Part shown: one piece after another, positions 1 through 64,000 of the stretch
How the letters are laid out: every line of letters starts with the position of its first letter
How positions within the stretch are numbered: position 1 is the first letter of the stretch
Translations under genes and position numbers: made by a program
Notes under the pieces: generated by a model
Told to the model about the DNA's origin: nothing
The model's input: the letters and a program-made list of their open reading frames with translations, nothing else
Databases searched by the model: none
Source: Blastococcus xanthinilyticus
GTDB lineage: Bacteria; Actinomycetota; Actinomycetes; Mycobacteriales; Geodermatophilaceae
Reading direction: 5' to 3'
NCBI RefSeq assembly: GCF_008124835.1
Contig: NZ_VNHW01000006.1
Location: 1-64,000 of the forward strand
DNA: 64,000 nucleotides

Positions 1-165
1 CCGCGGCCACACGGCTTCGACTCGTCCCACCGCTCCCCGTCGTCACCCCCGGAGGAGCCGCCCTCAGCACCGCTTGACACAAGAGGAGCGTCATCACGGC
101 CCGCCCCCCCTTATCGATGCTCCGCGAGGCCGGACCGTGGCAGAGGTGCTCGCGACTGTCGGGTC
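1..165. other. Leader upstream of relaxase, no gene seen
   Basis: No convincing coding frame is visible here. A GTCACCCCC string at 42-50 resembles the TGTCACCC motif clustered near 23.9 kb, but it is a single imperfect copy. An oriT is often found near a MobF relaxase gene; I cannot identify one here. Confidence 0.4.
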
Positions 166-3100
166 GTGATGACGCTGCACAAGCTCACCGCGGGAGACGG
201 ATACACGTACTTGACCCGCCAGGTGGCGGCGCACGACGCCACGACCCGCGGGTTCGACAACCTGGGCGACTACTACACCGAGAAGGGCGAGGCTCCGGGC
301 GTCTGGATGGGACGCGGGCTTGCCGCCGTGCCCGATTTTCCCGTCGGTGATCGGGTCACCGAGGCGCAGATGGTCGCGCTGTTCGGGGAGGGGCGGCACC
401 CGAACGCCGACCAGATCGAGCGCGCTGCGCAGCTGGCTGGCAAGGACCCGCAGGAGGTCGATCAGGCCAGCCGCCTGGGGTCGCCCTACCGCATTCACGA
501 GCAGGCCAACATGTTCCACCGCCGCTCGGCCGGGGCGTTCCGCGACCACAACACCGCGCTCGGTCTGCCCGCCGACACCCCCGTGCCGGCCGAGGAACGG
601 GCCAGCATCCGCACCGAGCTGGCCTCGGCGATGTTCGTCGAAACCTACGGCCGTCCGCCGGTCGACGCCCGCGAGCTGTCCGGTCATCTGGCCCGCATCT
701 CCCGACAGGCGACCACCGCGGTCGCCGGGTACGACCTGACATTCAGCCCGGTCAAGAGCGTCTCCACGCTGTGGGCGATCGCCCCGCCAGAGATCGCAGC
801 CGTCATCGAGCGGTCACACGCCGACGCCGTGGCAGACACCCTGACCTGGTTGGAGGACCACGCCACCTACACCCGCACGGGCCGCAACGGAGTGGCGCAG
901 GTGGAGGTGCGAGGGCTGATCGCGGCAGCATTCACCCACCGCGACTCGCGCGCCGGCGACCCAGATCTGCACACTCACGTGGCCGTCAGCAACAAGGTGC
1001 AGACCCGCGACGGGCGGTGGCTGGCGCTGGACGGTCGGCTGCTCTACAAGAACAACGTCAACGCCTCCGAGCGGTACAACACCCGCCTGCAGGCCCTGCT
1101 CACTGAACGGCTCGGCGTCCGCTTCGCCGACCGCCGTGGCGCCGATCCGAACAAGCGGCCGGTGCGGGAGATCGTCGGCGTCGACGGCGAGCTGCCCCGG
1201 CTCTGGTCGTCGCGGCGGGCGTCGATCGATAGCCGCCGCGCGCAGCTGTCGGCGCAGTTCCAGGCCGATCACGGGCGGCCGCCGACGCCGAAAGAGGCCG
1301 TGTCTTTGGCGCAGCGGGCCAATTTGGAGACCCGGCAGCGCAAGCACCAGCCCCGCTCCTACGCCGAACAGCGCGCCGACTGGCGCACCGAGGCGCTGGC
1401 GGTGCTGGGCGGGGACAGCGGCCTGCGCGACTACCTCCGCACTGCACTCACCCCCCGCCGCGGACCCGAGGCGAAGCGCCCGACGCGCAGGTGGGTGGAC
1501 CAGACAGCCCAGCACGTGCTGTCCGCGGTGCAGAGCTCCCGGGCGACCTGGCAGGTGAACCATGTCCGCGCCGAGGCCGAGCGGCAGGCCAGGGCCGCCG
1601 CGATCCGGCTGATCGACCTCGACGGAGCCATCGACGCCGTCGTCGACAGAGCGCTGTTCCTGTCGACGCCGTTAAGCAGCCGTGAGCCGGTGGCCGAGCC
1701 CGCCGCGCTGCGTCGCTCGGACGGCAGCTCGGTCTACACCGTGGCCGGATCGACGCTGTACACCTCGACCGCGATCCTCACCGCCGAGCGCGACATCCTC
1801 GCCGCGGCCGGACGCCGCGACGGACGCGTGGTGCCGGCCGCGGCCGTCGACATCGCGCTGCTGGAGGCCACCGCCAATCGGGTCGAGCTCAACCCCGGCC
1901 AGGTGCAGCTGGTCCGCGAGCTGGCCACCTCCGGCGCCCGGGTGCAACTGGCACTGGCCCCGGCTGGCACCGGCAAGACCACCGCCCTGCGTGCGCTGTC
2001 CGCGGCATGGCGGGCCGGCGGCGGGAACGTCGTCGGCCTTGCTCCGTCGGCGGCGGCGGCCGCGGTGCTGGGTGAGGAGGTCGGCACCGACACAGACACC
2101 CTCGCCAAGCTGATCCACGCACTGGCCACCGGCAACGCCGTCCCGCCCTGGGTCGAGCGCATGGGCCCGGACAGCCTCGTGGTCATCGACGAAGCCGGTA
2201 TGGCCAGCACTCCCGACCTGGCCCGGGCGATCGCATTCGTCACCGAGGCCGGCGGGTCGGTCCGGCTGATAGGCGACGACCAGCAGCTGGCCGCGATCGG
2301 CGCCGGCGGAGTGCTGCGCGACATCGCCGCCACCCACGGCGCGGTCACCCTCTCGCAGGTCCTGCGCTTCACCGACCCCGACACCGGCGCTCCCGACCAC
2401 GCCGAAGGCGCCGCGTCCCTGGCACTGCGCGACGGCGACCCGGCCGCCCTTGCCTACTACATCGATCACGGACGGGTGCACGTCGGCGATCTGGCTACCG
2501 TCACCGACGACGCCTACACCGCCTGGTCGACCGACCGGGCAGTCGGCCGCGACGCCATCATGCTGGCGCCCACCCGCGAGCTGGTCGCCGAACTGAACAC
2601 CCGCGCCCGCCGCGACCGCCTCGCCCAGCAGAACGGGCCGGTCGGACCCCAAGTCACCCTCGCCGACGCCTCGCAGGCATCCGCCGGCGACGCGGTCATC
2701 ACCCGCCGCAACGAGCGCACCCTTCCGATCAGCGCGACCGACTGGGTCAAGAACGGCGATCGGTTCACGGTCGCCGCCGTCCACGACACCGGCGCCCTCG
2801 ACGTCGTCCACCAGCGCACCGGACGGCGCCTCACCCTGCCTGCCGACTACGTCACCGACCACGTCGGCCTCGGCTACGCCACCACCGTCCACGGCGCACA
2901 AGGCCTCACCGCCGACACCTGCTACACCGTCGCCACCGGCGAGGAGTCCCGCCAGCTCCTCTACGTCGCCCTCACCCGCGGCAGGCACGCCAACCACCTC
3001 TTCCTCACCACCGCGGGGGACGGCGACCCGCACAGCGTGATCACCCGCGACGCGCTGCTGCCGCCCACCGCCGTCGACGTCTTGACTCGTGTGCTCACTC

Positions 3101-5778
3101 GCGACGGCTCCCCGACCTCGGCCACGAGCCAGGCCCGCGCGCTGGCCGATCCCGCCGCTCTGCTTGCTTGTGCTGCAGATCGGTACTACGACGCGCTTAA
3201 TACCGCCGCGGAGGACCGCCTTGGCCGGGATGCCCTCGAGGCCATCGACACCGCCGCCGACGTGGCGATGCCCGGCCTGGCCACGCAGGCGGCTTACCCC
3301 GTCCTGCGCGCGCACCTGGCGCTGTGCGCCGTTTCCGGTCGTGATCCCTCCGATGTCCTCCGGCGGGCCCTGGCTTCGGATCGAGGTCTGGACGACGCCC
3401 GCGATGTGGCTGCGGTCCTGGACTGGCGTGTCGACCCCACCGGGCGCCACTCGGCCGGGACCGGCCCCCTGCCGTGGCTGCCCGGCCTTCCGAAGGCGCT
3501 CGGCGACGACCTCGAGTGGGGCCCCTACCTCGCCAACTTCGCCGACCAGGTCAGCTCACCGGCCGTCGACGTCGCCGCCCGTGCACGCGCCTGGACCCCC
3601 ACCAGCGCTCCCGCGTGGGCGCTTCCACTCATCGACCGCGATCCCCAGCTGGTCGCCGATCTCGCCGTCTGGCGCACCGCCCACGGCGTTGACGACGCCG
3701 ACCGCCGTCCCACTGGCCCGGCGCTGCCGCGCGCCGCTGGCGCCCGGGCCCAGCGGGCGCTTGACGACCGCGTCACGCGGCTGCTCGGCGACGGGCGCGC
3801 GCTCACCGCGCGCTGGGCGCCGCTGGTCGACAGCATCGACCCACGCATCGCTGGCGACTCCTACTGGCCGGTCCTGGCCGAGCGGCTCGCCGCCGCCGAC
3901 CGCGCCGGCATCGACATCACCGCGCTCACCCGGGCCGTCGCCGCCGAACGTCCCCTGCCGGACGAGCAACCCGCCGCCGCGCTGTGGTGGCGACTGTGCG
4001 GGCACCTTTCCCCCGCCGCGATGACCGCCACCGGCACCTCCGTCTCCGAGGCGCTGCGCCCGGACTGGAGCCCCGTCCTGGCGGACGTCGTCGGCCCCGC
4101 AGCCGCCGAGCGGGTGGTCGCCGACCCAGCCTGGCCCGCGCTGGTCGCCGCCGTCACCTCTGCCGGCGACGCCGGCTGGCAGCCCGACCAGGTGCTGTCC
4201 ACAGCCCATGACCTGCTGCGCGCCGGTCATCCCGACGACGACCAACTGCGCCCGGACGAGTTGGCCACCGCCCTGGCGTGGCGCGTCGGCGTACTCATCG
4301 ACCCGGCGTCCGTCGCACGCGCCCACGCACCGACGTCGTCGTCCGACCTCGAACACCTGCCCACAGCCGACGGAGTTGCCGACGACGACTGGCTGGCCAG
4401 CCTCGTCGAACCCGACGACACCGAACCTCTCCACGAGGAGCTGGACGGCGACGACCCAGCCACTGCCGAGCACCTCGTCTCGACAGGACTCAACAATCGC
4501 ACTGCCGACGCCAGTCGCCCACCCCAAGCCGAGAGGGCTGACGAAGGAGGCACCAGAGTTGACCGAGAGCGCCTCCTAGAGCTCAACCAGCAGGCAGCCG
4601 ACTTCTTCACCACCCGCTACCGCGGTTCTTGGGCACCGGCCTACCTCACCGACCGGCTCGGCACCGACTTGACGGGAGACGACCGGTTCACCGTCGGCTA
4701 CGCCCCCGACAGCTGGACCGCGCTGACCAGCCACCTGCGCCGCCTCGGCGCCACCGACGCCGAGATCGTCGCCGCCGGCCTGAGCAGCTACGCCTCCACC
4801 GGCCGGGTCATCGACCGCTTCCGCGACCGGCTCGTCTTCGCCATCCGCGACGGCGACGAGATCCACGGCTGGATCGGCCGCCGAAACCCCGCGCACAACG
4901 AGGACGGGGACCACGCCGTCCCGAAGTACCTCAACACCGCCGAGACCGACCTGTTCACCAAGGGCCACGAGCTGTACGGCCTGACCGAAGGCGCCACGGC
5001 CCTGGTCGCAGGCGCCGTCCCGGTCCTCGTCGAGGGCCCCCTCGACGCACTGGCAGTCACCCTCGCCGGCGACGGCGATTACGTCGGCATCGCCCCACTG
5101 GGCACCGCCTTCACCGACGCACAGGCCGACGCGCTACGCCCATTCCTCGGCGACGGAAAGCCTGGCGTCATCGTCGCCACGGACGCCGACCGGGCCGGAC
5201 AGCAGGCCGCCCAGCGCATCTTCTGGCAGCTCACCGTCCGTGGCGACGATCCCCGTCACCTCGTCATCCCGACCGGCAAGGACCCCGCCGAGCTGCTGCA
5301 GACGGCCGGCGCCACCGGTCTGCGTCAGGCCCTCATGGCCTCCCCCAGTCTGGCCAGCGCGCTCATCGACGCCCGTGTCGCCGTCTACGCCGACCGGCTG
5401 GACACCGTCGAAAGCCAGGTGCACGCCGCTCGACGCGCGGCAGAGGTCATCGCCGCCGTCCCGGCGACGAGTTGGCCGGCGCACCTCACCCACGTGGTGG
5501 CCAGCACCGGCATCGCGCCGGACATCGCGCTGTGCGAAGTCTTCGCCGCCGATCGGGCTCGGACAGAGAATGCTCAAGTTCCGGCCCGGACAGTGTCGCC
5601 CGACCGGCTGCCCGAGCCGGCCGCTGACCCGGGGATGGATCCCCCCGTCCGCGTGAGGTCCGCAGCGGATACAGGGCCGGAAGCGCTGGCCAACAGCGTG
5701 CAGGCAGCTCAGCGGGCTGCATCCGCAGGCCGGCGCCCTCGGCCCTCAGTTCGGCCGCGGCCTCATCAACGGTTGTGA
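166..5778 (+). CDS. MobF relaxase-helicase-TOPRIM primase fusion (TraA/TrwC-like)
   Basis: This protein should nick the element at oriT, unwind the strand and possibly prime its replication in the recipient. The N-terminal 400 residues are a TrwC-type relaxase, with a tandem-tyrosine segment (DYYTEKG, about residue 28) and the three-histidine signature DPDLHTHV near residue 270. A RecD-like helicase follows, with Walker A APAGTGKTT near residue 600 and DEAGM near 675. The last 400 residues resemble the DnaG catalytic core, with TOPRIM motifs EGPLDA (about 1623) and DADRAG (about 1673). The length of 1,870 residues suits such a fusion. Translation may begin at GTG 166 or at the adjacent ATG 169. 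Confidence 0.92.
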   Translation: MMTLHKLTAGDGYTYLTRQVAAHDATTRGFDNLGDYYTEKGEAPGVWMGRGLAAVPDFPVGDRVTEAQMVALFGEGRHPNADQIERAAQLAGKDPQEVDQASRLGSPYRIHEQANMFHRRSAGAFRDHNTALGLPADTPVPAEERASIRTELASAMFVETYGRPPVDARELSGHLARISRQATTAVAGYDLTFSPVKSVSTLWAIAPPEIAAVIERSHADAVADTLTWLEDHATYTRTGRNGVAQVEVRGLIAAAFTHRDSRAGDPDLHTHVAVSNKVQTRDGRWLALDGRLLYKNNVNASERYNTRLQALLTERLGVRFADRRGADPNKRPVREIVGVDGELPRLWSSRRASIDSRRAQLSAQFQADHGRPPTPKEAVSLAQRANLETRQRKHQPRSYAEQRADWRTEALAVLGGDSGLRDYLRTALTPRRGPEAKRPTRRWVDQTAQHVLSAVQSSRATWQVNHVRAEAERQARAAAIRLIDLDGAIDAVVDRALFLSTPLSSREPVAEPAALRRSDGSSVYTVAGSTLYTSTAILTAERDILAAAGRRDGRVVPAAAVDIALLEATANRVELNPGQVQLVRELATSGARVQLALAPAGTGKTTALRALSAAWRAGGGNVVGLAPSAAAAAVLGEEVGTDTDTLAKLIHALATGNAVPPWVERMGPDSLVVIDEAGMASTPDLARAIAFVTEAGGSVRLIGDDQQLAAIGAGGVLRDIAATHGAVTLSQVLRFTDPDTGAPDHAEGAASLALRDGDPAALAYYIDHGRVHVGDLATVTDDAYTAWSTDRAVGRDAIMLAPTRELVAELNTRARRDRLAQQNGPVGPQVTLADASQASAGDAVITRRNERTLPISATDWVKNGDRFTVAAVHDTGALDVVHQRTGRRLTLPADYVTDHVGLGYATTVHGAQGLTADTCYTVATGEESRQLLYVALTRGRHANHLFLTTAGDGDPHSVITRDALLPPTAVDVLTRVLTRDGSPTSATSQARALADPAALLACAADRYYDALNTAAEDRLGRDALEAIDTAADVAMPGLATQAAYPVLRAHLALCAVSGRDPSDVLRRALASDRGLDDARDVAAVLDWRVDPTGRHSAGTGPLPWLPGLPKALGDDLEWGPYLANFADQVSSPAVDVAARARAWTPTSAPAWALPLIDRDPQLVADLAVWRTAHGVDDADRRPTGPALPRAAGARAQRALDDRVTRLLGDGRALTARWAPLVDSIDPRIAGDSYWPVLAERLAAADRAGIDITALTRAVAAERPLPDEQPAAALWWRLCGHLSPAAMTATGTSVSEALRPDWSPVLADVVGPAAAERVVADPAWPALVAAVTSAGDAGWQPDQVLSTAHDLLRAGHPDDDQLRPDELATALAWRVGVLIDPASVARAHAPTSSSDLEHLPTADGVADDDWLASLVEPDDTEPLHEELDGDDPATAEHLVSTGLNNRTADASRPPQAERADEGGTRVDRERLLELNQQAADFFTTRYRGSWAPAYLTDRLGTDLTGDDRFTVGYAPDSWTALTSHLRRLGATDAEIVAAGLSSYASTGRVIDRFRDRLVFAIRDGDEIHGWIGRRNPAHNEDGDHAVPKYLNTAETDLFTKGHELYGLTEGATALVAGAVPVLVEGPLDALAVTLAGDGDYVGIAPLGTAFTDAQADALRPFLGDGKPGVIVATDADRAGQQAAQRIFWQLTVRGDDPRHLVIPTGKDPAELLQTAGATGLRQALMASPSLASALIDARVAVYADRLDTVESQVHAARRAAEVIAAVPATSWPAHLTHVVASTGIAPDIALCEVFAADRARTENAQVPARTVSPDRLPEPAADPGMDPPVRVRSAADTGPEALANSVQAAQRAASAGRRPRPSVRPRPHQRL

Positions 5779-5885
5779 CACCGTGAGCAGGCAGGCGCCG
5801 CACGACGTCTCCACCACCCGCACCAACTACGCCGACACGCACTACGTGACGTAGACCCCGGTCGTGCTGCGCACCAACAGTCGCC

Positions 5886-5929
5886 GAAGTCGAGCCTGAC
5901 ACCGCGCCTGTACCTCCGAGAAGTCGAGC
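5886..5929. repeat. 10-bp direct repeat upstream of ABC-3C operon
   Basis: GAAGTCGAGC occurs at 5886-5895 and 5920-5929, 34 bp apart, in the 276-bp gap between the relaxase and the next operon. It could be an operator for that operon, but two copies alone are weak evidence. No gene is supported in the gap. Confidence 0.35.
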
Positions 5930-6054
5930 GTGCACCGACAAGGCTCGAAGCTTGGTCCCCGTACGTGCGCATGATCTGATCGTCCCCAGAATTGTCCGCC
6001 AGGCGCGACGCAAGCAAGTCGGTCTGGCGTCAGGTGTGGCAACGGGGGAACCTA

Positions 6055-7119
6055 GTGACGACGAACGACGTCGCCGTAGCGACACCACCTGCTCTCGGGG
6101 TGCCTGCGGGCGAGGCGCGCATCAACTTCGCGGCCCATCAGGTACGCGGAGGACCGCACGGCGCTCGGGAAGACTTCGAGAGGATGGTTGGGCAGCTGGT
6201 CCGCGCTGTCCGACCAGGTGCCCGAATGATTGCCGCCAACCCCGGAGACTGGGGCATCGACGTGCTGGTCGGGGACCTAGCCGGATCCGTCGTCGTATGG
6301 CAGTCCAAGTTTTTCATGCCAGAGGTCAGCAAGGACCATCAGGGGCAGATTCGAGAGTCCTTCGAGTCAGCCATGAAGCACGCCACCGATCACGCATTCA
6401 CGATCACTCAATGGGTCCTTTGTGTCCCATCCAGCATGGATGGCCCGACCGCGAAGTGGTGGGACGGCTGGAAGAAGAGGAAGTCGCGAGAGTACTCCGT
6501 GATCATCGAGCTCTGGGACGAGACTGAGCTGAATGGATTGCTGATCTCTCCCGACGCAGCCTCTGTGCGTCGACACTTCTACGAACCGATGACGCTCAAC
6601 CCAGCTACCGCCGCTGCAGCAGCGATCATCGAACTCGGGACGGAAGAGTCCGCCCGGTTGGACACCGCACTATTTGTCCGTCAACTACGAGAAGCTGGGC
6701 ACGTTGAGGTCGACGGGTCCAAGCGCCAGTTTTTCAATGCCGAACTCATGGCCCGGGAAGTGGCCGATAAAGGCGTTGCCAGCGAGGTGGCGGCTTTGTC
6801 TCATGCGGACGCGCTGGTGCATTCCTTGTGGGAGGAGCACTTCAACGAAGCCTGTCGTCGGCAAGGCGACCCGCGTCTGCCGGGTCTGCATAAGACCGTC
6901 ATGGGCGACATCAGGGCACAGCATGCAACCGTCGGCGCAGGCCTTGCTGCAGGTTCGATCCATACCAGCGGCCTGATGCACCGTGTTGTCGACGCACGAC
7001 GTGCAGGCTGGATCCGGGAGTGGCGATCCGTGGCTGGCGACCACAAGCCCTCCGAGAGCACATCTCAGACGGATGCCACACGTGAAGAACCGACGTCCGC
7101 CTCCGGTTCTGCAACGTGA
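6055..7119 (+). CDS. PD-(D/E)XK-type nuclease effector of an ABC-3C-like system
   Basis: I read this as the effector of a three-gene conflict system. Residues 40-90 carry a restriction-endonuclease-like core: GDWGIDVLVGD (Asp69 a likely metal ligand), then VVVWQSKFF, where Gln-Ser-Lys (83-85) matches the QxK variant of the PD-(D/E)XK motif. The C-terminal half (about 220-340) is an unassigned helical region where ABC-3C effectors usually keep their coupling domain. I chose GTG 6055 because GGGGGA lies 7 nt upstream; an in-frame TTG at 5992 would extend it by 21 residues without a good ribosome site. The stop overlaps the next start (GTGA). The ABC-3C assignment rests on gene order plus motifs. 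Confidence 0.7.
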   Translation: MTTNDVAVATPPALGVPAGEARINFAAHQVRGGPHGAREDFERMVGQLVRAVRPGARMIAANPGDWGIDVLVGDLAGSVVVWQSKFFMPEVSKDHQGQIRESFESAMKHATDHAFTITQWVLCVPSSMDGPTAKWWDGWKKRKSREYSVIIELWDETELNGLLISPDAASVRRHFYEPMTLNPATAAAAAIIELGTEESARLDTALFVRQLREAGHVEVDGSKRQFFNAELMAREVADKGVASEVAALSHADALVHSLWEEHFNEACRRQGDPRLPGLHKTVMGDIRAQHATVGAGLAAGSIHTSGLMHRVVDARRAGWIREWRSVAGDHKPSESTSQTDATREEPTSASGSAT

Positions 7120-7763
7120 CCGACTACGAAGCGCTGCCGGACGAGCGGAACAACCACAAGGTGGTTGTCATTCCCGAGGACGACGCTGTCTTCCGCCTGG
7201 CCCAGATGCTCCTACTGATGGACTCTCTTGACCGTCTCAGCCAGTCCGGCACCACGCTGGAACGGCTAGGTTGTTACGACTTTCTCGTCGCGAACCCGAT
7301 GCTCGTCCTTATCGAGGAGGACGACGTCGACCGAAAGCGTCTACTAATGGCAGGCTTCGACGGGCGGGCCCTTAGCTACGCCAGTCCGGCTCACCGATTC
7401 ACCACCCGGCGCGAACGGCTGCAACACGACCTTGCTTTGCTCGTGGCCTACGGATTAGTGCAGCCTACCGCAAACAAGGGCATCCTTTATCTCATAACGG
7501 ACGACGGCCGGGCACTTGCTCGGAGACTTTCGGCCGTCTATGCAGGCTCCTACCGCCTGTCCGCAGATATTCTTTTACGCCGACTGTCCAAGCTGTCTGA
7601 CAAGCGGCTTCGGGATTCCATGACGACCTGGACGACGGTTCGGTATGAGTCGCCGCGACCGGAAGCTCTCAGTCTTCTCGACGCAATAGATCTCTTTGAG
7701 TCCCAGTTCACGACCGAACGTCCCCTGAGGCCCGCTGGGGCTGAAGGCCCGAAAGGCCAATGA
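7116..7763 (+). CDS. ABC-3C middle-component-like protein
   Basis: This 215-residue protein lies between a nuclease-like gene and an SMC-like ATPase gene, overlapping both by 4 bp (GTGA and ATGA), so the three are translationally coupled. It begins with a helical segment (FRLAQMLLLMDSLDRL), then a stretch resembling a winged helix (HRFTTRRERLQHDLALLVAYGLVQPT followed by a hairpin, LYLITDDGRALARR). ABC-3C middle components are small proteins of this size and place, thought to link the ATPase sensor to the effector. Recognition is by context and general fold rather than by a catalytic motif; none is visible. Confidence 0.62.
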   Translation: MTDYEALPDERNNHKVVVIPEDDAVFRLAQMLLLMDSLDRLSQSGTTLERLGCYDFLVANPMLVLIEEDDVDRKRLLMAGFDGRALSYASPAHRFTTRRERLQHDLALLVAYGLVQPTANKGILYLITDDGRALARRLSAVYAGSYRLSADILLRRLSKLSDKRLRDSMTTWTTVRYESPRPEALSLLDAIDLFESQFTTERPLRPAGAEGPKGQ

Positions 7764-9868
7764 TGAGCGACGCTCAATACGCCATTGATGGCGACGCCCC
7801 CAGGACCGACGGGCAGGGCCAATCAGCGATCCTGACCCCCAACGTGAAGGACTCGCCCCCAACCCATCGAGGCATTCGGGTGCTGCGGCTTCGCCTCAAG
7901 GGCACTGATCGTGACTACGACGTGGACTTCCGGGCGCCCGCCCCGCAGTCCGGTCCACGCGCACTCTCGGTTATCGCCGGCGCATTTAGCACCGGGAAAT
8001 CGTCCGTCCTTGAGTTTGTGGCCTACTGCTTGGGCGGCGCGCAGCATCCACAGCATCCGGAAATCCTGCGCAAAGTTCGTTCTGCGCAGCTCGAGGTTGA
8101 GCTGGCTGGAACACCCCACGTAATCGAACGTGCGGTAGGCGAACCCTCGGCCGCAGCTTTCGTCCGACCCGGCCGCCTCGGGGAAATCGATACACCGCCC
8201 CTAGAGCGGCGCCTCATCCGGCCTCCCGGCGATCCAGGCAGTCTGTCGAGCCTACTTCTGTCCTACTGCGGCCTCGAGGGCGTGGAGCTCCGCGAGGCTC
8301 CTACGCAGGCGGAATCCAAGACCGATCCCATGAGTATCCGCGACCTCATGTGGCTCTGCTTCATGCCGAATGAGCGGCTCGATGACAAGAGCCTGCTCTT
8401 CGAGGGATCTCCCATGAAGAGTCTCAAGCTCCGACAGGTCGTTGACGTGATCTTCGGTATTCACGATGACAAAGCAGTCGAACTCGGCCGGCGCGTGAAG
8501 GAGCTGGAGACCCGCCTTAGTCAAGCGCGTTCAGAACTCGCGACAGCGCAGGCATTCGTGGACGAGCAGGACATGGGCAGCCGCATCACCGTGGAATTGA
8601 TGCGAAGCGAGGCAGAACGTGCTGCGAAAGCATCCGACCTCGCACTGAGGGAACTTGACTTACAGATTCGCGCCGCTACTGGATTCGCCAGCCAGCTGCG
8701 CAATGAGCATCGCAGCGCGGCAGTCCGTGCTCAACGAGCGGCCGCACTGCTCCGTGACCGCGAAACACAGGTTCAGCGCCTCGTGCCGTTGCGGGCGCAG
8801 TATGCAGCCGACATATCCAAGCTGACTTTGCTCGCTGAAGCCCGTACACTGTTCGACCCGCTCGAAGTCAAGGTCTGTCCTGCCTGCCTGACCCCACTCA
8901 CTCGGACGCCACACATCGCAAACGGCCACTGCTCGCTGTGCTCTTCTGTTCTTCCCGTTGCCAGCCCCCCGCAGGCATCGACCGGGCAGGGCTCGGATAT
9001 GGCGGTTGACGACCCGGGCGCCACCACGCCCGCTTTCGATGTGTCTGTTGAGTTGCGAGCCACGAAGTCACGCTTGGCTGAATTGACACGGTACGTCGAG
9101 GACCTAGACGCTTCTCTGGATCAGCTTCGTGCCACGGCGGCCGCGACCAGTTCCGAGGAAGCTGAACTTGCACGCACCGTCGACACCGCGACCAACAGGG
9201 CCGTAAGCCCTTTCCTGTCTCAGCGGGACGACTTGATGCGGCGCAGGCAGGATGCCGCGAACCTATTGGAACGGGCACGGTCCGCTCTCCGGATGCTCGA
9301 CAGTCTCGACCGGCGGGCGGTAGCCGTGACCCGTCAAGAGAACGCCCTTCGAGTCTTGCGGGGCGAGTTGGAGGGAGTCTCAGCGCCAGCTGATCGGAGG
9401 GACGTCGTGCAACGCATCAGTCATCGATATGCCGACATCCTCCGTACGTGGAATTACCCCAAGCAAGAGCAGGCCTTCGTGGACAACAATCTGGTTCCAC
9501 ACATGCGTGGCTCTGAATACAAGGTCGCATCGTCCGGAGGGCGCACGCTCATCTCCTTGGCTTGGATCCTTGCCATCTTTGAGATCGCCTACGAATCGGG
9601 TAGCGCCCACCCAGGCTTTCTGATGATCGATAGCCCTCAGAAAAATCTAGGACAAGACAGCGATCGCGACTCAGAGTTCGCTGACAGCGTTGCAGTTGCT
9701 GACTTCTACAGGCATTTGCACGACTGGCTACGAGGCGATGGTTCGGGTGCGCAAATTCTGGTGGTCGACAACGCTCCACCACAGACTGTCGATGACGACG
9801 TAGTAGTCCGCTTCTCTCGGCGATCAGATCAGCCCCCGTACGGGCTCGTTGAGGACGAAGTCGGCTGA
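7760..9868 (+). CDS. SMC/Rad50-like ABC ATPase of ABC-3C-like system
   Basis: This 702-residue protein has the layout of a short SMC-like ATPase: Walker A GAFSTGKSS near residue 77, a long charged helical region (about 230-560) interrupted by a four-cysteine element (CPAC...CSLC near 374-395) that may be a zinc hook, and a C-terminal Walker B-like FLMIDSPQKNLG near residue 625. In ABC-3C systems such an ATPase is thought to sense invading DNA and license the effector. It is the last gene of the coupled operon. Base composition is visibly less GC-rich than in the conjugation genes, which suggests separate acquisition. Other SMC-like defence ATPases (Lamassu-type) are the main alternative. Confidence 0.72.
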   Translation: MMSDAQYAIDGDAPRTDGQGQSAILTPNVKDSPPTHRGIRVLRLRLKGTDRDYDVDFRAPAPQSGPRALSVIAGAFSTGKSSVLEFVAYCLGGAQHPQHPEILRKVRSAQLEVELAGTPHVIERAVGEPSAAAFVRPGRLGEIDTPPLERRLIRPPGDPGSLSSLLLSYCGLEGVELREAPTQAESKTDPMSIRDLMWLCFMPNERLDDKSLLFEGSPMKSLKLRQVVDVIFGIHDDKAVELGRRVKELETRLSQARSELATAQAFVDEQDMGSRITVELMRSEAERAAKASDLALRELDLQIRAATGFASQLRNEHRSAAVRAQRAAALLRDRETQVQRLVPLRAQYAADISKLTLLAEARTLFDPLEVKVCPACLTPLTRTPHIANGHCSLCSSVLPVASPPQASTGQGSDMAVDDPGATTPAFDVSVELRATKSRLAELTRYVEDLDASLDQLRATAAATSSEEAELARTVDTATNRAVSPFLSQRDDLMRRRQDAANLLERARSALRMLDSLDRRAVAVTRQENALRVLRGELEGVSAPADRRDVVQRISHRYADILRTWNYPKQEQAFVDNNLVPHMRGSEYKVASSGGRTLISLAWILAIFEIAYESGSAHPGFLMIDSPQKNLGQDSDRDSEFADSVAVADFYRHLHDWLRGDGSGAQILVVDNAPPQTVDDDVVVRFSRRSDQPPYGLVEDEVG

Positions 9869-10102
9869 CGTCTGCTTTCGTGTCAAGTGGGCCCGCAGTC
9901 ATATCGTGCGCAACCATTGCTGCCGGAGGTCCACAAGGCAGCTACTCACACCTGTGCATACAGTTGCTGGCCGCGTCTCACTTTCCCGCCGTTGTCGACT
10001 TCTTCGTGTGGCCTTCCACGCTGCGACGGACGGGTGTCCCACCGTGCCAGTAGGAGCAGCACGCAGGGTCTGACGGTTCAGCTGATGTACCCTGACGTGG
10101 CG

Positions 10103-10145
10103 CGCTCGCACTGGCGAGCGGCAGAGCCAGACCGCTTTGGCGGTC
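10103..10145 (+). promoter_or_regulatory. Two adjacent stem-loops before a small ORF
   Basis: Two perfect hairpins stand side by side just upstream of the ATG at 10160: CGCTCGC/GCGAGCG with a 4-nt loop (10103-10120) and GACCGC/GCGGTC with a 4-nt loop (10130-10145). They occupy the last part of a 291-bp stretch (9869-10159) in which I see no gene. They could act as a 5' leader control element or as a terminator for the upstream operon; no T-tract follows. Confidence 0.45.
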
Positions 10146-10159
10146 GGAAGGGCACACTC

Positions 10160-10477
10160 ATGCGGGTCTTGTTCGTCTCGGTCAACCAGAGCTACGAGTC
10201 GTCCATGTCGATGTCCCAACTCGCCCGCTGTGCGGAGCGGGCGTGGCCCATCAGTCTGCCGAAGGCCCAGTCGTGCGACCGGGTAGTCGCTGTCTTCCAC
10301 GAAAGGCCACTTGCCTCGTGGGAGGCCCACGGCGCCTACCTCACCGACGAGGTCTACTCGACCACCGGTGGGGACCGCGCCCGGGTCGGCGTGGTGCTCG
10401 GTGACCCGGTGCCACTCCGGCCGGAGTACTTCACCACGCCGGCCCTGCGCCGGGGCGTCGCGGTGATCGAGTTCTGA
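10160..10477 (+). CDS. Small unknown protein, possible PUA/ASCH-like fold
   Basis: I do not recognise this 105-residue protein with certainty. It reads as one small globular domain: a beta-strand start (MRVLFVSVNQSY), a helix with Trp (ARCAERAWPISL), two strands (DRVVAVFHE and RVGVVLGDPV) and a final GVAVIEF. That order of a helix, a substrate-like W and short strands recalls PUA/ASCH-type proteins, but this is only an impression. GGAAGGG lies about 8 nt before the ATG. It follows the ABC-3C-like genes after a 291-bp gap that ends in two stem-loops, so it may be part of that cargo or independent. Confidence 0.5.
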   Translation: MRVLFVSVNQSYESSMSMSQLARCAERAWPISLPKAQSCDRVVAVFHERPLASWEAHGAYLTDEVYSTTGGDRARVGVVLGDPVPLRPEYFTTPALRRGVAVIEF

Positions 10478-10515
10478 CCACCAAGCGCGGAACATCCCGC
10501 GCGTGACCCCAAGGG

Positions 10516-10554
10516 CGCCGGGAACGAGCCATGGCAGATGGCTCGTTCCCGGCG
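10516..10554. terminator. Strong hairpin between convergent genes
   Basis: A perfect 17-bp stem (10516-10532 with 10538-10554) closes a 5-nt loop. It lies between the plus-strand small ORF and the end of the minus-strand T4SS operon, as expected for a bidirectional terminator. No T-tract is present, which is common in GC-rich actinobacteria. Confidence 0.75.
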
Positions 10555-10710
10555 TCATCTCTAGCGGTCTTCACGCTGCATCCTGTGCCGACCGGCCGTA
10601 CGCGACTGTGGCCTGCGGGGCAGCACCCTCTGGCCATGTCGCCGGGGCTACGTCTTTTCGGGCCTTTGTCCGCCCATTTCCTCGCGGTGAGCCGCTGGCG
10701 CCGACGCTGC

Positions 10711-11193
10711 TCATAGAGGGGAGTCGTCGAGGAAGGCGGTGTAGCGGCTTTCGGCGGGCCAGTCCTGGTGCCGGCCGGTGCGGCAGGTGCTCTCTCCGAG
10801 CCGTTGGGCCATGCGGTCGCAGAACATCGGGAAGGCGTAGCGATTCCATTCCTCCACCAGTTGGGGACCTGCTGCGTTCTCTGCTTCCCACCGCAGCACC
10901 GCCAGCACCGGCAGCTCCCGGGCGATGTGGGCGTGATGGCACCAGCAGGCCGGGACCATTTGCGCGGGCCGCCACGCGTACTCGTGATTGATCCATGCGA
11001 CGACGTCGCCACACCAACTCCACACCGCTGCGCTGAGCTCGCCGCTGCACCTGGCTGGCTCCCAGGGGCGCTCCAGGTCAGCCGCGCCGTCCGCATGAGC
11101 CACTCCCCCACGATCACTTCGACGGGCGGCTTCTAGAAGCTCGAGCGAACGCAGCACCGGGAAGGGGGGCGCCGGGAACGGCAGGACGATCAC
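10711..11193 (-). CDS. DUF4913-like protein, last gene of T4SS operon
   Basis: This 160-residue protein resembles the DUF4913 proteins common in actinobacterial conjugative elements. A tryptophan-rich core is visible (AVWSWCGDVVAWINHEY), followed by PACWCHHAHIARELPVLAVL, the cysteine/histidine stretch typical of that family. Its role is unknown. The GTG start overlaps the stop of the VirD4-like gene by 4 bp (GTGA), so it closes the 13-gene operon that starts at 23838. No membrane segment is seen, so it is probably cytoplasmic and may work with the coupling protein or relaxosome. Confidence 0.68.
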   Translation of the reverse strand: MIVLPFPAPPFPVLRSLELLEAARRSDRGGVAHADGAADLERPWEPARCSGELSAAVWSWCGDVVAWINHEYAWRPAQMVPACWCHHAHIARELPVLAVLRWEAENAAGPQLVEEWNRYAFPMFCDRMAQRLGESTCRTGRHQDWPAESRYTAFLDDSPL

Positions 11194-12713
11194 CAGGACC
11201 GTGCCTCCGGCTGCGCGGACGGTGAGTCGGCCGGGTCGACGTGCCGGCTGGGGACGAGCCGGTGATCACGGGCGTAGGCCAGCGCGGCAGCCGTGCGCTG
11301 CTCGACGTCGACGTCGACGGTGTCGGTGCGGGCGCGGGTGACACGCGCGCGGGCGGCGTCGAGCTCGGTCGTGAGCTGCTGACCGGCTTTGCCGTCGAGG
11401 CAGCGCCGCAGCCGGGCGATGATCGGCGGCGCGGTGCCTGCGACGACGAGAGCGTGCCGCTCAGGGATGCGACGGATGTCGCCGGGGCGCAACACCCGCA
11501 CGTCCTCACCGGAGCGGGACGTGCCGATGCCGCCGGGCCCGTCGGTGACGGTCCGCCGGCTGATCCGCACGTCGTCGAGCAGGTCGGACAACTCGCGGTA
11601 GAAGTGGACGTCCTTGCCGCCGCCGAAGATGACGAGGTTGTTGGTGAGCCCGAACAGCGAGCGGGCCTCGTCCTCGCCGTACGAGACGACCATCTGTTTC
11701 CAGGTCTGGGCGGCGTAGATGAACGACAGCCCGAGCGCGCGCTCGTTGGCCATCCGCACCCGCAGAGTCGGCAGCGGCGTGGTGGACGGCAGTTCGTCGA
11801 GACACGCCAGGAAGGACGGCGTCAGCCGCCCGTGCGGCGAGGTGGTGGCGACGTGCAGGGCGGTGTCGAGGACGTTCTCGGCGACTGCGGTCATCAGCGG
11901 CGCCGCCGAGGCGTAGGGGTCCTCCCGGCCGAGTAGGTACACCGTTCCCTGCCGGGCGATCAGGTCGGCCAGATCGGTCGTCGGCCGCCCGCGCGAAGGC
12001 ACGCAGCGAGCTCTGATGTCCGGCTGGAAGAACAGCGCCATCGCTTGCTGGACCGTGGTCACCGTGTTGCCAACGGTGTCCGGGCTGCCGTGCAGTGCGC
12101 CGATCAGCAGCCCGTCCCAGAACCGAGCCGCGTGCGGATGCTGCTGCAGGATCCCGGCGGGCTGCTCGGCGGCGACCGGGTTGGCTACCCACTCAAGGAC
12201 GTGCTCCAGGGTGCGGCCGGTGAGTGCCGCCGCGTGCAGGAATCCCTGCAGAACCTTGGCGGTCTCCGCGGCGTAGAACCGGGCGGCGTTGTCCTGCCGG
12301 CCTCCGCTGACCGCGCCGGCGACGGTGCCGGCGGCGAACGCCTTGGCTCGTCGCTCGGCGATCCGAGGATCGACGCAGCCGGCGACCGGATCCCACACCA
12401 GCTCCGGCAGCCCCGGGGCGGCGCCGAAAGGATCGAGGACCGCGACCGGGCGCGGCGGCTCGCCGGGGCCAGCGGGCCGTTGCCGTCGTTCGGCGGTCAG
12501 CAGCAGGTCGTCGACCTTGGTCAGCGTCGCCAGCCCGGCGCCACGGTGGGCCAGCAGGGCGGGAGCGAGCAGGTCGAGGGTCTTGCCGGACCCCTGCTCG
12601 CCGTAGACGCCGGTGGTCCGGTCGTAGCGGCACCACAGCTCCACCCCGTGCGGCTGGGAGGAGCGCCCCAGCCGCCAGCCGACGTCGGTCGGATCGAACC
12701 CTGACGTGAGCAT
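11190..12713 (-). CDS. VirD4/TraG-like type IV coupling ATPase, soluble part
   Basis: This is the coupling ATPase that hands the relaxase-DNA complex to the secretion channel. It opens with GWRLGRSSQPHGVELW, the segment that in TraG/VirD4 proteins directly precedes the P-loop, then Walker A GEQGSGKT (about residue 40). Downstream CLDELPSTTPLP is the Walker B/Glu region and FIYAAQTWKQM the usual sensor helix. Unlike standard VirD4 proteins it has no N-terminal membrane segments: those seem to be in a separate gene at 14329-14949. AGGGGAG lies upstream of the ATG. The 3' end overlaps the DUF4913-like gene, and 12 bp separate it from the gene before. Confidence 0.88.
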   Translation of the reverse strand: MLTSGFDPTDVGWRLGRSSQPHGVELWCRYDRTTGVYGEQGSGKTLDLLAPALLAHRGAGLATLTKVDDLLLTAERRQRPAGPGEPPRPVAVLDPFGAAPGLPELVWDPVAGCVDPRIAERRAKAFAAGTVAGAVSGGRQDNAARFYAAETAKVLQGFLHAAALTGRTLEHVLEWVANPVAAEQPAGILQQHPHAARFWDGLLIGALHGSPDTVGNTVTTVQQAMALFFQPDIRARCVPSRGRPTTDLADLIARQGTVYLLGREDPYASAAPLMTAVAENVLDTALHVATTSPHGRLTPSFLACLDELPSTTPLPTLRVRMANERALGLSFIYAAQTWKQMVVSYGEDEARSLFGLTNNLVIFGGGKDVHFYRELSDLLDDVRISRRTVTDGPGGIGTSRSGEDVRVLRPGDIRRIPERHALVVAGTAPPIIARLRRCLDGKAGQQLTTELDAARARVTRARTDTVDVDVEQRTAAALAYARDHRLVPSRHVDPADSPSAQPEARSW

Positions 12714-12725
12714 CCGACTCCCCTT

Positions 12726-14024
12726 TCAGCGTGCCCGGCCGGGGCTGGGCCGCTGGGCTCGCGCCGACTGCAGCTGCTGGTGGGCCTGCTGAATGGCCAC
12801 GCTGAGCGCGACCGGCGTCTGCGGGTCGTCGAGCAGCGCCCGATTCGCCGCCCAGGCCCGGCGCGGAAAGCCCGCCGTCGCGCGGGCATCCGGATCGGCT
12901 GCCCGGTCGGCGACGGCGAGGGAGAGCAGCCGGGCGTTGTGCAGGGCGCCGGCGACCGGTTGCAGGTCGGTGGCGTTGACGCGGACCAGCCCGCCGGGCT
13001 GATATCCGCGCAGGTAGGCGGCGACCCGCTCGTCGCGCGGTGGCACGTCGCGGGCGTAGGCAATCAGGGATCCGTTGTCGGCCCAGGATCGGACGGTGCG
13101 GTACAGCAGCTGCGTGGCAAGAGTGGGCAGGTGCTGGGCCGCGGACGTGACTGATGCGCGCAAGGACGCCGTCCAGGTGGCCGGGTCACGTTCGGCAGAG
13201 CGGAGGGCGGCATGGAGTCGACCGGCCGCGGTGACGCCGGATGGTGCGTGCTGGTGGAAGTGGCGGCTGCCGTCGTCGTACGGACGCAGGGATGCTCGGA
13301 CGGCGCGCCAGGCGTCCGCCGCCGGCGTCTGAACTGCGAGTGGTGGCGCGTCGGTGGAGCCGAGGCGCTCCGCGGCTGAGCTGAGTGTCTGGGCGGCGAT
13401 CGTGTAGGCCAGGACCTCGGTGACCGACGGCGGATCATTGGCGCGGGCCGTGGCCTGGAGAAGGACGCCGATGGCGTCGGGGACCACGCGTGCCGGATCC
13501 GCGGACGTAACGACCGCGGATCCTGGAACGGGACGGTCGAGAATGGCGACGTCGGCACGGTTCGGCGGTTGCAGCGCGGCTGTCTGCTGGACCAGGGCCG
13601 CCTGTCGCTCGACCTCTGTGTGCCACTGCGTCGCCGGACCGGCAGGCAGGCGGTGGGCGACCACCGCGGCCAGCGGCGTCACTGTCTCGGCCACGGCGGT
13701 GGCGACGGCCCACCGGCTGGTCACGGAGGTGTGGTCGTAGAGGACGCCGACGGTGTCAGCTGCGGCTGCCGCCAAACGAGTCAACGCCGACTCTGTTGCT
13801 GGAGCCCGGACGCCGAGCTCGGTGCAGGCAGCAGCCAGGGCGGCGACCTGCTGTTCGCGGCGATCGCCGGCAAGCGGGGATACGCCGTCGTGGCGCAGGT
13901 GGGCCAATGCCCGACCCAAGTGGCCCAATGCGGTGCCTGCATCGGCGCGCGCGGCTGCGCTGTCGTCCGTGATCCGCGCTGTTTCGGCGAGGGCGTCGAG
14001 CAGCTGCCCGAGCGAGGTAGCCAT
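12726..14024 (-). CDS. Unknown 432-residue conjugation-operon protein
   Basis: I do not recognise a family. The protein is alanine- and leucine-rich, mostly helical, with no clear signal peptide, membrane segment or catalytic motif. It appears to consist of repeated helical segments and could be a scaffold or a relaxosome accessory factor. It sits inside the T4SS operon between a small acidic protein, whose stop overlaps its ATG (TGATG), and the VirD4-like ATPase. That position, inside the two halves of the apparent coupling protein, suggests a DNA-delivery role, which is inference from context only. Confidence 0.72.
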   Translation of the reverse strand: MATSLGQLLDALAETARITDDSAAARADAGTALGHLGRALAHLRHDGVSPLAGDRREQQVAALAAACTELGVRAPATESALTRLAAAAADTVGVLYDHTSVTSRWAVATAVAETVTPLAAVVAHRLPAGPATQWHTEVERQAALVQQTAALQPPNRADVAILDRPVPGSAVVTSADPARVVPDAIGVLLQATARANDPPSVTEVLAYTIAAQTLSSAAERLGSTDAPPLAVQTPAADAWRAVRASLRPYDDGSRHFHQHAPSGVTAAGRLHAALRSAERDPATWTASLRASVTSAAQHLPTLATQLLYRTVRSWADNGSLIAYARDVPPRDERVAAYLRGYQPGGLVRVNATDLQPVAGALHNARLLSLAVADRAADPDARATAGFPRRAWAANRALLDDPQTPVALSVAIQQAHQQLQSARAQRPSPGRAR

Positions 14025-14332
14025 CAGCGTGGCGCACGCAGCGCTCGGTGGCCGTGCTGAGCGGCGGCGAGGACGTCGGGGTGCGCGAAATCAGCGGCAG
14101 GCAGATTGCCGAGGATGCGCAGCGCCTGCTCGACGAGCCGGTCGGGGTCGGTGGCGTCGGCCGTCGCGGGTACCGGGGCGCTGGGCGCGCGCAGGGCGGT
14201 GGCGGCGGCAAGGCAGTGCAGCTGCGCCGTCGGCCCCGCCTGGTCGTTGCGGGAAGCGGCGGCGAACAGTGCTGCAGCCTCGGCGCGGGCGGCCAGCAGA
14301 TCGAAGTTCAGGCCGTCGTCGGTCGAGCTCAT
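14024..14332 (-). CDS. Small alanine-rich protein of T4SS operon
   Basis: This 102-residue protein (MSSTDDGLNFDLL...) is helical and alanine-rich, with no motif that I recognise. AGGAGA precedes the ATG, and the start overlaps the upstream gene's stop as ATGA, so it is coupled to the membrane gene at 14329-14949. Its stop overlaps the next start (TGATG). A longer frame reaching back to 14896 lacks a matching start and would cover the neighbouring gene. The conserved coupling argues that it is a real operon member, probably a small cytoplasmic partner of the VirD4 complex. Confidence 0.68.
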   Translation of the reverse strand: MSSTDDGLNFDLLAARAEAAALFAAASRNDQAGPTAQLHCLAAATALRAPSAPVPATADATDPDRLVEQALRILGNLPAADFAHPDVLAAAQHGHRALRAPR

Positions 14333-14949
14333 CGAGGGTTCTCCTTCACAGTGCGGACGGGTGATGCCTGGGTCGACGGTGCTGGGGAGGTCGATCGCGA
14401 AGTGGTGCTCGGGACGGATCTGTGGGTACGCCCGCGGATCGCGTCGCCGCCTGTGGATAGGAGGCGATGACGGCGTCCTCGGCTGCCTCCGGACGGGTAG
14501 CGGTCCGGGCGGATGACCGCTCGCCCGGCGCGCAGCTGGCGCAACCCGAGGGCTTGCTCGGCCTCCCTGCGGGTGGCCATGCCGCCGCGGGCGTCGCCCG
14601 GGCGGCGGTAGCGGGTGACCAGGACAGCGGCGAGGACTGCGGCGGTCAGCAAGACGAGCTCGGCGGCGGCAACGCACGCGTACACCGGGATGGGCCCCGC
14701 GACCTGACGCAGTTGGTCGGGCGGCAGGCCGCGGCCAGGGTCGCCGTGCAGCAGTCCGCCGAGGACATGGGTGATCGTCTCGGTGCCCTTCGGCCACACC
14801 CAGCCACCGCCCCACAACGCCGAGGCGACTCCGAGACCAACCAGGGCTGCCAGTGCGACAGCGATCAGGGCGCCGCCGACTGCGGCGACGGCCCATTCGG
14901 ATCCTCGGGCGATCGGCTGCGGATCGCGGCGCCGGAACGGCGTGGTCAC
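14329..14949 (-). CDS. Membrane protein resembling N-terminal half of VirD4/TraG
   Basis: This 206-residue protein has two or more membrane helices (EWAVAAVGGALIAVALAAL at 19-37 and a second near 88-110), then a cytoplasmic part reading GMATRREAEQALGLRQLRAG and RAVIRPDRYP. In ordinary TraG/VirD4 proteins that stretch joins the membrane anchor to the GWRLGRS segment and P-loop, exactly where the separate ATPase at 11190-12713 begins. I therefore read this as the detached anchor of the coupling protein. GTG 14949 overlaps the preceding stop (GTGA), and its own stop overlaps the next ATG. Confidence 0.72.
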   Translation of the reverse strand: MTTPFRRRDPQPIARGSEWAVAAVGGALIAVALAALVGLGVASALWGGGWVWPKGTETITHVLGGLLHGDPGRGLPPDQLRQVAGPIPVYACVAAAELVLLTAAVLAAVLVTRYRRPGDARGGMATRREAEQALGLRQLRAGRAVIRPDRYPSGGSRGRRHRLLSTGGDAIRGRTHRSVPSTTSRSTSPAPSTQASPVRTVKENPR

Positions 14950-16178
14950 GCGCCGGCCCCGGCTCGGTGGTGGATGTGCACGTCTTGATTTCCTCTCTGC
15001 CGGTCAGCCCCGGCGACGGTGGCGGCGCGCAGGTCGACGCCGTGGTCGGCCAGCCACGGCACGGGATCGACGGACGCGCCGTCGAGGCGAACCTCGAGGT
15101 GCAGGTGGACGCCGGTGCTGTTGCCGGTGGACCCCTGGAAGCCGAGCAGCGCCCCGGCGCTGACGCGCTGGCCGGCGGTAGCGGTGTAGGCCGACAGGTG
15201 TGCGTAGCGGGTGGTCACCCCGCCGCCGTGGTCGAGTTCGACGAGGTTGCCGTAGCCGGTCAGGCTCAGGCTTCCGTCGCGGTCGCAGTAGGCGCTGGTG
15301 CACGCGGCGGTGACCACGGTGCCGTCGGCGGAGGCGTAGACCGGGGTGTCGCGCGATCCGGCGATGTCGACCCCGGCGTGCAGGGCGCCTCCACGGGGCC
15401 CGTAGCCGGAGGTGACGGTGCCGGCGGTGGGCCGGATCCACGACCCAGCAGCCACCGGCAGGCCCGGGCAGACGCCGGCCACCGCGCTGCCCGGGGCGGC
15501 CGCGGTCGCCTGGGCGGCCGGCCACAGCACGGCCGTCAGCTCGCGGGCGAGCGGCTCCCAGTGGGCGTAGGCGCCTCCATAGGCCGAGACCTGCACGGCC
15601 TGTGCGGCCTGAGTGAGCGGGATGGCCCGCCAGTCGGGCACGGCCACGAGCCGGCGGTAGAAGGCCTCGGCGGCGTAGACGGGGTCCATCAGCTGGGCGA
15701 CGGTGCCCCAGCCGGCGATCCAGCGCTGTTGGAAGGTGTTGACGCTGTCGTGGTCGGAGCCGAGCCCGTCATGCGGAAAGTTCAAGCTGGTTGCGGTCAC
15801 GGCGGCTTGGTCGGCGGTGAGTTCGGGGCTGCTGCCGTCGTTGGCCAGCATCCGGATTCGCGACTCCTGGTACGCGGTGGCCAGCGCCACGGTGGCCGCG
15901 TACGGGTCGAGTCCTTGTACCGAGGCGACGGTCACGATGGTCTGTGCGTGGCCCATCTGGACGGCGTCCAGCTCGGTGCCGGCGACCGTGCTGCCGGTGC
16001 CGCCGATCGAGCAGGACGACGACGCCGTCGCCGTCGACGCCTCCGGTGCGGCGAGAACCGCGAGAGGGATCAGCAGCAGCGTCAATACGCCGAACACCGG
16101 GACAGCGACGGGAGCGGCGGCCTTCCACAGCCATCGCTTCACGTACGCCTTAGCCAGTCCTTCGACAGTCCCGCTCAC
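14946..16178 (-). CDS. T4SS peptidoglycan hydrolase: lytic transglycosylase-like plus M23 peptidase
   Basis: This membrane-anchored enzyme should open the cell wall for the channel. A membrane helix lies near residues 15-40. Residues 70-200 resemble a VirB1/lysozyme-like domain (ATAYQESRIRML with the likely catalytic Glu, later SVNTFQQRW). Residues 250-380 form an M23 metallopeptidase with the zinc ligands in LHAGVDIAG and HLHLEVRLDG. The start is GTG 16178, which overlaps the VirB4 stop as GTGA; the open frame runs further upstream without a suitable start. Two hydrolytic domains in one protein are known from Gram-positive T4SSs (for example the Tn916-type hydrolases, with different domains). 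Confidence 0.87.
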   Translation of the reverse strand: MSGTVEGLAKAYVKRWLWKAAAPVAVPVFGVLTLLLIPLAVLAAPEASTATASSSCSIGGTGSTVAGTELDAVQMGHAQTIVTVASVQGLDPYAATVALATAYQESRIRMLANDGSSPELTADQAAVTATSLNFPHDGLGSDHDSVNTFQQRWIAGWGTVAQLMDPVYAAEAFYRRLVAVPDWRAIPLTQAAQAVQVSAYGGAYAHWEPLARELTAVLWPAAQATAAAPGSAVAGVCPGLPVAAGSWIRPTAGTVTSGYGPRGGALHAGVDIAGSRDTPVYASADGTVVTAACTSAYCDRDGSLSLTGYGNLVELDHGGGVTTRYAHLSAYTATAGQRVSAGALLGFQGSTGNSTGVHLHLEVRLDGASVDPVPWLADHGVDLRAATVAGADRQRGNQDVHIHHRAGAGA

Positions 16179-17683
16179 GCCGGACGTCCGGCGGTGAGGG
16201 CCTCGTTGGTGTCGGTCAGGGCCAGCTCGGGCGCCGTGAGGACGGTCTGCACCTTGAAGGCTCGGTCGCCGACCAGCCAGAGGGCACGGCCCTTGCCGGC
16301 GATCGCCCAGCCGGTGACCACCCGCTGGGCGATCGGGGTCAGCCCGAGCATGGTGGCGAGCTCGTCGGCGACGGCCTGGTCCTGGCCGTGCAGCACCTTG
16401 ACGTCGCACAGGTGCAGCAGGTCGCGGGCGATGGCCACCGCCTGAGAAGAGGCGTCGCCGGCGGTGAGCATGTCCGAGGGCTTGTGCGCGAGCAGGATCT
16501 GCACGTCGGCGTCGCGGCGGGACAGCCGCAGGTTGGCGTCCAGGCTCTTCATCGCCTCGGCACCGAGGCGCATCTGCCGCCAGGTCTCGTCGCGGATGAC
16601 GATGCGGAGGTCGCCTGGGTCGGCGATCTCGCGCATGGCTTGTCCCCAGGAGTTCAGGCAGGTCAGTGCGATGCCGACGGCCTGGTCACCGAGCGGCTCG
16701 AGGCGGGACAGCGACAGGGATTGGATGGGCGCGCGCCAGTCGACCTCGATCGACGTGTGGTCGTCGAACAGCCCGGCCAACGAGCCCTTGACGAGGGAGC
16801 CGAGGGCATCGCGCAGGGTTCGGGTGGCGTCGAGGAAGTGCCGCCGGTCGGCGTAGCGGCATGAGGCGACGAGGTCGTCGGCGGGTTCGTCCAGGGCTTG
16901 CCACAGCTGCGGGATGGTGGGCTCGGTCAGCCGGGTGGCTCCCCTGCGGTAGCCGGTGAGCAGTCGCAGCGCCTCGCCGACGGCGGTCTCCTCCACCGGG
17001 CCGAAGGGCACGTTCTGGGAGCCGACCAGGCCACGGATCAGCACCAGCCAGCGGGCGAACACGATCGCCTCGCGGCGGCGGGCCTCGGCGGCGTCGAGCC
17101 GGTCCCAGCCGTGGCCGAGCGGACCGAAGGCCAGCGGGTTGACCCGGGCGGACAGTCCGTGGCCGATGACGAACGGCTCCACGCCCAGCGCGCGGCACAG
17201 CGGCTCGTACTCGTCCTTGGTGTCGCCCAGGATCAGCGTGCGGTAGCCGTACGCCAGCATCCGCAACGCGAAAGCCTTGACGGTGGCCGACTTACCGCGG
17301 CCGGGCTTACCGAAGACCACGACGTTCGGGTTGGTGACCGGGATGTCGTCGTCGGTGACCCAGCCGACCGGATCGCAGTAGAACGCCCCGCCCGACAACA
17401 GGTCGATGCCCATCTGCGCGCCCGTAGGCGGTAGCCCGCTGCTGGCGATCAACGGCCACACCACCGGCGTCTGCTCCGACGTCATCCGCCACACCGACAG
17501 CGGCGCGGTCGCCGCCGCCCGCCCCAGGCCTCGCCCACGCGGCCCACGGCGGGGCACGAACTCGATGAACGGCCCGCGCTCTCGTCGCCCCGCCTCCACG
17601 GCGGGGACGGCGGGGAGCCGGTGACCGAAGTCGTCGAGCAGGACGGCGACGTCCCGGCCCCGGCGGGAGCCGCGGCGGTTCAT
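16175..17683 (-). CDS. VirB4-like T4SS ATPase
   Basis: This is the motor ATPase of the secretion channel. Walker A is GKPGRGKSATVKAF (about residue 130), followed by LILGDTKDEYEPL. Walker B is the LRIVIRDETW region near 370, and AHKPSDML resembles the VirB4/HerA motif IV region. ATG 17683 overlaps the preceding stop (ATGA), so translation is coupled to the SCO6880-like gene. The 502-residue length corresponds to the C-terminal ATPase half of classical VirB4, with the N-terminal membrane half probably supplied by that neighbour, as in Streptomyces-type elements. Confidence 0.88.
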   Translation of the reverse strand: MNRRGSRRGRDVAVLLDDFGHRLPAVPAVEAGRRERGPFIEFVPRRGPRGRGLGRAAATAPLSVWRMTSEQTPVVWPLIASSGLPPTGAQMGIDLLSGGAFYCDPVGWVTDDDIPVTNPNVVVFGKPGRGKSATVKAFALRMLAYGYRTLILGDTKDEYEPLCRALGVEPFVIGHGLSARVNPLAFGPLGHGWDRLDAAEARRREAIVFARWLVLIRGLVGSQNVPFGPVEETAVGEALRLLTGYRRGATRLTEPTIPQLWQALDEPADDLVASCRYADRRHFLDATRTLRDALGSLVKGSLAGLFDDHTSIEVDWRAPIQSLSLSRLEPLGDQAVGIALTCLNSWGQAMREIADPGDLRIVIRDETWRQMRLGAEAMKSLDANLRLSRRDADVQILLAHKPSDMLTAGDASSQAVAIARDLLHLCDVKVLHGQDQAVADELATMLGLTPIAQRVVTGWAIAGKGRALWLVGDRAFKVQTVLTAPELALTDTNEALTAGRPA

Positions 17684-19194
17684 CGTCGCCCCCTGCGGTC
17701 GGGCAGCCCGACGCCGAGGGGAATGGCGGCAGCGGCGAAGCCGGAGTCCTGCGCCAGGTCCAGCCGCAACGGCACGAAGCCGGCAGCACGGACCGACGCC
17801 GCGAGCCGGCGGCCGTGCTCGTCCACCGGCCAGGTGGCCGGGACGGTGATGCAAGCCGCGACAGCGGGACGGACGAGCGCCCGCCCGGCCGCCAGCTTTT
17901 CATCGGCGGCACCGATCCGCTCGGTGTCCCGTCGCTGCCGGGCCCGCTGACGGAAGCCCATACGGGCGCGCAGCTCGTTACCGGTAGTGGCGCTCATCTC
18001 CTCTCGGCCCACCATGCGGGTGGCCCGGTCCAGCGGCAGCGGGGCGAGGAACACCGTCAGGCAGCGCCGCTCCCCCGCCGTCGTCGGCACCAGCACCGGA
18101 GCCAATGCACCGAGCACAGCCCCGGAGTCGGGCAGCAGGATCGTGTCGGTGACCGACGCCCACGCGTCGTGCACGTAGTGCCGTAGCTCGGCGCGAGCCT
18201 GGGAGGGTCCGGCGGCGGCCATCGGCACCCCGGTCGCCAGCTGGGCGCCGTTGGCGGCGGCCAGGTCGGCGGCGATCAGTTGGCCACGGTCGCCGGGCGC
18301 GAAGCCGGTGCGTACCGCGGCAGCCAGTGCCGCCGAGTCCAGCCAGGTGACGGCGGTGCAACCGACCGGGCCGCGCAGCGCACTCTCGACCTCGGCCATC
18401 ACCCCGTGCAGCACCCGGGCGCGGCCGTCCACCCCGCCGCCGCTCTCCTTCGCAGCCCGCCCGATCCGGCTCTCGCCGACGACGACGGTCACGAAGGCCT
18501 CGGTGCGCACCGCAGCCGGAGTGAGGGTGGCACCCAGCAGCGCATTCACCCGGACGGCCAGAAAAGCGGCGTCGGAACGGGTGTGGGCTCGTTCCCACGC
18601 GGCGCGCTCGGCACCGTCGTCGGGCACCGTGCGCACCTGCACGGCCAGGACGTCGATCAGTTCGGTGCGCGCGGCGATCTCGCACATTTCGGCCAGGCCG
18701 GCCCCCATCCGGTCCCGCTCGCCCGGCTCGGCCAGGCCGATGCCGGGATGGTTGATCCGCGCCACGGCCGCCCACGTACGCGCCGCGGAGTTCTGCACGA
18801 TCACCGGGCGGGTGAACAGTTGCCCATAGGGCGGTCCGTCGTGAGTGCGGATGCCGGCGAGCACTCCAGGCAGGTCCGCCTCGGACAGGTCCTCGGCCGT
18901 CCCGGACGCGGCTCGAGAGCCGAACACCGTCCAGCCCGTCGCACCTCCGATCGCGTGCAGGCAAAGGTCGGCGAACCAGCGGCCCGCGGCCCGCCCCCGG
19001 ACGGGGACCAACAGCACGGCGGCCAGCAGCGCCCACACCGGCAGCCACACCAGCAGCAGGCCCCACGTCTGCGCGTTGAGGGCCAACAGCGCCGGTACGC
19101 CGGCGAGGGTGACCAGGGCCAGCTGGGCACCGGTCATGCCGAGGAACCAGCCGGAGACGTCGCGGGAGTAGTCGCCGTAGCGGACAGCGTTCAT
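17680..19194 (-). CDS. SCO6880-like T4SS membrane protein (PrgI/VirB3-B4 N-terminal-like)
   Basis: This 504-residue protein starts with YGDYSRDVSGWFLGMTGAQ, the conserved opening of SCO6880-family proteins, then two close membrane helices (about 18-62) as in PrgI/VirB3, and a long soluble domain resembling the non-ATPase part of VirB4. It has no P-loop. It should join the ATPase at 16175-17683 to the membrane complex. Its ATG overlaps the preceding stop (ATGA), and its stop overlaps the VirB4 start. The family assignment is by the N-terminal pattern and gene order. Confidence 0.82.
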   Translation of the reverse strand: MNAVRYGDYSRDVSGWFLGMTGAQLALVTLAGVPALLALNAQTWGLLLVWLPVWALLAAVLLVPVRGRAAGRWFADLCLHAIGGATGWTVFGSRAASGTAEDLSEADLPGVLAGIRTHDGPPYGQLFTRPVIVQNSAARTWAAVARINHPGIGLAEPGERDRMGAGLAEMCEIAARTELIDVLAVQVRTVPDDGAERAAWERAHTRSDAAFLAVRVNALLGATLTPAAVRTEAFVTVVVGESRIGRAAKESGGGVDGRARVLHGVMAEVESALRGPVGCTAVTWLDSAALAAAVRTGFAPGDRGQLIAADLAAANGAQLATGVPMAAAGPSQARAELRHYVHDAWASVTDTILLPDSGAVLGALAPVLVPTTAGERRCLTVFLAPLPLDRATRMVGREEMSATTGNELRARMGFRQRARQRRDTERIGAADEKLAAGRALVRPAVAACITVPATWPVDEHGRRLAASVRAAGFVPLRLDLAQDSGFAAAAIPLGVGLPDRRGRR

Positions 19195-20792
19195 CGGGCG
19201 TCGTCCTGGCCCTGGCCGATCGGATCGCTCTCGCCGGGCCGGTCAGGGGCTAATCCGTCGAGGCGTTCGGCGGGCCAGGCCGCAGGCGGGCCGTCCGCGA
19301 GGTGCTGGGCTTGCCCGTTCTCGACCGGTCTTGTCGGCATTGTTCCGCCGTCAGGACGACGCTCCCGGCCATGCCCGCCTCCGGTCGCCGTCCCTCCGGC
19401 GGAGCCGTTGCCGCGCGCCGGTACCCGGGCGGGCACCGGCTGCCCGTAGTAGGGGTGGGAGTGCCCGACTCCGGCGCCCGACAGCACGTCGGACGCCGAG
19501 GCGGCCACCCCCGCGGCCAGTCGGCCGGCCGTGGAGGTGCCCGTGGTCAGCGCACGCAGCGCGCCGGCGAAGCGCCCGCTGGTCGCCACGTCCGCGGTCG
19601 ACTCGCCCTGCGCGCGGTCACCGGCCAGCTGCGCCGCGGCACCTGAGGCAGCCACACCACCGGATGCCGCACCCGCCGCCGCGGTGGCCACGGCCGCACG
19701 CCCGCCACCAGCCTTCTGCAGCGCGCCCATGACTCCACCGGACGCGGCCAGCGACGAGCGCAACGACGCCCCACTCGACGTGCCCGGGTCGACGAAAGCC
19801 AGCAGCCGGAACAGCGCCAGCGGACAGATGGCTCCGAGCAGGATGAGCAGACAGCCCACCACCGCCATACCGATCGCGGCCTCGGTGCTCGTCTCCTCAG
19901 CTCCGGTGAGGATGCCCTCGGTGATCGTCACTCCGACGCCGAGGACGAGCACAGCGACGGGCGCAACCAACAGCGCGGCGAGGAACCAGCGCAGGCTCCG
20001 CCAGAACCACGTACTCGACGTCTGCACCAGCAGTCCTCCTGCCGAGATCGCCGAGGTCGCGGCCAGCACGATCAGCGCCGCCTCGCGGACCAGCATCAGC
20101 AGCAGGTAGCCCACGCTGGCCGGCACCAGCAGGAAGATCGAGCTGACCCCCAACACGGTCGCGACCGTGCCGTCGACCAGGTCGCGGCTCACGCTGATCG
20201 ACGGGTCGAAGGCGGCCATGGTGTCGATGTCCAGCAGGCTGCGCAGCAGGGCGGTGGTCAGCCCCGAGACGCCGGTGACCAGCAGCGCCGCCACCCCGAC
20301 GTAGCCGGCCCAGACCAACCCGAACTGCACCAGCCCGATCAGCAGCCGGCCCAGCGTCTGCCCGTCCCGGCGCACCGCCGCGACGCCCAGCTGGACCATC
20401 GCCATCATCGCGGCCACGGTCGCGCCGATGCCGAACGTCACCGGATAGACCGCGGCCAGGGGTCCGCCGGCCGACAGATCCGGGGTGGCCAGGGCGTCGA
20501 TCACTGAGAACGCCAAACCCAGCAGCCACAGCCCGGCCTCCCACAGCGACAACATGGCGTTGACCCAGACGTCTTCGACCACGGCGCCCGCTGCTTCGCC
20601 GATCACGCAGAACGGGTTGAGCGGCAGGCAGGGCATCGAGCCGCCCACCCCTGGAACCGCCGGGAACGCCACCACGGTGGAGTCAGCTGCAGCTGAACCT
20701 GTGGACAACCAGCAGATCACCAGCGACAGAAGGAGGACCGCTCCCAGCCTGCGCCCCCAGCCGCTACGCCCTCCGCGTCGCTGCTCAGACAT
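19191..20792 (-). CDS. VirB6/TrbL-like polytopic channel protein
   Basis: This 533-residue protein has a signal peptide or first helix (LGAVLLLSLVICWLSTGSAAA) and then at least six hydrophobic segments between residues 60 and 360, followed by a long Ala/Gly- and Pro-rich tail. That is the layout of TrbL/VirB6 inner-membrane channel components. I chose ATG 20792, which overlaps the upstream gene by 8 bp; the open frame continues to 20966 but would read through most of the neighbour's end. It is coupled downstream to the SCO6880-like gene by ATGA. Confidence 0.82.
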   Translation of the reverse strand: MSEQRRGGRSGWGRRLGAVLLLSLVICWLSTGSAAADSTVVAFPAVPGVGGSMPCLPLNPFCVIGEAAGAVVEDVWVNAMLSLWEAGLWLLGLAFSVIDALATPDLSAGGPLAAVYPVTFGIGATVAAMMAMVQLGVAAVRRDGQTLGRLLIGLVQFGLVWAGYVGVAALLVTGVSGLTTALLRSLLDIDTMAAFDPSISVSRDLVDGTVATVLGVSSIFLLVPASVGYLLLMLVREAALIVLAATSAISAGGLLVQTSSTWFWRSLRWFLAALLVAPVAVLVLGVGVTITEGILTGAEETSTEAAIGMAVVGCLLILLGAICPLALFRLLAFVDPGTSSGASLRSSLAASGGVMGALQKAGGGRAAVATAAAGAASGGVAASGAAAQLAGDRAQGESTADVATSGRFAGALRALTTGTSTAGRLAAGVAASASDVLSGAGVGHSHPYYGQPVPARVPARGNGSAGGTATGGGHGRERRPDGGTMPTRPVENGQAQHLADGPPAAWPAERLDGLAPDRPGESDPIGQGQDDAR

Positions 20793-21591
20793 AGCGCAGG
20801 TCCCGGTAGCCGGCTGCGATGGCCGCGTCAGTGCCCGGCCAGACCGAAGGCGCCGGCGCCGGCTCCTCCCCCGGTCCGATGACCCACCGGTCCCCGACCC
20901 AGGCCATGCGCTGGCAATCGGCGATCGCGATCCGGGAGGTCTGCTCCACGGTGACGGTGAACTCAAAGTTCACGCACACCACGGCGAAGTCCTCGCCCAC
21001 CGTGCCCTTGATCAGCCCCATCACCGGACGGACGACGATCGCCAGCTGCGGCGACCCCGCACCGGACAGGCCCGCTGCAGACAACAGGCTGGCCATGCCG
21101 TCCACCCCGGACCACGTCTCTGGCGTCGGCCCGCCCAGAGCGGCCCACTCCGCGATTACCCGTCGCACGCCGTCCATCGAGCCGCTCTGCATCGCCGTCA
21201 CGTCGATCGCCGCCAACTGCGCCAGCGCGCCCTCCGGAGTTCGCGGAAAGCCGGTGGGCACGTCCGCCGGGCCAACGCCGGTGGCGCGCGGCAGCTCGAG
21301 GACGCCCGCAGCCTGCCTCGACACCGGGCCAGGCAGCGCGTCATCCGGGTCGGCGGTGGGCATCGGCGCGGCGGCCAGCGCATCGTGACGCGACATGTCC
21401 CGGGAGGGAGCTGCAGCCTGTCGTGCGGCGTCCCTCTCGTCCGGCTCCTCCTTGAGCCATCCGACAACTGCCAGGACCAGGCCGGCCACCACCGCCAGCG
21501 CCACCAGCGCGCTGACGACGAGCGCCACAAGCAGACGTGCCGAACTCCACTCTGGCGCACCGCTCCCCTGGACGTCGGGACGGCGGCGCAT
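20785..21591 (-). CDS. VirB8/TcpC-like single-pass T4SS protein
   Basis: The protein (268 residues from ATG 21591) has a short cytoplasmic N-terminus, one strong membrane helix (about 20-45, LLVALVVSALVALAVVAGL) and an extracellular domain whose last 150 residues could adopt the NTF2-like VirB8 fold (segments ending in AVVCVNFEFTVTV and AIADCQRMAWVGDRWVIG). VirB8/TcpC proteins bridge channel components. The start at 21591 forms TGATG with the preceding stop; a GTG nine bases upstream is also in frame. The fold assignment is tentative, the operon membership firm. Confidence 0.75.
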   Translation of the reverse strand: MRRRPDVQGSGAPEWSSARLLVALVVSALVALAVVAGLVLAVVGWLKEEPDERDAARQAAAPSRDMSRHDALAAAPMPTADPDDALPGPVSRQAAGVLELPRATGVGPADVPTGFPRTPEGALAQLAAIDVTAMQSGSMDGVRRVIAEWAALGGPTPETWSGVDGMASLLSAAGLSGAGSPQLAIVVRPVMGLIKGTVGEDFAVVCVNFEFTVTVEQTSRIAIADCQRMAWVGDRWVIGPGEEPAPAPSVWPGTDAAIAAGYRDLRYV

Positions 21592-21971
21592 CAGGTGCAC
21601 CCACTACCGGTGATGGAGTCGAGGATGACCAGGATGACCGTGTAGGTGATCGCCACCATCACGACCACCGCGACGCCCATCGCCCCGAAGCGGGAGGCAT
21701 GCGGATGAGAGAACAACCGGCCCACCAGGACCGAACCCAGCGACACGACCGCGGCGACGCCGATCAACGCGAGTACTCCCCACTTCACCCACGCCGTCAC
21801 CTGATCGGCGAAGACCTGCACGCCCGGCGGCGCCTCCGGGCAGACCGCCGCGCCCAGCTCCACCTGCGCCGCGTTGGCAGGCCACGCGGTCAGCACAATC
21901 AGGCCCGCAGCGACGAGCGCGACCGTCGAGGCCGCTCGCACCGCTGCTGGCGCGGTCCTCTGGCGGTTCAC
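21591..21971 (-). CDS. Small secreted/membrane protein, VirB2 pilin-like
   Basis: The 126-residue product has a signal sequence ending near AWPANAAQ, then a short polar part with cysteines (VCPEAPPG) and two membrane helices (about 62-86 and 95-118). That pattern of a processed precursor with two hydrophobic helices resembles VirB2/TrbC pilins and the corresponding small proteins of Gram-positive T4SSs. GTG 21971 overlaps the ParA-like gene's stop (GTGA). A terminal CT with cysteine is unusual. The pilin role is inferred from size, topology and position. Confidence 0.65.
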   Translation of the reverse strand: MNRQRTAPAAVRAASTVALVAAGLIVLTAWPANAAQVELGAAVCPEAPPGVQVFADQVTAWVKWGVLALIGVAAVVSLGSVLVGRLFSHPHASRFGAMGVAVVVMVAITYTVILVILDSITGSGCT

Positions 21972-23083
21972 CGTGCGTCCTCCGCGGCCCCTAGCTGGGA
22001 CGAAGCCGCCCGGTGGCTCAGGCGACGCGGCGGTGGCACGGCCGGCACCAACAGCGCGACCAGCGACCGGCCAGCCGCCTCGACTGCCTTAGGCAGCCGG
22101 TCCTCGGTGAGACCCGCAGCCTGCAGTCCTCGGTCGACAGCAACTCGGATCACCCGTCCCCTCGACCGCAGCTGACTGAGCCGCGGACCGCAGCTGGCAT
22201 TAACCGCCTGCGGCCAGCGCGCTGGCCCCACGACCGCGACCACGACCGGCTGGTCGGTCAGCTGGCTCAGCGCGTGCTCGGCCAGTCGCACCCCGGGCAC
22301 AGTCGGCCGGCAGACGACAACGGTGCGCGTGCGGTCGGCGGCCAGTCCGGCAAGGTCCTCCGGAGCAGCCAGGCCTAGATCTAGGACGGTGACCGCCGGT
22401 TCCTCGCTGATCGGGAGGACCGGCCATGTGCCTGGCTCCACGTCCGCGAGCCGGCGGTCGATCGTGACGCGGCCGCGGGAGCCACGACGCCAGGCGCCGG
22501 TGGCGTCGGCGCCCAGCTCCGCCGACGCCGCGGCGATCAGCCCCGACCGGCAGGGATGCGAAGTCTCGACAAGGTGCACCCTCCGGTCGGTGGCTGCAAC
22601 GGCGTCGCTGATGGCTACGGCCACCGTGGAGGCGCCGGCGCCGGCGTGTGCCGCTACGACCGTGATCCAGTCGGCCGCCAGGGCGTTGATGTCACCCCCG
22701 CGCGGGACGGCTGCGGGCGCTCTGTCACCCCTGCTTGCGCCTCTCCGCGGCGCTCTGTCACCCCTGCCAGCCGACGGCTCGCGGGGTATCTCCTCTCGAG
22801 CCGGGAGCGCCGCGCTGTCCCCGTCCAGCCATGTGCGGGGCGGCGATAAGACCGGTACGTCCGCCGCCGATGCGGAGTCCTCGGACACGGAGGGCACGTG
22901 GAGAGGCGGCGCCGCCGCCAGCCCTCGTGCGGCGACTCGCGGACGACGGGCACGCAGCTCGCGGAAAGCCTGCTGGATCTCCGCAACGGACAGCAGTCGC
23001 TCGTCGGAGTCCACGTCGCCGCCATTGGCTACACGACCCGTCACAACGCCGGCTTCATCGACGTCCTGCAGCAGTGCGCTCAC
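21968..23083 (-). CDS. ParA/MinD-like P-loop protein with altered Walker A
   Basis: The C-terminal 250 residues resemble a MinD/ParA ATPase (ITVVAAHAGAGASTVAVAIS, then VHLVETSHPCRSGLIAAAS and TVLDLGLAAPEDLAGL). The deviant Walker A reads AHAGAGAST, lacking both lysines of KGGxGK[ST], so ATP hydrolysis may be weak or lost. The first 120 residues are a low-complexity linker containing RGDRAP twice, 11 residues apart. The start is GTG 23083, overlapping the preceding stop (GTGA). In a conjugation operon such proteins may position the machinery or relaxosome at the pole. Confidence 0.75.
   Translation of the reverse strand: MSALLQDVDEAGVVTGRVANGGDVDSDERLLSVAEIQQAFRELRARRPRVAARGLAAAPPLHVPSVSEDSASAADVPVLSPPRTWLDGDSAALPAREEIPREPSAGRGDRAPRRGASRGDRAPAAVPRGGDINALAADWITVVAAHAGAGASTVAVAISDAVAATDRRVHLVETSHPCRSGLIAAASAELGADATGAWRRGSRGRVTIDRRLADVEPGTWPVLPISEEPAVTVLDLGLAAPEDLAGLAADRTRTVVVCRPTVPGVRLAEHALSQLTDQPVVVAVVGPARWPQAVNASCGPRLSQLRSRGRVIRVAVDRGLQAAGLTEDRLPKAVEAAGRSLVALLVPAVPPPRRLSHRAASSQLGAAEDAR
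22690..22763. repeat. Three TGTCACCC boxes at 33-bp period inside the ParA-like gene
   Basis: TGTCACCC starts at 22690, 22723 and 22756, exactly 33 bp apart. The period equals 11 codons, so it may reflect a protein repeat (RGD/GGD), but it also equals about three helical turns. The same octamer occurs twice in the operon's upstream region (23926, 23954), which favours a DNA-binding role. Confidence 0.7.
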
Positions 23084-23838
23084 GCGACGGCCGCCAGGTA
23101 CTGGGGAGCCACGCCGCGCAGGGCGGTCAGGGTCCGGTTCCGCCGGCGGTACAAGGTGCGCGTCGTGATGCCGTGCGCGGCGGCGACGTTCTGGTCCGCG
23201 CGCCGGTGCTGACGGTCGCGGCTGCACTCGGTGGCGATGAGCAGTGCGACGTCCCCCGCATCGACGCCTGAACGCACCGCCCACTGCAGCAGGTCGACGA
23301 CGTCGAGGTCCTCCCCCTCCTCGCAGGCGTTGGCAGCTGCAATCCGACCGATGTCGCCCGTGGCTGTCAGGACCTCGACCCTGTCGGGGTGGTAACGGCT
23401 GCTGAGGCGGAGGTCCGCGAGCACCGCCCGCCGGGTCTCGGCGCGCAGGTTCGCCGCGATCGCCCGAGGCCGGCGTCGCCATGGGTAGCGGCGGATCTGG
23501 CAGGTGAGTTCGCCGACGACCACGGCGAGGATGTCGGGGTTCAGGTCTGCGAGCTGCCTGGCCATCGTGTGCGCCAGTCCGCTGAAAAGGTGAAGGGTCA
23601 GCAGCAGCGCGTCGTCGTCGCGGCCGCCGTCCACAGCGGCCAGCCGCAGGAGCGCGGCGAGCACGGCGTCGCGGCGGTCGTCCGCGCCGTCCTCCTCCCA
23701 GACGGCGAGCAGGTCATGGGCGCTGCTCAGCCCGGCGAAGGCCGGCTCGGTGGCTGCCCAACGGACGAGGATGGCGTCGCCATCCAGGCGCGCGGCGAGC
23801 GCCGGCCAGCTGCCGACGATGGTGGGGTCGTAGAACAT
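23080..23838 (-). CDS. Sigma-factor-like regulator heading the T4SS operon
   Basis: The 252-residue protein looks like a divergent sigma-70/ECF-type factor: a helical middle (about 75-140) resembling region 2, and a C-terminal helix-turn-helix (AAAHGITTRTLYRRRNRTLTALR) like region 4.2. I chose ATG 23838 because GGAGGA lies about 8 nt upstream; an ATG 18 bases earlier has no such site. It is the first gene of the operon, and its stop overlaps the ParA-like GTG. It may control its own operon through the TGTCACCC boxes upstream. A non-sigma HTH regulator is an alternative. Confidence 0.65.
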   Translation of the reverse strand: MFYDPTIVGSWPALAARLDGDAILVRWAATEPAFAGLSSAHDLLAVWEEDGADDRRDAVLAALLRLAAVDGGRDDDALLLTLHLFSGLAHTMARQLADLNPDILAVVVGELTCQIRRYPWRRRPRAIAANLRAETRRAVLADLRLSSRYHPDRVEVLTATGDIGRIAAANACEEGEDLDVVDLLQWAVRSGVDAGDVALLIATECSRDRQHRRADQNVAAAHGITTRTLYRRRNRTLTALRGVAPQYLAAVA

Positions 23839-23923
23839 GCGTGAGTCCTCCGGCATCGGTGTGATGCCGTCGACGCTCCGCAGAGACGTTCAACGAGCCG
23901 TCACCCTCGGCCGGGGAGACCGG

Positions 23924-23978
23924 GCTGTCACCCCCGCGTGAGGGACACCGCGCTGTCACCCCCGCGTGAGGGACACCG
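23924..23978. promoter_or_regulatory. Tandem dyad operator-like repeats upstream of T4SS operon
   Basis: A 27-bp sequence is repeated exactly at 23924-23950 and 23952-23978 (28-bp period). Each copy contains a dyad of TGTCACCC and AGGGACA half-sites with 7 nt between them. A degenerate GTCACCCTCGG lies at 23899. The array is 86 bp upstream of the first operon gene and is a good candidate operator or partition-like site. Confidence 0.72.
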
Positions 23979-24026
23979 CCCTGGTGCGCTCGTGGTCCCG
24001 CACCCGCACGTCGGCGACTTTGCGTG

Positions 24027-26033
24027 TCACTGACGCTCTCGGGCTGCTCCGGCCGGCGGTGGTCCGTGGACCGAAGAGTCCGCAGATGTCGCCGGCGACC
24101 CCAGACCTGTGGGCGGCTCGGCCTCCGCCAGCGTTTCGGGCCTTTCTGGCTGGGCCGGATCTTCCTGCTCGGCCCCTTCTGCTGAGTCGACCGGCTGACT
24201 GCCCGTCGACGGGTCGGTCTGGGGTATCCGGGAGAGCCAGACTGGTACGACCGCAAGCCTCAGGGCAAGCCACCAGGCGTAAAGGGCGTAAGCGCTCCAA
24301 GCCTGTCCGTCAGTGAGCAGGCCGTGGGCCACGTGGTTGCGAAGATTGGCACCCTGCTGCTCGACCAGCAAGGCACGCAGTTCGAACGCCAGCGACTCGC
24401 CCAGCACCGCCGTCGCCTCGGGCATACCGAGGAGGGCTCCCAGTCCCTTCTCGGATTCCACCCCGTTGTCCGGGTCGACCACCAGGGTGTAGGCCCCGGC
24501 AGCGCGCAATTGCAGGCGGACGACTTGCTCCAGTTGGGGCACGAGAAGCGCGATCGCGGAAGGGAAGTCGCCGTTCAGGCCATGGTGTAGCCCTCGGGCC
24601 CACAGATCGACGTGCCCGGCAGGGACAGTCGGCGAGTCCAGGCAGAGGCGCTGCAGCGTGTCCAAGGCAAAGCGGTGCTCGGCCTGAAGAACCCCCAGAG
24701 CCGGCATGAGCACGCCGACGGCGCTCATCTCGACACGTATGCCGAAGTCCCGCACGAGAGCGGCATCCAGGTCGTCCTCTACGTCACCAATGCCGCCGCC
24801 GACGGCGACCTTTCGGCCGTCACCGGCCAGGGTCATGCGACTGAACAGGCGACTCAAGCTCTCCGCGAGTTGGTCGCGGACGGCGGCGCTGGCCGTGGGA
24901 ACGTCGGTGAGCGGCAGCAGAGTGCAGAAGCGCGCCAACGCCTCGAACCTTTCGTGACCGGACACCTGGCGCCTGGCTTGCTGAGCTGATGTGGTCAGGT
25001 CAACCGGATCAGAGTCGACTGCCGTCATCAGCTCAAGTGACAGCCGTCTCGTCGCGGCTAACTCCCGCCGGAGTTCATCGACGCGATCGTCCAGGCCGCC
25101 GGAGGCCCGACGGGCGCGTGGGATCTGCATCAGCCGGGCGATGGCCTGCTCGTACAAGGTTCCTGCCACGAACGCGCCGGAGTCGTCCCCGGACATGCGG
25201 TCTGTAGCTTCGGCGACGTAGGACTCGGCGATGCGAGCCTGCGCGGTCCAAGCTGCGTCCTGGTCCCCGGCGAGCACACACCACGCGCTGGCCTCGTCGT
25301 CGAGGTGACGGGCTAGGCGACGATTCCTCTGGGTCACCTCGGCGGCTAGGGCCGACAGGTGGGTCGAGACCTCGAGTGGGTCCGGGCGCAGCCGTGACCG
25401 CAGCGACCGCAGCAGCTCGGACAGCTTCACGGTCATGAAGGCGTCGGCAGTCGTGGTAGCCAGCAGGCGGTCGGCCAGCTTTTCGGTCATCTCCCGGGCT
25501 CGGTCCCGCTCAGCAGTCCCACGACGCAGGATCAACTCCAGGGCCCGGATCCAAGACTCCTCTCCCACGCTGAACCACGTGTGGGAGTCGAGGGGGACAG
25601 CTCGGTAAGCGTCTACGGCTAGGTGCAACAGGTCCACCCGACTCCGCTCGCCGTAGGTCCAGCAAACATCGGCGACGCGTGCCCGCAAGGTCGTGTGCTC
25701 GATCAGGGGCGCCACGCGGGTCAGGAGCTCGAGTTGGTCGACGGTCAAGTCAGCGGGCACCAGTGACCGGCGGCCCTCCCAGCGCATGGCCGGCTCGAAC
25801 GGATCTGACCAATTGTCGGCCGCCAGCATCGCCGATGCGCTGGTGGCCAGTGCTTGCAAGACCTGCTGCTGGAGGGAGCCCTCCGGTGCTTGCCGCGCCG
25901 CGGCGGCCAACTCGGAGAACCACAGTTCTGGCTGCTCCAGGTCAGCTGTGTCGCCCATCGCCGTCGCGGCGTCGGACCACCACGACGCGTCGATTTCTTC
26001 CGGAGCGTCCGGCACGCCGGCCTGGTCAACCAT
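24027..26033 (-). CDS. DUF4209-like protein with C-terminal HEPN-type RNase motif
   Basis: This 668-residue helical protein ends in a domain resembling DUF4209: residues 560-620 include SLAFELRALLVEQQGANLRN followed by HVAHGLL. The sequence RNHVAH fits the R-x4-H motif of HEPN ribonucleases, with a preceding conserved acidic stretch. HEPN domains often act as RNA-cleaving effectors in phage defence. The first 500 residues are helical and lack motifs that I recognise. The gene is divergent from a SIR2 gene 212 bp away. Its 3' end is 48 bp from the operator-like repeats of the T4SS operon. Family naming is from memory of motif context and needs a profile search. Confidence 0.68.
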   Translation of the reverse strand: MVDQAGVPDAPEEIDASWWSDAATAMGDTADLEQPELWFSELAAAARQAPEGSLQQQVLQALATSASAMLAADNWSDPFEPAMRWEGRRSLVPADLTVDQLELLTRVAPLIEHTTLRARVADVCWTYGERSRVDLLHLAVDAYRAVPLDSHTWFSVGEESWIRALELILRRGTAERDRAREMTEKLADRLLATTTADAFMTVKLSELLRSLRSRLRPDPLEVSTHLSALAAEVTQRNRRLARHLDDEASAWCVLAGDQDAAWTAQARIAESYVAEATDRMSGDDSGAFVAGTLYEQAIARLMQIPRARRASGGLDDRVDELRRELAATRRLSLELMTAVDSDPVDLTTSAQQARRQVSGHERFEALARFCTLLPLTDVPTASAAVRDQLAESLSRLFSRMTLAGDGRKVAVGGGIGDVEDDLDAALVRDFGIRVEMSAVGVLMPALGVLQAEHRFALDTLQRLCLDSPTVPAGHVDLWARGLHHGLNGDFPSAIALLVPQLEQVVRLQLRAAGAYTLVVDPDNGVESEKGLGALLGMPEATAVLGESLAFELRALLVEQQGANLRNHVAHGLLTDGQAWSAYALYAWWLALRLAVVPVWLSRIPQTDPSTGSQPVDSAEGAEQEDPAQPERPETLAEAEPPTGLGSPATSADSSVHGPPPAGAARERQ

Positions 26034-26245
26034 GGTCCCCGTCCCCCCGATGGCTCACGGCCACAGCCTGGCATGTTCTGCCCGAATGTCGGGCCGCCGT
26101 CACGCTGCCCGTGGCTCTGGGCGCGACCGAACTATGGTCAACCGCGGATTCGATCCCAACCGCGCACGGCAGTCTCCAGCCCCCGATCGTCTCCCTGGGA
26201 CGGGTCATCCGGGCCGGGCGAGCCGGTTCCTGGGAGTATGCGCCG

Positions 26246-27646
26246 GTGAGCGCCGCCGAACTCGATCTCGTCACGCTCGAGCGCCTGCGCCCCGTCGCGG
26301 TCGCCGGGCAGGTGAGCGTCTTGCTGGGAGCCGGCGCTTCAGCCGCGGCTGGCCTTCCTGACTGGAACAGCTTGGCAACCCAGCTGCTGCAGCTCAGCGG
26401 CACGATCGATGACGAAGAGACCGCCCGGGCCTTCCTGGCGGGACAAGACCCTTCCCTGGCCGCGGAAGCAGCACGAGCGGGAGCCAGCGACTGGCTCGAG
26501 CTCGTGCGCAGCGCCCTTTACCCGCCGTCTGTAGGGGAGCCTGAACCAGCTGCCCTGCACTTCGCGGTGGCGTCCCTGGCCGCGCCGCGCCTGGTCGGCG
26601 AGGTCGGCCTGTTCACGCTGAACTTCGACCTGCTGATAGAGCGAGCATTGCAGGACGCCTTGGAGGAGGTCGGGAGCGGCGCTGGCGTCCATGCCCGAGA
26701 CACCGAGGACGACCGGGCCCCCCGGGGGGATTTTGAGGTTCACCACCTGCACGGGTACCTGGGCCAGGACGTGGCCGAGACTGGCGAAATCGTGCTGACG
26801 TTGTCCGACTTCACCAAGCTGAGTGCCCAGCCCTCGCCATGGCAGCGCGCCGCCCTGCAAGAGGCTCTAAGCCGCGGACCGCTGGTGCTGGCCGGCACGT
26901 CCTACCGCGACAGCGACATCCGCCAGTGGCTCCATGAGCTCCTCGCCACCCGCCCCGACAAGGGATTCATCCTCTTGGCCCGGGAAGGACTCGGGCTGTC
27001 CCGGCAGCAGTTCGACTTGGTCAAGGACGCCCTGGTAACGCAGTGGGCCTCCATCGGGGTGTCAGCGGTCTTGGTGCAGGACTACAGCGACGCCGCCCAG
27101 GCGATCCGGGAGCTGAGCACCCTCACCGAGCCGGGTTACCAGGCACCGAAGGTGCGAGCCGGTGCCCTCTGGGATGCCATCAGAGGCGATTTCGCCCAGT
27201 TGCAGCAGGAGCACTCCGACCAGCTGGCCGATGACCTCACTCGGCTTCGGCCGCTGCTTGGCGATGACGCGAACATGACCCTGTGGCTTGCCGATGGGGC
27301 CGGGCAAATTGTGCGGTGGAGTTCTCACGACCGCCTCTACCGGAGCCCGGCACAGCTGCGCCGGGTTCCGGTCGGCCATGACAGCCCCTGGATCGCTGGC
27401 CAGTGCCTGGGCCGTTCAGAGATCCTGGCTCGGGACCTTTCCGAGGCCATGAGCACTCGGCGGTGGCATTCGGTGGTGGCTGCGCCCTGCGTCGCCGACC
27501 TGCCCGGTGGGCCACCACTCCCGACGGCGGTGCTGAGCTCGGCAGCAACGACCCCGCTGGAAGATCAGGACCTGGATGCGTGGGCCGCGGTACTTGCCGA
27601 GCTGTCGGAAGAGTGGGCTGAGCGGCTGTCCACCCTGGCGGAGTGA
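26246..27646 (+). CDS. SIR2-family NAD-dependent effector with C-terminal GAF-like domain
   Basis: Residues 1-270 form a SIR2-type domain: LLGAGASAAAGLPDW (NAD-binding), NFDLLIERAL (about 125) and HHLHGYLG (about 167) with the catalytic-type His. Bacterial SIR2 proteins of this kind usually cleave NAD in anti-phage abortive infection. Residues 330-460 resemble a GAF fold (MTLWLADGAGQIVRW, WHSVVAAPCVADLPGG, LPTAVLSSA), a ligand-sensing module that I do not associate with known SIR2 defence proteins. GTG 26246 has GGGAG upstream; the frame extends further 5' without a clear start. It is divergent from the HEPN-like gene, suggesting a two-gene module. Confidence 0.75.
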   Translation: MSAAELDLVTLERLRPVAVAGQVSVLLGAGASAAAGLPDWNSLATQLLQLSGTIDDEETARAFLAGQDPSLAAEAARAGASDWLELVRSALYPPSVGEPEPAALHFAVASLAAPRLVGEVGLFTLNFDLLIERALQDALEEVGSGAGVHARDTEDDRAPRGDFEVHHLHGYLGQDVAETGEIVLTLSDFTKLSAQPSPWQRAALQEALSRGPLVLAGTSYRDSDIRQWLHELLATRPDKGFILLAREGLGLSRQQFDLVKDALVTQWASIGVSAVLVQDYSDAAQAIRELSTLTEPGYQAPKVRAGALWDAIRGDFAQLQQEHSDQLADDLTRLRPLLGDDANMTLWLADGAGQIVRWSSHDRLYRSPAQLRRVPVGHDSPWIAGQCLGRSEILARDLSEAMSTRRWHSVVAAPCVADLPGGPPLPTAVLSSAATTPLEDQDLDAWAAVLAELSEEWAERLSTLAE

Positions 27647-27718
27647 TGGCGGCCCCGCCTTCATGCCGTTGTCAGGCAGAACAGCTACGGTGGCTCCAGG
27701 CAGCAGGAGGAGGCGGCA

Positions 27719-27916
27719 ATGAGGTCCACGAAGAAGACTTCGGTGCGCGAAGTCAGCCCCGGCACCTTCCGGGTGAACACGGTGCGCGGCCGCAGCGCCA
27801 TGACCGGTCGCTTCGTCGCCGCTGACGCTGCCCACCGCCACCCTCGCACCACCGTGACGGAGCAATCCTCCACCGGGCGGTCGAGCACCCGTGGCTCTGA
27901 CAGAAAGCAAGCCTGA
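27719..27916 (+). CDS. Small protein with RSAxTGRFV...RHPxTTV motif
   Basis: This 65-residue basic protein has one copy of the motif RSAMTGRFVAADAAHRHPRT followed by TVTE. The same motif occurs twice in the 67-residue protein encoded on the other strand at 28047-28250. Small actinobacterial and phage proteins with this motif are common, with no known function as far as I am aware. A perfect AGGAGG lies 5 nt before the ATG. It follows the SIR2 gene by 72 bp on the same strand and is closed by the terminator at 27994. Confidence 0.75.
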   Translation: MRSTKKTSVREVSPGTFRVNTVRGRSAMTGRFVAADAAHRHPRTTVTEQSSTGRSSTRGSDRKQA

Positions 27917-27993
27917 CCCACACCGGTCGCTCTACGCCGGCGGTATCCGCTAGGCGCACGCACCTGTCCCCGACCATTCGGGGCTGAACGAAG

Positions 27994-28028
27994 CAGGGCC
28001 CCCCGCACTTGGACTGCGGGGGGCCCTG
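27994..28028 (+). terminator. Rho-independent terminator
   Basis: A perfect 14-bp GC-rich stem (27994-28007 with 28015-28028) and a 7-nt loop are followed by TTCTTCTTGTT. It ends the plus-strand SIR2/small-protein unit and probably also serves the opposing small gene. Confidence 0.9.
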
Positions 28029-28046
28029 TTCTTCTTGTTGCGGCTG

Positions 28047-28250
28047 TCAGCTCTTCTCGGTGACGCTGGTGTTCGGGTGCCGGGCAGCCGCTGCCCCCGA
28101 GATGAAGTGACCCGTGATCGCCGAGCGGTGGTGCGTGCCCGAGCCCCGGTTGCTTCCGGACTCGGTGACGCTCGTCCGCGGGTGCCGGGCGGCAGCCGCG
28201 TGCGAGATGTACCGGCCGGTGATCGCACTCCGTGCGTGGCCCTTGGCCAT
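28047..28250 (-). CDS. Small protein with two RSAxTGxFxS...RHPxTSV repeats
   Basis: The 67-residue protein consists of two tandem copies of one motif, RSAITGRYISHAAAARHPRT and RSAITGHFISGAAAARHPNT, each followed by SVTE. It is convergent with the single-copy relative at 27719-27916. GGAGTGA lies 5 nt before the ATG. The function is unknown. The basic, repeated form suggests nucleic-acid binding, but no established family role is known to me. It lies just downstream of the sigma-factor operon. Confidence 0.75.
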   Translation of the reverse strand: MAKGHARSAITGRYISHAAAARHPRTSVTESGSNRGSGTHHRSAITGHFISGAAAARHPNTSVTEKS

Positions 28251-28318
28251 GTCGTCACTCCCTTCAGGTGGACGTCCTGGTTGGACGTCTCGTTGAGGGT
28301 GTAGTGGCCTCGGCGCCG

Positions 28319-28492
28319 TCAGCCCCCAGCTTTCTTGGTCGGTCGGCTTGGAGGCTGGTAGGCCGCGGCTCGGCGCAAGAGCGCGGCTGCAGCTGCGTCG
28401 GACACCCGCGAGCGGGCACGCTGCGCGGCCCGCTCTCCCAGCGACGACCGGTCGATGAGCCGGTCAATCTGGCGGACCTTACGGACGGTCAT
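28319..28492 (-). CDS. 57-residue basic protein coupled to sigma factor
   Basis: The product (MTVRKVRQIDRLIDRSSL...) is short, rich in Arg and Ala, and has no recognised motif. Its ATG overlaps the sigma gene's stop as ATGA, so the two are translated together. Small proteins coupled to ECF sigma factors may be partners or antagonists, although typical anti-sigma factors are larger and often membrane-bound; this one has no membrane segment. The coding call rests on the tight coupling and lack of any overlapping alternative. Confidence 0.6.
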   Translation of the reverse strand: MTVRKVRQIDRLIDRSSLGERAAQRARSRVSDAAAAALLRRAAAYQPPSRPTKKAGG

Positions 28493-29313
28493 GCGACCAC
28501 TCCCAGCTTCTTCAACCGGTCCCGGTTGTTGGCCAACATGCGCTCGACTGCCTTCTCGGTGACGCCTAACCGCTGTGCGATCTCCCACTGCTGCCAGCCC
28601 CACGCCGCATAGACCAAGGCTCGCTTGACGCGAGGGTCCGTGACCTTACGCAGGATCCGCTCGACTTCCTGCTGGTCGATGGTGTGCTGCTCGGGGCTCT
28701 CGATCGCGGACCTGTCCAGCTTCTGCAACTCGACGGGGTCGTCGATGGTGACGCGCGATGCCCTCATCTCCTTGGCCCACCACGTCCTGTAGACGTTGGC
28801 GAACCGGATGAGGCACTGACCGATGAAGAAGGTGCGCAGCGTGGCGCCCTTGGTGGCGGTCCAGCGGCGCTCGAGCAGGACGTCGCGGCGGAAGTGGACG
28901 AGGGCCTTGGCCACGGTCTCGCCGACGAGCTCGTCGATGGTGTCGCGGTCTCGGAGTTGATCGTCTGGAGGTGACGGCAGACCGCCGAAGCCGCGCTCCT
29001 TAATCTTGCCAAACATCCGCCCCGTGACCAGCCAGCCGGTGAGCACGTCGCTGCCATACTTCGCGAGCTCGGTGTTGAATACGTCGAAGTCGCGGCCGGC
29101 GAAGCCCTGCAGTGCCAAGTGGGTGACTAGGTCGGTATCGGCTTCCAACCGGGCCAAGCTGCGGGCGTGCTCGGTGTGGTTGTACTCGTCTAACCAGTCC
29201 TTCGGCACGCTGGCCGGTTTGTCATGCTGGATGCCTTTGTCAGGTCGTATGTGCGCCGGCGCGGTAGCGGACACGGCTGACCGCCGCGGCAGCCTGCCCT
29301 CCGCCTCGCTCAT
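28489..29313 (-). CDS. ECF-like RNA polymerase sigma factor
   Basis: This 274-residue protein has a region-2-like helical middle (about 125-185, with TLRTFFIGQCLIRFANVYRT) and a C-terminal region 4 (about 225-272, AAWGWQQWEIAQRLGVTEKA), whose last helices form a clear helix-turn-helix. It should redirect RNA polymerase to a set of promoters within the element or host; the targets are unknown. It heads a two-gene operon with the 57-residue protein. The 29314-29566 interval upstream presumably holds its promoter, with a small palindrome GAACTTCGTTC at 29342-29352. Confidence 0.78.
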   Translation of the reverse strand: MSEAEGRLPRRSAVSATAPAHIRPDKGIQHDKPASVPKDWLDEYNHTEHARSLARLEADTDLVTHLALQGFAGRDFDVFNTELAKYGSDVLTGWLVTGRMFGKIKERGFGGLPSPPDDQLRDRDTIDELVGETVAKALVHFRRDVLLERRWTATKGATLRTFFIGQCLIRFANVYRTWWAKEMRASRVTIDDPVELQKLDRSAIESPEQHTIDQQEVERILRKVTDPRVKRALVYAAWGWQQWEIAQRLGVTEKAVERMLANNRDRLKKLGVVA

Positions 29314-29566
29314 GCGCCCTCCCTGACTCGCGTGCGGTCAATGAACTTCGTTCACTGAGCGCCCGCTCTTAGGTGCAGCCCATGTCTTCATCCCCCAGAT
29401 TCTTTTCAAGATTCTTGAGAGCTGGCTGCGAGCGGCGGCGCAGCACATGCCCCCTGCAGGGCAAGTGTGCTGGTCAGGTACGACAATCAGGGCAGGCTGC
29501 TGCCTCGCTCGGTGGGGGTCGGCTCCGTCCGTAACGGTCCGCCCCTCTGGCCACCACCGTCGCTGG
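29314..29566. other. Intergenic stretch, sigma-operon promoter region
   Basis: No gene is supported in these 253 bp. The part nearest the sigma gene is relatively AT-rich and includes a short palindrome (GAACTTCGTTC) and a repeated AGATTCTT-like string near 29397-29420. No terminator with a T-tract is evident for the Tad operon, which ends at 29567. Confidence 0.4.
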
Positions 29567-32500
29567 TCAGCTCGCTTTGTGATTCCACTGTCGGCGGAAG
29601 AGGATCTCGGCGGTTCTAGGTGGCAGGTCTTCTTCGACCTCGGCGTCGTGGTTGGCCAGGATCCGGGCGACGTAGGCGTCGGCCTCCGCCCGGTTGCCCT
29701 GGGCATCGCAGGCGGCGACCAGGTCGAGCAGCGGCACGTCCTCGTAGCTGCCGGCTTTCAGCGCCACATGAGCAGCGGCCGCGGCAAGCTCGGGCTCGCC
29801 GACGGCGAGGTGGTGCGTCGCGACGGTGTGTGCGACATCGACGATCATGGCGGCGTACTCGTGGTCCAGCCGCGAGTTCTCATCGACCAGCCAGCTGTAG
29901 CCGCCGGGCGCACCCTGCCGCGACGTGGGCAGGTCGAACGGCTGCCCGGTGACCAGGTCGAGAGCGGCCTGTAGGTCCGCTATCCCGTCGACACCGCGGG
30001 CCAGTCCGCGGACTCGCAGGCGACGGAACAGCTCGGCGTCGATGAGGACATCGTCGACGCGATAGCGGCCGACCCCGCCGGTGGTGACCCCGGACGGGAG
30101 GTAGTCCGCGCCGGTCGCCGGGTTGGTGCCCAGCCAGGCGCGCACGATCGAGATCGACTGCCGCACCTTGGTCTTGCCGACGACATCGGGCTCGTTGGGC
30201 CAGATCGCGGTGGCGTAGCGCTCGCTGGTCACGCTGCCGGGCCGGGTGGCCAGGTAGGCGACGATCTCGGTGTAGAACTGCCGCCGCGGGTTGCGCTCGG
30301 GCAGCTTGCCCTGCGCCTGCACTCCGACCGGTCCGAGCAGAGTCACCTTCGGCCGCGGGCAGGACGGGTCGGCCCAATCGGCGAGGTCGGCGTCCAGGGC
30401 AGGGTCGGCGACCTCGACCTGGTTGCGGATGCCCGCATCCGTGGCGGGAGCCAGGGCGTTCAGGTCCTGCTCGGTGGTCGCGGCTCGATCCAGGTACGTC
30501 TGCACGGACAGCGGCAGCACCGAGTTGGCGATCCACGGCGAGGTGTCTGCCAGGCCGGACACCGGGACGTCGTCCGCTCCGGCCACAGCTGGTGGTTGCG
30601 AACGCGCGGCGCGGGATGGGTCGACGCGGAGGCCGCCGCAGGCGTCGGCGTGCTCGTCCCAAGGCTTGTCCCCGTGGGCCGGTGGCATGGGTCGGTCGTC
30701 GGTCAGGGTGGCCAGCGCAAGCATCTCCGCCAGCTGCGTGGCCTCGTCGGCCGGGATCTGCTGCGCGATCAGCTCGACTCCCAAGGCGGGGATGCTCAGC
30801 ATGCCGGCCTCGTCGACAGTCAACTGCCAGCGACCGGCCTCCGCGTGGTCCGGGTCGTCGATCAGCACCAACCCGGCCGCGCCGCGGGCGCGCTGCTGCT
30901 TCATGGCGGTGATCAGCCGTTCCAGGCCGGCGCTGTCGCTGGCAACAGCCGGGGCGATGAACAGCACGTGCGCCGCCCACGCGTCGCCGGCCACGTCGCG
31001 CATCCGGCCCGACAGCAGATCGACCTCGGCCATTCGCATGGCCTCGGTGACCGATTCCAGGTGGCCGTCGAGCCCCGCGATCGCCTTCTCGACGTCGTCG
31101 GTGTAGGTCAGCCGGTCGGGATTGATCTGAGCCAACTCCTGGCCGAAGCCGACCAGGGTCACCTGCAACATCTCCGACCACGTGTTGTGTGCAAGCTCGG
31201 CAGCGAGGAACCGTGCCAGGTTCAGGCAACGTTCGGCGTCCCCGGACAGCGACAGGGGCGCGGCCCGTTCCAGGTCGAGCAGCCAGTGCTCGCCCTCGGT
31301 CGTGTAGCCCACCGACGCGAGCATGGGGAACGGTGCGAAGAAGTACGCCCGCCGCTGCTCGTCATAGGTCAGCGGATCATCGCGTCGGATCGACCAGCGG
31401 GTGCCGGCCGGGTCCACTGTCCACGGCGCCGGGGCCTCCGAGATCGGCTCGGTGAGTACCAAGGTCAGGACGTCGTCGGTCATGCAAGCGGCCACCACAT
31501 CGGGCAGGCGAGCGCCGTCGACCCTCGCCAGCGCCTGCACCAGTGCCCGTAGCGCCTGGTCCAGCCAGGTGACGTCGGCACTGCCGACGCTGCCTGCCTC
31601 CTGCAGCGCTCGTTCGACGTGCAGCAGCTCTGGTGGTGTGCTGCCGATGATGCGGCCGGGACGTCGCTGCCGGAATTGCCTGCGGCGATAGCGCAGCAGC
31701 GCAGTCAGCGAGGCCCCGGCCAGCAGCAGCCCACCGCCAGCGGCGAAGGCGATCATCGGCAGCTCCACGGTGCTACCCGTCGAGGTCTCCTCAGGCCTCG
31801 CGGGCAACGGCTCGGCGCTCGTCGGTGCAGCCGTGGGAGACGAGGTCGGGGCGTTGGTGGCCGGGCCGGGCGCGGGCGGAGGCGGCGCATCGGTGCCCGG
31901 CGTGGTCGAGTCAGCGGGCGGGGCGGCGCTCGGGGCTGGCCCTGATGGCTGTGGCGGCTCGGTCGTGGGCGGTGCCGGCTCGGCTACAGGAGGCCCGGGT
32001 GCGCTGGAGGCGGACGTCGCAGGACTGGTCGGGTCCGGGATGCTCAGGGTCCAGCCCGGTCGGATCAGCGACGGGTCGGTGTAGGTGGCGCCTGCGGGCT
32101 GACTGCGTCCCCGGTTGAGCTCCCAGGCTTGTCGCCAGTTGTGTCCGCTGCCGGTGATCTCCTCCGTGAGGTCCCACAGGGTGTCACCGGGTTCCACGGT
32201 GACGTCCTCGATGAGAGTCGCGGTGGTCGGGGCTTGGCCCATCGGCGGCAGCCGGACCGCGTCGGGCGGCAAGACCAGCACCGTGCCCGGGAGGATTTCG
32301 TTGTCCGGACCGACCGAGGTCGGGTTGAGCCGGGCGATCTCCGGATACCGCAACGGGTCCCCGAGATGCCGCTCGGCCAATGCCCACAGGGTGTCCCGGC
32401 GCTGCACCTGGTAAGTCGTGGTCTCAGCCGGAGGTGTGTGCTCGTCCGGCATCGAGTAGGTGACGGGTGTCTGCGCTGTGACCGGTGCGCTGGCGTACTG

Positions 32501-32938
32501 CGCCGACGACGGGACGACAGTGGATGTGGCCGAGACCGGAAGCGGCGGCGCCGTTGCGGTGGATGCGGGGCCGCCGGTGGTCAGTGGAGCGACGGTGAAG
32601 CCGACCGCGACGGCAGTGACCAAAGCGGCGGCCGGGCGCTGGAAGGTTCCCAGGCCGGGGAGGGCCGGAGCCGGCCGTGCGCGGGCGAACGCGACGACCT
32701 CCGCCACTGTCGCGGCGGTGAACAGGGCCCAGCACACCCACACGCCTGCTGCGAGGACGAGTCCAACCAGCTGTCCGTTGTCGCGGGACGTCAGGACGGC
32801 GCCGACCTCGTCCAGCGACGGCAGGCTGTCCGGAACCAGGTGCAGCACCGCCAGGAGCACCGGTACGCCGACGACGACGGCGAGCAGCGCCACAAGGGCG
32901 CCCACGGCCCTGAGCAGGAGGGCGACGCGGCCGGTCAC
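29567..32938 (-). CDS. Membrane protein with LysM domains and BTAD regulatory domain (Tad operon)
   Basis: This 1,123-residue protein starts with three membrane helices within residues 1-120, then two LysM domains (about 175-225 and 245-300, each with DTLWALAER- or DTLWDLTEE-type starts), a Pro/Thr-rich linker, another membrane helix (about 392-420), a long cytoplasmic region and a C-terminal winged helix plus BTAD module (about 880-1110; VTLLGPVGVQAQGKLP and KTKVRQSISIVRAWLG). Similar LysM-BTAD proteins accompany actinobacterial Tad loci. It may sense cell-wall state and regulate pilus genes. Its GTG overlaps the previous stop; it is the last gene of the pilus operon. Confidence 0.85.
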   Translation of the reverse strand: MTGRVALLLRAVGALVALLAVVVGVPVLLAVLHLVPDSLPSLDEVGAVLTSRDNGQLVGLVLAAGVWVCWALFTAATVAEVVAFARARPAPALPGLGTFQRPAAALVTAVAVGFTVAPLTTGGPASTATAPPLPVSATSTVVPSSAQYASAPVTAQTPVTYSMPDEHTPPAETTTYQVQRRDTLWALAERHLGDPLRYPEIARLNPTSVGPDNEILPGTVLVLPPDAVRLPPMGQAPTTATLIEDVTVEPGDTLWDLTEEITGSGHNWRQAWELNRGRSQPAGATYTDPSLIRPGWTLSIPDPTSPATSASSAPGPPVAEPAPPTTEPPQPSGPAPSAAPPADSTTPGTDAPPPPAPGPATNAPTSSPTAAPTSAEPLPARPEETSTGSTVELPMIAFAAGGGLLLAGASLTALLRYRRRQFRQRRPGRIIGSTPPELLHVERALQEAGSVGSADVTWLDQALRALVQALARVDGARLPDVVAACMTDDVLTLVLTEPISEAPAPWTVDPAGTRWSIRRDDPLTYDEQRRAYFFAPFPMLASVGYTTEGEHWLLDLERAAPLSLSGDAERCLNLARFLAAELAHNTWSEMLQVTLVGFGQELAQINPDRLTYTDDVEKAIAGLDGHLESVTEAMRMAEVDLLSGRMRDVAGDAWAAHVLFIAPAVASDSAGLERLITAMKQQRARGAAGLVLIDDPDHAEAGRWQLTVDEAGMLSIPALGVELIAQQIPADEATQLAEMLALATLTDDRPMPPAHGDKPWDEHADACGGLRVDPSRAARSQPPAVAGADDVPVSGLADTSPWIANSVLPLSVQTYLDRAATTEQDLNALAPATDAGIRNQVEVADPALDADLADWADPSCPRPKVTLLGPVGVQAQGKLPERNPRRQFYTEIVAYLATRPGSVTSERYATAIWPNEPDVVGKTKVRQSISIVRAWLGTNPATGADYLPSGVTTGGVGRYRVDDVLIDAELFRRLRVRGLARGVDGIADLQAALDLVTGQPFDLPTSRQGAPGGYSWLVDENSRLDHEYAAMIVDVAHTVATHHLAVGEPELAAAAAHVALKAGSYEDVPLLDLVAACDAQGNRAEADAYVARILANHDAEVEEDLPPRTAEILFRRQWNHKAS

Positions 32939-33360
32939 GACAGTCCCTCACCGGAGGTGACCCCGACCAACAGCTGAGCGGTGTGCACGCGGGTCTGGCT
33001 GACCGGGATGCCGAGCAGCGGTGTCGAGTCGGTGACGGTCACGCTGACCTCGACGATGCCGGGACCGGTGACGGTCACCGTGCCGGTCGCGCCGGCTCGA
33101 TCGAGGTAGGAGCGGGCCGCGGTCGCCGCCAATTGCGCGTCGGTGCTGCCGCCGGTGGGAACCGGGCCGATGGCGATGCTGGCCGCGCGGGCGGCCTCAG
33201 CCGAGTACGTGTCGGCGCGGTTGGCGGTCTGGATCGCGGTCCCGGCGTCGACAAGCGCGGTGACCAGGACGCCGGTGATGAGCACGATGAAGCAGAACAG
33301 CACGGCCACGGACCCGCGGTCGTCCTGGAGTTGATCGCTGGCTTGCGAGCGGGGTGTCAC
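32935..33360 (-). CDS. TadE/Rv3654c-like pseudopilin
   Basis: The 141-residue protein has a short basic leader (DDRGSVAVLF) and one membrane helix (VLFCFIVLITGVLVTALVDA), followed by an extracellular domain. That is the pattern of TadE/TadG-like minor pilins, which the prepilin peptidase could cut before the helix. GTG 33360 overlaps the preceding stop (GTGA), and its stop overlaps the LysM-BTAD start. It is the third pilin-like protein in this operon with the RGS leader. Confidence 0.82.
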   Translation of the reverse strand: MTPRSQASDQLQDDRGSVAVLFCFIVLITGVLVTALVDAGTAIQTANRADTYSAEAARAASIAIGPVPTGGSTDAQLAATAARSYLDRAGATGTVTVTGPGIVEVSVTVTDSTPLLGIPVSQTRVHTAQLLVGVTSGEGLS

Positions 33361-33824
33361 GACAGGTCCCTGGCAGGGTCCAGCGGGCTGGTGGCGCTGT
33401 CGTGCAGCGTCCGGGAACCGGGCAGGCCGGCAACTCCACCGATGTCAGACAGGTCGACGGTGCAGGACACAGCAACGGTGACCGACGCCGAGGCGCCCGG
33501 CGGCGCGATGAACCCGGATGTGTCGACGCTGACCTGGACGTCGATGCAGAGCAGGCCCTGGCTGGTCAGTGCGGTGGTGGCAGTTTCGGTGGCGATCTGT
33601 TGGGCCGCGGCGGCCGATCGGGCCAGCGAGGCGTCCCGCGCCGCGATCCCGGCAACGCCGCTGATGCGGTCGCCGGCCAGCGCGATCCGGGCGCCGACCA
33701 CCAGCATGGCCACCAGGAGGAGTCCGACCGGCAGCAGGATCGCCAGCTCGACCGACTCCGAGCCGCGGTCGTCCCGCCACCGCCCTTGACGGCTGGTCGT
33801 GGCCGGCTGCACGTCGCGACTCAT
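33357..33824 (-). CDS. TadE-like minor pilin
   Basis: This 155-residue protein has the leader DDRGSESVELAILLPVGLLL, with Glu at the +5-like position after a short basic segment, typical of TadE-type pseudopilins. One membrane helix is followed by a secreted domain containing two cysteines (LLCIDVQV and AVSCTVDL) that could pair. I selected ATG 33824, overlapping the previous stop as ATGA; the open frame extends upstream with no supporting start. It probably initiates or modulates Flp pilus assembly. Confidence 0.83.
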   Translation of the reverse strand: MSRDVQPATTSRQGRWRDDRGSESVELAILLPVGLLLVAMLVVGARIALAGDRISGVAGIAARDASLARSAAAAQQIATETATTALTSQGLLCIDVQVSVDTSGFIAPPGASASVTVAVSCTVDLSDIGGVAGLPGSRTLHDSATSPLDPARDLS

Positions 33825-34291
33825 GGCGAGTCCGGGGTGGTGAAGCGTTCCTTGCCGCGCACCACGGTGACATCGACGGTCGGGGCGAAGCCGGGCAGCG
33901 GGATCACGTTGGGCACGCTGGCGGTGACGTGTACCGAGACCGTGGTAGCGGTGTCGGACTCGGTCACCGAATAGCCGGTGATCGTGCCGGTGCCGAGGTT
34001 GTCCAGGTACGTGTCCGCCGCCGCCCGCCCCGCTCCCCCGACCGCCCCGTGGACGCTCGCGGCGCGGGCTCCGGCGTGCGCCGCGGCGTCGGCCGCTTCC
34101 CGGGCGAAGTACCACAGCGCGAGCTGCGGGCCGGCCAACAGCAGCGCGACGATGATGGGGAACAGAATCGCGAACTCGACGCTGGATGAGCCCCGCTCCC
34201 TTCCCCGGCCGCGATCCCGGAGAGAGCCCGGGCGCGCGACCGGACCGTGCGGCGAGGAAGCCGCACGGTCCGCAGTACGCGCCTCGAGCAT
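33821..34291 (-). CDS. TadE-like minor pilin
   Basis: The product carries RERGSSSVEFAILFPIIVAL, the TadE leader with its conserved Glu, then a membrane helix and an extracellular domain. From ATG 34291 the protein is 156 residues with an unusually long (about 33-residue) pre-leader; a start 54 bases upstream would overlap the end of the Flp gene. No strong ribosome site marks either. It ends in an ATGA overlap with the next TadE-like gene. Confidence 0.8.
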   Translation of the reverse strand: MLEARTADRAASSPHGPVARPGSLRDRGRGRERGSSSVEFAILFPIIVALLLAGPQLALWYFAREAADAAAHAGARAASVHGAVGGAGRAAADTYLDNLGTGTITGYSVTESDTATTVSVHVTASVPNVIPLPGFAPTVDVTVVRGKERFTTPDSP

Positions 34292-34307
34292 GGGATGGCT
34301 GCCCGTT

Positions 34308-34544
34308 CTACTGGAACAGCGACGTCTTGCTGGCCACGAACGCAATAGCCGCTGCGCTGACCGCGCCGCCCAGAGCGATGGCCAGGATCACCATGAAGGC
34401 CTTCTCTGAGGAGTCCGAGCCTCGGTCGTCGGCGACTTGCTCGGTGCGCAGCCAGGCCAGGACCGACAGAGCCATGACAGACAGGGCCATGACGCATTGC
34501 GCCACGATGGCCTGCTCACCCCGGCGAGCCGTGGGCTGGAACAT
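34308..34544 (-). CDS. flp: Flp-type major pilin
   Basis: The 78-residue product ends with a single hydrophobic helix in EKAFMVILAIALGGAVSAAA, resembling Flp pilins of actinobacterial Tad systems. An upstream hydrophobic stretch (IVAQCVMALSVMALSVLAWL) is unusual for an Flp pilin, which normally has only one. AGGAGG lies 6 nt before ATG 34544, which fixes the start; the 26-bp gap from TadC is the widest in the operon and may allow extra expression. It should be cut by the prepilin peptidase at 41156-41794. The assignment as the main pilin is by position and size. Confidence 0.72.
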   Translation of the reverse strand: MFQPTARRGEQAIVAQCVMALSVMALSVLAWLRTEQVADDRGSDSSEKAFMVILAIALGGAVSAAAIAFVASKTSLFQ

Positions 34545-34570
34545 GGGAAACCTCCTGGTTGGCGCTGCGG

Positions 34571-35470
34571 TCACGATGAGATCCCGAACATGCGGAGCAT
34601 GAAGGGAACGAGCACGAACAGGGTCAGTCCAGTGACCAGCAGGGCCAGCGGGCGCGACATCCGCTCGCTGACCTGATTGGCCTGGGTACGGGCGTCGGAC
34701 AGCTCGGCGTGGCGAAGCGTGCGGGCGCTGGCCAGCAGGGTGTTGTAGACCGAGGCGCCGTCGGCGGCTACTGCCGCGATGTCGGCGAGGTTGCGCAGCT
34801 CGGCGACCTGTAGCTCCTCACCGAGGTCGCGCAGCTCGCCCCACGGCTTGCGGCCGGACAGCGCTGCCCGGCGGATGGCGCGGCGCATGCGAACGAACGG
34901 CATGCTTCCCGAGATCTCGGCGGCCTCCTCCAGCGCCTGCTCCACCGAGCCGCGCGCCCGACGTTCACCGGCCACCAGGGTGAGGAAGGACTCGAGGTTG
35001 CTCCGGAACTCCATCCGCGCCTTGTCCGCCGCCTCACGGGCCTCGGCCGAGGGCAAGAACCACCCGACGACGGCGATCCCGAGCCCGACCGCGGCGGGCA
35101 GGACGAAGGGCACCGGAACGTCGACCAACACGAGCACCAGGCCGAACAGGGACGGAGTGAGCAAGCCGGCGAGTGCCAGGGTCAGCTTGCGGGCCGCCAG
35201 CTGAGCGCGGGTCCAGCCGATGATCGACAGGTCGGCGTCCGAGACGCCCAGATGCCCGTCCAACACCCGCGCCACCGGCACCGGCAGCCAGTCCCACCGG
35301 TTCTGAATGGACGCCGGCACCGACGGCGCCGTTCGCACGGTCGGCTCGGCCGCCAACTGCTCCAGTGCGGCCACCAACGACGGCGGCGCCGGACGCAGGG
35401 CACGGACCCCGAGTACGAGGCCGCCGGCGATCAGCATCCCGGCGAGGGTTGCCGTCTGCAGCCCGGTCAC
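34571..35470 (-). CDS. tadC: TadC-like pilus inner-membrane protein
   Basis: This 299-residue protein belongs to the GspF/TadC family of platform proteins. Membrane helices lie near 5-25, 95-140 and 275-299, and the cytoplasmic part between them has the family-type charged helices (RMEFRSNLESFLTLVAGERR, RKPWGELRDLGEEL). GTG 35470 overlaps the TadB stop (GTGA). With TadB it should form the membrane platform driven by the TadA ATPase. Confidence 0.88.
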   Translation of the reverse strand: MTGLQTATLAGMLIAGGLVLGVRALRPAPPSLVAALEQLAAEPTVRTAPSVPASIQNRWDWLPVPVARVLDGHLGVSDADLSIIGWTRAQLAARKLTLALAGLLTPSLFGLVLVLVDVPVPFVLPAAVGLGIAVVGWFLPSAEAREAADKARMEFRSNLESFLTLVAGERRARGSVEQALEEAAEISGSMPFVRMRRAIRRAALSGRKPWGELRDLGEELQVAELRNLADIAAVAADGASVYNTLLASARTLRHAELSDARTQANQVSERMSRPLALLVTGLTLFVLVPFMLRMFGISS

Positions 35471-36333
35471 GGATTCACCGGAGCCGGGGCCGGATCGAAG
35501 AGCACCCGCGGGGGCTTGACCGGCTCGGACAACCGGCGCATCCACCGCAGCGAGGTCGCGAAGATCGCCACCACTGCCAGGAGGGCGATCTGCCCGGCCG
35601 GCGTCGAGTAGCCCGACAGGAAGGTCCGGGCGAACAGCGTCATCCCGACCACCAGCACCAGCGTCACCACGACGATGGTGCGCATGTTCGACCGCGGCTT
35701 GGCGCGTTCGGCCTCCACCTCACGGACCATGCGGGAGCGGTCGTCGAGGTCGGCAGCCAGGGCGGTGAGCACCTCGGCGAGCCCTGGCCCCCCGTTGCGC
35801 TCCCGCAGGATGAGCACCATGGCGATCTTCTCGGCGGCTGGATCGTCGATCTCGCGGGCGAACTGGCGCAGCGCGGTCTCGGTGCCCTGCGGCCCCATCC
35901 TGTTCACCAGGTTGGTGACCGCGGGGGCGAGCGGCTCCGGCACCGAGCTGAGGGAGCGGCGCAGAGCATCGCGCGTCGAGCCGGCGGCGCCAGAGCTGAT
36001 CAGGTCGGCCAACCGTCGCGTCCAGTCCGCCAGCGCCTCGGACGTAGCTATCAGTCGCTTGGCTGCCTGACCGCCGCCGAGCACCTTCGGGATGAATACG
36101 ACGCCGCCCGCGGCGCCCAGCGCCGCGGCCGGCCAGCCCGTAACAAGCAGAGTGAGAACGCCGGCGGCCAGCGCACCGAGGAGCAGTGGAGTGGCTCGCC
36201 GCCAGGAGGACGAGCGCACCGACGGCGAACGCTCCGGCAGGAAGGAGACGCCGCGCACCGCCCCGACGACGCCGACCAGGCCGGCCGAGAGCAGCAGCCC
36301 GGACAGGGTCAGCAGCAGCGCGCCGGCGGTCAC
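35467..36333 (-). CDS. tadB: TadB-like pilus inner-membrane protein
   Basis: The 288-residue product has a GspF-type domain (LADWTRRLADLISSGA, then LPRERNGG-like LILRERNGGPGLAEVL) flanked by paired helices at both ends (about 5-75 and 215-265). GTG 36333 overlaps the TadA stop (GTGA), while the open frame extends further upstream in another register of the neighbour. It is coupled to TadC downstream. The order TadA-TadB-TadC is that of standard Tad loci. Confidence 0.88.
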   Translation of the reverse strand: MTAGALLLTLSGLLLSAGLVGVVGAVRGVSFLPERSPSVRSSSWRRATPLLLGALAAGVLTLLVTGWPAAALGAAGGVVFIPKVLGGGQAAKRLIATSEALADWTRRLADLISSGAAGSTRDALRRSLSSVPEPLAPAVTNLVNRMGPQGTETALRQFAREIDDPAAEKIAMVLILRERNGGPGLAEVLTALAADLDDRSRMVREVEAERAKPRSNMRTIVVVTLVLVVGMTLFARTFLSGYSTPAGQIALLAVVAIFATSLRWMRRLSEPVKPPRVLFDPAPAPVNP

Positions 36334-37814
36334 GACGCACGCTCGCGGCGGTGGAAACCGGTGCGCCAGTCCGAGGCGCCCGGCTGCAGCCAGTCCAGAT
36401 CGAAGCCGGTCGCGGTCAGCCGCTCGGCCAGTGACTCGCTGAGCATCCCCGGCCCGGTGGCCTGCGCGCGCCCGTCCTCCGCGCGCGGCGCGAAGATCGG
36501 CTTGAGGTCGGGTCGACCGGAGTCCCCGATCGGGCCGAGTTCGTAGATGCCCGAGACATACCGGGCGTAGTCGCGGTCGCGATGCACGTGCACGACCAGG
36601 TTCAGGGCGGCCAGTGAGCGCAGGACCAGCTCCGGGGAAGGTGCCGGATGCGCCTTCAGCGCGTTGATCAGCACCTTGTCGAACACGCCGGCGGCCGACG
36701 GCGAATGGATCGTGCACATGACCGACGAGATGCCGCTGGTCGCCGCCTCCAGCAGATAGGTGACATAGGCGCCGCGGACCTCACCCACGAGTACCCAGGT
36801 CGGGGACGCGCGCAGTGCCAGGTGCAGCGCATCCCCCATGTCGAACCCGCCTCTACCTTCGGCGTTGGGCAGTCGGGACTCGAACGGTCGGCACACCGCG
36901 TGCCGCCTGACCAGCTGCCGGCGGTCGGGATCCCACCGAGGCAGGTGCAGGCCCAGCTCCCGCTCGTCCTCCACGGTGATGACCACGTTGTTCCACGGGA
37001 TCGCGTTGCCCAGCGCACGCAGCAGCGTCGTCTTGCCGACCCCCGGCGCTCCGCTGATCAGCGGCGATGCGCCGGCGAGGATCGAGGCATGCAAGAAAGC
37101 TCGGACCGGTGAGTCGACCATGTCCATGCCGTGGAGGTCGTCGAGGCTCGGATCACTGAACCGGTGCACCCGGATCACCCCGGCCGGGCGCGGCAGCACG
37201 TCCATCGCCGCCTGCAGCCGGGCGCCCAGCTCGGTCACGCCGTTCAGCCGCACGTTCAGAATGGGGTTGGCCGAAGAGAACTCACGGCTGGTCTGCCCGT
37301 CGTCCGACCGTGAACCGATTGACCGCAGCAGCTGCTCGAGCTCCTCGTCGCTGGAGGCGATCGCCGGCCCGGGCACCAGTTGGCCACTGGCCATCCGCAG
37401 CATCGTCGGCTCGCAGCCCTCGAAGTGGATGTCCTCCACGTCGTCCAGGGCCATGAGGGGAGCCAGTCGCCCCAGCCCGTCCAGCTCGGCCAGCACGGCC
37501 TCGAAGATCGTGTCTTCGGTGGTCACCGTCGGCGCCGGACGGCCGCGGTTGGCCTCGTGCAGCAGCCACTGGTCGTACTCGTCCCGGATCAACTTCCGGG
37601 TCAGCTCTCGCCGCGGGCCTGGGGCGTAGTTCCTGTCCTCCACCGTCAACCGGGTCGACACCCGGTCACGCAGCTCCACGACGACGCGGTACTCGGTGCT
37701 GTTGAGCTCTCCGGTTTCGATGGGCGTGGCGTCGACCGGCGCGGCCGCCGGCCGCAGCAAGTCACGGCCGGCCGGGACTTCCCACCGCGGCGACGCGGTG
37801 TCCTCACTGCTCAT
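36330..37814 (-). CDS. tadA: TadA/CpaF-family pilus assembly ATPase
   Basis: This 494-residue secretion ATPase powers Flp pilus assembly. Walker A is SGAPGVGKTTLLRALGNAIP (about residue 258), the Asp box VITVEDERELGL follows, and the His-box-like region SSVMCTIHSPSAAGVF is near 380. The N-terminal 200 residues are the CpaF-type N-domain (ILNVRLNGVTELGARLQAAM). Walker B-like VLVGEVRGAYVTYLLEA is near 350. ATG 37814 overlaps the TadZ stop (ATGA). Confidence 0.93.
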   Translation of the reverse strand: MSSEDTASPRWEVPAGRDLLRPAAAPVDATPIETGELNSTEYRVVVELRDRVSTRLTVEDRNYAPGPRRELTRKLIRDEYDQWLLHEANRGRPAPTVTTEDTIFEAVLAELDGLGRLAPLMALDDVEDIHFEGCEPTMLRMASGQLVPGPAIASSDEELEQLLRSIGSRSDDGQTSREFSSANPILNVRLNGVTELGARLQAAMDVLPRPAGVIRVHRFSDPSLDDLHGMDMVDSPVRAFLHASILAGASPLISGAPGVGKTTLLRALGNAIPWNNVVITVEDERELGLHLPRWDPDRRQLVRRHAVCRPFESRLPNAEGRGGFDMGDALHLALRASPTWVLVGEVRGAYVTYLLEAATSGISSVMCTIHSPSAAGVFDKVLINALKAHPAPSPELVLRSLAALNLVVHVHRDRDYARYVSGIYELGPIGDSGRPDLKPIFAPRAEDGRAQATGPGMLSESLAERLTATGFDLDWLQPGASDWRTGFHRRERAS

Positions 37815-38593
37815 CCGGCCACCGCCTCGGCGACACGGGACGCCTCCATCGGACTGGTCAGCGTTTGGGCCAGGGAAGACGCCGCGCGCAGCAGGGCGGA
37901 CCGTCGCAGCGTCTTCGGACTGACGGTCGCGCCGTCGGAGAGCGCCTGCGCTGTAGTCCGGTCATAGGGCAACGTGCCCGCCAGCGGCAGGTCCAACGCC
38001 TTGGCAACTTCGCCGGCGGAGTACGGACCGTCCCCGACCACGAGTGCGGAGACCTTCCCCAGGTCGCCCAGTTCATGGCGCAGTCGTTGCGTCGCATCCT
38101 GCGCCGCGTGCACCGACCGCACGCTGGGCCGCACCGCCAGCAGCACCCGATCGGCGGCTCGCAGCACCGGCCAGCATCCGCGCTCGGTCAGCAGTCGTCC
38201 GGCGTCGACCAAGGCGTCCCGCCCGATCGACGCATTCGATGTGTGCAGGGCCGACGCCAGCCGCTCCCATGCCTCGGCGGTGAACGAGGTGCCCTGCGCG
38301 GCGGTCGTCACTCCCGGAACCAGCCACACCTGCGGCTGCTCGGGGACCTCCACCGCATGCTCGACGAGTATCGTGGCGGCCTGCGTCGCCGGGACACCCC
38401 GCCTGGCCGCCGTCGACCATGACAGCAGTCCCCGGTCGACGCTGACCCGGCCGGCCAGCAGCCCCGGCGCCATGTCCCCGCCGGCCGGGTCACAGTCGGC
38501 CACCAGCAATGGCCCTGGCCACGCCAGGGCCAACGCCCAGGTCGAGGTGGTCACCCCGGGCGCGGCCTTTCCCGAGGTCACGACGGTGAGCAT
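37811..38593 (-). CDS. TadZ/CpaE-like MinD-family localisation protein
   Basis: The 260-residue protein resembles the ParA/MinD domain of CpaE/TadZ: an altered P-loop SGKAAPGVTTSTWALALAWP at residue 7, DCDPAGGDMAPGL for the switch I Asp, and VSALVVGDGPYSAGEVAKAL with a late MinD-type strand. The lysine of GK[ST] is replaced by valine, and TadZ proteins with atypical Walker A are known. There is no receiver domain. It probably places the pilus at a cell site. It is coupled to TadA downstream and follows the SAF protein after 4 bp. Confidence 0.8.
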   Translation of the reverse strand: MLTVVTSGKAAPGVTTSTWALALAWPGPLLVADCDPAGGDMAPGLLAGRVSVDRGLLSWSTAARRGVPATQAATILVEHAVEVPEQPQVWLVPGVTTAAQGTSFTAEAWERLASALHTSNASIGRDALVDAGRLLTERGCWPVLRAADRVLLAVRPSVRSVHAAQDATQRLRHELGDLGKVSALVVGDGPYSAGEVAKALDLPLAGTLPYDRTTAQALSDGATVSPKTLRRSALLRAASSLAQTLTSPMEASRVAEAVAG

Positions 38594-38597
38594 CGGT

Positions 38598-39332
38598 TCA
38601 CCGCCCCGCCGGCAGCAGGATCAACGCCAGGTTGCCGGTCGATGCCAGTTCGGCCACCTGCACGCCGTCGTCCGCGCTGACTCGCACGTCGACCACCGTC
38701 ACTTGTGTGGCCTGGTTCAGCGGACCGACCTCGGCGACCGTCGCGTCGATCTGCTGATCGCGATCGCCTCTGGGCTCGTCCGTCGGGGTACCGCTGCCGA
38801 TGGTCGAGCCGGTGCTGCCGGGCGTCGCCACGATCAGTACCCGCTGGCCTGGGCTCAGCCCGCGGGCCGGAAACTGCCCTTCCTTCAATGGCAGGGCTAC
38901 CAACATCTCCCCCGCCGCGAATCCGCTGTCCGGGCCGACCTGCGCGCCGGTCAGCAGCTCTCCCCGGGTCAGTGGGACCTGGGCGACCATCCCGACGATC
39001 TGGGACCGCTGCGACGCTGGGATCGGTGACAGGTTGGGATCCGACGTCACGTTCGCAACCGCCAGATCCTCCGTGGTGATCGTCGAGCCAAGCGGCACGT
39101 CTCGGGCGACCGCCAGCACCTCCGTGTGCGCGGTCAGCATCTGGCCGGCGGCGAGAGCCAGCAGCCCCCCGAGCAGCACGAGCAGCACGCTCAGAACCAG
39201 CGACTTGCGGCTGGTACGTCTCCTTGCCGCGGCGCTACGCAGCGGAGGAGCCGGCGGCGGCGCGGCCTCGGGCGCCGGAGCCGGATAGCGCCCGGCCGCC
39301 GGCGACACCATCCCGTCGACCCGCGTCGTCAC
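38598..39332 (-). CDS. CpaB/RcpC-like SAF-domain protein
   Basis: This 244-residue protein has a proline-rich cytoplasmic start, a membrane helix (LVLSVLLVLLGGLLALAAGQ) and an SAF domain (about 75-140; VLAVARDVPLGSTITTEDLA, then GMVAQVPLTRGELLTG). That matches CpaB/RcpC proteins, which in Gram-negative Tad systems support the secretin and in Gram-positive ones may organise the pilus at the wall. GTG 39332 overlaps the preceding stop (GTGA). The open frame runs much further upstream, within the neighbouring gene. Confidence 0.83.
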   Translation of the reverse strand: MTTRVDGMVSPAAGRYPAPAPEAAPPPAPPLRSAAARRRTSRKSLVLSVLLVLLGGLLALAAGQMLTAHTEVLAVARDVPLGSTITTEDLAVANVTSDPNLSPIPASQRSQIVGMVAQVPLTRGELLTGAQVGPDSGFAAGEMLVALPLKEGQFPARGLSPGQRVLIVATPGSTGSTIGSGTPTDEPRGDRDQQIDATVAEVGPLNQATQVTVVDVRVSADDGVQVAELASTGNLALILLPAGR

Positions 39333-40294
39333 CTGATCACCACCGACTGCACCTCCGCCACCGCGAACGTCGCGTTCGAGGTCGTCGTCAGACCCGGCAG
39401 CGTGCCGGTGGCCCCGGTCGACGAGGTCCAGGTGACCGACCACTGGATTCCGTACGTCGCCGTCACCCGCCCATCGGGCTGGTGGATCGATGAGTGCGGG
39501 TACCGGTAGTCGCAGCCCGCCGGCGACGGGGTCCACACCCCGTTGCCCGGCCGCCAGGCCACGCCAGGACCGGGACACGACACCGCGGCAGCCCCATCGC
39601 CCGGCGTGAACGACAGCGACGTCGGGGTCACGCTCACTTCCGCCCACACGCCTCCAGCGTCGGCACGCGCGGTCAGCGCTCGGAAGGATTCGGGGGCGGT
39701 CCAGAACCAGGTGTAGGCGTTGACGACCGTGAACGGCTGCCCGTCCTGCAGCGTCCCGGCCGGATATCGGCCCGTTGTCGGTGACGGCACAGTGAGTGTG
39801 CTGAGCGCCTGTTGCGCGAGCTGCGCTGGATCGATCGCGGGCGGAGCCGCTGGCGGGGTCGCCGACCAGAAGCTGAAGCCGTTGGTACCGGGGAACGCCC
39901 CACCGCCGGTGTAGGAAAGACAGCTGTAGATGGCGCCATCCGTGCGACCGCCCCAGATGGGCGAGTCCTTCGGAGGCTGGTGGGCCATCGCCTCCACGTA
40001 GCACTGCATGTCCTGTGCCCACCATGCCTGGCCGTCCTGGCAGGGAATGACGGTGCCGGAGGGGCTGACAGTGCAGACAGCCGGCGAGGTACCGCCACCG
40101 GCGGCGGGAGTTGTTGCGCTCGTTGGGGCCGCCGTCCCGCCGTCACCCTCGCCCGTCTCGACTTCGACCACGCAGATGCCGTGCGAGTCGTACTGCTGGC
40201 AGGTCGCCGGGTCAGCGACAGCAGTCGGTGGAAGGACCAGCGAAGCGCAGACGCACAGCAGCGCACCCGCCAGGCCGAGGGCTACTCGTCGCAT
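39329..40294 (-). CDS. Secreted protein of Tad operon, unknown
   Basis: The product (321 residues from ATG 40294) has a signal peptide (ALGLAGALLCVCASLVLPPTAVA), then a cysteine-containing extracellular region with a Thr/Pro-rich linker and a tryptophan-rich C-terminal domain. It likely sits outside the membrane as a pilus-associated factor. I know similar secreted proteins beside actinobacterial SAF/TadZ genes but no function. The gene overlaps the lipoprotein's end by 13 bp and couples to the SAF gene by GTGA. A start at 40333 is also in frame. Confidence 0.72.
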   Translation of the reverse strand: MRRVALGLAGALLCVCASLVLPPTAVADPATCQQYDSHGICVVEVETGEGDGGTAAPTSATTPAAGGGTSPAVCTVSPSGTVIPCQDGQAWWAQDMQCYVEAMAHQPPKDSPIWGGRTDGAIYSCLSYTGGGAFPGTNGFSFWSATPPAAPPAIDPAQLAQQALSTLTVPSPTTGRYPAGTLQDGQPFTVVNAYTWFWTAPESFRALTARADAGGVWAEVSVTPTSLSFTPGDGAAAVSCPGPGVAWRPGNGVWTPSPAGCDYRYPHSSIHQPDGRVTATYGIQWSVTWTSSTGATGTLPGLTTTSNATFAVAEVQSVVIR

Positions 40295-40899
40295 GACTGC
40301 GCCTGCCGGTTCGGTGCCTCGCTGACCCGCCACGACGACGTGTCCGGATAGTTCGGGTTCACCACGGTGAGTTGCTGGATGAGGTATCTCGGACGACCGG
40401 GCGGCACGATGGACGACCCGGAGGCATCGATCGCGTCCACCTCGCCCACGTCAACGCAGGCGGTGACGACGACGGTCGGCAATACGGGTGACGGCGAAGC
40501 GGCGGGCCTGTTCGAGAGGTCAGTGCTGGCGGCAGACGCGGTCACCAGTTGCGACCGGCCGGCCTGCCGGTAGCCCTGAGACCGGAACTTGCCGATCGCC
40601 GTGGCCTGGGCTGTGGCTTCCGGAGCCACAGCGACCTGGTGGATCCCGTCGAGCGGGAGCGACGGGTCGAGGTACAGGTCGTCGATGGTCTCCAGGTAGT
40701 CCGGAACGAGCGCGATCGCCAGTGCCTGCGCTTCCTCGACGGGGCCCGGAGTGGGCGGTGAGGGGCTCGGCGTCTGAGAAGGCGCTGTCCCAGACATCGG
40801 CGGACTCGACGAGCCGGGGTCGGACGACGACGAACAACCCGAGGCCGTCAGCGCCAGGAGCACCGCGGCTGCCCCCGCCACCGTCCGTATCACCGTCAC
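40282..40899 (-). CDS. Putative lipoprotein, first gene of Tad operon
   Basis: The 205-residue protein has a signal peptide with the lipobox LTASGC, then a Ser/Pro-rich stretch and a domain of about 130 residues near TADE-like repeats (AIALVPDYLETIDDLYLDPS). Such small lipoproteins often head these loci. It might tether the pilus base or act as a pilotin-like factor; function is not known. It begins the operon that runs to 29567, with operator-like half-sites 94 bp upstream. Confidence 0.78.
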   Translation of the reverse strand: MTVIRTVAGAAAVLLALTASGCSSSSDPGSSSPPMSGTAPSQTPSPSPPTPGPVEEAQALAIALVPDYLETIDDLYLDPSLPLDGIHQVAVAPEATAQATAIGKFRSQGYRQAGRSQLVTASAASTDLSNRPAASPSPVLPTVVVTACVDVGEVDAIDASGSSIVPPGRPRYLIQQLTVVNPNYPDTSSWRVSEAPNRQAQSCDE

Positions 40900-40992
40900 G
40901 CCTGTTCACCTCCCAGCACGTCACCGTCCGTCGACCGAGGTTGCCCTCCCGGCCGAGCGGACGTGTGACCGTCGTCTCGTTCCCACCCTTTC

Positions 40993-41010
40993 GGGTGACA
41001 GGTTGTCCCT
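40993..41010. promoter_or_regulatory. Operator-like half-sites between Tad operon and prepilin peptidase
   Basis: GGGTGACA and TGTCCCT stand 3 nt apart. On the minus strand this reads AGGGACA, 3 nt, TGTCACCC: the same half-sites as in the repeat array at 23924-23978, where AGGGACA and TGTCACCC are 6 nt apart across the unit boundary. The distance to the first operon gene (94 bp) is similar to that at the T4SS operon (86 bp). Confidence 0.5.
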
Positions 41011-41155
41011 GAGTCCGTCACTCGTCCTCCGCGTCTGGGTGTATCGCGTGGTCCTGACACGCTCCCGCACCGGAAGCTGGGATGGCGCAGATATCCACAG
41101 GGCTGCGCAGCGAGGGGCAAACAGACCCCTGGAGCTCGAGGGTGGCCGCCAGCGG

Positions 41156-41794
41156 ATGAACGGCACGTGGATGGCGGCGTCAGCGGCGGCAGCGTTGATC
41201 GGCGCCGCAACCACCCCCTGGCTTACTTCTCGTGGGCTTGCGCAGCTCGCGCGGCTCGACGCTGCCCGCCCGGGCCTGGCGCTAGCCAGCGCCGTCGCCG
41301 GCGGTGGGGCGGGAGCCGCAGCGATCGTGACGTCTCACCGGGCGGGGACGTGGTGGCTCGTGCCCGCCCTGATGGTCTGGGGATGCGCCCTGGTCGCCGC
41401 GGCCTCCTGCGATGCGGTCACCCAACGCATCCCGACACCGCTCGTCCGGCAGGCCGCCGTCGGTACCGGCGTGCTGCTGACCGTCGGTCTCGTTGTGGAC
41501 GGTGGCTGGCGCGGCCTGCTGCTCAGCGGAGTCGCTGCTGCAGCGGCGGGCGCCGTCCTGCTGTTGTGCTGGCGGTTCGCGGGAGCGGGATTCGGTGACG
41601 TCCGACTGGCTGCACTCGGCGGTCTGGGTCTCGGACACGCCACGCATCGCGGCTTGTTGTTGGCGTTCATCGCATTCACCGTGATCACCGTGACGCAGGC
41701 CGTAATCACGCTGATGCGTGGTGGGGACCGCCAGAGCACCTTTCCCTACGGTCCTGCCCTCGCGGTTGGCTTCCTGCTTGCGGCCACCCTCTGA
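41156..41794 (+). CDS. A24 prepilin peptidase (TadV/CpaA-like)
   Basis: This 212-residue polytopic membrane protein carries the two catalytic aspartates of A24 peptidases: the first in ASCDAVTQRIPTPLV (about residue 85) and the second in the GxGD-like GAGFGDVRLAAL (about 143). Small CpaA/TadV enzymes of this length lack the methylase half. It should process the Flp and TadE-like pilins encoded by the divergent operon. ATG 41156 is preceded by only a weak ribosome site; the open frame extends to 41003. Confidence 0.87.
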   Translation: MNGTWMAASAAAALIGAATTPWLTSRGLAQLARLDAARPGLALASAVAGGGAGAAAIVTSHRAGTWWLVPALMVWGCALVAAASCDAVTQRIPTPLVRQAAVGTGVLLTVGLVVDGGWRGLLLSGVAAAAAGAVLLLCWRFAGAGFGDVRLAALGGLGLGHATHRGLLLAFIAFTVITVTQAVITLMRGGDRQSTFPYGPALAVGFLLAATL

Positions 41795-41873
41795 CGGTGA
41801 CGCCGATCGGAAACCGTGGGCGACGGGTTCCCCCCACATCTTTGGCACGGCGGCAGGGCGCCGGTCCTCACGG

Positions 41874-41888
41874 GGCGATCGCATCGCC
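41874..41888. terminator. Small inverted repeat between convergent genes
   Basis: GGCGAT and ATCGCC flank a 3-nt loop in the 148-bp gap between the prepilin peptidase and the convergent coiled-coil gene. It is short, so the terminator reading is tentative. Confidence 0.4.
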
Positions 41889-41942
41889 GATTCCAACAGG
41901 ACGCAGCGGCCAAGGACCGAGCTCGGCCACGCTGCTCCGGTG

Positions 41943-43148
41943 TCAGTCTCGGGTCTCTTTGGTTCCTGTGGCCGTGATCTCGCCTCGACGCCGTGCGCGT
42001 CCCGCGGGTGACTGGGGGCGCCGCGCCTTGGTGGTCAAGGCGTTGTCGAGTCGGGCTTCGGCTCGGTCGGCTCTGCTGCGCAGCTCGCGGGTTTCGTCGC
42101 GCGCCGTGTTGAGCTCTCCGCGCAACTCGGCGAGCTCGTCGCACTGTCGGCGGTTCTCCTCTTCGTGCCGAGCACGCAGGTCGTCGACTCGCTGGTGGCC
42201 GTGGGCCTCCTCGCGTTCGGCGTCGTGTACGGCGGCACCACGCTGAGCGGCCATCGCCGCCAACTCCTGGCGCAGCTCGCTGACTTGGTCGCGCAGATCC
42301 GCCCGTTGCTGTTCAGCCTGTGCCAGCTCCCGGCGTGCAGACACGGCCGCATCCTCGGCTCGGGTGGCGCGCGCCGCCTCGGCGTCGGCCCGCTCGACAG
42401 CGTTCCGGGAACGTTCTTCGGCCTCCGACTGCGCGACCAACGCGGCTTCCGCTCGTCGGATCGCAGCGTCGCGGTCACCATGTGCCTCGACCAGCCGCGC
42501 CTCGGCGACGGTCAGCTTCTCGGCCACATCGGCCGACTTCGCATCGGACTGCTTTCGCTCTGCATCGACGGCCGCGAGGGCGTCGGCCAGCTCAGCGTTC
42601 AGTCTGTCTCGCTCGGTCTCGGCCTCCGTTAGCTGCTGGCGAGCCTCTTCGAGCCCCGTACGGAGATACTCGCTCAGCGCAGAGGCCTCCTCAGCAGCGG
42701 AGTCAGCCTCCGCTCGCTCGGCCTCGGCGCGCTGTCGCGCTTGCTCGGCCCGGCTGGCGCGAGCCGCGGCGGTCGCGACCTGCTCTGCCGCCTCGCTCGT
42801 CACAGTTTCGATCTGTAGCTCGGCGGCCTCCGGATCGGCCACCGTCCGCAGCTCCTCGAGCAACACTCTCAGCTGCTGATTCAAGTGCTCGATCATGCCG
42901 GCGACCTGACCGTGCAACTCACCGGCCCGCTGTCGCGCGGCATCTATCGGCCGCTGCTCCATCCCGGCCGCGTGCCCGGACTGCTCCGTGCGCAGCCGGC
43001 GGCGGGCGTGCCAGGCGGCGGTCCGATTGTGCGCGCTGTCGTCGCAGTACTCCGGCGGTCGCCCTGCCCCGGATTGCGACTCCGCCGCCGGACGACGGCA
43101 GCCGGGGTATCGGCAGATTCGCTGTTCAGTCTCAGTTGTGTCGCTCAT
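41943..43148 (-). CDS. Coiled-coil protein with N-terminal Cys/His motif
   Basis: The 401-residue protein begins with a probable zinc-binding segment (CRYPGCRRPA, later YCDDSAHNR, four Cys/His ligands), then about 270 residues of continuous heptad-rich coiled coil (Ala, Glu, Arg and Gln) and a basic tail. Such proteins resemble KfrA-type DNA-organising factors of plasmids and similar coiled-coil proteins on actinobacterial elements, but no HTH is evident. ATG 43148 was chosen because the reading starts MSDTTETEQRICRYPG; the frame extends 43 codons upstream without a good site. Confidence 0.75.
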   Translation of the reverse strand: MSDTTETEQRICRYPGCRRPAAESQSGAGRPPEYCDDSAHNRTAAWHARRRLRTEQSGHAAGMEQRPIDAARQRAGELHGQVAGMIEHLNQQLRVLLEELRTVADPEAAELQIETVTSEAAEQVATAAARASRAEQARQRAEAERAEADSAAEEASALSEYLRTGLEEARQQLTEAETERDRLNAELADALAAVDAERKQSDAKSADVAEKLTVAEARLVEAHGDRDAAIRRAEAALVAQSEAEERSRNAVERADAEAARATRAEDAAVSARRELAQAEQQRADLRDQVSELRQELAAMAAQRGAAVHDAEREEAHGHQRVDDLRARHEEENRRQCDELAELRGELNTARDETRELRSRADRAEARLDNALTTKARRPQSPAGRARRRGEITATGTKETRD

Positions 43149-43266
43149 AACGTAAAGCTGCACCGACGTAATGACGACAGAACGCTTCTCCGACGGTCTG
43201 TGGACAATGAGCCTGCTTCCACATCTCCGGATGCAAGGCGTCGTCCGCGCCTGTGTCGCGTCGTTG

Positions 43267-43869
43267 CTAGAGCCCAAAGGCGCCGCCCTCGACCAGGATG
43301 ACGATGCCCAGGCCGATGAGGACGAGCGGGAACAGCACGTGCTCCCACCGTTCGAGGAACTCAGCGACGGTCTTGCGGGTGGCGACGAACCGGGCGGCGA
43401 CGACCAGCACGGCGACCAGGGCCAGGAAGACGACGCAGTAGGCGACGACGCCGGCAGGACCCACGGTGGCGAACACCGGCACGTAGACGCCGATGTTGTC
43501 CCCGCCGTTGGCGAAGGTGACCGCGGCGACGGTCAGCGCACTCACCGACTTGCCAGAGACCTTGCCTTCGTCGTCGTCATCATCGTCGTGGCGCCATGCC
43601 CGCCAAGCGGCGAGCAGGCCCAGCACCAGCGGGATCAGCCCGAAGTACGGGATCACCCCCTCGGGCAGGAAGGTGCGGGCGCCGAGCGCGACGAGGACCG
43701 CGGCGGCCAAGATGGCGCCGAAGCCGAGGTACTGCCCCGCCAGGATCGCCGCCGTGGTGCCGCGCCGACCGGCACCGCGAGCGTAAAACAGCGACAGCAC
43801 GATGATGTCGTCGATGTTGGTGGCCAGGAACAGGCCCACCGCTTGCAAGACCCAGGTGGTGATGTCCAC
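43267..43869 (-). CDS. cadD: CadD-family cadmium resistance transporter
   Basis: The 200-residue protein has five to six membrane helices, with the characteristic N-terminal ATNIDDIIVLSLFYA and, after a central acidic stretch (HDDDDDDEG, residues 94-102), TFANGGDNIGVYVPV near 120. Those paired Asp/Asn motifs mark CadD-type transporters. It should export cadmium or move it by an uncertain mechanism. The acidic loop could bind metal. It is the leftmost gene of the metal island; the 160-bp gap to the CDF gene contains no obvious gene. Confidence 0.88.
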   Translation of the reverse strand: MDITTWVLQAVGLFLATNIDDIIVLSLFYARGAGRRGTTAAILAGQYLGFGAILAAAVLVALGARTFLPEGVIPYFGLIPLVLGLLAAWRAWRHDDDDDDEGKVSGKSVSALTVAAVTFANGGDNIGVYVPVFATVGPAGVVAYCVVFLALVAVLVVAARFVATRKTVAEFLERWEHVLFPLVLIGLGIVILVEGGAFGL

Positions 43870-44030
43870 GTGCTGCTCTCCGGTTCTGTGGGCCGCGGTC
43901 TGCGCCGTCAGGGACGGCCGCGATGGTCAGCTGGGCCGTGATCGGCTCGGCGTGCTCGCCGGCGGCGAAAACGGATGCGGCGGTCGCCGGTTCTTCCGTC
44001 CTCCGGCCTCTGCGGGCCGGTGGACGGTGG

Positions 44031-44969
44031 TCAGCGGTGCGCGGCGAGTTCGGGATCGGCGTGAGTGCGGGCTTCCAACTGGAACGTCGAGTGCGCGACG
44101 CTGATCGGGAAGTGCTCGGCGAGGCAGTCCTGCATCTGGTCGAGCAGCTGCGGTGCTCGCGCGTCTACGAAGTAGGCGTCCTCGACGACCACGTGCGCCG
44201 TCAGGACCGGCAGGTCGTCGCTGATCTGAGAGGCGTGCAGGTCATGGACTGCAATGACCCCGGGCAGCTCTTCCAGATGCGCGCGGACTGCCTCGAGGTC
44301 AAGGCCCGGCGGAGTGCTTTCCAGGAGCACCGCCACCGTTCGCCGCAGCAGCCCGATGGTGCGCGGCACGATCATGGCTGCGATCAGCAGCGAGGCGACC
44401 GAGTCCGCGGCCTGCCAACCCGTGATTGCGATGACGGCGGCGGCGACCAGCACGGCGACCGATCCGAGTGCATCGTTGACGACCTCCAGCAGCGCCGCCC
44501 GCATGTTGACGTTCCCGTTGCGTGCACCGCCGCGGGTGAGCACCCAGATGCCGAGCGCGTTCGCGGCTAGGCCGATGCCGCCGAACACCAGCACGGGGGT
44601 GGCCGCCACCTCTGCTGTCTCGGGTTCGAGCAGCCGGCCGACCGCCTCGACGGCGACCAGCACGCCCACGGCCAGCAGCACCGCCGCCTGCAGGGTGGCG
44701 CCGAGCACCTCGGCGCGCCGGTAGCCCCAGGTGCGCTGGGCCGTCGGCGGTCGCAGCGCCAGTGTGGCCGCGACCAGCGCGATCACAAGGCCGGCGGCAT
44801 CGGTGCCGGCGTGCGCGGCGTCGGCGAGCAGCGCCAGGGAGCCCGACAGCAGCGCGCCGACCACCTGTACGACCAGCACCGAAGCGGTCAGCGCGAGCAC
44901 GATCGCCAGCCGCCGGCGGTTGCCCTCCGTACCGCCGTGGCCGTGCGCGTGGTCGTGACCGCCGCTCAT
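44031..44969 (-). CDS. Cation diffusion facilitator, Zn/Cd efflux
   Basis: This 312-residue CDF transporter has six membrane helices. The metal-site motifs are in helix II (ALLADAAHAGTDAAG, an HxxxD) and helix V (LLEVVNDALGSVAV, with Asp at the partner position). The N-terminus has a His-rich tail (MSGGHDHAHGHGG) and the cytoplasmic domain (about 205-300) is typical. The ATG overlaps the preceding stop (ATGA). In its operon it follows a CmtR-like ArsR gene, so cadmium, zinc or lead efflux is likely. Confidence 0.9.
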   Translation of the reverse strand: MSGGHDHAHGHGGTEGNRRRLAIVLALTASVLVVQVVGALLSGSLALLADAAHAGTDAAGLVIALVAATLALRPPTAQRTWGYRRAEVLGATLQAAVLLAVGVLVAVEAVGRLLEPETAEVAATPVLVFGGIGLAANALGIWVLTRGGARNGNVNMRAALLEVVNDALGSVAVLVAAAVIAITGWQAADSVASLLIAAMIVPRTIGLLRRTVAVLLESTPPGLDLEAVRAHLEELPGVIAVHDLHASQISDDLPVLTAHVVVEDAYFVDARAPQLLDQMQDCLAEHFPISVAHSTFQLEARTHADPELAAHR

Positions 44970-45583
44970 CGCTGCACTTCCTGGGTGCCGGAGAGTCGGC
45001 CGATGCCGGGCACGAACCGGCCAGCACGTGAGGCGTAGGCGGCGTACGTCCCGCTGTGCACGCTGCGGAGATAGGGCTCTTCGACAACCCGGGCCTGCAG
45101 CTGGACGGCGGCCACCAGCGCGACCAGAGCGAGCACGCTGGTCCAGGTGGGCACCATGAGCACCACCCCGGCCTGGGCGGCGACCATGGCGGTGAAGATC
45201 GGGTTGCGGACGTGGGCGAACACGCCGCCGGTGACCAGGTCGGTGCGCTCGCCCGGGTCCACACCGATGCGCCACGAGGCACCCATGCCGGTCTGCGCGG
45301 CCAGCGTCGCGGCGAACCCTGCCAGCGCCAGCACCAGGCCGACCACCTGCACCACCAGCGGCGGGTCGACGGTCACGATGTCGGCCACCGCCAGCAGCGG
45401 GCCGGCCAGGCCCAGCACCATCGCTGCGGCGAACAGCACCCCACCCCACCAGCCGGCGTCGGCCGGAGTGCCGGAGATCCCGACGAACCCGGTGGACCCG
45501 GTGCGGCGCAGCTGGATCCAGGAGCGCACGCCGAACAGCACGACGAGGGCGACGATGTAGAGGACGAGCGCGGCGACGGTCAC
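44966..45583 (-). CDS. Isoprenylcysteine carboxyl methyltransferase-family membrane protein
   Basis: The 205-residue polytopic protein has the ICMT/PEMT pattern: helices, then FAHVRNPIFTAM (a GGxYxxxRHPxY-like site) near 125-140 and EEPYLRSVHSGTYAAYASR near 170-190, matching the substrate/SAM-binding C-terminus. Such proteins often sit beside CDF transporters and ArsR regulators in actinobacteria, with an unclear role, perhaps lipid or thiol methylation under metal stress. It overlaps the CDF gene (ATGA) and follows ArsR by GTGA-like coupling (its start overlaps the regulator's stop). Confidence 0.82.
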   Translation of the reverse strand: MTVAALVLYIVALVVLFGVRSWIQLRRTGSTGFVGISGTPADAGWWGGVLFAAAMVLGLAGPLLAVADIVTVDPPLVVQVVGLVLALAGFAATLAAQTGMGASWRIGVDPGERTDLVTGGVFAHVRNPIFTAMVAAQAGVVLMVPTWTSVLALVALVAAVQLQARVVEEPYLRSVHSGTYAAYASRAGRFVPGIGRLSGTQEVQR

Positions 45584-45984
45584 GACGAGGTTCCCGTTCC
45601 GTACACGGCGCAGAGCGCCACCTGGTCACCGGTCGCGGCCAGCAGCTTCTCCGCCGACGCGAGCAGCTCCAGCAGCTCTGGCTGGGTGCTCAGCGACCAC
45701 AGCGACGCCCGGCCCTCCGGCCGGCTCTCGGCCAGACCGCAGTCCCGCAGGCAGGCCAGCGCCGCGGACACCGAGCTCTGCGCCGGGCCGTCCAGGTGCC
45801 GGGTGAGGTCCACGACCCGGTGCGGGCCGAGCATCAGGTGGCGGATGATCGCCAGCCGCATCGGGTCACCGAGGCTGCGGAACAGGCATGCGGCCGTCGA
45901 GAGCGCAGCGGCCTCATCGACCGGCGGCTCGGTCGTCTTCGTGTTCGTCGTCGTAGCTACAGCGTCGGCTCCATTCATCGGCAT
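45580..45984 (-). CDS. ArsR/CmtR-like Cd/Pb-sensing repressor
   Basis: This 134-residue ArsR-type repressor has a winged HTH (VVDLTRHLDGPAQSSVSAAL) and, directly after, CLRDCGL, the pair of cysteines that CmtR uses in its alpha-4 metal site; a third possible ligand is Cys near the end (QVALCAVYG). That pattern favours cadmium or lead sensing. It heads the three-gene operon with the ICMT-like and CDF genes and should repress it until metal binds. ATG 45984 sits in an inverted repeat that could be its operator. Confidence 0.85.
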   Translation of the reverse strand: MPMNGADAVATTTNTKTTEPPVDEAAALSTAACLFRSLGDPMRLAIIRHLMLGPHRVVDLTRHLDGPAQSSVSAALACLRDCGLAESRPEGRASLWSLSTQPELLELLASAEKLLAATGDQVALCAVYGTGTSS

Positions 45985-45993
45985 TTCCCGATG
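45976..45993 (-). promoter_or_regulatory. Inverted repeat over the ArsR start, candidate operator
   Basis: CATCGG and CCGATG flank a 6-nt spacer that includes the start codon at 45984. ArsR-family repressors often bind such dyads over their own promoters, so autoregulation is plausible. Confidence 0.45.
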
Positions 45994-46047
45994 ATAGTGC
46001 CGCTAGCCGACAGGTCAACAGTCGTCTCAGACCCTGACCCGGACGGG

Positions 46048-46067
46048 CTGTGCAGTGCAGTGCACAG
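46048..46067. repeat. Palindrome between CopD and ArsR genes
   Basis: CTGTGCA and TGCACAG flank a 6-nt GTGCAG spacer. It lies just downstream of the copD stop and upstream of the CmtR-like gene, so it may be a short terminator or an operator. Confidence 0.45.
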
Positions 46068-46075
46068 CAGTGCAG

Positions 46076-47167
46076 TCACCTCGCCACCGTGCCGGCGGCA
46101 GGAAGCAGCTGCTCGGCTACGGCTGCATCTGCATCCAGCACGGGCGGTGGCGTGGGGGTGCGAGCCAGCCCCACGGCGAGCCCGATCGTCGCGGCGAAGA
46201 GGATCAGCTCGGCGCCGGCCAGCCGCAGGAACGCTGCCGGCCGTTCGGCCCGCAGCGCCGTAAGAGTCCGCCGGCGGTGCCATGCGGCCAGCACCAGCAG
46301 TGCCACGAAGGCCGCGACTTTCGCCGTCAGCACGGCCCCGTAGCCGGTGTCGACCAGCTGGCCGGGGCTGGAGAACCGCGTGTACGCGGTGACGACGCCG
46401 CTGCCGGCGACGACCACGGCCAGTGGTGCGGCGAGGCGACTGAACCGTTCGACCGCGGTGACGCGCGCCGGGCCGGTGAACCGGGCGGCGAGCATCAGCG
46501 CCAGCAGACCACCGGCCCACAGCACGACGCCGAGCACGTGGAGTGCGACGGCGGCGACGGCCAGGTCATGGTCGGCGTCGTCGGCGGAGTGAGAGGTGAA
46601 CGCCGGCGGAATGGTCGCCGCCAGCGCGATGAGGAGCAGCACCCGCGCCCCTGCCGGGTGCAGGACGGTCCTGGCGAAGGCAGCCACGACGGCGGCGAGG
46701 GCGGCGACCACGACCAGGTTCCGGCCCTGCTCGACGCTTTCGACGAAGCTCCACACGCCGCGCAGCGAGACCGCCGAGAATCCCGTGCCGAGGAAGTCGG
46801 CCAGCAGCACCGGCAACGAGGCCAGCGAGGCCAGCGCCCACGTGACTGCGCCCCAGCCGGCCAGGCGCACCCACCGGTAGCCGGCCGTGCTGAGCACCGT
46901 GTCACCGGGCACCAGAATCACGGCCCCCAACAGGCAGCCCACGGTCACCACAGCCGCGGCGTCGGCGGTCAGCCGCAGGGCGGGCACCAGCCAGGCGACA
47001 ACGGGCGGCGGGGCCGGGATGCCCGGCACCGAGACAACGTCGGCGGCGCCGCCGGCCCACAGCGTGAGCCCGCAGACGACGATGGCCGCCAACATCGAGG
47101 CGAGCACGAGAAGGCCTCGGCGCACCCTCGCCGGCACCGGCGCGCTGTCGACCTGCGACTCAGCCAC
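46076..47167 (-). CDS. copD: CopD-like copper transport membrane protein
   Basis: The 363-residue protein has about eight to nine membrane helices and a CopD-type domain at the C-terminal half (ADHDLAVAAVALHVLGVVLW and LHVL-type histidines, then ARFSRLAAPLAV). CopD works with CopC in copper import or homeostasis. GTG 47167 overlaps the copC stop by 8 bp. The open frame to 47503 is not needed. It also resembles the CopD half of YcnJ-like proteins. Confidence 0.82.
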   Translation of the reverse strand: MAESQVDSAPVPARVRRGLLVLASMLAAIVVCGLTLWAGGAADVVSVPGIPAPPPVVAWLVPALRLTADAAAVVTVGCLLGAVILVPGDTVLSTAGYRWVRLAGWGAVTWALASLASLPVLLADFLGTGFSAVSLRGVWSFVESVEQGRNLVVVAALAAVVAAFARTVLHPAGARVLLLIALAATIPPAFTSHSADDADHDLAVAAVALHVLGVVLWAGGLLALMLAARFTGPARVTAVERFSRLAAPLAVVVAGSGVVTAYTRFSSPGQLVDTGYGAVLTAKVAAFVALLVLAAWHRRRTLTALRAERPAAFLRLAGAELILFAATIGLAVGLARTPTPPPVLDADAAVAEQLLPAAGTVAR

Positions 47168-47762
47168 CGGTGGAGCTGCGACGGCGCAACGCCAGCCACG
47201 TCCCGGCCACGAGCACCACTGCCACCGCCGCGAGGAGCACCCACAGACCCCAACTGCTGCCCGCGTCGCTGTCCGTGTCGCTGTCGGCGGCCGGGGACAC
47301 CGCCGTCTCCGTGTCCGGAGTCGGTGCGGGCGTGTTCGCGAGAGTCGGCTCAGCCGGCGCCGACTCCGTCGCCGCACCGCCGGTGCCGGTGAGGGTGAAG
47401 GTGAGCTGGCCGGACACCGGGTGACCGTCGTCGGAGACGACTCGGTAGGCCACGACGTACGCGCCGTCACCGCGGGTACTGACCGGCTGGGACACCACCG
47501 CACCGTCGATGGTGACCTCCCCGGAGGTGACCGACTCCCCGTCCGGGCCGGTGACAGCGATCTGGGCGAACTCCGAGGCGACCGCCGAGGAGAACGTGAG
47601 GGTGACCGCGCCCGGAGCGGCGGTCAGCGTCTCCCCGTCCGCCGGCGTCGAGGACTGCAGCCCGGTGTGCGCCAGTGCCGTACCACCGCTGAGGACGAGC
47701 AGCAGCGAGGCCAGGACCGTGGCCGCGGCGACGAAGAGAATGCGTGGCACGGATGTCTTCAT
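47160..47762 (-). CDS. copC: CopC-like copper-binding protein
   Basis: The 200-residue exported protein has a signal peptide ending at GTALAHTGL, leaving His as the mature N-terminus, the usual copper ligand of CopC. The CopC domain follows (SSTPADGETLTAAPGAVTLT; SDDGHPVSGQLTFTLTG with the second His). A Thr/Pro-rich linker and a C-terminal membrane helix (WGLWVLLAAVAVVLVAGTWL) anchor it. It is coupled to CopD downstream. Confidence 0.87.
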   Translation of the reverse strand: MKTSVPRILFVAAATVLASLLLVLSGGTALAHTGLQSSTPADGETLTAAPGAVTLTFSSAVASEFAQIAVTGPDGESVTSGEVTIDGAVVSQPVSTRGDGAYVVAYRVVSDDGHPVSGQLTFTLTGTGGAATESAPAEPTLANTPAPTPDTETAVSPAADSDTDSDAGSSWGLWVLLAAVAVVLVAGTWLALRRRSSTGG

Positions 47763-47768
47763 GGGTCC

Positions 47769-48476
47769 TCAGTTGCAGCAGTCGCAGCCGGGCTTGCAGC
47801 CGCAGGCGTCGTCGGTGGATTCCAGGGCGCCGGGGCGCAGCGCCTCGGCCGGTGAGCAGCAGTTCTCGCCGCGCCAGGCCTCCCGCCCCTCCTTGAGCGC
47901 CAGTCCCGCGATGACCAGGGCTGCGATCGGGTCGGCCCACGACCAGCCGAACAGACTGTTGAGAGCAAGCCCCACCAGGAGAACCGCGGAGAGGTAGGTG
48001 CAGATCAGCGTCTGCTTGGAGTCCGCCACCGCCGACGCCGAGCCGAGCTCGCGGCCGGCGCGGCGCTGGGCGTAGGACAGGAACGGCATGACCGCCAGGC
48101 TCAGCGCCGCCAGCACCAGCCCGACGCTGGAGTGCTCGGCTTCCCCGGAGCCAAGCAGGGAGCGGAGCGCGTCGACGGTCACGAACGCCGCCAGCGCGAA
48201 GAACGAGGCGCCGATGACCTTCAGCGCCACCTTCTCCCGCGCCTCGGGGTCGCGGCCGGCGAACTGCCAGGCGACTGCCAGCGCCGAGGACACCTCGATG
48301 ACCGAGTCCAGGCCGAAACCGATCAGCGCCGACGACGATGCCCGGGCACCAGCGGTGAGCGCGACCGCGGCCTCGATGACGTTCCAGGTGATGGTCAAGG
48401 TCACGAACAGCCGGATGCGTCGCGCCAGGAGAGCGCGACGATCGACGGTGAGCTGAGCCGGGTGCAGGGCGGTCAC
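47769..48476 (-). CDS. CDF-like cation transporter with Cys-rich tail
   Basis: This 235-residue protein has six membrane helices in the CDF pattern: the helix II motif GFGLDSVIEVSSALAV, and later WADPIAALVIAGLALKEG for helix V. It lacks the cytoplasmic CDF domain and instead ends in a cysteine cluster (CCSPAEAL and DACGCKPGCDCCN, seven or more Cys), which may bind soft metal. GTG 48476 overlaps the ArsR stop (GTGA). Such short transporters are usual partners of CadC-like regulators. Confidence 0.82.
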   Translation of the reverse strand: MTALHPAQLTVDRRALLARRIRLFVTLTITWNVIEAAVALTAGARASSSALIGFGLDSVIEVSSALAVAWQFAGRDPEAREKVALKVIGASFFALAAFVTVDALRSLLGSGEAEHSSVGLVLAALSLAVMPFLSYAQRRAGRELGSASAVADSKQTLICTYLSAVLLVGLALNSLFGWSWADPIAALVIAGLALKEGREAWRGENCCSPAEALRPGALESTDDACGCKPGCDCCN

Positions 48477-48859
48477 GACAGCGCCTCGGCCGTCGCGGGG
48501 CCGGTGTTCAGCGGCTGGGCGGGGCCCGCCACGGCGGCCAGCAGCCGCGCGCCGGCCTCGGTGAGGCGGTACATGACCAGCTTGCCGTTGCGCCGGGACG
48601 TGGCAAGGTCCGCCGTCCGCAGGATGCGCACGTGGTGAGAGACCAGGTTCTGCGACAGCTCGGTGATCCAAGCCAGGTCACACACGCACAGCTCCTCCCC
48701 GAGGGAGAGCGCCGAGGCGATCCGCAGCCGGGTCGGGTCACCCAGGGCCTTCGCCTGGTTGGCACGCGCGCGGACCTGCTCCTCGCCGCTCAGCTGGGCG
48801 CGGACGGCCTCGGCATGCGGCAGATCCAGGCACAGCAGATCGCAGGTGTCGCTGCTCAT
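48473..48859 (-). CDS. ArsR/CadC-like metal-sensing repressor
   Basis: This 128-residue repressor shows both halves of an alpha-3N metal site: Cys6 and Cys10 in the N-terminal TCDLLCLDL, and CVC in ELCVCDLAWI of helix 3. That pattern is that of CadC-type Cd/Pb/Zn sensors. The HTH is ITELSQNLVSHHVRILRTAD. ATG 48859 was chosen; the open frame reaching 49642 is the shadow of the divergent DsbA gene. It probably represses its own operon with the CDF-like gene and perhaps the divergent redox genes. Confidence 0.88.
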   Translation of the reverse strand: MSSDTCDLLCLDLPHAEAVRAQLSGEEQVRARANQAKALGDPTRLRIASALSLGEELCVCDLAWITELSQNLVSHHVRILRTADLATSRRNGKLVMYRLTEAGARLLAAVAGPAQPLNTGPATAEALS

Positions 48860-48900
48860 CGGTCCCCTTCGTTCTCGACCCGACCTTCGGACCAACGCCC

Positions 48901-48912
48901 CAACGGACGTTG
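48901..48912. promoter_or_regulatory. Candidate ArsR operator in divergent promoter region
   Basis: CAACG and CGTTG flank a 2-nt centre in the 99-bp gap between the CadC-like repressor and the divergent DsbA-like gene. Its position, overlapping likely promoters of both, fits an ArsR/CadC operator. Confidence 0.55.
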
Positions 48913-48958
48913 TTATGTTGGTATCACGTTGGCGTCGAAGGCAAGAGCGGGAGCCCCT

Positions 48959-49612
48959 GTGTCCACCAACCTCAAGGTGTCGGCCGCACTGGTCGCCGCG
49001 TTCGCCGCCGTCGTGGCCGCGTTCCTCATTCTGGGGCAGTCCGATTCCGGTTCCAGCGCCGACGGCGGAGCGGCCGGCGGCGTGCAGGTGGTGGCCGAGG
49101 ACAGCCACCGCCTCGGTGAACCCGGCGCCGGGGACGTGACGCTGGTCGAGTTCCTGGACTTCGAGTGCGAGGCGTGCGCGTCGGTGTACCCGTTCGTCGA
49201 GCAGCTGCGCGAGGACTACGGCGGCCAAGTGACGTTCATGGCCCGGTACATGCCGATGCCCGGCCACCCGAACGCGGAGAACGCCGCCGTCGCGGTCGAG
49301 GCCGCCGCCCAGCAGGGCGAGTTCGAGGCGATGTACCAGCGCATGTACGAGACCCAGGAGCAGTGGAGCCACCGGGAGGAGTCCCAAGCCGCCGTGTTCC
49401 GCGGCTTCGCCGCCGACCTCGGCCTGGACCTGGCCTCCTACGACGAGGACGTGGCCGACCCCGCCACCCTCGAGCGGGTGCTGGCCGACCGGGACGACGG
49501 CCTGGCGCTCGGCGTGGAGGGCACACCGACGTTCTTCCTCAACGGCGAGAAGCTCGAGGTCACCACCACCGACGAGTTCATCGAGCAGATCGAGGCCGCC
49601 CTCGATGAGTGA
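48959..49612 (+). CDS. DsbA-like thioredoxin-fold oxidase
   Basis: The 217-residue protein has an N-terminal membrane anchor (SAALVAAFAAVVAAFLILG) and a DsbA-like domain outside the membrane. The active site is CEAC in LDFECEACASVY (about residue 66), and the cis-Pro loop is GVEGTPTFFLNG near 187. With the VKOR protein encoded next, it should form disulfides in exported proteins. GTG 48959 has GGGAG 6 nt upstream. The stop overlaps the VKOR start by 8 bp. Confidence 0.87.
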   Translation: MSTNLKVSAALVAAFAAVVAAFLILGQSDSGSSADGGAAGGVQVVAEDSHRLGEPGAGDVTLVEFLDFECEACASVYPFVEQLREDYGGQVTFMARYMPMPGHPNAENAAVAVEAAAQQGEFEAMYQRMYETQEQWSHREESQAAVFRGFAADLGLDLASYDEDVADPATLERVLADRDDGLALGVEGTPTFFLNGEKLEVTTTDEFIEQIEAALDE

Positions 49613-50243
49613 CACAGCGGTCGCCAACCGGCCGGTGGCCACCGAGGCACGTGGCTGGGCCGGCCGAGGGCTTGCGGTGTGGCTGCTGACCGGCGGGCTG
49701 CTCGGCTTCGTCGCGGCGTTCGTGCTGGCGGTGGAGAAGTACGCCCTGCTGGCCGACCCGTCTTACGTGCCGACCTGCAGCCTCAACCCGGTGCTCAGCT
49801 GCGGCTCCGTCATGGCCAGCTCTCAGGCGGAGGCCTTCGGCTTTCCTAACCCACTGCTCGGTGTCGCCGGCTTTCCCGTCGTCGCCGCCACTGGCGCGGT
49901 GCTGCTGGCCGGCGGCAGGCTGGCCGAATGGTTCTGGGCCGCGCTCCAGGCCGGCGTCACCGCCGGGGTCGTGTTCGTGCACTGGCTGATGTTCGCCAGC
50001 CTGTACCGCATCGAGGCGCTGTGCCCGTACTGCACGGTCGTCTGGGCGGTCACCATCCCGCTGTTCACCGCCGTCACCCTGCGGAACTTCACCGCGTGGG
50101 CGCCGCGGCTATCCGCAGGGGTCAACGCCGCCGTTGCAACGGTGCGCGCCCGGCACAGCGTCCTGCTGACCGCGTGGTTCCTGCTCATCGTCGCCGCCAT
50201 CACGCAGCGGTTCTGGCTGTACTGGAGCACCCTCGTTGGCTGA
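49605..50243 (+). CDS. VKOR-family disulfide oxidoreductase
   Basis: This 212-residue membrane protein has four to five helices and the two VKOR cysteine pairs: TCSLNPVLSCGSVMAS (about 58-72) and the CxxC in EALCPYCTVVW (about 139-149). VKOR reoxidises DsbA using quinone. It is translationally coupled to the DsbA-like gene before it and the TlpA-like gene after it (8-bp overlaps). Together these reoxidise and shape extracytoplasmic thiol proteins. Confidence 0.92.
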   Translation: MSDTAVANRPVATEARGWAGRGLAVWLLTGGLLGFVAAFVLAVEKYALLADPSYVPTCSLNPVLSCGSVMASSQAEAFGFPNPLLGVAGFPVVAATGAVLLAGGRLAEWFWAALQAGVTAGVVFVHWLMFASLYRIEALCPYCTVVWAVTIPLFTAVTLRNFTAWAPRLSAGVNAAVATVRARHSVLLTAWFLLIVAAITQRFWLYWSTLVG

Positions 50244-50841
50244 CACCCGCACCCGCACCCGCCGCGGCCTGCTGGCGGCCGCCCTTGTCGCTGCCGCCCT
50301 CCTGCTCCTGGGGTGCTCGGGTAGCTCGGGGACGAACGCCAGCACCGCCACGGATGCCGGTGAGTTCGACTTCAGCGAGGCCACTCCCCTGGGCCAAGTG
50401 ATCCCAGCCGACGCGCGTGAACCAGCACCGGCGTTCAGCGGTGAGCTGCTCGATGGCAGTGAGTTCGACTCGCAGTCACTGGACGGCGACATCACGGTGC
50501 TCAACTTCTGGGGCTCCTGGTGCGCGCCCTGCCGGGTGGAGACACCCGAGTTTCAGGCGGTGTACACCGACGTCGCCGAGGACGGCGTGCAGTTCCTCGG
50601 CGTCGACGTCAAGGACCAGCGGAACCTCGCGCAGGCCTTCGTCGACCGGGTCGGCGCCACCTACCCGTCGATGTTCGACCCGCGCGGCGAGGTGGCGCTG
50701 GCCTTCCGCGGCTTCCCCGCCAACGTCGTGCCCACCACCATCCTGCTCGACCGCGACGGCCGAGTGGCCGCGGTGTACGTGGCCGTCGTCCCCGAAAGCG
50801 ACCTGCGCACGGCCCTCGACCAGCTACTGGACGAGGGCTGA
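50236..50841 (+). CDS. TlpA/ResA-like lipoprotein thioredoxin
   Basis: The 201-residue protein has a lipoprotein signal (AAALLLLGCSGSSG) and a thioredoxin/TlpA domain with the active site WCAPC in GSWCAPCRVETPEF (about residue 95) and cis-Pro in FPANVVPTTILLDRDG. Such membrane-tethered thioredoxins reduce apocytochrome c or copper-protein cysteines, receiving electrons from CcdA, encoded next. It starts at TTG 50236, overlapping the VKOR end. Confidence 0.88.
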   Translation: MADTRTRTRRGLLAAALVAAALLLLGCSGSSGTNASTATDAGEFDFSEATPLGQVIPADAREPAPAFSGELLDGSEFDSQSLDGDITVLNFWGSWCAPCRVETPEFQAVYTDVAEDGVQFLGVDVKDQRNLAQAFVDRVGATYPSMFDPRGEVALAFRGFPANVVPTTILLDRDGRVAAVYVAVVPESDLRTALDQLLDEG

Positions 50842-50844
50842 GCC

Positions 50845-51696
50845 GTGAGCGACCTCGGCGCGACATTCGCCGACATCGTCACCGACGGCTCCCTGCTGCT
50901 CGCCATCGCCGTGGCCGCCCTGGTCGGATTGATCAGCTTCGCCTCGCCGTGCGTGCTTCCGTTGGTCCCCGGCTACCTGGGCTACGTCGCTGGCCTCACT
51001 GGAGCAACGGCCGCCGTGCCGGCGGCCGGGCAACCGGCCACTCCGCCGCCACCGTTGACCGGGACCGCCGTGACCACCGAGCCTGCCACGGCGGCACCAT
51101 CACGCAGGGACCGGCGCCGGGTACTGGCCGGCGCCCTGCTGTTCGTCGCCGGCTTCAGCCTCGTGTTCGTGTCATTCGGAGCACTGTTCGGCGGTCTCGG
51201 GCGGCTGCTGCTCGAGTGGGCACCCGTGCTCACTCGCGTCATGGGCGTGGTCACCATCGTCATGGGCCTCGCCTTCCTGGGTGCACTTCCCTGGCTACAG
51301 CGTGAGCGGCGCATCCACCGGCGTCCACCCGCCGGCCTGGCCGGCGCACCGGTGCTGGGCATCGTCTTCGGGCTTGGCTGGACGCCGTGCCTGGGCCCGA
51401 CCCTCTCGGCGGTGAACTCGCTGGCCTACACCCAGGCGTCCGCAACCCGCGGGGCCGTGCTCGGCTTCGCGTACTGCCTGGGGCTAGGCATCCCGTTCGT
51501 GCTAGTCGCGCTCGGCGCCCGCCGGGCCTTGACCTTCTCCACCTTCGCCCGTCGCCACGCCCCAACGGTCATGCGAGTGGGCGGTGTCCTGCTCCTGGTT
51601 CTGGGCTTGCTACTGGTCACCGGGCTGTGGGACGCAGTGATGATGTGGCTGCGCTCCTGGCTGGCCACCACCGGCCTAGGCTCCTCCGTGGTCTGA
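50845..51696 (+). CDS. ccdA: CcdA-family thiol reductant transporter
   Basis: This 283-residue protein has six membrane helices and the two conserved CcdA motifs: SPCVLPLVPGY (about residue 32) and GWTPCLGPTLS (about 172), whose cysteines carry electrons across the membrane. The partner is the TlpA-like protein encoded 3 bp upstream. CcdA-TlpA pairs reduce substrates such as cytochrome c or metal-protein cysteines. An unusually long Pro/Thr-rich loop separates helices 1 and 2. Confidence 0.9.
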   Translation: MSDLGATFADIVTDGSLLLAIAVAALVGLISFASPCVLPLVPGYLGYVAGLTGATAAVPAAGQPATPPPPLTGTAVTTEPATAAPSRRDRRRVLAGALLFVAGFSLVFVSFGALFGGLGRLLLEWAPVLTRVMGVVTIVMGLAFLGALPWLQRERRIHRRPPAGLAGAPVLGIVFGLGWTPCLGPTLSAVNSLAYTQASATRGAVLGFAYCLGLGIPFVLVALGARRALTFSTFARRHAPTVMRVGGVLLLVLGLLLVTGLWDAVMMWLRSWLATTGLGSSVV

Positions 51697-51871
51697 GAAC
51701 GAGAGATTGCCCCCGTGACCGCCGGCATCAGAGCCAGGTGAATTCAGGAACCGCCGCGGCACGGCTGGGATCTCCCGCTTAGGTGTCTGGCAGACGAGCT
51801 GTCCATACCTCGCCCTACCTTGCGATGCAGTGCCTCCCCCGGGCGGCGTCACGAGACCAGAGAGGTTCGTC

Positions 51872-52075
51872 ATGGACAACGCCGATGACCTGCTGACCAC
51901 GGCCGAGGTTGCCCTGATCATGCGCTCGCCCGTCTCCACGCTGAGGTACTGGCGGCACCTCGGCACCGGCCCGGACAGCTTCCGTGTGGGACGTCGCGTG
52001 GTCTACCGGCGCGCTGACGTGACCGCGTGGCTCCATGAGCAGGCAGAAGCAGGGCGGGCTGAACGAGCGGGGTGA
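51872..52075 (+). CDS. Excisionase, MerR-type HTH
   Basis: This 67-residue protein is a winged/MerR-like HTH (LLTTAEVALIMRSPVSTLRY, then HLGTGPDSFRVGRRVVYR) typical of actinobacterial recombination directionality factors. It lies beside the convergent integrase, a common int-xis layout. ATG 51872 has AGAGAGG 6 nt upstream; the open frame extends 14 codons further. It should promote excision from the tRNA-Asn site. Confidence 0.85.
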   Translation: MDNADDLLTTAEVALIMRSPVSTLRYWRHLGTGPDSFRVGRRVVYRRADVTAWLHEQAEAGRAERAG

Positions 52076-52130
52076 GCGGCGGGAGTGAACGCCGCCCCGC
52101 CGCCGTGCCAACAATCCACTGCGATGCAGC

Positions 52131-53381
52131 TCATCGGTTCAGCACCCGCGCCGCCTCGGCGCTGACGACCTGTCGGCCGAAGTAGACGTCGAGCGTCATA
52201 GACGGGTTGGCGTGGCCCAGCTGGTCGGCCACCTGGCGTGGACTGAGGCCGGCCTCGTCGAGGCGCGTGGCGACGGTCTTCCGGAAGGTGTGCGAGGTGA
52301 CCCATGACCACGACCCCTCCTCGCAGCGGATGCGTCGCCCGCCTGCCCCGGCCCTGAAGGAGCCGTCCTCGTCGAGCTGGTAGCCCGTTCCGCCGCAGGT
52401 CTCGCACTCGAACGAGTCGAGCAACTGGCGGAGGTCTCCCGAGACGTTCGACGGATCCCGCAGGGCACCTGTCAGCTGCGAAGTGAAGACGACCTCAGCC
52501 GCCGTCTGCCGGCGGGGACTCACCTGCCGGTCCTGCAGCATCTGAACGGCGAACTCGGGCAGCGCGATGATCCGCCAGCCGGCAGTGGTCTTCGGCCGCG
52601 GCTGGACCGCCAGCCCGGCACCGGGAACGCGAACGACGGTGGCGTTCACCTCCCACGTCCCAGCCTTGAGATCGAGGATCGGCTTGCCGTCGCCGTTGGT
52701 TCCGTACCGCAGAGCCAGCGCCTCGCCGATCCGGCAGCCGGTGGCGAGCATCCAGTCGACGATGTCCGGCAAGTCGATCTCGACCGCGCGGTCGCTGGTC
52801 CGGAACAGCTCGACGAGTCGTCCGGTCTCCGCCGTAGTCAGTGCACGCGGCGCTCGCTTGCCGGTACTGAGCTTGGCAGTGGCGTCGCGGACCGGATTGA
52901 CCGCGACGGCGCCGTCCTGGATCGCCATCGCGAACATCCCGGAAAGGCACGCCCGCGCTGTCTTGGCCGCCCCCGGCCCGCTGCTCTTGGCGATGGCGGC
53001 CAGCGCCCGGCTGACTACTCCGGAGGTCACTTCGCGGATGCAGAGCTGACCGAACGCCGGCTTCACCTGCTTGCCGACCACCGAGCGGTAGGTGCGCTGC
53101 GTGCCGGTCGACCAGCCATGGTCGGCTTCGATCCAGGCGTCGGCCAACGTGGCCATTCGTGTTGCGGCAGTGAGCGCGCCGACGCCTCCGGGCGCCTGAC
53201 GGCTGGTGCACTCAGCTTTCAGTGCCCGTTCGGCGGCGGCGCGCGAAGGCCCCACCTTGGAGACCAGCCGGACCCTGCCGTCGTAGTCGCGGAACTTGAC
53301 CCGGGCTTTGACCCGGCCGTTGGGCAGCGTGGCGAACAGGACCTTGCCGCTGGTGCCCAGCGGCAGCGGGGGACGGCCCAC
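52131..53381 (-). CDS. int: Tyrosine recombinase integrase
   Basis: This 416-residue integrase has a SAM-like core-binding domain and a catalytic domain with Arg in LATGCRIGEALALRY, HxxR in SHTFRKTVATRL, His in LGHANPSM and the nucleophile Tyr in TLDVYFGRQV. A cysteine-containing insertion (CETCGGTGYQ, CEEGSW) lies before the HxxR. GTG 53381 has GGAGG 6 nt upstream; the open frame continues through the tRNA-Asn gene and cannot be genuine there. It should act at the tRNA 3' end. Confidence 0.93.
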   Translation of the reverse strand: MGRPPLPLGTSGKVLFATLPNGRVKARVKFRDYDGRVRLVSKVGPSRAAAERALKAECTSRQAPGGVGALTAATRMATLADAWIEADHGWSTGTQRTYRSVVGKQVKPAFGQLCIREVTSGVVSRALAAIAKSSGPGAAKTARACLSGMFAMAIQDGAVAVNPVRDATAKLSTGKRAPRALTTAETGRLVELFRTSDRAVEIDLPDIVDWMLATGCRIGEALALRYGTNGDGKPILDLKAGTWEVNATVVRVPGAGLAVQPRPKTTAGWRIIALPEFAVQMLQDRQVSPRRQTAAEVVFTSQLTGALRDPSNVSGDLRQLLDSFECETCGGTGYQLDEDGSFRAGAGGRRIRCEEGSWSWVTSHTFRKTVATRLDEAGLSPRQVADQLGHANPSMTLDVYFGRQVVSAEAARVLNR

Positions 53382-53403
53382 CAGGCACCTCCGACACCAA
53401 GTA

Positions 53404-53424
53404 AAGAGTGCCTTAAGAGTGCCT
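53404..53424. repeat. Direct repeats, candidate integrase arm sites
   Basis: AAGAGTGCCT occurs twice, at 53404-53413 and 53415-53424, in the short gap between the integrase and the tRNA terminator. Short direct repeats beside the core are typical of arm-type sites for tyrosine integrases. Confidence 0.55.
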
Positions 53425-53445
53425 GACCCATCTGACAGAGACAAC

Positions 53446-53483
53446 AGAAAAGCCCCTGACCGGCGTCTTCGCTGGTCAGGGGC
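53446..53483 (-). terminator. tRNA-Asn terminator
   Basis: Reading on the minus strand, a perfect 10-bp stem (53474-53483 with 53452-53461) closes a 12-nt loop and runs into TTTTCT. It follows the tRNA-Asn gene immediately and separates it from the integrase. Confidence 0.85.
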
Positions 53484-53491
53484 TTGATTTG

Positions 53492-53564
53492 CTCCCCCGA
53501 CTGGACTTGAACCAGTAACCCTGCGATTAACAGTCGCATGCTCTGCCAATTGAGCTACGGGGGA
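53492..53564 (-). tRNA. tRNA-Asn (GTT)
   Basis: The 73-nt gene has a 7-bp acceptor stem (TCCCCCG with CGGGGGA) and discriminator G; the anticodon loop reads CTGTTAA, giving anticodon GTT for asparagine. The T loop has the standard GTTCAAGTC. CCA is not encoded. The gene is intact, and its 3' end faces the integrase, so it is the probable attachment site. Confidence 0.97.
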
Positions 53565-53702
53565 TCAGCGGTACGACCCGCTGGCCCGACGAGAGTACCC
53601 CACGCTCGGGGGGCTCCCGCAGGTGGCTCGCGAGCGGCGCAGCGATCCCCGCCACAGGTACCGTGACCGTCGTTCACCGCCCGTCCACCCTGGAGGTTCC
53701 CC

Positions 53703-53915
53703 GTGGCCAAGCTGTCGTTCCTCGCCGGATTCGGTGCTGGCTACGTCCTCGGGTCGCGCGCCGGCCGGGAGCGCTACGAGCAGATCCGCCGCGCTTGGGA
53801 CCACGCCAAGGACGACCCGCGCCTGCAGAGCATCGCCGGCATGGCGCAGGCCAAGGCCGACGACGCCGTCTCCACCCTCAAGGCCCAGCTGGGCAACGAG
53901 GCCCCGCCACGCTGA
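53703..53915 (+). CDS. YtxH-like small protein
   Basis: The 70-residue protein has a short hydrophobic start (LSFLAGFGAGYVLGSRAGRE) and a charged helical part (RYEQIRRAWDHAKDDPRLQS), typical of YtxH-type small proteins of unknown role in actinobacteria. The hydrophobic part could anchor it weakly in the membrane. GTG 53703 has GGAGG upstream. It is the first chromosomal gene past the tRNA and is convergent with the gene at 53916-54464. Confidence 0.78.
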   Translation: MAKLSFLAGFGAGYVLGSRAGRERYEQIRRAWDHAKDDPRLQSIAGMAQAKADDAVSTLKAQLGNEAPPR

Positions 53916-54464
53916 TCAGTCGGGGCTCTCGGCCGCCAGCGCCTCGCTGAGCTTCTGCCGCGCGGTCTCGCGGGCGGCCGGGTCCTCGCGGTCGGCGTCG
54001 TCGTCGAAGACCACCGTCCACTCACGTACGGGCTGACCGGGCACCCGGCGGGCGACCAGCACCAGCCCACCACGGCCGGGGAGCGGCACCCGCCGGCTGG
54101 TGACGATCGTCTGGTCCACCCGCCGGCGCACGACCGCCGGGAGATCACCGGCGCCGGCGAGGGCGTGCCGGACCTCCGGCAGCCGCGCCTGCACGCCGGG
54201 CTCCACCTCGGTCAAGGGCGTCACGGTGAAGGTGCCGCCGCCGTCGGCGGTGGCGGCCCACCGGGCGTGCCCGACCTCGTGCCACGGCAGCAGGTCGCTT
54301 CCCGAGCCGCTCACCCGGCGCAGCCCGCGGGTGGTGGCAACCAGCCAGCCGGCGTCGCGGGCGAGCGCGCCCCACGCGAGCGGGTCCTCGTCCGGGGGGA
54401 CCGCGGCCACGACCTGTTCCGGCGGCCGGGCGAACCGGCGGCGCAGGTTGTCGAGCAGGCTCAC
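53916..54464 (-). CDS. Conserved actinobacterial protein, unknown
   Basis: The 182-residue protein (MSLLDNLRRRFARPPEQVVA...) shows a pattern of beta strands (WLVATTRGLRRV, ARWAATADGGGTFTV, GGLVLVARRVP) of PH-like type, but I recognise no function. GTG 54464 overlaps the dnaG stop (GTGA), so it is translated with primase. Such genes beside dnaG are common in Geodermatophilaceae-like genomes, to my knowledge without a defined role. Confidence 0.72.
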   Translation of the reverse strand: MSLLDNLRRRFARPPEQVVAAVPPDEDPLAWGALARDAGWLVATTRGLRRVSGSGSDLLPWHEVGHARWAATADGGGTFTVTPLTEVEPGVQARLPEVRHALAGAGDLPAVVRRRVDQTIVTSRRVPLPGRGGLVLVARRVPGQPVREWTVVFDDDADREDPAARETARQKLSEALAAESPD

Positions 54465-56347
54465 GCCGCCCCGCCCATCGCCCGCTTGCGCAGCGAGATC
54501 GCCAGCTGCTCGAGGTCCATGAGCTTCTTGAACGCCTTCATGTACTCCTCGCCGGACTCCACCGGGTTCATCCGCTGCAGCCGGCCCTTCAGCGCCTGGA
54601 TCTCCCGGACGGTCGCCATCTCCTGCAGCCGCGCCAGGATCGCGTTCACGTAGGCGGCGTCGGACACCCCGCTCACCGAGCGCATGGGCTCCACCGCGAG
54701 CGCGGTGAGCAGCGCCCGGGCGCTCTCCCGCTCGCAGTGCGCGGCGACCTCATCGATCCAGGCCGGGCCGGTGACGGAGGCGCCCCCCGCGCCGCCGGCC
54801 GCCACCACGGCAGCGGCGACGGCGGCGTAGTCGGCATCGGTGTAGGCCGACGGCAGGATGGCGTCGAACTGCGGGCCGGCGAACTCCGGCGCCTGCAGCG
54901 CCGCCTTGACGGCCTCCCGCTCGACGGCGACGGCGGCGTCGTCAGGGGTGCGCTTGGGCGCGCGCGGGCGCCCCCGGGACGGCGCCCCTCCTCCGTCGCC
55001 GGTGAGCCGGCGCACCCGCTCCAGCACTTCGGCCTCATCCAGGTTGCCGATCATCCCGGCGAGCTCGCGGGCATAGGCCGGCCGCAGCGCATGGTCCTTG
55101 ATCCCGGCGACCAGCGGCACGGTCTTCTCCAGCGCGGCGACCCGCCCCTCGACGGTGTCGAGGTCGTAGCCGGCCAGCGTCGTCCGCAGCACGAAGGCGA
55201 TCAGCGGGGTGCGCCGGGCGACGAGGTCGCGGACGGCGGCGTCGCCGTGCTCCTGGCGCAGCTCGCACGGATCACGCCCCTCGGACTCGACGGCGACGAA
55301 CGTCTGCCCGACGAACCGCTGGTCCTCCGCGAAGGTCTTCATCGCCGCGGCCTGCCCGGCTGCGTCACCGTCGAAGGTGTAGACGACCTCCCCGCGGAAC
55401 TCGTCCTGGTCCATGAGCAGCCGGCGCAGCACGCCGATGTGCTCGGCGCCGAACGCGGTGCCGCAGGAGGCCACCGCCGTCGTGACCCCGGCCAGGTGGC
55501 AGGCCATCACGTCGGTGTAGCCCTCGACGACGACCGCCTGGTGCCGCTTGGCGATGTCCCGCTTGGCCCGGTCGATGCCGTAGAGGACGGTGCTCTTCTT
55601 GTAGAGCGGGGTCTCGGGCGTGTTCAGGTACTTCGGGCCCGGGTCGTCGTCCATGAGCTTGCGGGCGCCGAAGCCGATGACGTCGCCGGTGATGTCCTTG
55701 ATCGGCCAGACCAGCCGCCGGTGGAACCGGTCGATGAGCGTGCCGCGCGAGGACTCCTTGGCCAGCCCGCCGGTGACCAGCTCGGCCTGGCTGAAGCCCT
55801 TGGCGCGGAGGTGCCGGGTGAGGGCGTCCCAGCCGCCCGGCGCGTAGCCGCAGCCGAAGTCCAGCGCGGCCTGCCGGTCGAACGCGCGGTCGGCGAGGAA
55901 CTGCCGGGCCGGCGCGGCCTCCGGGGAACCCAGCTGCTCGGCGTAGAAGGCCGCCGCCGCGGTGTTGGCCGCGACCAGGCGCGCCCGCTGCCCGACCGAC
56001 GCCCGGTCCGGCCCCGCGGTGGGCCGGCCGCCGTCGTCCTCGTACTTGAGCTCGATGTTCGCCCGCCCGGCCAGCAGCTCGACGGCCTCGGTGAACGACA
56101 GGTGGTCGATCTGCTGGATGAAGGAGATGACATCGCCGCCAGCCCCGCACCCGAAGCAGTGCCAGAGGTTTCTCGACGGCGTCACCTGGAACGACGGCGA
56201 CTTCTCGTCGTGGAACGGGCACAGCCCCTTGAGACTGCCGCCACCGGCGCGCTTGAGCTGCAGGTGCTCGCCGACGATCTCGTCGATCTTGCTCCGGTCG
56301 CGGACCAGCGCGATGTCCGCGGCCCGGATGCGGCCCCGGCCGGCCAT
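54461..56347 (-). CDS. dnaG: DNA primase
   Basis: The 628-residue primase has a CHC2 zinc finger (CPFHDEKSPSF...CFGCGAGG, about residues 42-68), a DnaG core and TOPRIM motifs VVVEGYTDVMA (about 265) and TFDGDAAGQ (about 320). It synthesises primers for lagging-strand replication. The start is ATG 56347, one base into the stop of the preceding gene; the longer frame to 56869 belongs to that gene's shadow. A C-terminal DnaB-binding helical domain is present. Confidence 0.95.
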   Translation of the reverse strand: MAGRGRIRAADIALVRDRSKIDEIVGEHLQLKRAGGGSLKGLCPFHDEKSPSFQVTPSRNLWHCFGCGAGGDVISFIQQIDHLSFTEAVELLAGRANIELKYEDDGGRPTAGPDRASVGQRARLVAANTAAAAFYAEQLGSPEAAPARQFLADRAFDRQAALDFGCGYAPGGWDALTRHLRAKGFSQAELVTGGLAKESSRGTLIDRFHRRLVWPIKDITGDVIGFGARKLMDDDPGPKYLNTPETPLYKKSTVLYGIDRAKRDIAKRHQAVVVEGYTDVMACHLAGVTTAVASCGTAFGAEHIGVLRRLLMDQDEFRGEVVYTFDGDAAGQAAAMKTFAEDQRFVGQTFVAVESEGRDPCELRQEHGDAAVRDLVARRTPLIAFVLRTTLAGYDLDTVEGRVAALEKTVPLVAGIKDHALRPAYARELAGMIGNLDEAEVLERVRRLTGDGGGAPSRGRPRAPKRTPDDAAVAVEREAVKAALQAPEFAGPQFDAILPSAYTDADYAAVAAAVVAAGGAGGASVTGPAWIDEVAAHCERESARALLTALAVEPMRSVSGVSDAAYVNAILARLQEMATVREIQALKGRLQRMNPVESGEEYMKAFKKLMDLEQLAISLRKRAMGGAA

Positions 56348-56820
56348 CAGGCCGCCGCCGCGGCGGAACGACGGCGCATCACGTGCTCCCACCACAGCAG
56401 GAAGAGCTGCTGCTCCAGCGGCAGCGTGCCGTCGAGGGTGATGGTGGCTCGCGGCATCCAGCCCGGGGTGCTGCCGCTCTCGGCCGCCGGGCGCCCGTGC
56501 ACCAGGAACCGGTGGGTGCCCTTCCACCAGGACGCCGGCCGCACCTCCACCGCCGTGCCCTCCAGGTCGATCGCCCAGGTGCCCTTCCACACCGAAACCT
56601 GCCGGGCCCGCAGCCGGACGGCGTCCTCCGGGTCGCCCGCCCGGCGCCCGGTCAGCTCGCGCTTGCGCCGGGTGAACTCCCACGTCACACCGCCGACCGA
56701 GACCGTCGCGGCCTCCTTCCAGGTGGAGGCACGCAGCGTCGCCACCACCTCGTCGTCCCGCAGGACGGGCAGGACGCCCTTCGGGCAGCCGTGCGAACCG
56801 GCCTTGCCGAGCTCCAGCAC
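56347..56820 (-). CDS. Conserved protein upstream of dnaG, unknown
   Basis: The 157-residue product (MLELGKAGSHGCPKGVLPV...) is rich in beta-strand and Trp residues (VTWEFTRRKREL, VSVWKGTWAIDLEG), with no recognised catalytic motif. It may be a lipid- or phospholipid-scramblase-like barrel, but that is speculation. GTG 56820 has GGGAGGGA upstream. The gene overlaps dnaG at a single junction, so it is probably transcribed with it. Confidence 0.7.
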   Translation of the reverse strand: MLELGKAGSHGCPKGVLPVLRDDEVVATLRASTWKEAATVSVGGVTWEFTRRKRELTGRRAGDPEDAVRLRARQVSVWKGTWAIDLEGTAVEVRPASWWKGTHRFLVHGRPAAESGSTPGWMPRATITLDGTLPLEQQLFLLWWEHVMRRRSAAAAA

Positions 56821-56834
56821 GGTCGTCCCTCCCC

Positions 56835-57458
56835 TCAGCCGATGCCGGGTGCGCCGGCGACGCTCTCACCGGTCACGCGGTAGAGCAGGTACGCAGCAGT
56901 CTCCCGCAGGATGTAGCGGAGCTGGGTGGCGCGGGTCTGGACGGCGGGGCCCTGCCGGGTGGGCGAGCTCTCCGCGTCGATGCCGGCGTCCTCGGCCATC
57001 CGCTCGGCGCGCATCGCGTGCCACGGGTCGGTGACCAGCACGGCGCTGCCCCAGCCGCGCTCACGGAACGCCGCGCCCACCGCGCGCATGCTCTCCAGGG
57101 TGTCCACGCCCTCCTGCACGGGGAGCAGCGCGTCGGCCGGCACCCCGGCCGCGGTGAGGTAGTCGCGCCCGGCCTCGGCCTCGGTGAACTGGTCACCGGC
57201 CGCCTTGCCGCCGACCGTGACGATGACCGGGGCGACACCCTGCTCGTAGAGGGCGAGCGCGTGCTCGAGCCGCGCCTCGAAGATCGAGGACGGGACGCCG
57301 TTGTACTGCGCCGACCCGAGCACCACGATCGCGTCCGACGGCGGTCGCGCGTCCTGCCTGGCGGTGTACCAGATGGCCAGCGCGGTCGAGACCACGAGCA
57401 GCACGGCGGCGAGGACCCCGGCCCCCACGACCCGCGTCAGCAGACTCCGAACCACCAC
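56835..57458 (-). CDS. YdcF/SanA-family (DUF218) protein
   Basis: The 207-residue protein has one N-terminal membrane helix (VGAGVLAAVLLVVSTALAIW) and a DUF218 domain with DAIVVLGSAQYNGVPS, VIVTVGGKA and VLVTDPWHAMRAERM, which are the SanA/ElyC/YdcF signatures. Family members act in envelope metabolism or stress, with substrate unclear. It lies upstream of the gene at 56347 on the same strand and is divergent from the aztD gene. Confidence 0.85.
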   Translation of the reverse strand: MVVRSLLTRVVGAGVLAAVLLVVSTALAIWYTARQDARPPSDAIVVLGSAQYNGVPSSIFEARLEHALALYEQGVAPVIVTVGGKAAGDQFTEAEAGRDYLTAAGVPADALLPVQEGVDTLESMRAVGAAFRERGWGSAVLVTDPWHAMRAERMAEDAGIDAESSPTRQGPAVQTRATQLRYILRETAAYLLYRVTGESVAGAPGIG

Positions 57459-57542
57459 CCGTCATGGGTACCACGCGGAGCCGACGACGCGGAGAGGCCC
57501 GGTGGGGGCAGGTCCGTCCCGCCGATGCGCCCACCCGACTGC

Positions 57543-57557
57543 TGAGAACGGTTATCG
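57543..57557 (+). promoter_or_regulatory. Zur-box-like operator upstream of aztD
   Basis: TGAGAACGGTTATCG matches the actinobacterial Zur consensus TGAAAACGGTTTTCA at 12 of 15 positions, and the box lies 49 bp upstream of aztD. It indicates zinc repression of the aztD-aztC pair. Confidence 0.75.
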
Positions 57558-57605
57558 TTATGAGTAGGGTGACGGCGATCCGATCCACCGACCCCAGGAG
57601 CACCC

Positions 57606-58937
57606 GTGCGCCTCCTCTCCCCTCCCCCGCTGCGCGCCGCCGCGCTCGCGGCCGCCCTCCCGCTCGCGCTGGCCACCGGCTGCGGCACGGCCGACACCGG
57701 CGGCACCGCCGCGCCGGCCTCGGCGACGACACCCGCCGCCGAGGAGCCCACCGAGGTGGGAGCCAACAAGCCCCGCCTGGCCGTCACCTACGACGGCGGG
57801 CTGCTGGTGGTGGACGCCACCACCCTCGAGGTGCTCGCCGACGAGTCGCTCGACGGCTTCAACCGGCTCAACCCCGCCGGCGACGGCCGCCACTTCCTCG
57901 TGTCCACCCAGGGCGGCTTCCGCCTCCTCGACGGCGGCGCCTGGGCCGAGCCGCACGGCGACCACTCGCACTACTACACCGCCGACCCCGAGCTGACCGA
58001 CGTGGTGTTCGACGCCGAGAAGCCCGGCCACGTGGTCGCCCATGCCGGCCGCACCGTCCTCTTCGACGACGGCACCGGGGAAGTCACCGCCTTCGACAGC
58101 GCGCACATCGCCGACGAGGACGTCGAGCTCCGGCAGTTCTCCACCCCCGAGGCCCACCACGGCGTCGCCGTGGAGCTCGAGGACGGCACCATGCTGGTCT
58201 CCGACGGCACCGAGGAGGCGCGCAGCGGCGTCCGCATCCTCGACGCCGACGGCGAGGAGATCGCCGCCCGCGACGACTGCCCCGCCGTGCACGGGGAGAC
58301 GGTGGCCGCCGACGAGGCGATCGTCATCGGCTGCCAGGACGGCGCCGTGCTCTACACCGGCGGCGAGCTCACCAAGATCCAGAGCCCCGACGCGTACGGG
58401 CGCATCGGCAACCAGTTCGGCACCGACACCTCGCCCATCGTGCTCGGCGACTACGAGCGCAGCGCCGAGGACCGGTCCAGCACCGTGGCGCTGATCGACA
58501 CCACCACCGCGGAGCTGCGCCTGGTCGACCTCCCCGCGCCGTACTGGTACCGCTCCTTCGCCCGCGGCGAGAACGGCGAGGCCCTGGTCCTGACCTACGA
58601 CGGCTCCCTGCAGGTGATCGACCCGGCCACCGGCACCATCACGAGCTCCATCCCCGTCACCGGCGCGTGGGAGGAGTCCGACGACTGGCAGGACCCGCAC
58701 CCCAACGTCGTCGTCGTCGACGGCATGGCCTACGTGACCGACCCGGCCACCCAGCAGATCCACGCGGTCGACATCGAGGGCGGCGAGGTCTGGAAGAGCG
58801 CCGACCTGGGCGTGACCCCCAACGAGCTCGCGGGTGTCTCGGGTGACGTCGAGGAGCACGCCGCCCACGAGCACGAGGACGGCGAGCACGAGGGCGACGA
58901 GCACGAGGACGACGAGCACACCGAGAGCACCGAGTGA
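57606..58937 (+). CDS. aztD: AztD-like zinc chaperone lipoprotein
   Basis: The 443-residue exported protein has a lipobox (LALATGCGTA), then a seven-bladed-propeller-like series (YDGGLLVVDATTLEVLADES and repeated DG/GG turns), His-rich positions (HGDHSHYY near 118) and a C-terminal Glu/His tail (EHEDGEHEGDEH). AztD delivers zinc to AztC. GTG 57606 has AGGAG 6 nt upstream. It overlaps the aztC start (GTGA), so the two are coupled, under the Zur-like box. Confidence 0.88.
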   Translation: MRLLSPPPLRAAALAAALPLALATGCGTADTGGTAAPASATTPAAEEPTEVGANKPRLAVTYDGGLLVVDATTLEVLADESLDGFNRLNPAGDGRHFLVSTQGGFRLLDGGAWAEPHGDHSHYYTADPELTDVVFDAEKPGHVVAHAGRTVLFDDGTGEVTAFDSAHIADEDVELRQFSTPEAHHGVAVELEDGTMLVSDGTEEARSGVRILDADGEEIAARDDCPAVHGETVAADEAIVIGCQDGAVLYTGGELTKIQSPDAYGRIGNQFGTDTSPIVLGDYERSAEDRSSTVALIDTTTAELRLVDLPAPYWYRSFARGENGEALVLTYDGSLQVIDPATGTITSSIPVTGAWEESDDWQDPHPNVVVVDGMAYVTDPATQQIHAVDIEGGEVWKSADLGVTPNELAGVSGDVEEHAAHEHEDGEHEGDEHEDDEHTESTE

Positions 58938-59806
58938 CCGGCGCCGGTGCCGCGCGGAGGGCAGCCCTCGCCGGGCTGCTCCTCTGCGCGGTCTCCGGCT
59001 GCGGTGGGAGCCCGGCCGGGGCCTCGGACGGCACGCTGGACGTCGTCGTCTCCTCCTACCCGCTGCAGTACGTCGCCGAGGAGGTCGGCGGCGAGCAGGT
59101 GACGGTCACGAACCTCGTCCCGCCCGGCGGTGACACCCATGGGCTGGAGCTCGCGCCGCGCGACGTCGTGACCGTGGGCGAGGCCGACCTCGTCGTCCAC
59201 CTGCCCGGCGGGCTGCAGCCGGGCGTCGACCAGGTCCTGGACCAGCAGCCGCCGGAGCACCTGGTGGACGCCGCCACCGTGGCCGACCGGGGGGCGGACC
59301 CGCACTTCTGGCTCGACCCGCTCCGGCTGGCCGAGCTCGGCCGGCTGGTCGCCGACGAGCTGGCCGCGCTCGACCCCGACTCCGCGGCCGACTACGCCGC
59401 CGCGGCCGACCGGCTGGCGGACTCGCTCGCGGGGATCGACGAGGAGTACGCCGAGGCCCTGGCGCCCTGCCAGGGGGCCACGCTGCTCGCGACGCACGAG
59501 GCGTTCGGCTACCTCACCGACCGGTACGGGCTGCGGCAGGTCGGGGTGGCCGGCCTCGACCCGCAGGTCGAGCCGCCGCCCAGCCGGGTGCGGGCCGCCG
59601 CCGACGCGGTCCGCGAGTCGGGGGCCCGCACGATCTTCTTCGAGACGGCGGCGGGCTCGTCGGTGGCCGAGGTGCTCGCCGCCGACCTCGGGCTGGACAC
59701 CGCCGTTTTGCACCCGATCGAGCGGGTGCTGGCCGACGAGACCTATCCGGAGCTCATGGCGGCCAACCTGCAGGCGCTGCGCACCGGGCTGGTCTGCACC
59801 GGCTGA
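58934..59806 (+). CDS. aztC: AztC-like zinc ABC transporter binding protein
   Basis: The 290-residue lipoprotein (lipobox AVSGCGGS) is a cluster A-I metal-binding protein: VSSYPLQYVAEEVGG, PPGGDTHGLELAPRDV, ADPHFWLDPLRL and THEAFGYLT (metal ligands including His, His and the late Asp/Glu). It lacks the His-rich loop of ZnuA, as AztC does, consistent with its AztD partner. No permease or ATPase follows; those genes must lie elsewhere. GTG 58934 overlaps the aztD stop (GTGA). Confidence 0.87.
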   Translation: MTGAGAARRAALAGLLLCAVSGCGGSPAGASDGTLDVVVSSYPLQYVAEEVGGEQVTVTNLVPPGGDTHGLELAPRDVVTVGEADLVVHLPGGLQPGVDQVLDQQPPEHLVDAATVADRGADPHFWLDPLRLAELGRLVADELAALDPDSAADYAAAADRLADSLAGIDEEYAEALAPCQGATLLATHEAFGYLTDRYGLRQVGVAGLDPQVEPPPSRVRAAADAVRESGARTIFFETAAGSSVAEVLAADLGLDTAVLHPIERVLADETYPELMAANLQALRTGLVCTG

Positions 59807-59814
59807 CCACGGCG

Positions 59815-59847
59815 GAGGCCCTCGACCGCATGGCGGTCGAGGGCCTC
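59815..59847. terminator. Bidirectional hairpin between aztC and ppdK
   Basis: A perfect 15-bp stem (59815-59829 with 59833-59847) and a 3-nt loop separate the convergent aztC and ppdK genes. No T-tract follows, as is common here. Confidence 0.85.
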
Positions 59848-59854
59848 TCGCGGC

Positions 59855-62554
59855 TCAGGACCCGGCGCGCGCACCGCCGAGCGCGGCCCGGCCGGCCTCC
59901 AGCCGCGCCACCGGCACCCGGAACGGCGAGCAGGAGACGTAGTCCAGCCCCACCTCGTGGAAGAAGTGCACCGAGTCGGGGTCGCCGCCGTGCTCGCCGC
60001 AGATGCCGAGCTTGAGGTCCGGCCGCGCCTGCCGGCCGTTCTCCACGCCGATGCGGACCAGCTCCCCCACCCCCTCGCGGTCCAGCGACTCGAACGGCGA
60101 GATGCCGAAGATGCCCTTGTCCAGGTACTGGTGGAAGAAGGCCGCCTCCACGTCGTCGCGGGAGAAGCCCCACGTCATCTGGGTGAGGTCGTTGGTGCCG
60201 AAGGAGAAGAACTCCGCCGACCCGGCGATCTCCCCCGCCGTCAGCGCGGCCCGCGGCACCTCGATCATCGTGCCGATCAGCGGCGCGACGTCGATGCCGC
60301 ACTCCTCGCACACCTCGGCGAGCACCCGCTCGGACTCCTCGCGGATCGCCTCCAGCTCCTGCACGGCGCCGACCAGCGGGATCATGATCTCCGGCCGCGG
60401 ATCACCGCCGGCGCGCTTGCGCTCGCACGCGGCCTCGGCGATCGCCCGCACCTGCATGGCGAACAGGCCCGGGACGACGAGGCCCAGCCGTACCCCGCGC
60501 AGCCCCAGCATCGGGTTGGACTCGTGCATGCCGCGCACCGCGGCCAGCAGCCGCAGGTTGCCCTCGTCGGGCTCCCCGCGCTCCTCGGCCAGGGCCACCC
60601 GCACCGAGAGCTCGGTGAGGTCGGGCAGGAACTCGTGCAGCGGCGGGTCGAGCAGCCGGACGGTCACCGGCAGCCCGTCCATCGCCTCGAAGATCTCCAG
60701 GAAGTCCTGCTTCTGCAGCGGCTCGAGGGCGTCGAGGGCCGCCTGCCGTTCCGCGTCGCCGTCGGCCAGGATCAGCTTCTCCACCAGCTGCCGCCGGTCG
60801 CCGAGGAACATGTGCTCGGTGCGGCACAGCCCGATGCCGCGCGCGCCGAAGCGGCGGGCGCGGGCGGCGTCCTCGGGGGTGTCGGCGTTGGTGCGCACGT
60901 CGAGCCGCCGCGACTCGTCGGCGTGGGTGAGGATCCGGTGCACGCTGCGCACGAGGTCGTCGGCGTCGTCGGACTCCGGGTCGATCTCCCCCTCGAAGTA
61001 GCGGACGACCGACGACGGCTCCACCGGTACCTCGCCCAGCCACACCCGGCCGGTGGAGCCGTCGATGGAGATGACGTCGCCCTCGTTGACCACCGTGCCG
61101 TCGGGGGCGGTGAACCGCCGGTTCCGGGTGTCGACCTGGAGCTCCTCGGCCCCGCAGACGCAGGTCTTGCCCATGCCGCGGGCGACGACGGCGGCGTGCG
61201 AGGTCTTGCCGCCCCGGCTGGTGAGCACGCCCTCCGCGGCGATCATCCCGGAGAGGTCGTCGGGGTTGGTCTCGCGGCGGACGAGGACCACCTTCTCCCC
61301 CCGCTGCACCCACGTGGCGGCGGCCTCGGAGGTGAAGACCGCCTTGCCGACCGCCGCACCGGGCGAGGCGTTCATCCCCTGGGTCAGCTGGGTGGCGTTC
61401 CCGCCGGAGACGAACCGCGGGAACATCAGCTGGCCGAGCTGGTCGCCGGTGACCCGGCGGACCGCCTCGTCCATGTCGATGAGCCCCTCGTCGACCAGCT
61501 GGGTGGCGATGACGAAGGCGGCGCCCGCGGTGCGCTTGCCCACCCGGGTCTGCAGCATCCAGAGCTTGTTCCGCTCGATGGTGAACTCGATGTCGCACAG
61601 GTCGCGGTAGTGCGCCTCCAGCCGGGCCATCGTCGCCATCAGCTCGTCGTAGGCGCCCGCGTCGATCCGCTCGAGGTCGGCCAGGGGCACGGTGTTGCGG
61701 ATGCCGGCGACGACGTCCTCGCCCTGAGCGTTCTGCAGGTAGTCGCCGTAGACGCCCTGCGCCCCGCTGCCCGGGTCGCGGGTGAACGCCACCCCGGTGC
61801 CGGAGTCCGCCCCCAGGTTGCCGAAGACCATCGAGCAGACGTTGACGGCGGTGCCGGCGTCGCCGGGGATCCGCTCGCGCCGCCGGTAGATGATCGCCCG
61901 GTCGGAGTTCCACGAGTCGAAGACGGCGTTGATCGCCATGTCCATCTGCTCGCGCGGGTCCTGCGGGAAGTCCGCGCCGGTGTGCTCCCGGACGATCGCC
62001 TCGAACCGGCCGACGACGTCGCGCAGGTGCTCGGCGTCCAGGTCGAGGTCGGACTCGGTGCCCTGCTCCCGCTTGGCCTCGTCGAGGGCCTCGTCGAACA
62101 GCTCGCCGTCGATGCCCAGGACGGTCTTGCCGAACATCTGGATCAGCCGGCGGTAGGAGTCCCAGGCGAAGCGCTCGCTGCCGGACTGGGCGGCCAGGCC
62201 CTGCACCGAGTCGTCGTTGAGCCCGACGTTCAGGACGGTCTCCATCATCCCGGGCATCGAGGCCGCGGCACCGGAGCGGACCGACACCAGCAGCGGGTCT
62301 GCCGGGTCGCCGAGGGTCTTGCCCATCGACTTCTCCAGCGCCTGCAGGTGCTCGGTGACCTGCGCGTCGAGCTCCTCCGGCGTCCTGCCGTGCTCCAGGT
62401 AGTGCCGGCACGCGTCGGTGGTGATGGTGAACCCGGGCGGCACCGGCAGCCCCAGGTTGGTCATCTCCGCCAGGTTGGCGCCCTTGCCGCCCAGCAGGTC
62501 CTTCTGGTCCTTGCTGCCCTCGCTGAAGTCGTAGATCCACTTTCCGCCGGCCAT
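59855..62554 (-). CDS. ppdK: Pyruvate phosphate dikinase
   Basis: The 899-residue enzyme interconverts pyruvate, ATP and phosphate with phosphoenolpyruvate, AMP and pyrophosphate. The N-terminal nucleotide-binding domain starts GGKGANLAEMTNLGLPVP, the phospho-His site is GGKTSHAAVVARGMGKTCVC (about residue 450) and the C-terminal PEP/pyruvate barrel includes GICGEHGGDPDSVHFF. The length is typical. It is convergent with aztC. The 170-bp stretch upstream (62555-62724) contains no further gene. Confidence 0.96.
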   Translation of the reverse strand: MAGGKWIYDFSEGSKDQKDLLGGKGANLAEMTNLGLPVPPGFTITTDACRHYLEHGRTPEELDAQVTEHLQALEKSMGKTLGDPADPLLVSVRSGAAASMPGMMETVLNVGLNDDSVQGLAAQSGSERFAWDSYRRLIQMFGKTVLGIDGELFDEALDEAKREQGTESDLDLDAEHLRDVVGRFEAIVREHTGADFPQDPREQMDMAINAVFDSWNSDRAIIYRRRERIPGDAGTAVNVCSMVFGNLGADSGTGVAFTRDPGSGAQGVYGDYLQNAQGEDVVAGIRNTVPLADLERIDAGAYDELMATMARLEAHYRDLCDIEFTIERNKLWMLQTRVGKRTAGAAFVIATQLVDEGLIDMDEAVRRVTGDQLGQLMFPRFVSGGNATQLTQGMNASPGAAVGKAVFTSEAAATWVQRGEKVVLVRRETNPDDLSGMIAAEGVLTSRGGKTSHAAVVARGMGKTCVCGAEELQVDTRNRRFTAPDGTVVNEGDVISIDGSTGRVWLGEVPVEPSSVVRYFEGEIDPESDDADDLVRSVHRILTHADESRRLDVRTNADTPEDAARARRFGARGIGLCRTEHMFLGDRRQLVEKLILADGDAERQAALDALEPLQKQDFLEIFEAMDGLPVTVRLLDPPLHEFLPDLTELSVRVALAEERGEPDEGNLRLLAAVRGMHESNPMLGLRGVRLGLVVPGLFAMQVRAIAEAACERKRAGGDPRPEIMIPLVGAVQELEAIREESERVLAEVCEECGIDVAPLIGTMIEVPRAALTAGEIAGSAEFFSFGTNDLTQMTWGFSRDDVEAAFFHQYLDKGIFGISPFESLDREGVGELVRIGVENGRQARPDLKLGICGEHGGDPDSVHFFHEVGLDYVSCSPFRVPVARLEAGRAALGGARAGS

Positions 62555-62724
62555 CCCGCACCTCCGCGCTCGTCAGCCCCTGGCGGGCACGTCCGTCCAA
62601 CAGACAGTGCCGCGCGGAGCAGACGTCCTAAACGTCCACCCCGGCGGCGTCCGTCGATGGTGGCGGAGACCGGCGGTGAGCGCGAGCCCTGGTGCGGGTG
62701 ACAGCGACCACCCGGCGTGGCGGG

Positions 62725-63165
62725 TCAGACCCGGCCGCAGACCCGCGGGCCGTCCTCGTTGATCACGGCGAACCGATCGGTCTGGCCGTCGTCCCAGCGC
62801 ACGGTGACCTGCTGCACCCGGGCGCCGGCGGTCTCGTCGTCGGTCACGCCGGTCACCTCCGGCTCGCCCGGGCGCAGGAAGAGCTCCACCATCTCCTCCT
62901 CGGCGACCTGCTCCCGCTCGTCCTCGCACAGCAGCTGGTGGGCGGTCTCGGTGTCGCCGGCGGCGAGCGCGGCGAAGAAGACCCCGGTCACCTCGGTCGC
63001 CTGCTCGCCCGGCGAGCCCTTGACCACCGGCAGCAGGACGGCGAAGAGCACCGCGGCGAGCACGGTGCCGGCGAGGATCAGGACCATCAGCTTGCCGCTG
63101 CGGCGGGGCGCGCCGGTGTGCAGCGGCGCCGGGTCGTCGTCGTAGAGGAAGGGGCCGGTGCTCAT
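62725..63165 (-). CDS. Small single-pass membrane protein, unknown
   Basis: The 146-residue protein has a cytoplasmic start, one membrane helix (LMVLILAGTVLAAVLFAVLL) and an extracellular domain (AGDTETAHQLLCEDEREQVA, CGRV at the end) with the NTF2-like/DUF4878 pattern seen in many small actinobacterial proteins. A possible disulfide joins the two cysteines. Its ATG is chosen; the frame extends to 63582 in the shadow of the neighbouring dus gene. Function unknown. Confidence 0.75.
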   Translation of the reverse strand: MSTGPFLYDDDPAPLHTGAPRRSGKLMVLILAGTVLAAVLFAVLLPVVKGSPGEQATEVTGVFFAALAAGDTETAHQLLCEDEREQVAEEEMVELFLRPGEPEVTGVTDDETAGARVQQVTVRWDDGQTDRFAVINEDGPRVCGRV

Positions 63166-63187
63166 GGCTCGACTCCGGTGGGGACGG

Positions 63188-64000
63188 TCATCCGCCGCTC
63201 GTCTCCAGTTCAGCGCCCACGGGGGGCCGGGGGTCGTCGCGGTCGGTGAGCCAGCCCTCGGGCAGGGCGACCGGCCGCCGGGCGGTGGTGCGCCCGCGCG
63301 GCGCCCCGAGGACGGCGGTCGGGTACGGCTGGTCGGGGATGCCGGCGAGCAGCTCGGCGAGCTCGTCGAGGCCGCTGACCATCGCCAGCGCCCGCCGCAC
63401 GTCACCGCCCACCGAGAAGCCCTTGAGGTACCAGGCCACGTGCTTGCGGAAGTCGCTGCAGCCGTGCCGCTCGCCGTGCTCGGCGGCCAGCAGCGTGGCG
63501 TGCCGGTGCATGATCGCGGCGACCTCGCCAAAGGTGGGCAGCGCCCGGCGGCTCTCGCCGGCGAACGCGGCGGCGAGGTCACCGAACAGCCAGGGGCGGC
63601 CCAGGCAGCCGCGGCCGATGACCACGCCCGCGCAACCGGTCTCGGCGACCATGCGCAGCGCGTCGTCGGCCTCCCAGATGTCGCCGTTGCCGAGCACCGG
63701 GATGTCGACCGCCTCCACGAGCCGGGCGATCGGCGCCCAGTCGGCGGAGCCGCTGTAGAGCTGGTCGGCGGTGCGGCCGTGCAGCGTGATCGCCGCGGCG
63801 CCCTCGTCCTGGGCGATCCGGCCGGCGTCGAGGTAGGTGACGTGGTCGGCGTCGATGCCGATGCGGGTCTTGATGGTGACCGGGACGTCGCGAGCCGCCC
63901 GCACCGCCGCGCGGACGATGTTCTGCAGCAGCACGCGGCGCCACGGCAGCGCGGAGCCGCCGCCCTTGCGGGTCACCTTGGGCACCGGGCAGCCGAAGTT
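63188..64000 (-). CDS. dusB: tRNA-dihydrouridine synthase, 3' part (cut by window end)
   Basis: The visible 270 residues belong to a Dus enzyme reducing uridines in tRNA with FMN. The signature NFGCPVPKVTRKGGGSALPW (runs off the end), then VTIKTRIGIDADHVTY, ITLHGRTADQLYSGSADW and PVLGNGDIWEADDAL with GVVIGRGCLGRPWLFGD for the FMN phosphate are clear. The catalytic Cys is in NFGCP. Symbol dusB follows the actinobacterial usage. The 5' end is beyond 64000. Confidence 0.92.
   Translation of the reverse strand, partial: NFGCPVPKVTRKGGGSALPWRRVLLQNIVRAAVRAARDVPVTIKTRIGIDADHVTYLDAGRIAQDEGAAAITLHGRTADQLYSGSADWAPIARLVEAVDIPVLGNGDIWEADDALRMVAETGCAGVVIGRGCLGRPWLFGDLAAAFAGESRRALPTFGEVAAIMHRHATLLAAEHGERHGCSDFRKHVAWYLKGFSVGGDVRRALAMVSGLDELAELLAGIPDQPYPTAVLGAPRGRTTARRPVALPEGWLTDRDDPRPPVGAELETSGG

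Follow-up and report, generated by a model that had tools for sequence, protein, structure and literature searches.

The transfer operon and its boxes

The window analysed here, a stretch of 64,000 nucleotides from Blastococcus xanthinilyticus, a soil actinobacterium, forms the left end of its contig in a genome of 4.6 Mb. Judged by its gene content the window contains an integrated element of the T4SS type (ICE), whose close relatives are found in Blastococcus and Geodermatophilus (Table 1). The transfer operon of the element lies on the minus strand and is headed by two overlapping genes, the first encoding a sigma-like HTH protein and the second a ParA-like protein. For the sigma-like gene we took the ATG at 23838, preceded by GGAGGA, as start codon. 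A short box, the octamer TGTCACCC, is found both in the intergenic region before the sigma-like gene and inside the ParA-like gene; on the minus strand, which is the coding strand of both genes, it reads GGGTGACA.

Table 1. Genes and sequence features of the element, in window coordinates
Feature	Position	Strand	Remarks
TrwC relaxase	166-5778		with primase part
TraG/D-type (VirD4-type) coupling protein	11190-12713		
VirB4-like ATPase	16175-17854		
SCO6880-family protein	17680-19194		
ParA/MinD-like protein	21968-23083	-	degenerate Walker A (HAGAGAST); N-terminal disordered linker hosts the three intragenic boxes
Intragenic box 3	22690-22697	-	coding strand GGGTGACA
Intragenic box 2	22723-22730	-	coding strand GGGTGACA; neighbours 33 bp away
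Intragenic box 1	22756-22763	-	coding strand GGGTGACA
Sigma-like HTH protein	23080-23838	-	ORF; first gene of the transfer operon; proposed box binder
Conserved hairpin CGGCATC-ACACC-GATGCCG	23851-23869	-	immediately precedes the Shine-Dalgarno sequence from which the sigma-like gene is read
Conserved core element TGCGGAGCGTC	23872-23882	-	17 bp downstream of the proximal box
Proximal operator-like dyad GGTCTCCCCGGCCGAGGGTGACG	23899-23921	-	orthologous to the conserved palindrome of relatives, TGTCACCC-N7-GGGTGACG; proximal GGTGAC at 23900-23905
28-bp tandem unit GCTGTCACCCCCGCGTGAGGGACACCGC	23924-23951	-	TGTCACCC at 23926-23933, AGGGACA at 23941-23947
Second, identical 28-bp unit GCTGTCACCCCCGCGTGAGGGACACCGC	23952-23979	-	TGTCACCC at 23954-23961, AGGGACA at 23969-23975
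Integrase	52131-53549		beside tRNA-Asn (53491-53564)

A scan of the window places TGTCACCC on the plus strand at 22690, 22723, 22756, 23926 and 23954. A previous sequence-only reading of this DNA had reported five copies within 1.3 kb, the first three at an exact 33-bp period, and both statements were confirmed with every position as originally given. Scanning the whole window adds three copies on the minus strand (11336, 40993 and 62696). The total of eight in 64 kb compares with 2.96 in 100 dinucleotide shuffles (sd 1.82, maximum 7), none of which gave eight copies, and five of the eight fall inside 1.3 kb.

The upstream tandem repeat is exact, as that reading had described it, with a unit of 28 bp in place of the 27 bp claimed; the dyad TGTCACCC-N7-AGGGACA reported within the unit is present, if imperfect. 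The adjoining segment at 23899-23921 is a degenerate third copy (CGTCACCC-N7-GGGAGAC..). Compared with the palindrome of relatives, the window's left arms are degenerate, and three copies stand in its place. A repeat dispersed through the genome was considered and rejected, as the 14-mer occurs once in its own genome and a 111-bp query matches only itself well. The TGTCACCC copy at 40993-41000 (minus strand) lies just before an ORF at 41003, in the context CCCACCC-TTTC-GGGTGACA, and its position is not conserved in the relatives scanned. A wider regulon served by boxes of this type elsewhere in the ICE was likewise rejected, the positions of the other copies not being conserved between elements.

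Conservation of the promoter region

Homologs of the sigma-like protein are present in 31 of 115 genomes of the family, distributed over five genera, and GGGTGAC boxes lie upstream of nearly every intact copy of the gene. They are usually arranged as TGTCACCC-N7/8-GGGTGAC, ending approximately 50 bp before the aligned gene start. The density of GGTGAC in these upstream regions is 4.07 per 330 bp, compared with 0.56 in nearby sequence. Twenty-eight genomes contain the full palindrome, approximately one copy each and in most cases at the sigma-like gene; a reversed-pattern control gave none in any genome. The sequence-only reading had made its proposal of an operator depend on conservation of the motif in homologous ICEs, and when these were examined the motif was indeed conserved.

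A core element, TGCGGAGCGTC, is also conserved downstream of the proximal box. The spacing from GGTGAC to TGCGGAGCGTC is 17 bp in 24 of the 28 loci that have both TGCGGAGCGTC and an exact GGTGAC, and loci without GGTGAC usually have a near variant (GATGAC, GGCGAC, GCTGAC or AGTGAC) at the equivalent position. The same GGTGAC-N17-TGCGGAGCGTC is found at a homolog from a different family (L146). At most loci an inverted partner box lies 15-16 bp away.

The hairpin between the core element and the sigma-like gene is retained at homologous positions in the distant homologs L144, L145 and L146 with a completely different stem sequence. This pattern suggests a structure of the 5'UTR that is preserved by compensating changes, or else another dyad site. 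One of these distant homologs, L144 (genome G552), has a longer palindrome, ATCTGTCACCCCGAATCGGGATGACAGAT, at the equivalent upstream place and is without in-gene boxes.

Constraint on the array inside the ParA-like gene

Among the relatives, successive boxes inside the ParA-like gene follow each other at exactly 33 bp in 32 of 38 cases and at 66 bp in two, so that the exact register is kept across genera. The boxes persist even where the length of the linker that encodes them differs by tens of residues between relatives. Residues 47-136 of the ParA-like protein, which form this linker, are predicted to be disordered (pLDDT ~30), and the protein could therefore tolerate the box word.

The sequence-only reading had allowed that the 33-bp spacing might reflect a conserved RGD protein repeat with synonymous drift. 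Codon use and register contradict this. The Gly-Asp codons of the linker boxes are almost always GGT-GAC, while GGT accounts for 17% of glycine codons elsewhere in these genes. Box arginines are commonly encoded by AGG or AGA, which elsewhere make up 1.2% and 0.9% of arginine codons (together 2.1%). The residue that follows the box aspartate varies (R, S, I, T or K), and in approximately nine of ten cases its codon leads with A. A protein repeat of the RGDRAP kind and nothing more would have conserved residues with free synonymous sites, a pattern that these genes do not follow. Within the window, four of four box arginine codons are AGR against a background of 5.3% (p = 6e-6) and three of three box glycine codons are GGT against 10.6%, values that come from tandem copies that are not fully independent; the comparison across genera is independent of the tandem duplication of the window. 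Since rare arginine codons and GGT are used, and the next residue changes while its codon keeps the leading A, the constraint acts on the nucleic acid. On these sequence comparisons the boxes are real sites, neither chance occurrences nor a repeat at the level of the protein.

No TGCGGAGCGTC-like element was found at 17 bp from the in-gene boxes, which are therefore unlikely to be promoters of the upstream kind, and their use as internal promoters was rejected. The in-gene boxes are absent from L026, a relative that does have the upstream sites, as well as from the distant L144, and therefore they are not essential.

Box type and subfamily of the sigma-like protein

To compare more distant members of the family, homologs of the sigma-like protein were gathered by profile searches at class and order level. 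A second subfamily (type B) has GGGCAAG boxes in place of the GGTGAC boxes of the window's type (type A), often as a pair 12 bp apart, and no comparable in-gene array was seen at its loci. Actinobacterial plasmid homologs located beside divergent conjugal-transfer operons also have GGGCAAG boxes, while Rhodococcus plasmids have GGCAAC or GGCAAT boxes. A search of plasmids with the sigma-like protein of the window gave no match, and one with a type-B homolog gave 113 records. In the Rhodococcus plasmid regions L198, L200 and L202 the sigma-like gene and the divergent conjugation operon share intergenic GGCAAC/GGCAAT repeats with inverted ATTGCC, possibly a second box subtype.

The two types separate clearly by count. 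At 24 type-A loci the upstream regions contain on average 4.25 GGTGAC and 0.08 GGCAAG, and at 21 type-B loci 0.48 GGTGAC and 3.29 GGCAAG, with at least two GGCAAG at all 21; the loci had been selected by way of the sigma-like protein, and the words to be counted were first recognised by eye. The composite GGGCAAG-N6-GGCAAG has a sigma-like ORF downstream at 31 of 44 distinct sites, some of these loci having been fetched via that gene. Genomes G090 and G081 carry both types, and since each type keeps its own box within one genome, the box type follows the protein of the element and not the host. At type-B loci a conserved A..TGG element also stands at a set distance downstream of the proximal box; the box-to-core distance is different there and shorter than a standard -35/-10 requires. 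A protein encoded on the element and travelling with the box can account for two types within one genome. Of such proteins we saw only the sigma-like one co-vary with box type, which makes it the likely binder.

Affinities of the sigma-like protein

The sigma-like protein has no Pfam or NCBIfam match above a curated cut-off. For members of the window's type (A1) the best profile match is HTH_23 (E 0.0095), and for a distant paralog it is Sigma70_r4_2 (0.0016, below the cut-off); sigma region 2 is not recognisable by profile. A PDB sequence search with the protein returned nothing. The AF2 model of the protein is of low confidence (pLDDT 65, the other structure model having 55), and its Foldseek matches are mostly sigma factors, but at E above 0.6; the C-terminal domain resembles sigma region 4, with a TM score of 0.62 to 3hug_G, but at E 4.8. 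Plasmid homologs are annotated as sigma-70 family. We call the protein sigma-like on these resemblances; since it passes no curated cut-off, it is not classed here with the sigma factors.

A candidate autoregulatory operator system

We consider it probable that the sigma-like protein encoded by the element recognises the boxes and would thereby autoregulate the promoter of the transfer operon, with the intragenic boxes as auxiliary sites approximately 1.2 kb downstream. The sequence-only reading had suggested an operator, and this part of it is now well supported: homologous elements keep the boxes where the operon begins, the ParA-like gene is constrained at the level of nucleic acid, and the box type changes with the sigma-like protein. 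Sites conserved at the operon promoter region and a site sequence that co-varies with the adjacent regulator are both marks of an autoregulatory operator of a transfer operon, and both are seen here. Conservation, a constraint on the nucleic acid, the register, a constant distance at the promoter and a box type that swaps with the subfamily are observations; physical binding, the sign of regulation and looping are proposals.

In the proposed mechanism the sigma-like protein, as product of the first gene of the T4SS operon, would recognise upstream boxes in or beside the operon promoter, at their fixed 17 bp from the core element, and its binding would set transcription of the operon. Repression or a tightly set self-control seems somewhat likelier than simple self-activation. 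The three intragenic boxes, lying within the transcribed region, may bind this protein as well, either to bring more of it to the promoter sites through a DNA loop or to form a roadblock. Their register of 33 bp corresponds to three helical turns, and they would be written through a disordered linker so that the protein tolerates them.

The inverted pair of most relatives and the fixed 17-bp distance are compatible with an operator over the promoter as well as with a -35-like element. The proximal box could be the -35 of a promoter that the sigma-like protein reads as a true sigma factor, giving positive autoregulation, with the extra boxes that lack a core binding the protein without starting transcription. 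This is rather unlikely, with the following in its favour: GGTGAC-N17-TGCGGAGCGTC has canonical promoter spacing, the protein looks sigma-like with a C-terminus resembling region 4, and type-B loci too have their fixed A..TGG. However, most loci have the inverted partner expected of a dimer operator, the type-B spacing does not suit a standard -35/-10, and region 2 could not be recognised. An operator over the promoter is given more weight than a -35-like element since the box has an inverted partner, is present in several copies and is spaced differently in type B.

It is improbable that a host factor or another protein of the ICE binds the boxes. A further sigma-70-like ORF (28489-29313) lies within the ICE and could be such a binder, but in a non-exhaustive search no other ICE protein was found to co-vary with the box. 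A factor of the host leaves unexplained why a single genome should have two box types that follow two protein subfamilies.

The sequence-only reading had also offered a parS-like site or one bound by the ParA-like protein, and for this we found no support. A centromere on which a ParA/ParB-type complex of the excised ICE assembles would account for clustered boxes adjoining a gene of MinD/ParA fold, for which the structure model gives MinD-like FlhG as best Foldseek matches (E 1e-4), and some partition systems use repeats that serve as both operators and centromeres. However, type I partition (ParA/ParB/parS) relies on Walker-A lysine(s) and a ParB-type centromere-binding partner. Both Walker-A lysines are absent from the ParA-like protein, HAGAGAST being invariant in nine aligned members; no ParB-type protein is encoded next to its gene, and the neighbouring sigma-like protein has no ParB matches. 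From element to element the box type moreover goes with the sigma-like protein, and it does so on plasmids too that have no annotated ParA gene in the immediate neighbourhood. A partition site is therefore highly improbable.

An 11-residue RGD-type protein repeat beside an unrelated upstream minisatellite, with boxes that have no function as nucleic acid, would explain a period of 33 bp (11 codons) and the exact, recent duplication upstream, but it is refuted by the codon and comparative tests described above and by the octamer within the non-coding palindrome of relatives, and can hardly be maintained.

Relation to known systems

PrgX of pCF10 and Rco of pLS20, repressors of Gram-positive conjugation operons, control transfer genes by DNA looping between two operators (PMC6540685). 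The system proposed here would resemble them in having a regulator with several operators at or near the promoter of a conjugation operon. It differs in the sigma-like character of the regulator, a feature not ascribed to PrgX or Rco, and in its extra sites approximately 1.2 kb downstream inside a protein-coding gene, where looping is a proposal. As looping is described there for PrgX and Rco (PMC6540685), auxiliary sites are plausible here.

The Rhodococcus plasmid homologs annotated as sigma-70, which are divergent beside a conjugation operon, and the region-4-like C-terminal HTH recall the sigma-70 family and ECF-like factors. In contrast to these, the protein here is below all curated profile cut-offs and its sites are multiple and inverted boxes with intragenic copies, instead of one -35/-10 pair.

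The lac O2 site is an auxiliary operator inside lacZ; it lies in the transcript under regulation and contributes to promoter control. The in-gene boxes are similarly operator-like sites inside a regulated transcript, with a presumed role at the promoter, but they are three phased half-sites, kept in several genera, that a disordered linker accommodates by means of rare codons. Omega2 of pSM19035, an element regulator of the ribbon-helix-helix type, binds contiguous heptad repeats in promoters. Short repeated words in promoters and a regulator carried by the element (here the proposed binder) are common to both, whereas here no ribbon-helix-helix protein is recognisable, the boxes are spaced and there is no evidence of partition. 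The clt/TRS sites of Streptomyces TraB transfer share with the boxes that they are direct repeats of 8 bp, lie in part within genes and belong to conjugative elements of actinobacteria. However, this element has a relaxase, a VirD4-type coupling protein and VirB4, its boxes lie at a promoter region with dyads, and in the portion of it that the window covers no FtsK-like TraB was found.

Within literature that is mostly open access, the octamer was found only in unrelated papers, and the accessible text of papers on actinobacterial T4SS-ICEs does not describe the box word or the array. By its sequence features we would file the system as a new variant among the autoregulatory operator systems of conjugation operons. 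Regulation of actinobacterial T4SS conjugation appears to be little described in the open literature as far as it is accessible, and the present analysis supplies a candidate regulator, a putative binding word for each of several of its subfamilies and an in-gene array open to synonymous recoding. It also provides a clear case of a disordered protein linker used as room for DNA code, and the exchange of box with protein subfamily inside one genome is a natural experiment on specificity change in a sigma-like HTH. More tentatively, there may be a widespread and unrecognised actinobacterial regulatory system of divergent sigma-like conjugation regulators with subfamily-specific hexamers (GGTGAC, GGCAAG, GGCAAC, GGCGAC), of which the Geodermatophilaceae branch would also read a phased array in a gene of its own operon, a dual code for coding and binding that controls the operon from within.

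Other genes of the element

A complete Lamassu-type defence module, LmuA-LmuC-LmuB, lies inside the ICE at 5992-9868 on the plus strand (E 1e-106, 9e-60 and 3e-239). Directly upstream of the box region is a PDC-S39 candidate defence protein (DUF7380/DUF4209, E 4e-191; 24027-26033, minus strand), and beyond it a SIR2_2-domain protein with ThsA-like similarity (25679-27646, plus strand). The T4SS-bearing element also has a Tad-like gene cluster at 33000-41000, with a T2SSE/CpaF-type ATPase (36330-37814) found by search, and a TadZ-like protein (37811-38593) and TadB/C-like membrane proteins recognised by reading the ORF translations.

Follow-up and report, generated by a model that had tools for sequence, protein, structure and literature searches.

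Why should a predicted conjugative element carry a complete Tad/Flp pilus operon alongside its T4SS? We addressed this question in a 64,000-nucleotide stretch of DNA from Blastococcus xanthinilyticus (contig NZ_VNHW01000006.1), hereafter the window. The Blastococcus host is a soil and stone actinobacterium. To our knowledge, mating contact in monoderm actinobacteria is poorly characterized. With a T4SS lineage almost always accompanied by a Tad pilus, the question of mating contact becomes directly testable in a non-pathogen, and a mating role, if true, would suggest a function for the tad loci on many actinobacterial plasmids. The available sections of a 2025 T4SS review, which never use the word Tad, describe VirB2 and VirB5 as absent from Gram-positive T4SSs except Patescibacteria (PMC12857230). 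In the open-access literature on Tad in conjugation, we found no report of Tad as a conserved part of ICEs.

A predicted conjugative element at tRNA-Asn

The window carries the following transfer and integration features.

166-5778, plus strand: MobF relaxase-helicase with C-terminal DnaG-type primase/Toprim (TrwC 3.6e-89, AAA_30 1.6e-59, DNAG_N 2.9e-22)
11190-12713, minus strand: VirD4/TraG coupling protein (TraG-D_C 3.8e-20)
14946-16409, minus strand: M23 peptidase, presumed VirB1-like role (Peptidase_M23 3.8e-28)
16175-17854, minus strand: VirB4-like ATPase (15-homologue profile matching PDB VirB4 4ag5, 3.1e-09; NF045975 4e-11)
17680-19194, minus strand: SCO6880 family protein of the T4SS core (NF042935 2.3e-129)
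19191-20966, minus strand: polytopic membrane protein, VirB6-like by topology only (nine hydrophobic peaks)
20785-21600, minus strand: VirB8-like protein (AF2 model, pLDDT 89.5; TraM/DotI/VirB8 head its VIA-align list)
21591-21971, minus strand: small protein, signal peptide likely, two TM helices (layout resembling VirB2, candidate only)
51830-52075, plus strand: HTH_17 excisionase-like protein (1.3e-08)
52131-53549, minus strand: tyrosine integrase (Phage_integrase 3.3e-13; open frame, real start probably further in)
53490-53528, plus strand: 39-bp att core in the 3' end of tRNA-Asn (exact direct repeats in relative G011)
53491-53564, minus strand: tRNA-Asn (tRNA prediction)

The element combines the relaxase, VirD4 and VirB4 of a T4SS-type ICE with an integrase and direct att repeats at a tRNA. 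The repeats are seen in G011, where exact 39-bp copies enclose 92.3 kb comprising integrase, Tad, T4SS and relaxase; the window itself starts at a contig end, and the left end of its ICE copy lies beyond the contig. Judged by its genes, the Blastococcus element is an ICE at tRNA-Asn and is predicted to be conjugative, in agreement with the original prediction: MobF relaxase, VirD4, VirB4, M23 peptidase, VirB8-fold protein, integrase and tRNA-Asn were all found. An AICE, with an FtsK-type TraB as sole transfer protein and double-strand transfer, was ruled out, as the element has MobF, VirD4, VirB4 and the VirB8-like protein instead.

The VirB8-like protein gave no matches in a sequence-profile search, and Foldseek alone returned weak NTF2-like matches only, none below 0.001. 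Its AF2 model reaches Z scores of 9.2 to TraM (3wz3), 8.8 to DotI and 8.0 to VirB8, and this modelled fold is that of a putative VirB8-like channel component. The small protein at 21591-21971 is conserved in the T4SS core. A PDB profile search gave no convincing match to VirB2, and a low-confidence AF2 model (pLDDT 67) did not confirm a VirB2 fold. Its VirB2-like layout, although unconfirmed by profile or fold prediction, makes the premise of the original prediction, that this T4SS lacks a known long pilus, unsafe.

A complete Tad/Flp operon under purifying selection

Positions 29567-41794 hold a closely overlapping Tad/Flp pilus operon, with gene overlaps at 10 of 11 junctions, and a divergent A24 prepilin peptidase.

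29567-32938, minus strand: LysM protein, 1123 aa, terminal gene of the operon (Pfam LysM 1e-10)
32935-33360, minus strand: TadG-like minor pilin (Pfam PF13400 Tad 0.0012, just under the 22.3-bit cut-off)
33357-33824, minus strand: TadE-like pilin 1 (RGSESVELAILLP: hydrophobic helix and G|xxxxE site)
33821-34345, minus strand: TadE-like pilin 2 (RGSSSVEFAILFP: G|xxxxE site)
34308-34574, minus strand: Flp major pilin, 88 aa (RGSDSSEKAFMVILAIALGGAV...; processing site G|SDSSE)
34571-35545, minus strand: TadC (T2SSF 8.7e-07, above the Pfam cut-off)
35467-36333, minus strand: TadB (T2SSF 6.8e-06, above the Pfam cut-off; start corrected from the listed start codons)
36330-37814, minus strand: TadA/CpaF ATPase (T2SSE 1.1e-16, above cut-off; TIGR03819 1.1e-34; P-loop GAPGVGKTT)
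37811-38593, minus strand: TadZ-like ATPase (TIGR03815 3.2e-07, under cut-off)
38598-39332, minus strand: SAF/CpaB (RcpC)-like protein (SAF 3.9e-08, above cut-off; TIGR03177 3.5e-06, under cut-off)
39329-40333, minus strand: putative secreted/surface protein (hydrophobic N-terminus; homologues at the same position in relatives)
40282-40899, minus strand: lipoprotein (lipobox LTASGC; relatives' homologues upstream of the surface-protein gene/CpaB)
41156-41794, plus strand: A24 prepilin peptidase (TadV-like), divergent, 212 aa (PF01478 2.7e-05; GFGD motif)

With TadA/CpaF, TadB/TadC, a Flp-type pilin, a short A24 peptidase, TadZ and RcpC/CpaB, the gene set is that of a predicted Tad/Flp (type IVc) system. 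The Flp gene follows tadC, and its product contains RGSDSSEKAF, a G|xxxxE site in which the residue after E is K, the usual one being Y; the mature part is conserved among Tad-1 relatives. The peptidase scores 25.0 bits with PF01478, narrowly below the cut-off of 26.5. No outer-membrane secretin RcpA was found among the Tad-cluster proteins scanned, and none is expected in a monoderm host.

All named parts of the operon and its peptidase were recovered through profile matches, prepilin sites and a lipobox, with some profiles under cut-off. Two of the three pilins first described as TadE-like retain that assignment, but the third is TadG-like. The proposed LysM-BTAD regulator has its LysM match, but the BTAD domain gave no match in the window's own protein and is known from the annotation of a Kineococcus plasmid homologue; the C-terminal part is BTAD-type by homology, with plasmid homologues at the same position annotated as LysM or bacterial transcriptional activator domain. 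Starts were corrected for TadB (36333), TadE1 (33824), CpaB (39332) and the peptidase (41156), and the secreted protein, missing from the earlier gene list, was added.

The Tad operon is under purifying selection. Measured on stop-to-stop frames that include some out-of-gene ends, dN/dS is 0.15-0.23 for TadA against five relatives and 0.2-0.5 for most other Tad genes, close to the T4SS genes; such ends may have inflated the values for Flp against G001 (0.99) and for CpaB against G019 (0.73) and G022 (0.86). On its chromosome, the host has a further Tad-type ATPase (G000:C8).

The operon belongs to the element and follows one T4SS lineage

Had Tad genes turned up at this locus in relatives free of the ICE, the proposal that Tad is part of the ICE backbone would have been undermined. 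They did not: the tRNA-Asn/dnaG locus of G009 and G013 carries neither Tad nor T4SS, and in G011 the operon lies between the exact att repeats, ruling out a chromosomal neighbour miscounted into the ICE. Among 22 same-genus genomes, 14 carry T4SS as well as ICE-type TadA, 6 carry neither and 2 carry only one of them (2x2 table 14/1/1/6, Fisher p 0.0006, in a test that ignores shared ancestry).

Across 40 genomes, 25 of 28 T4SS loci share their contig with an ICE-type TadA at a distance of 12-49 kb. In a sample drawn by T4SS gene alone, Tad genes share the contig at 56 of 72 loci, a count that includes near-copies (e.g. L225/L226, L251/L253/L254) and several loci overlapping with the 28. TadA or several Tad genes were seen at 45 of these, and only LysM-BTAD, the last operon gene, in the 10-kb flank at 11. 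The other 16 (L223, L228, L229, L261, L264, L267, L272, L282, L284, L285, L286, L288-L291, L294) cannot be scored, mostly due to contig ends: L223, L261 and L282 have Tad elsewhere in their assembly, on a different contig, L228 is G014, and L285 has a 10-kb upstream flank without Tad, its contig being read no further. Tad order, strand and position upstream of the T4SS core are retained down to ~41% T4SS identity. Together with the att-bounded position and the ICE-free relatives, these counts uphold the view of Tad as ICE backbone.

The linkage is lineage-specific. Such a TadA lies within 60 kb at only 3 of 49 other SCO6880+TraG T4SS loci in the class, so the linkage is not mere Tad abundance; counting our own locus, the figure of 4 of 50 shows that Tad does not accompany actinobacterial SCO6880-type T4SSs in general. 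LysM-BTAD is a general partner of this actinobacterial Tad type, also in clusters without a nearby T4SS, and is therefore no marker of conjugation.

Two Tad types are swapped between T4SS cores

Relatives carry two Tad types, Tad-1 and Tad-2, with TadA ~35% identical. Tad-1 and Tad-2 elements share a T4SS core (SCO6880 gene) at 83-97% identity, and two Tad-1 elements have cores at 59%. The core tree rejects monophyly of Tad-2 (p-AU 0.0018) and strict inheritance of Tad with one T4SS core. A core that pairs with either type is therefore what a loose coupling to an accessory pilus would predict, and near-identical cores with two Tad types favour such a pilus, like that of IncI plasmids. The coupling protein and relaxase follow the Tad type, which would fit a closer link or plain backbone linkage.

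In the TadA tree, the window, Tad-2 and six plasmid TadAs fall in one 41-leaf clade (support 0.99), separate from a mostly chromosomal-looking clade; with Kineococcus outside and some members lacking a nearby T4SS, the pattern is a hint only. No TadA relative was found among viral contigs, and phages gave distant matches only, 14 of 15 in unannotated faecal records.

Proposed role of the pilus

We lean towards a Tad operon that is a conserved part of the ICE lineage and most likely encodes a thin, adhesive accessory pilus stabilizing mating pairs. We postulate that the operon would equip the donor cell with a thin, adhesive and probably retractable Flp pilus, which would draw and hold donor and recipient together, or clump cells, after which the separate MobF/VirD4/VirB4/VirB8 T4SS would move the DNA. 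Gene content, position inside the element, linkage to the T4SS, purifying selection and module swapping are observed, and pilus assembly, adhesion to recipients and an effect on transfer are inferred. In favour of this role, the overlapping operon is complete, and its prepilin sites, P-loop and peptidase motif are intact. That relatives keep both machines together yet swap their versions suggests a pilus that helps to hold the mating partner. Several observations count against it: G003 keeps Tad-1, Int and Xis with no T4SS found, and G014 keeps the T4SS with no detectable ICE-type Tad (both fragmented assemblies); TadB is gone from the Tad-1 of G012, as are parts of TadA and TadC, although a second element there carries Tad-2; Tad of the LysM-BTAD type has no T4SS or relaxase in the flanks fetched for 7 of 12 non-plasmid blocks; and divergent TadAs of other families mostly have no coupling protein nearby.

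Type IV pili with an accessory mating role have precedents in TP114 and IncI plasmids, as far as the available parts of the sources describe (PMC10654706; PMC12857230). The R64/TP114 type IVb pilus is likewise encoded beside a full T4SS, and is described there as stabilizing mating pairs in broth without moving DNA (PMC10654706). Unlike that system, with its PilV adhesin shufflon and diderm hosts, the element here would use Tad, a type IVc machine, in a monoderm host, and no shufflon was noticed.

Alternatively, Tad could be adaptive cargo, an adhesion or biofilm pilus aiding the host on stone, soil and other surfaces, and linked to the T4SS through sharing one element. We regard this as a less probable but serious explanation: adhesion by Tad pili is known from other bacteria (PMC5696575, in the sections available), and both G003 and the similar Tad clusters of other families do without a T4SS. 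However, metal-type cargo moves and varies, with Cad/CopD/VKOR on the opposite side of Tad in G010 and G011, whereas Tad remains constant in order, strand and place; the chromosomal Tad-type ATPase of the host also speaks against it.

Less plausibly still, the machine that transfers the DNA could include Tad as an essential component, a role proposed for the PAPI-1 type IV pilus or the ESX of mycobacterial conjugative plasmids (PMC12857230, in part). The near-constant co-occurrence of Tad and T4SS, and a VirD4 and relaxase that follow the Tad type, would agree with such a chimeric machine, but the T4SS comes with VirB4, VirB8-fold, polytopic and peptidase components of its own, and a core that pairs with two such dissimilar Tad types argues against a tight physical fit. 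PAPI-1 of Pseudomonas aeruginosa likewise combines VirB4 and VirD4 with a type IV pilus on an ICE-like island; in the portions of the review at hand, its pilus is essential whatever the conditions and few further T4SS homologues have been recognized (PMC12857230), whereas the present T4SS is fuller and may or may not need the pilus. A pilus for DNA uptake, like the tad genes that part of one study describes as required for natural transformation in Micrococcus luteus (PMC4322843), is highly improbable, with no comEA/comEC noticed among the annotated element genes and Tad linked to a DNA export system.

Extending the mating-pilus reading, we raise as a tentative possibility that an actinobacterial conjugative lineage uses Tad (type IVc) as a mating pilus in place of a VirB2- or IncI-type appendage. 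It would be built from exchangeable modules, two Tad types and two or more T4SS cores, so that swapping may alter the recipients reached or the pilus-binding phages that attack.

The closest prior art is the linear plasmids of Cutibacterium acnes, actinobacterial mobile elements whose tad locus adjoins VirB4/TcpC/FtsK-type transfer genes. According to the parts of these papers available, the pilin was detected in a fraction of surface proteins, transfer was reported for a plasmid bearing tad, and the link between tad and conjugation was left open (PMC5696575; PMC9119108). Theirs is a linear plasmid with another T4SS type, and those parts contain no lineage-wide survey or module swapping. Other actinobacterial plasmids (pKRAD01, pXCEL01, pCPRO01, pYJNG and others) share the order SAF-TadZ-TadA-TadB-TadC-Flp-TadE-TadE-TadG-LysM/BTAD in 7 of 7 annotated records, which were selected non-randomly from the top 31 matches together with Nonomuraea (an 11.9-Mb record filed as plasmid, its stretch unannotated). 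Unlike the ICE lineage, these plasmids carry genes for a T4SS or a relaxase in the 20-kb flanks of the cluster in 4 of the 7 records, and their T4SS types differ (TcpC, NlpC/C40, M23).

Organization of the Tad operon and its element

The Tad/Flp operon is complete, as the original prediction held: its twelve-gene set within 29567-41794 is recognized by domains, gene order, pilin sites and motifs. Ten of the eleven gene junctions overlap, and one has a 4-bp gap. Domain matches for TadG-like, TadZ, the peptidase and CpaB (by TIGR03177) score below the curated cut-offs; the Tad identity is consistent across gene order, pilin sites (processed at G|SDSSE, G|SSSVE and G|SESVE), the P-loop and the GFGD motif. 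The expected divergent prepilin peptidase is in place and carries GFGD. Two of the three proposed TadE-like pilins keep that assignment, while the third is TadG-like. No secretin was seen in the Tad cluster, an absence expected for a monoderm.

40899 down to 29567, minus strand: Tad operon, in the order lipoprotein, secreted protein, SAF/CpaB, TadZ-like, TadA, TadB, TadC, Flp, two TadE-like, TadG-like, LysM protein
41156-41794, divergent from the Tad operon: prepilin peptidase
166-5778, plus strand: MobF protein of 1870 aa uniting relaxase, helicase and primase, its C-terminal part a DnaG-type primase/Toprim
43267-51696: metal and redox cargo (cation efflux, CopD, ArsR regulators, a DsbA-like/VKOR/thioredoxin/DsbD set)

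The element further encodes a VirD4 coupling protein, an M23 peptidase, a polytopic protein, a small two-TM protein, an SCO6880 family protein, a VirB4-like ATPase matching PDB VirB4 4ag5 (3.1e-09) and a predicted VirB8-fold protein (TraM/DotI/VirB8, Z 9.2-8.0). An excisionase-like gene and an integrase adjoin tRNA-Asn. One end of this element copy is missing, because the window begins where the contig does. In the related genome G011, exact 39-bp repeats (1183801-1183839 and 1276147-1276185) flank an element of the same kind, and Int, Tad, T4SS and relaxase all lie between them, which places Tad inside the ICE, as proposed. The same chromosomal locus, tRNA-Asn/dnaG, was checked in two ICE-free relatives, G009 and G013; it is present there and holds neither Tad nor T4SS. 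Genes related to the 43267-51696 cargo are placed between Tad and T4SS instead in G010 and G011.

Linkage of Tad to one T4SS lineage

The SCO6880 gene, our tracer for this T4SS, occurs in 17 of 40 genomes (own included) at 28 loci, two G018 fragments taken as one. An ICE-type TadA shares its contig in 25 of the 28. Of the remaining three, G004 and G018 carry Tad on a different contig, and in G014, a T4SS-bearing genome, no ICE-type TadA was found. Among 22 same-genus genomes, 14 carry both systems, one the T4SS only (G014), one Tad only (G003) and six neither (Fisher p 0.0006, shared ancestry ignored). In G003, contig C3 (loci L064 and L065) holds Tad of the window's type with Int and Xis at tRNA-Asn, and no T4SS gene was found genome-wide; this locus may be a decayed ICE or an element mobilized with the help of others.

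For an independent sample, genome_contigs (one genome per species, 84,980 species) was scanned with no query other than an SCO6880 protein alignment. This returned 72 loci at 40-97% identity. They come from metagenome bins, from Blastococcus, Geodermatophilus, Modestobacter, Klenkia and Kineosporia, and from Tessaracoccus and other Propionibacteriaceae. Tad genes lie on the same contig at 56 of the 72. At 36 of these they are at most 10 kb upstream: several Tad genes are present at 20, and the LysM-BTAD gene alone at 16 (TadA confirmed elsewhere for 5 of the 16). A further 14 have TadA 18-33 kb away, on contigs whose lengths were checked, and the last 6 were established from relatives' blocks; among these 6, G012 has a Tad deletion. 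The other 16 loci have contig ends, Tad on another contig, or a Tad side that was not followed. No locus among the 72 was shown to have a long Tad-side flank without Tad, G014 being the nearest case. Two loci, L225 and L254, are titled 'UNVERIFIED_ORG: Bacillus sp. AZ43'; their elements resemble those of Geodermatophilus/Blastococcus, and the source assembly is probably mislabelled.

The linkage is not explained by Tad ubiquity. Across 148 genomes drawn over the class, TadA (E 1e-30 or better) occurs in 48, a TraG-D_C protein in 59 and SCO6880 in 64. Where SCO6880 loci have TraG-D_C within 30 kb, such a TadA lies within 60 kb at 4 of 50 (own included), a lower bound because of short contigs and the TadA threshold. 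The partnership is thus a feature of this T4SS lineage and a small number of others rather than of actinobacterial T4SSs generally. The three other loci (G049, G114, G117) combine Tad, VirB4 and VirD4, with MobF in two of the three. G049 has several SCO6880 loci (G049:C1:226764, 246044, also 394203), of which two have a divergent TadA at a distance of 15-19 kb.

Two pilus types and exchangeable cores

Same-genus elements fall into two types by TadA identity to the window, Tad-1 (83-98%) and Tad-2 (about 35%). Both share almost the same T4SS core (SCO6880 gene 83-97%). Conversely, in the Tad-1 elements G001_C29 and G022_C11 core identity falls to 59%, while Tad remains near 80% and VirD4 at 88-90%. 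Tad-2 elements do not form a single clade in a three-protein core tree (p-AU 0.0018); VirD4 and relaxase track Tad type. Nearly every element holds one of each module, but a core is not bound to a single pilus. Blastococcus aggregatus (G022) has six T4SS loci of this kind. Between the window and five relatives, TadA has a dN/dS of 0.15-0.23; most values for the other Tad genes are 0.2-0.5, resembling T4SS genes. Judged by sequence, most copies keep their pilus genes functional; G012, with a broken Tad-1, is an exception.

A putative accessory mating pilus

We read Tad as an accessory mating pilus, inferring all that goes beyond gene content. The A24 peptidase would cleave Flp subunits, from which TadA/B/C would grow a filament passing through the cell wall, perhaps anchored or guided there by the LysM and SAF proteins. 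As the T4SS transports DNA, the filament would grip recipients or sibling cells. Module swapping favors loose coupling, as in IncI-like systems, over the one fused channel of PAPI-1-like systems. Tad could also be surface-adhesion cargo, a possible reading that the T4SS-free Tad of G003 would fit.

On C. acnes plasmids, a tad locus lies beside transfer genes, and the authors leave open a link between the pili and the transfer apparatus (PMC5696575); Tad systems are described as most often plasmid-borne and most often transferred (PMC6668835). A word search of a survey of actinobacterial ICEs returns no mention of Tad pili (PMC3218068), and we found no earlier report of such T4SS-Tad pairing in the open-access literature. 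That one T4SS lineage is almost always paired with Tad, across two families or more, seems new, as do the two Tad types with exchangeable cores within that lineage.

Neighboring defense and candidate defense genes

5992-9868, plus strand: Lamassu-type defense pair, LmuA (1.2e-106) and LmuB (2.5e-239) by PADLOC
24027-26033, minus strand: candidate defense gene PDC-S39 (DUF7380/DUF4209, 4.3e-191)
25679-27646, plus strand: SIR2-domain frame, overlapping the PDC-S39 frame on the opposite strand

The Lamassu-type pair occupies a lower-GC stretch (about 0.61) between relaxase and T4SS, and the overlapping PDC-S39 and SIR2 frames are located between T4SS and Tad.
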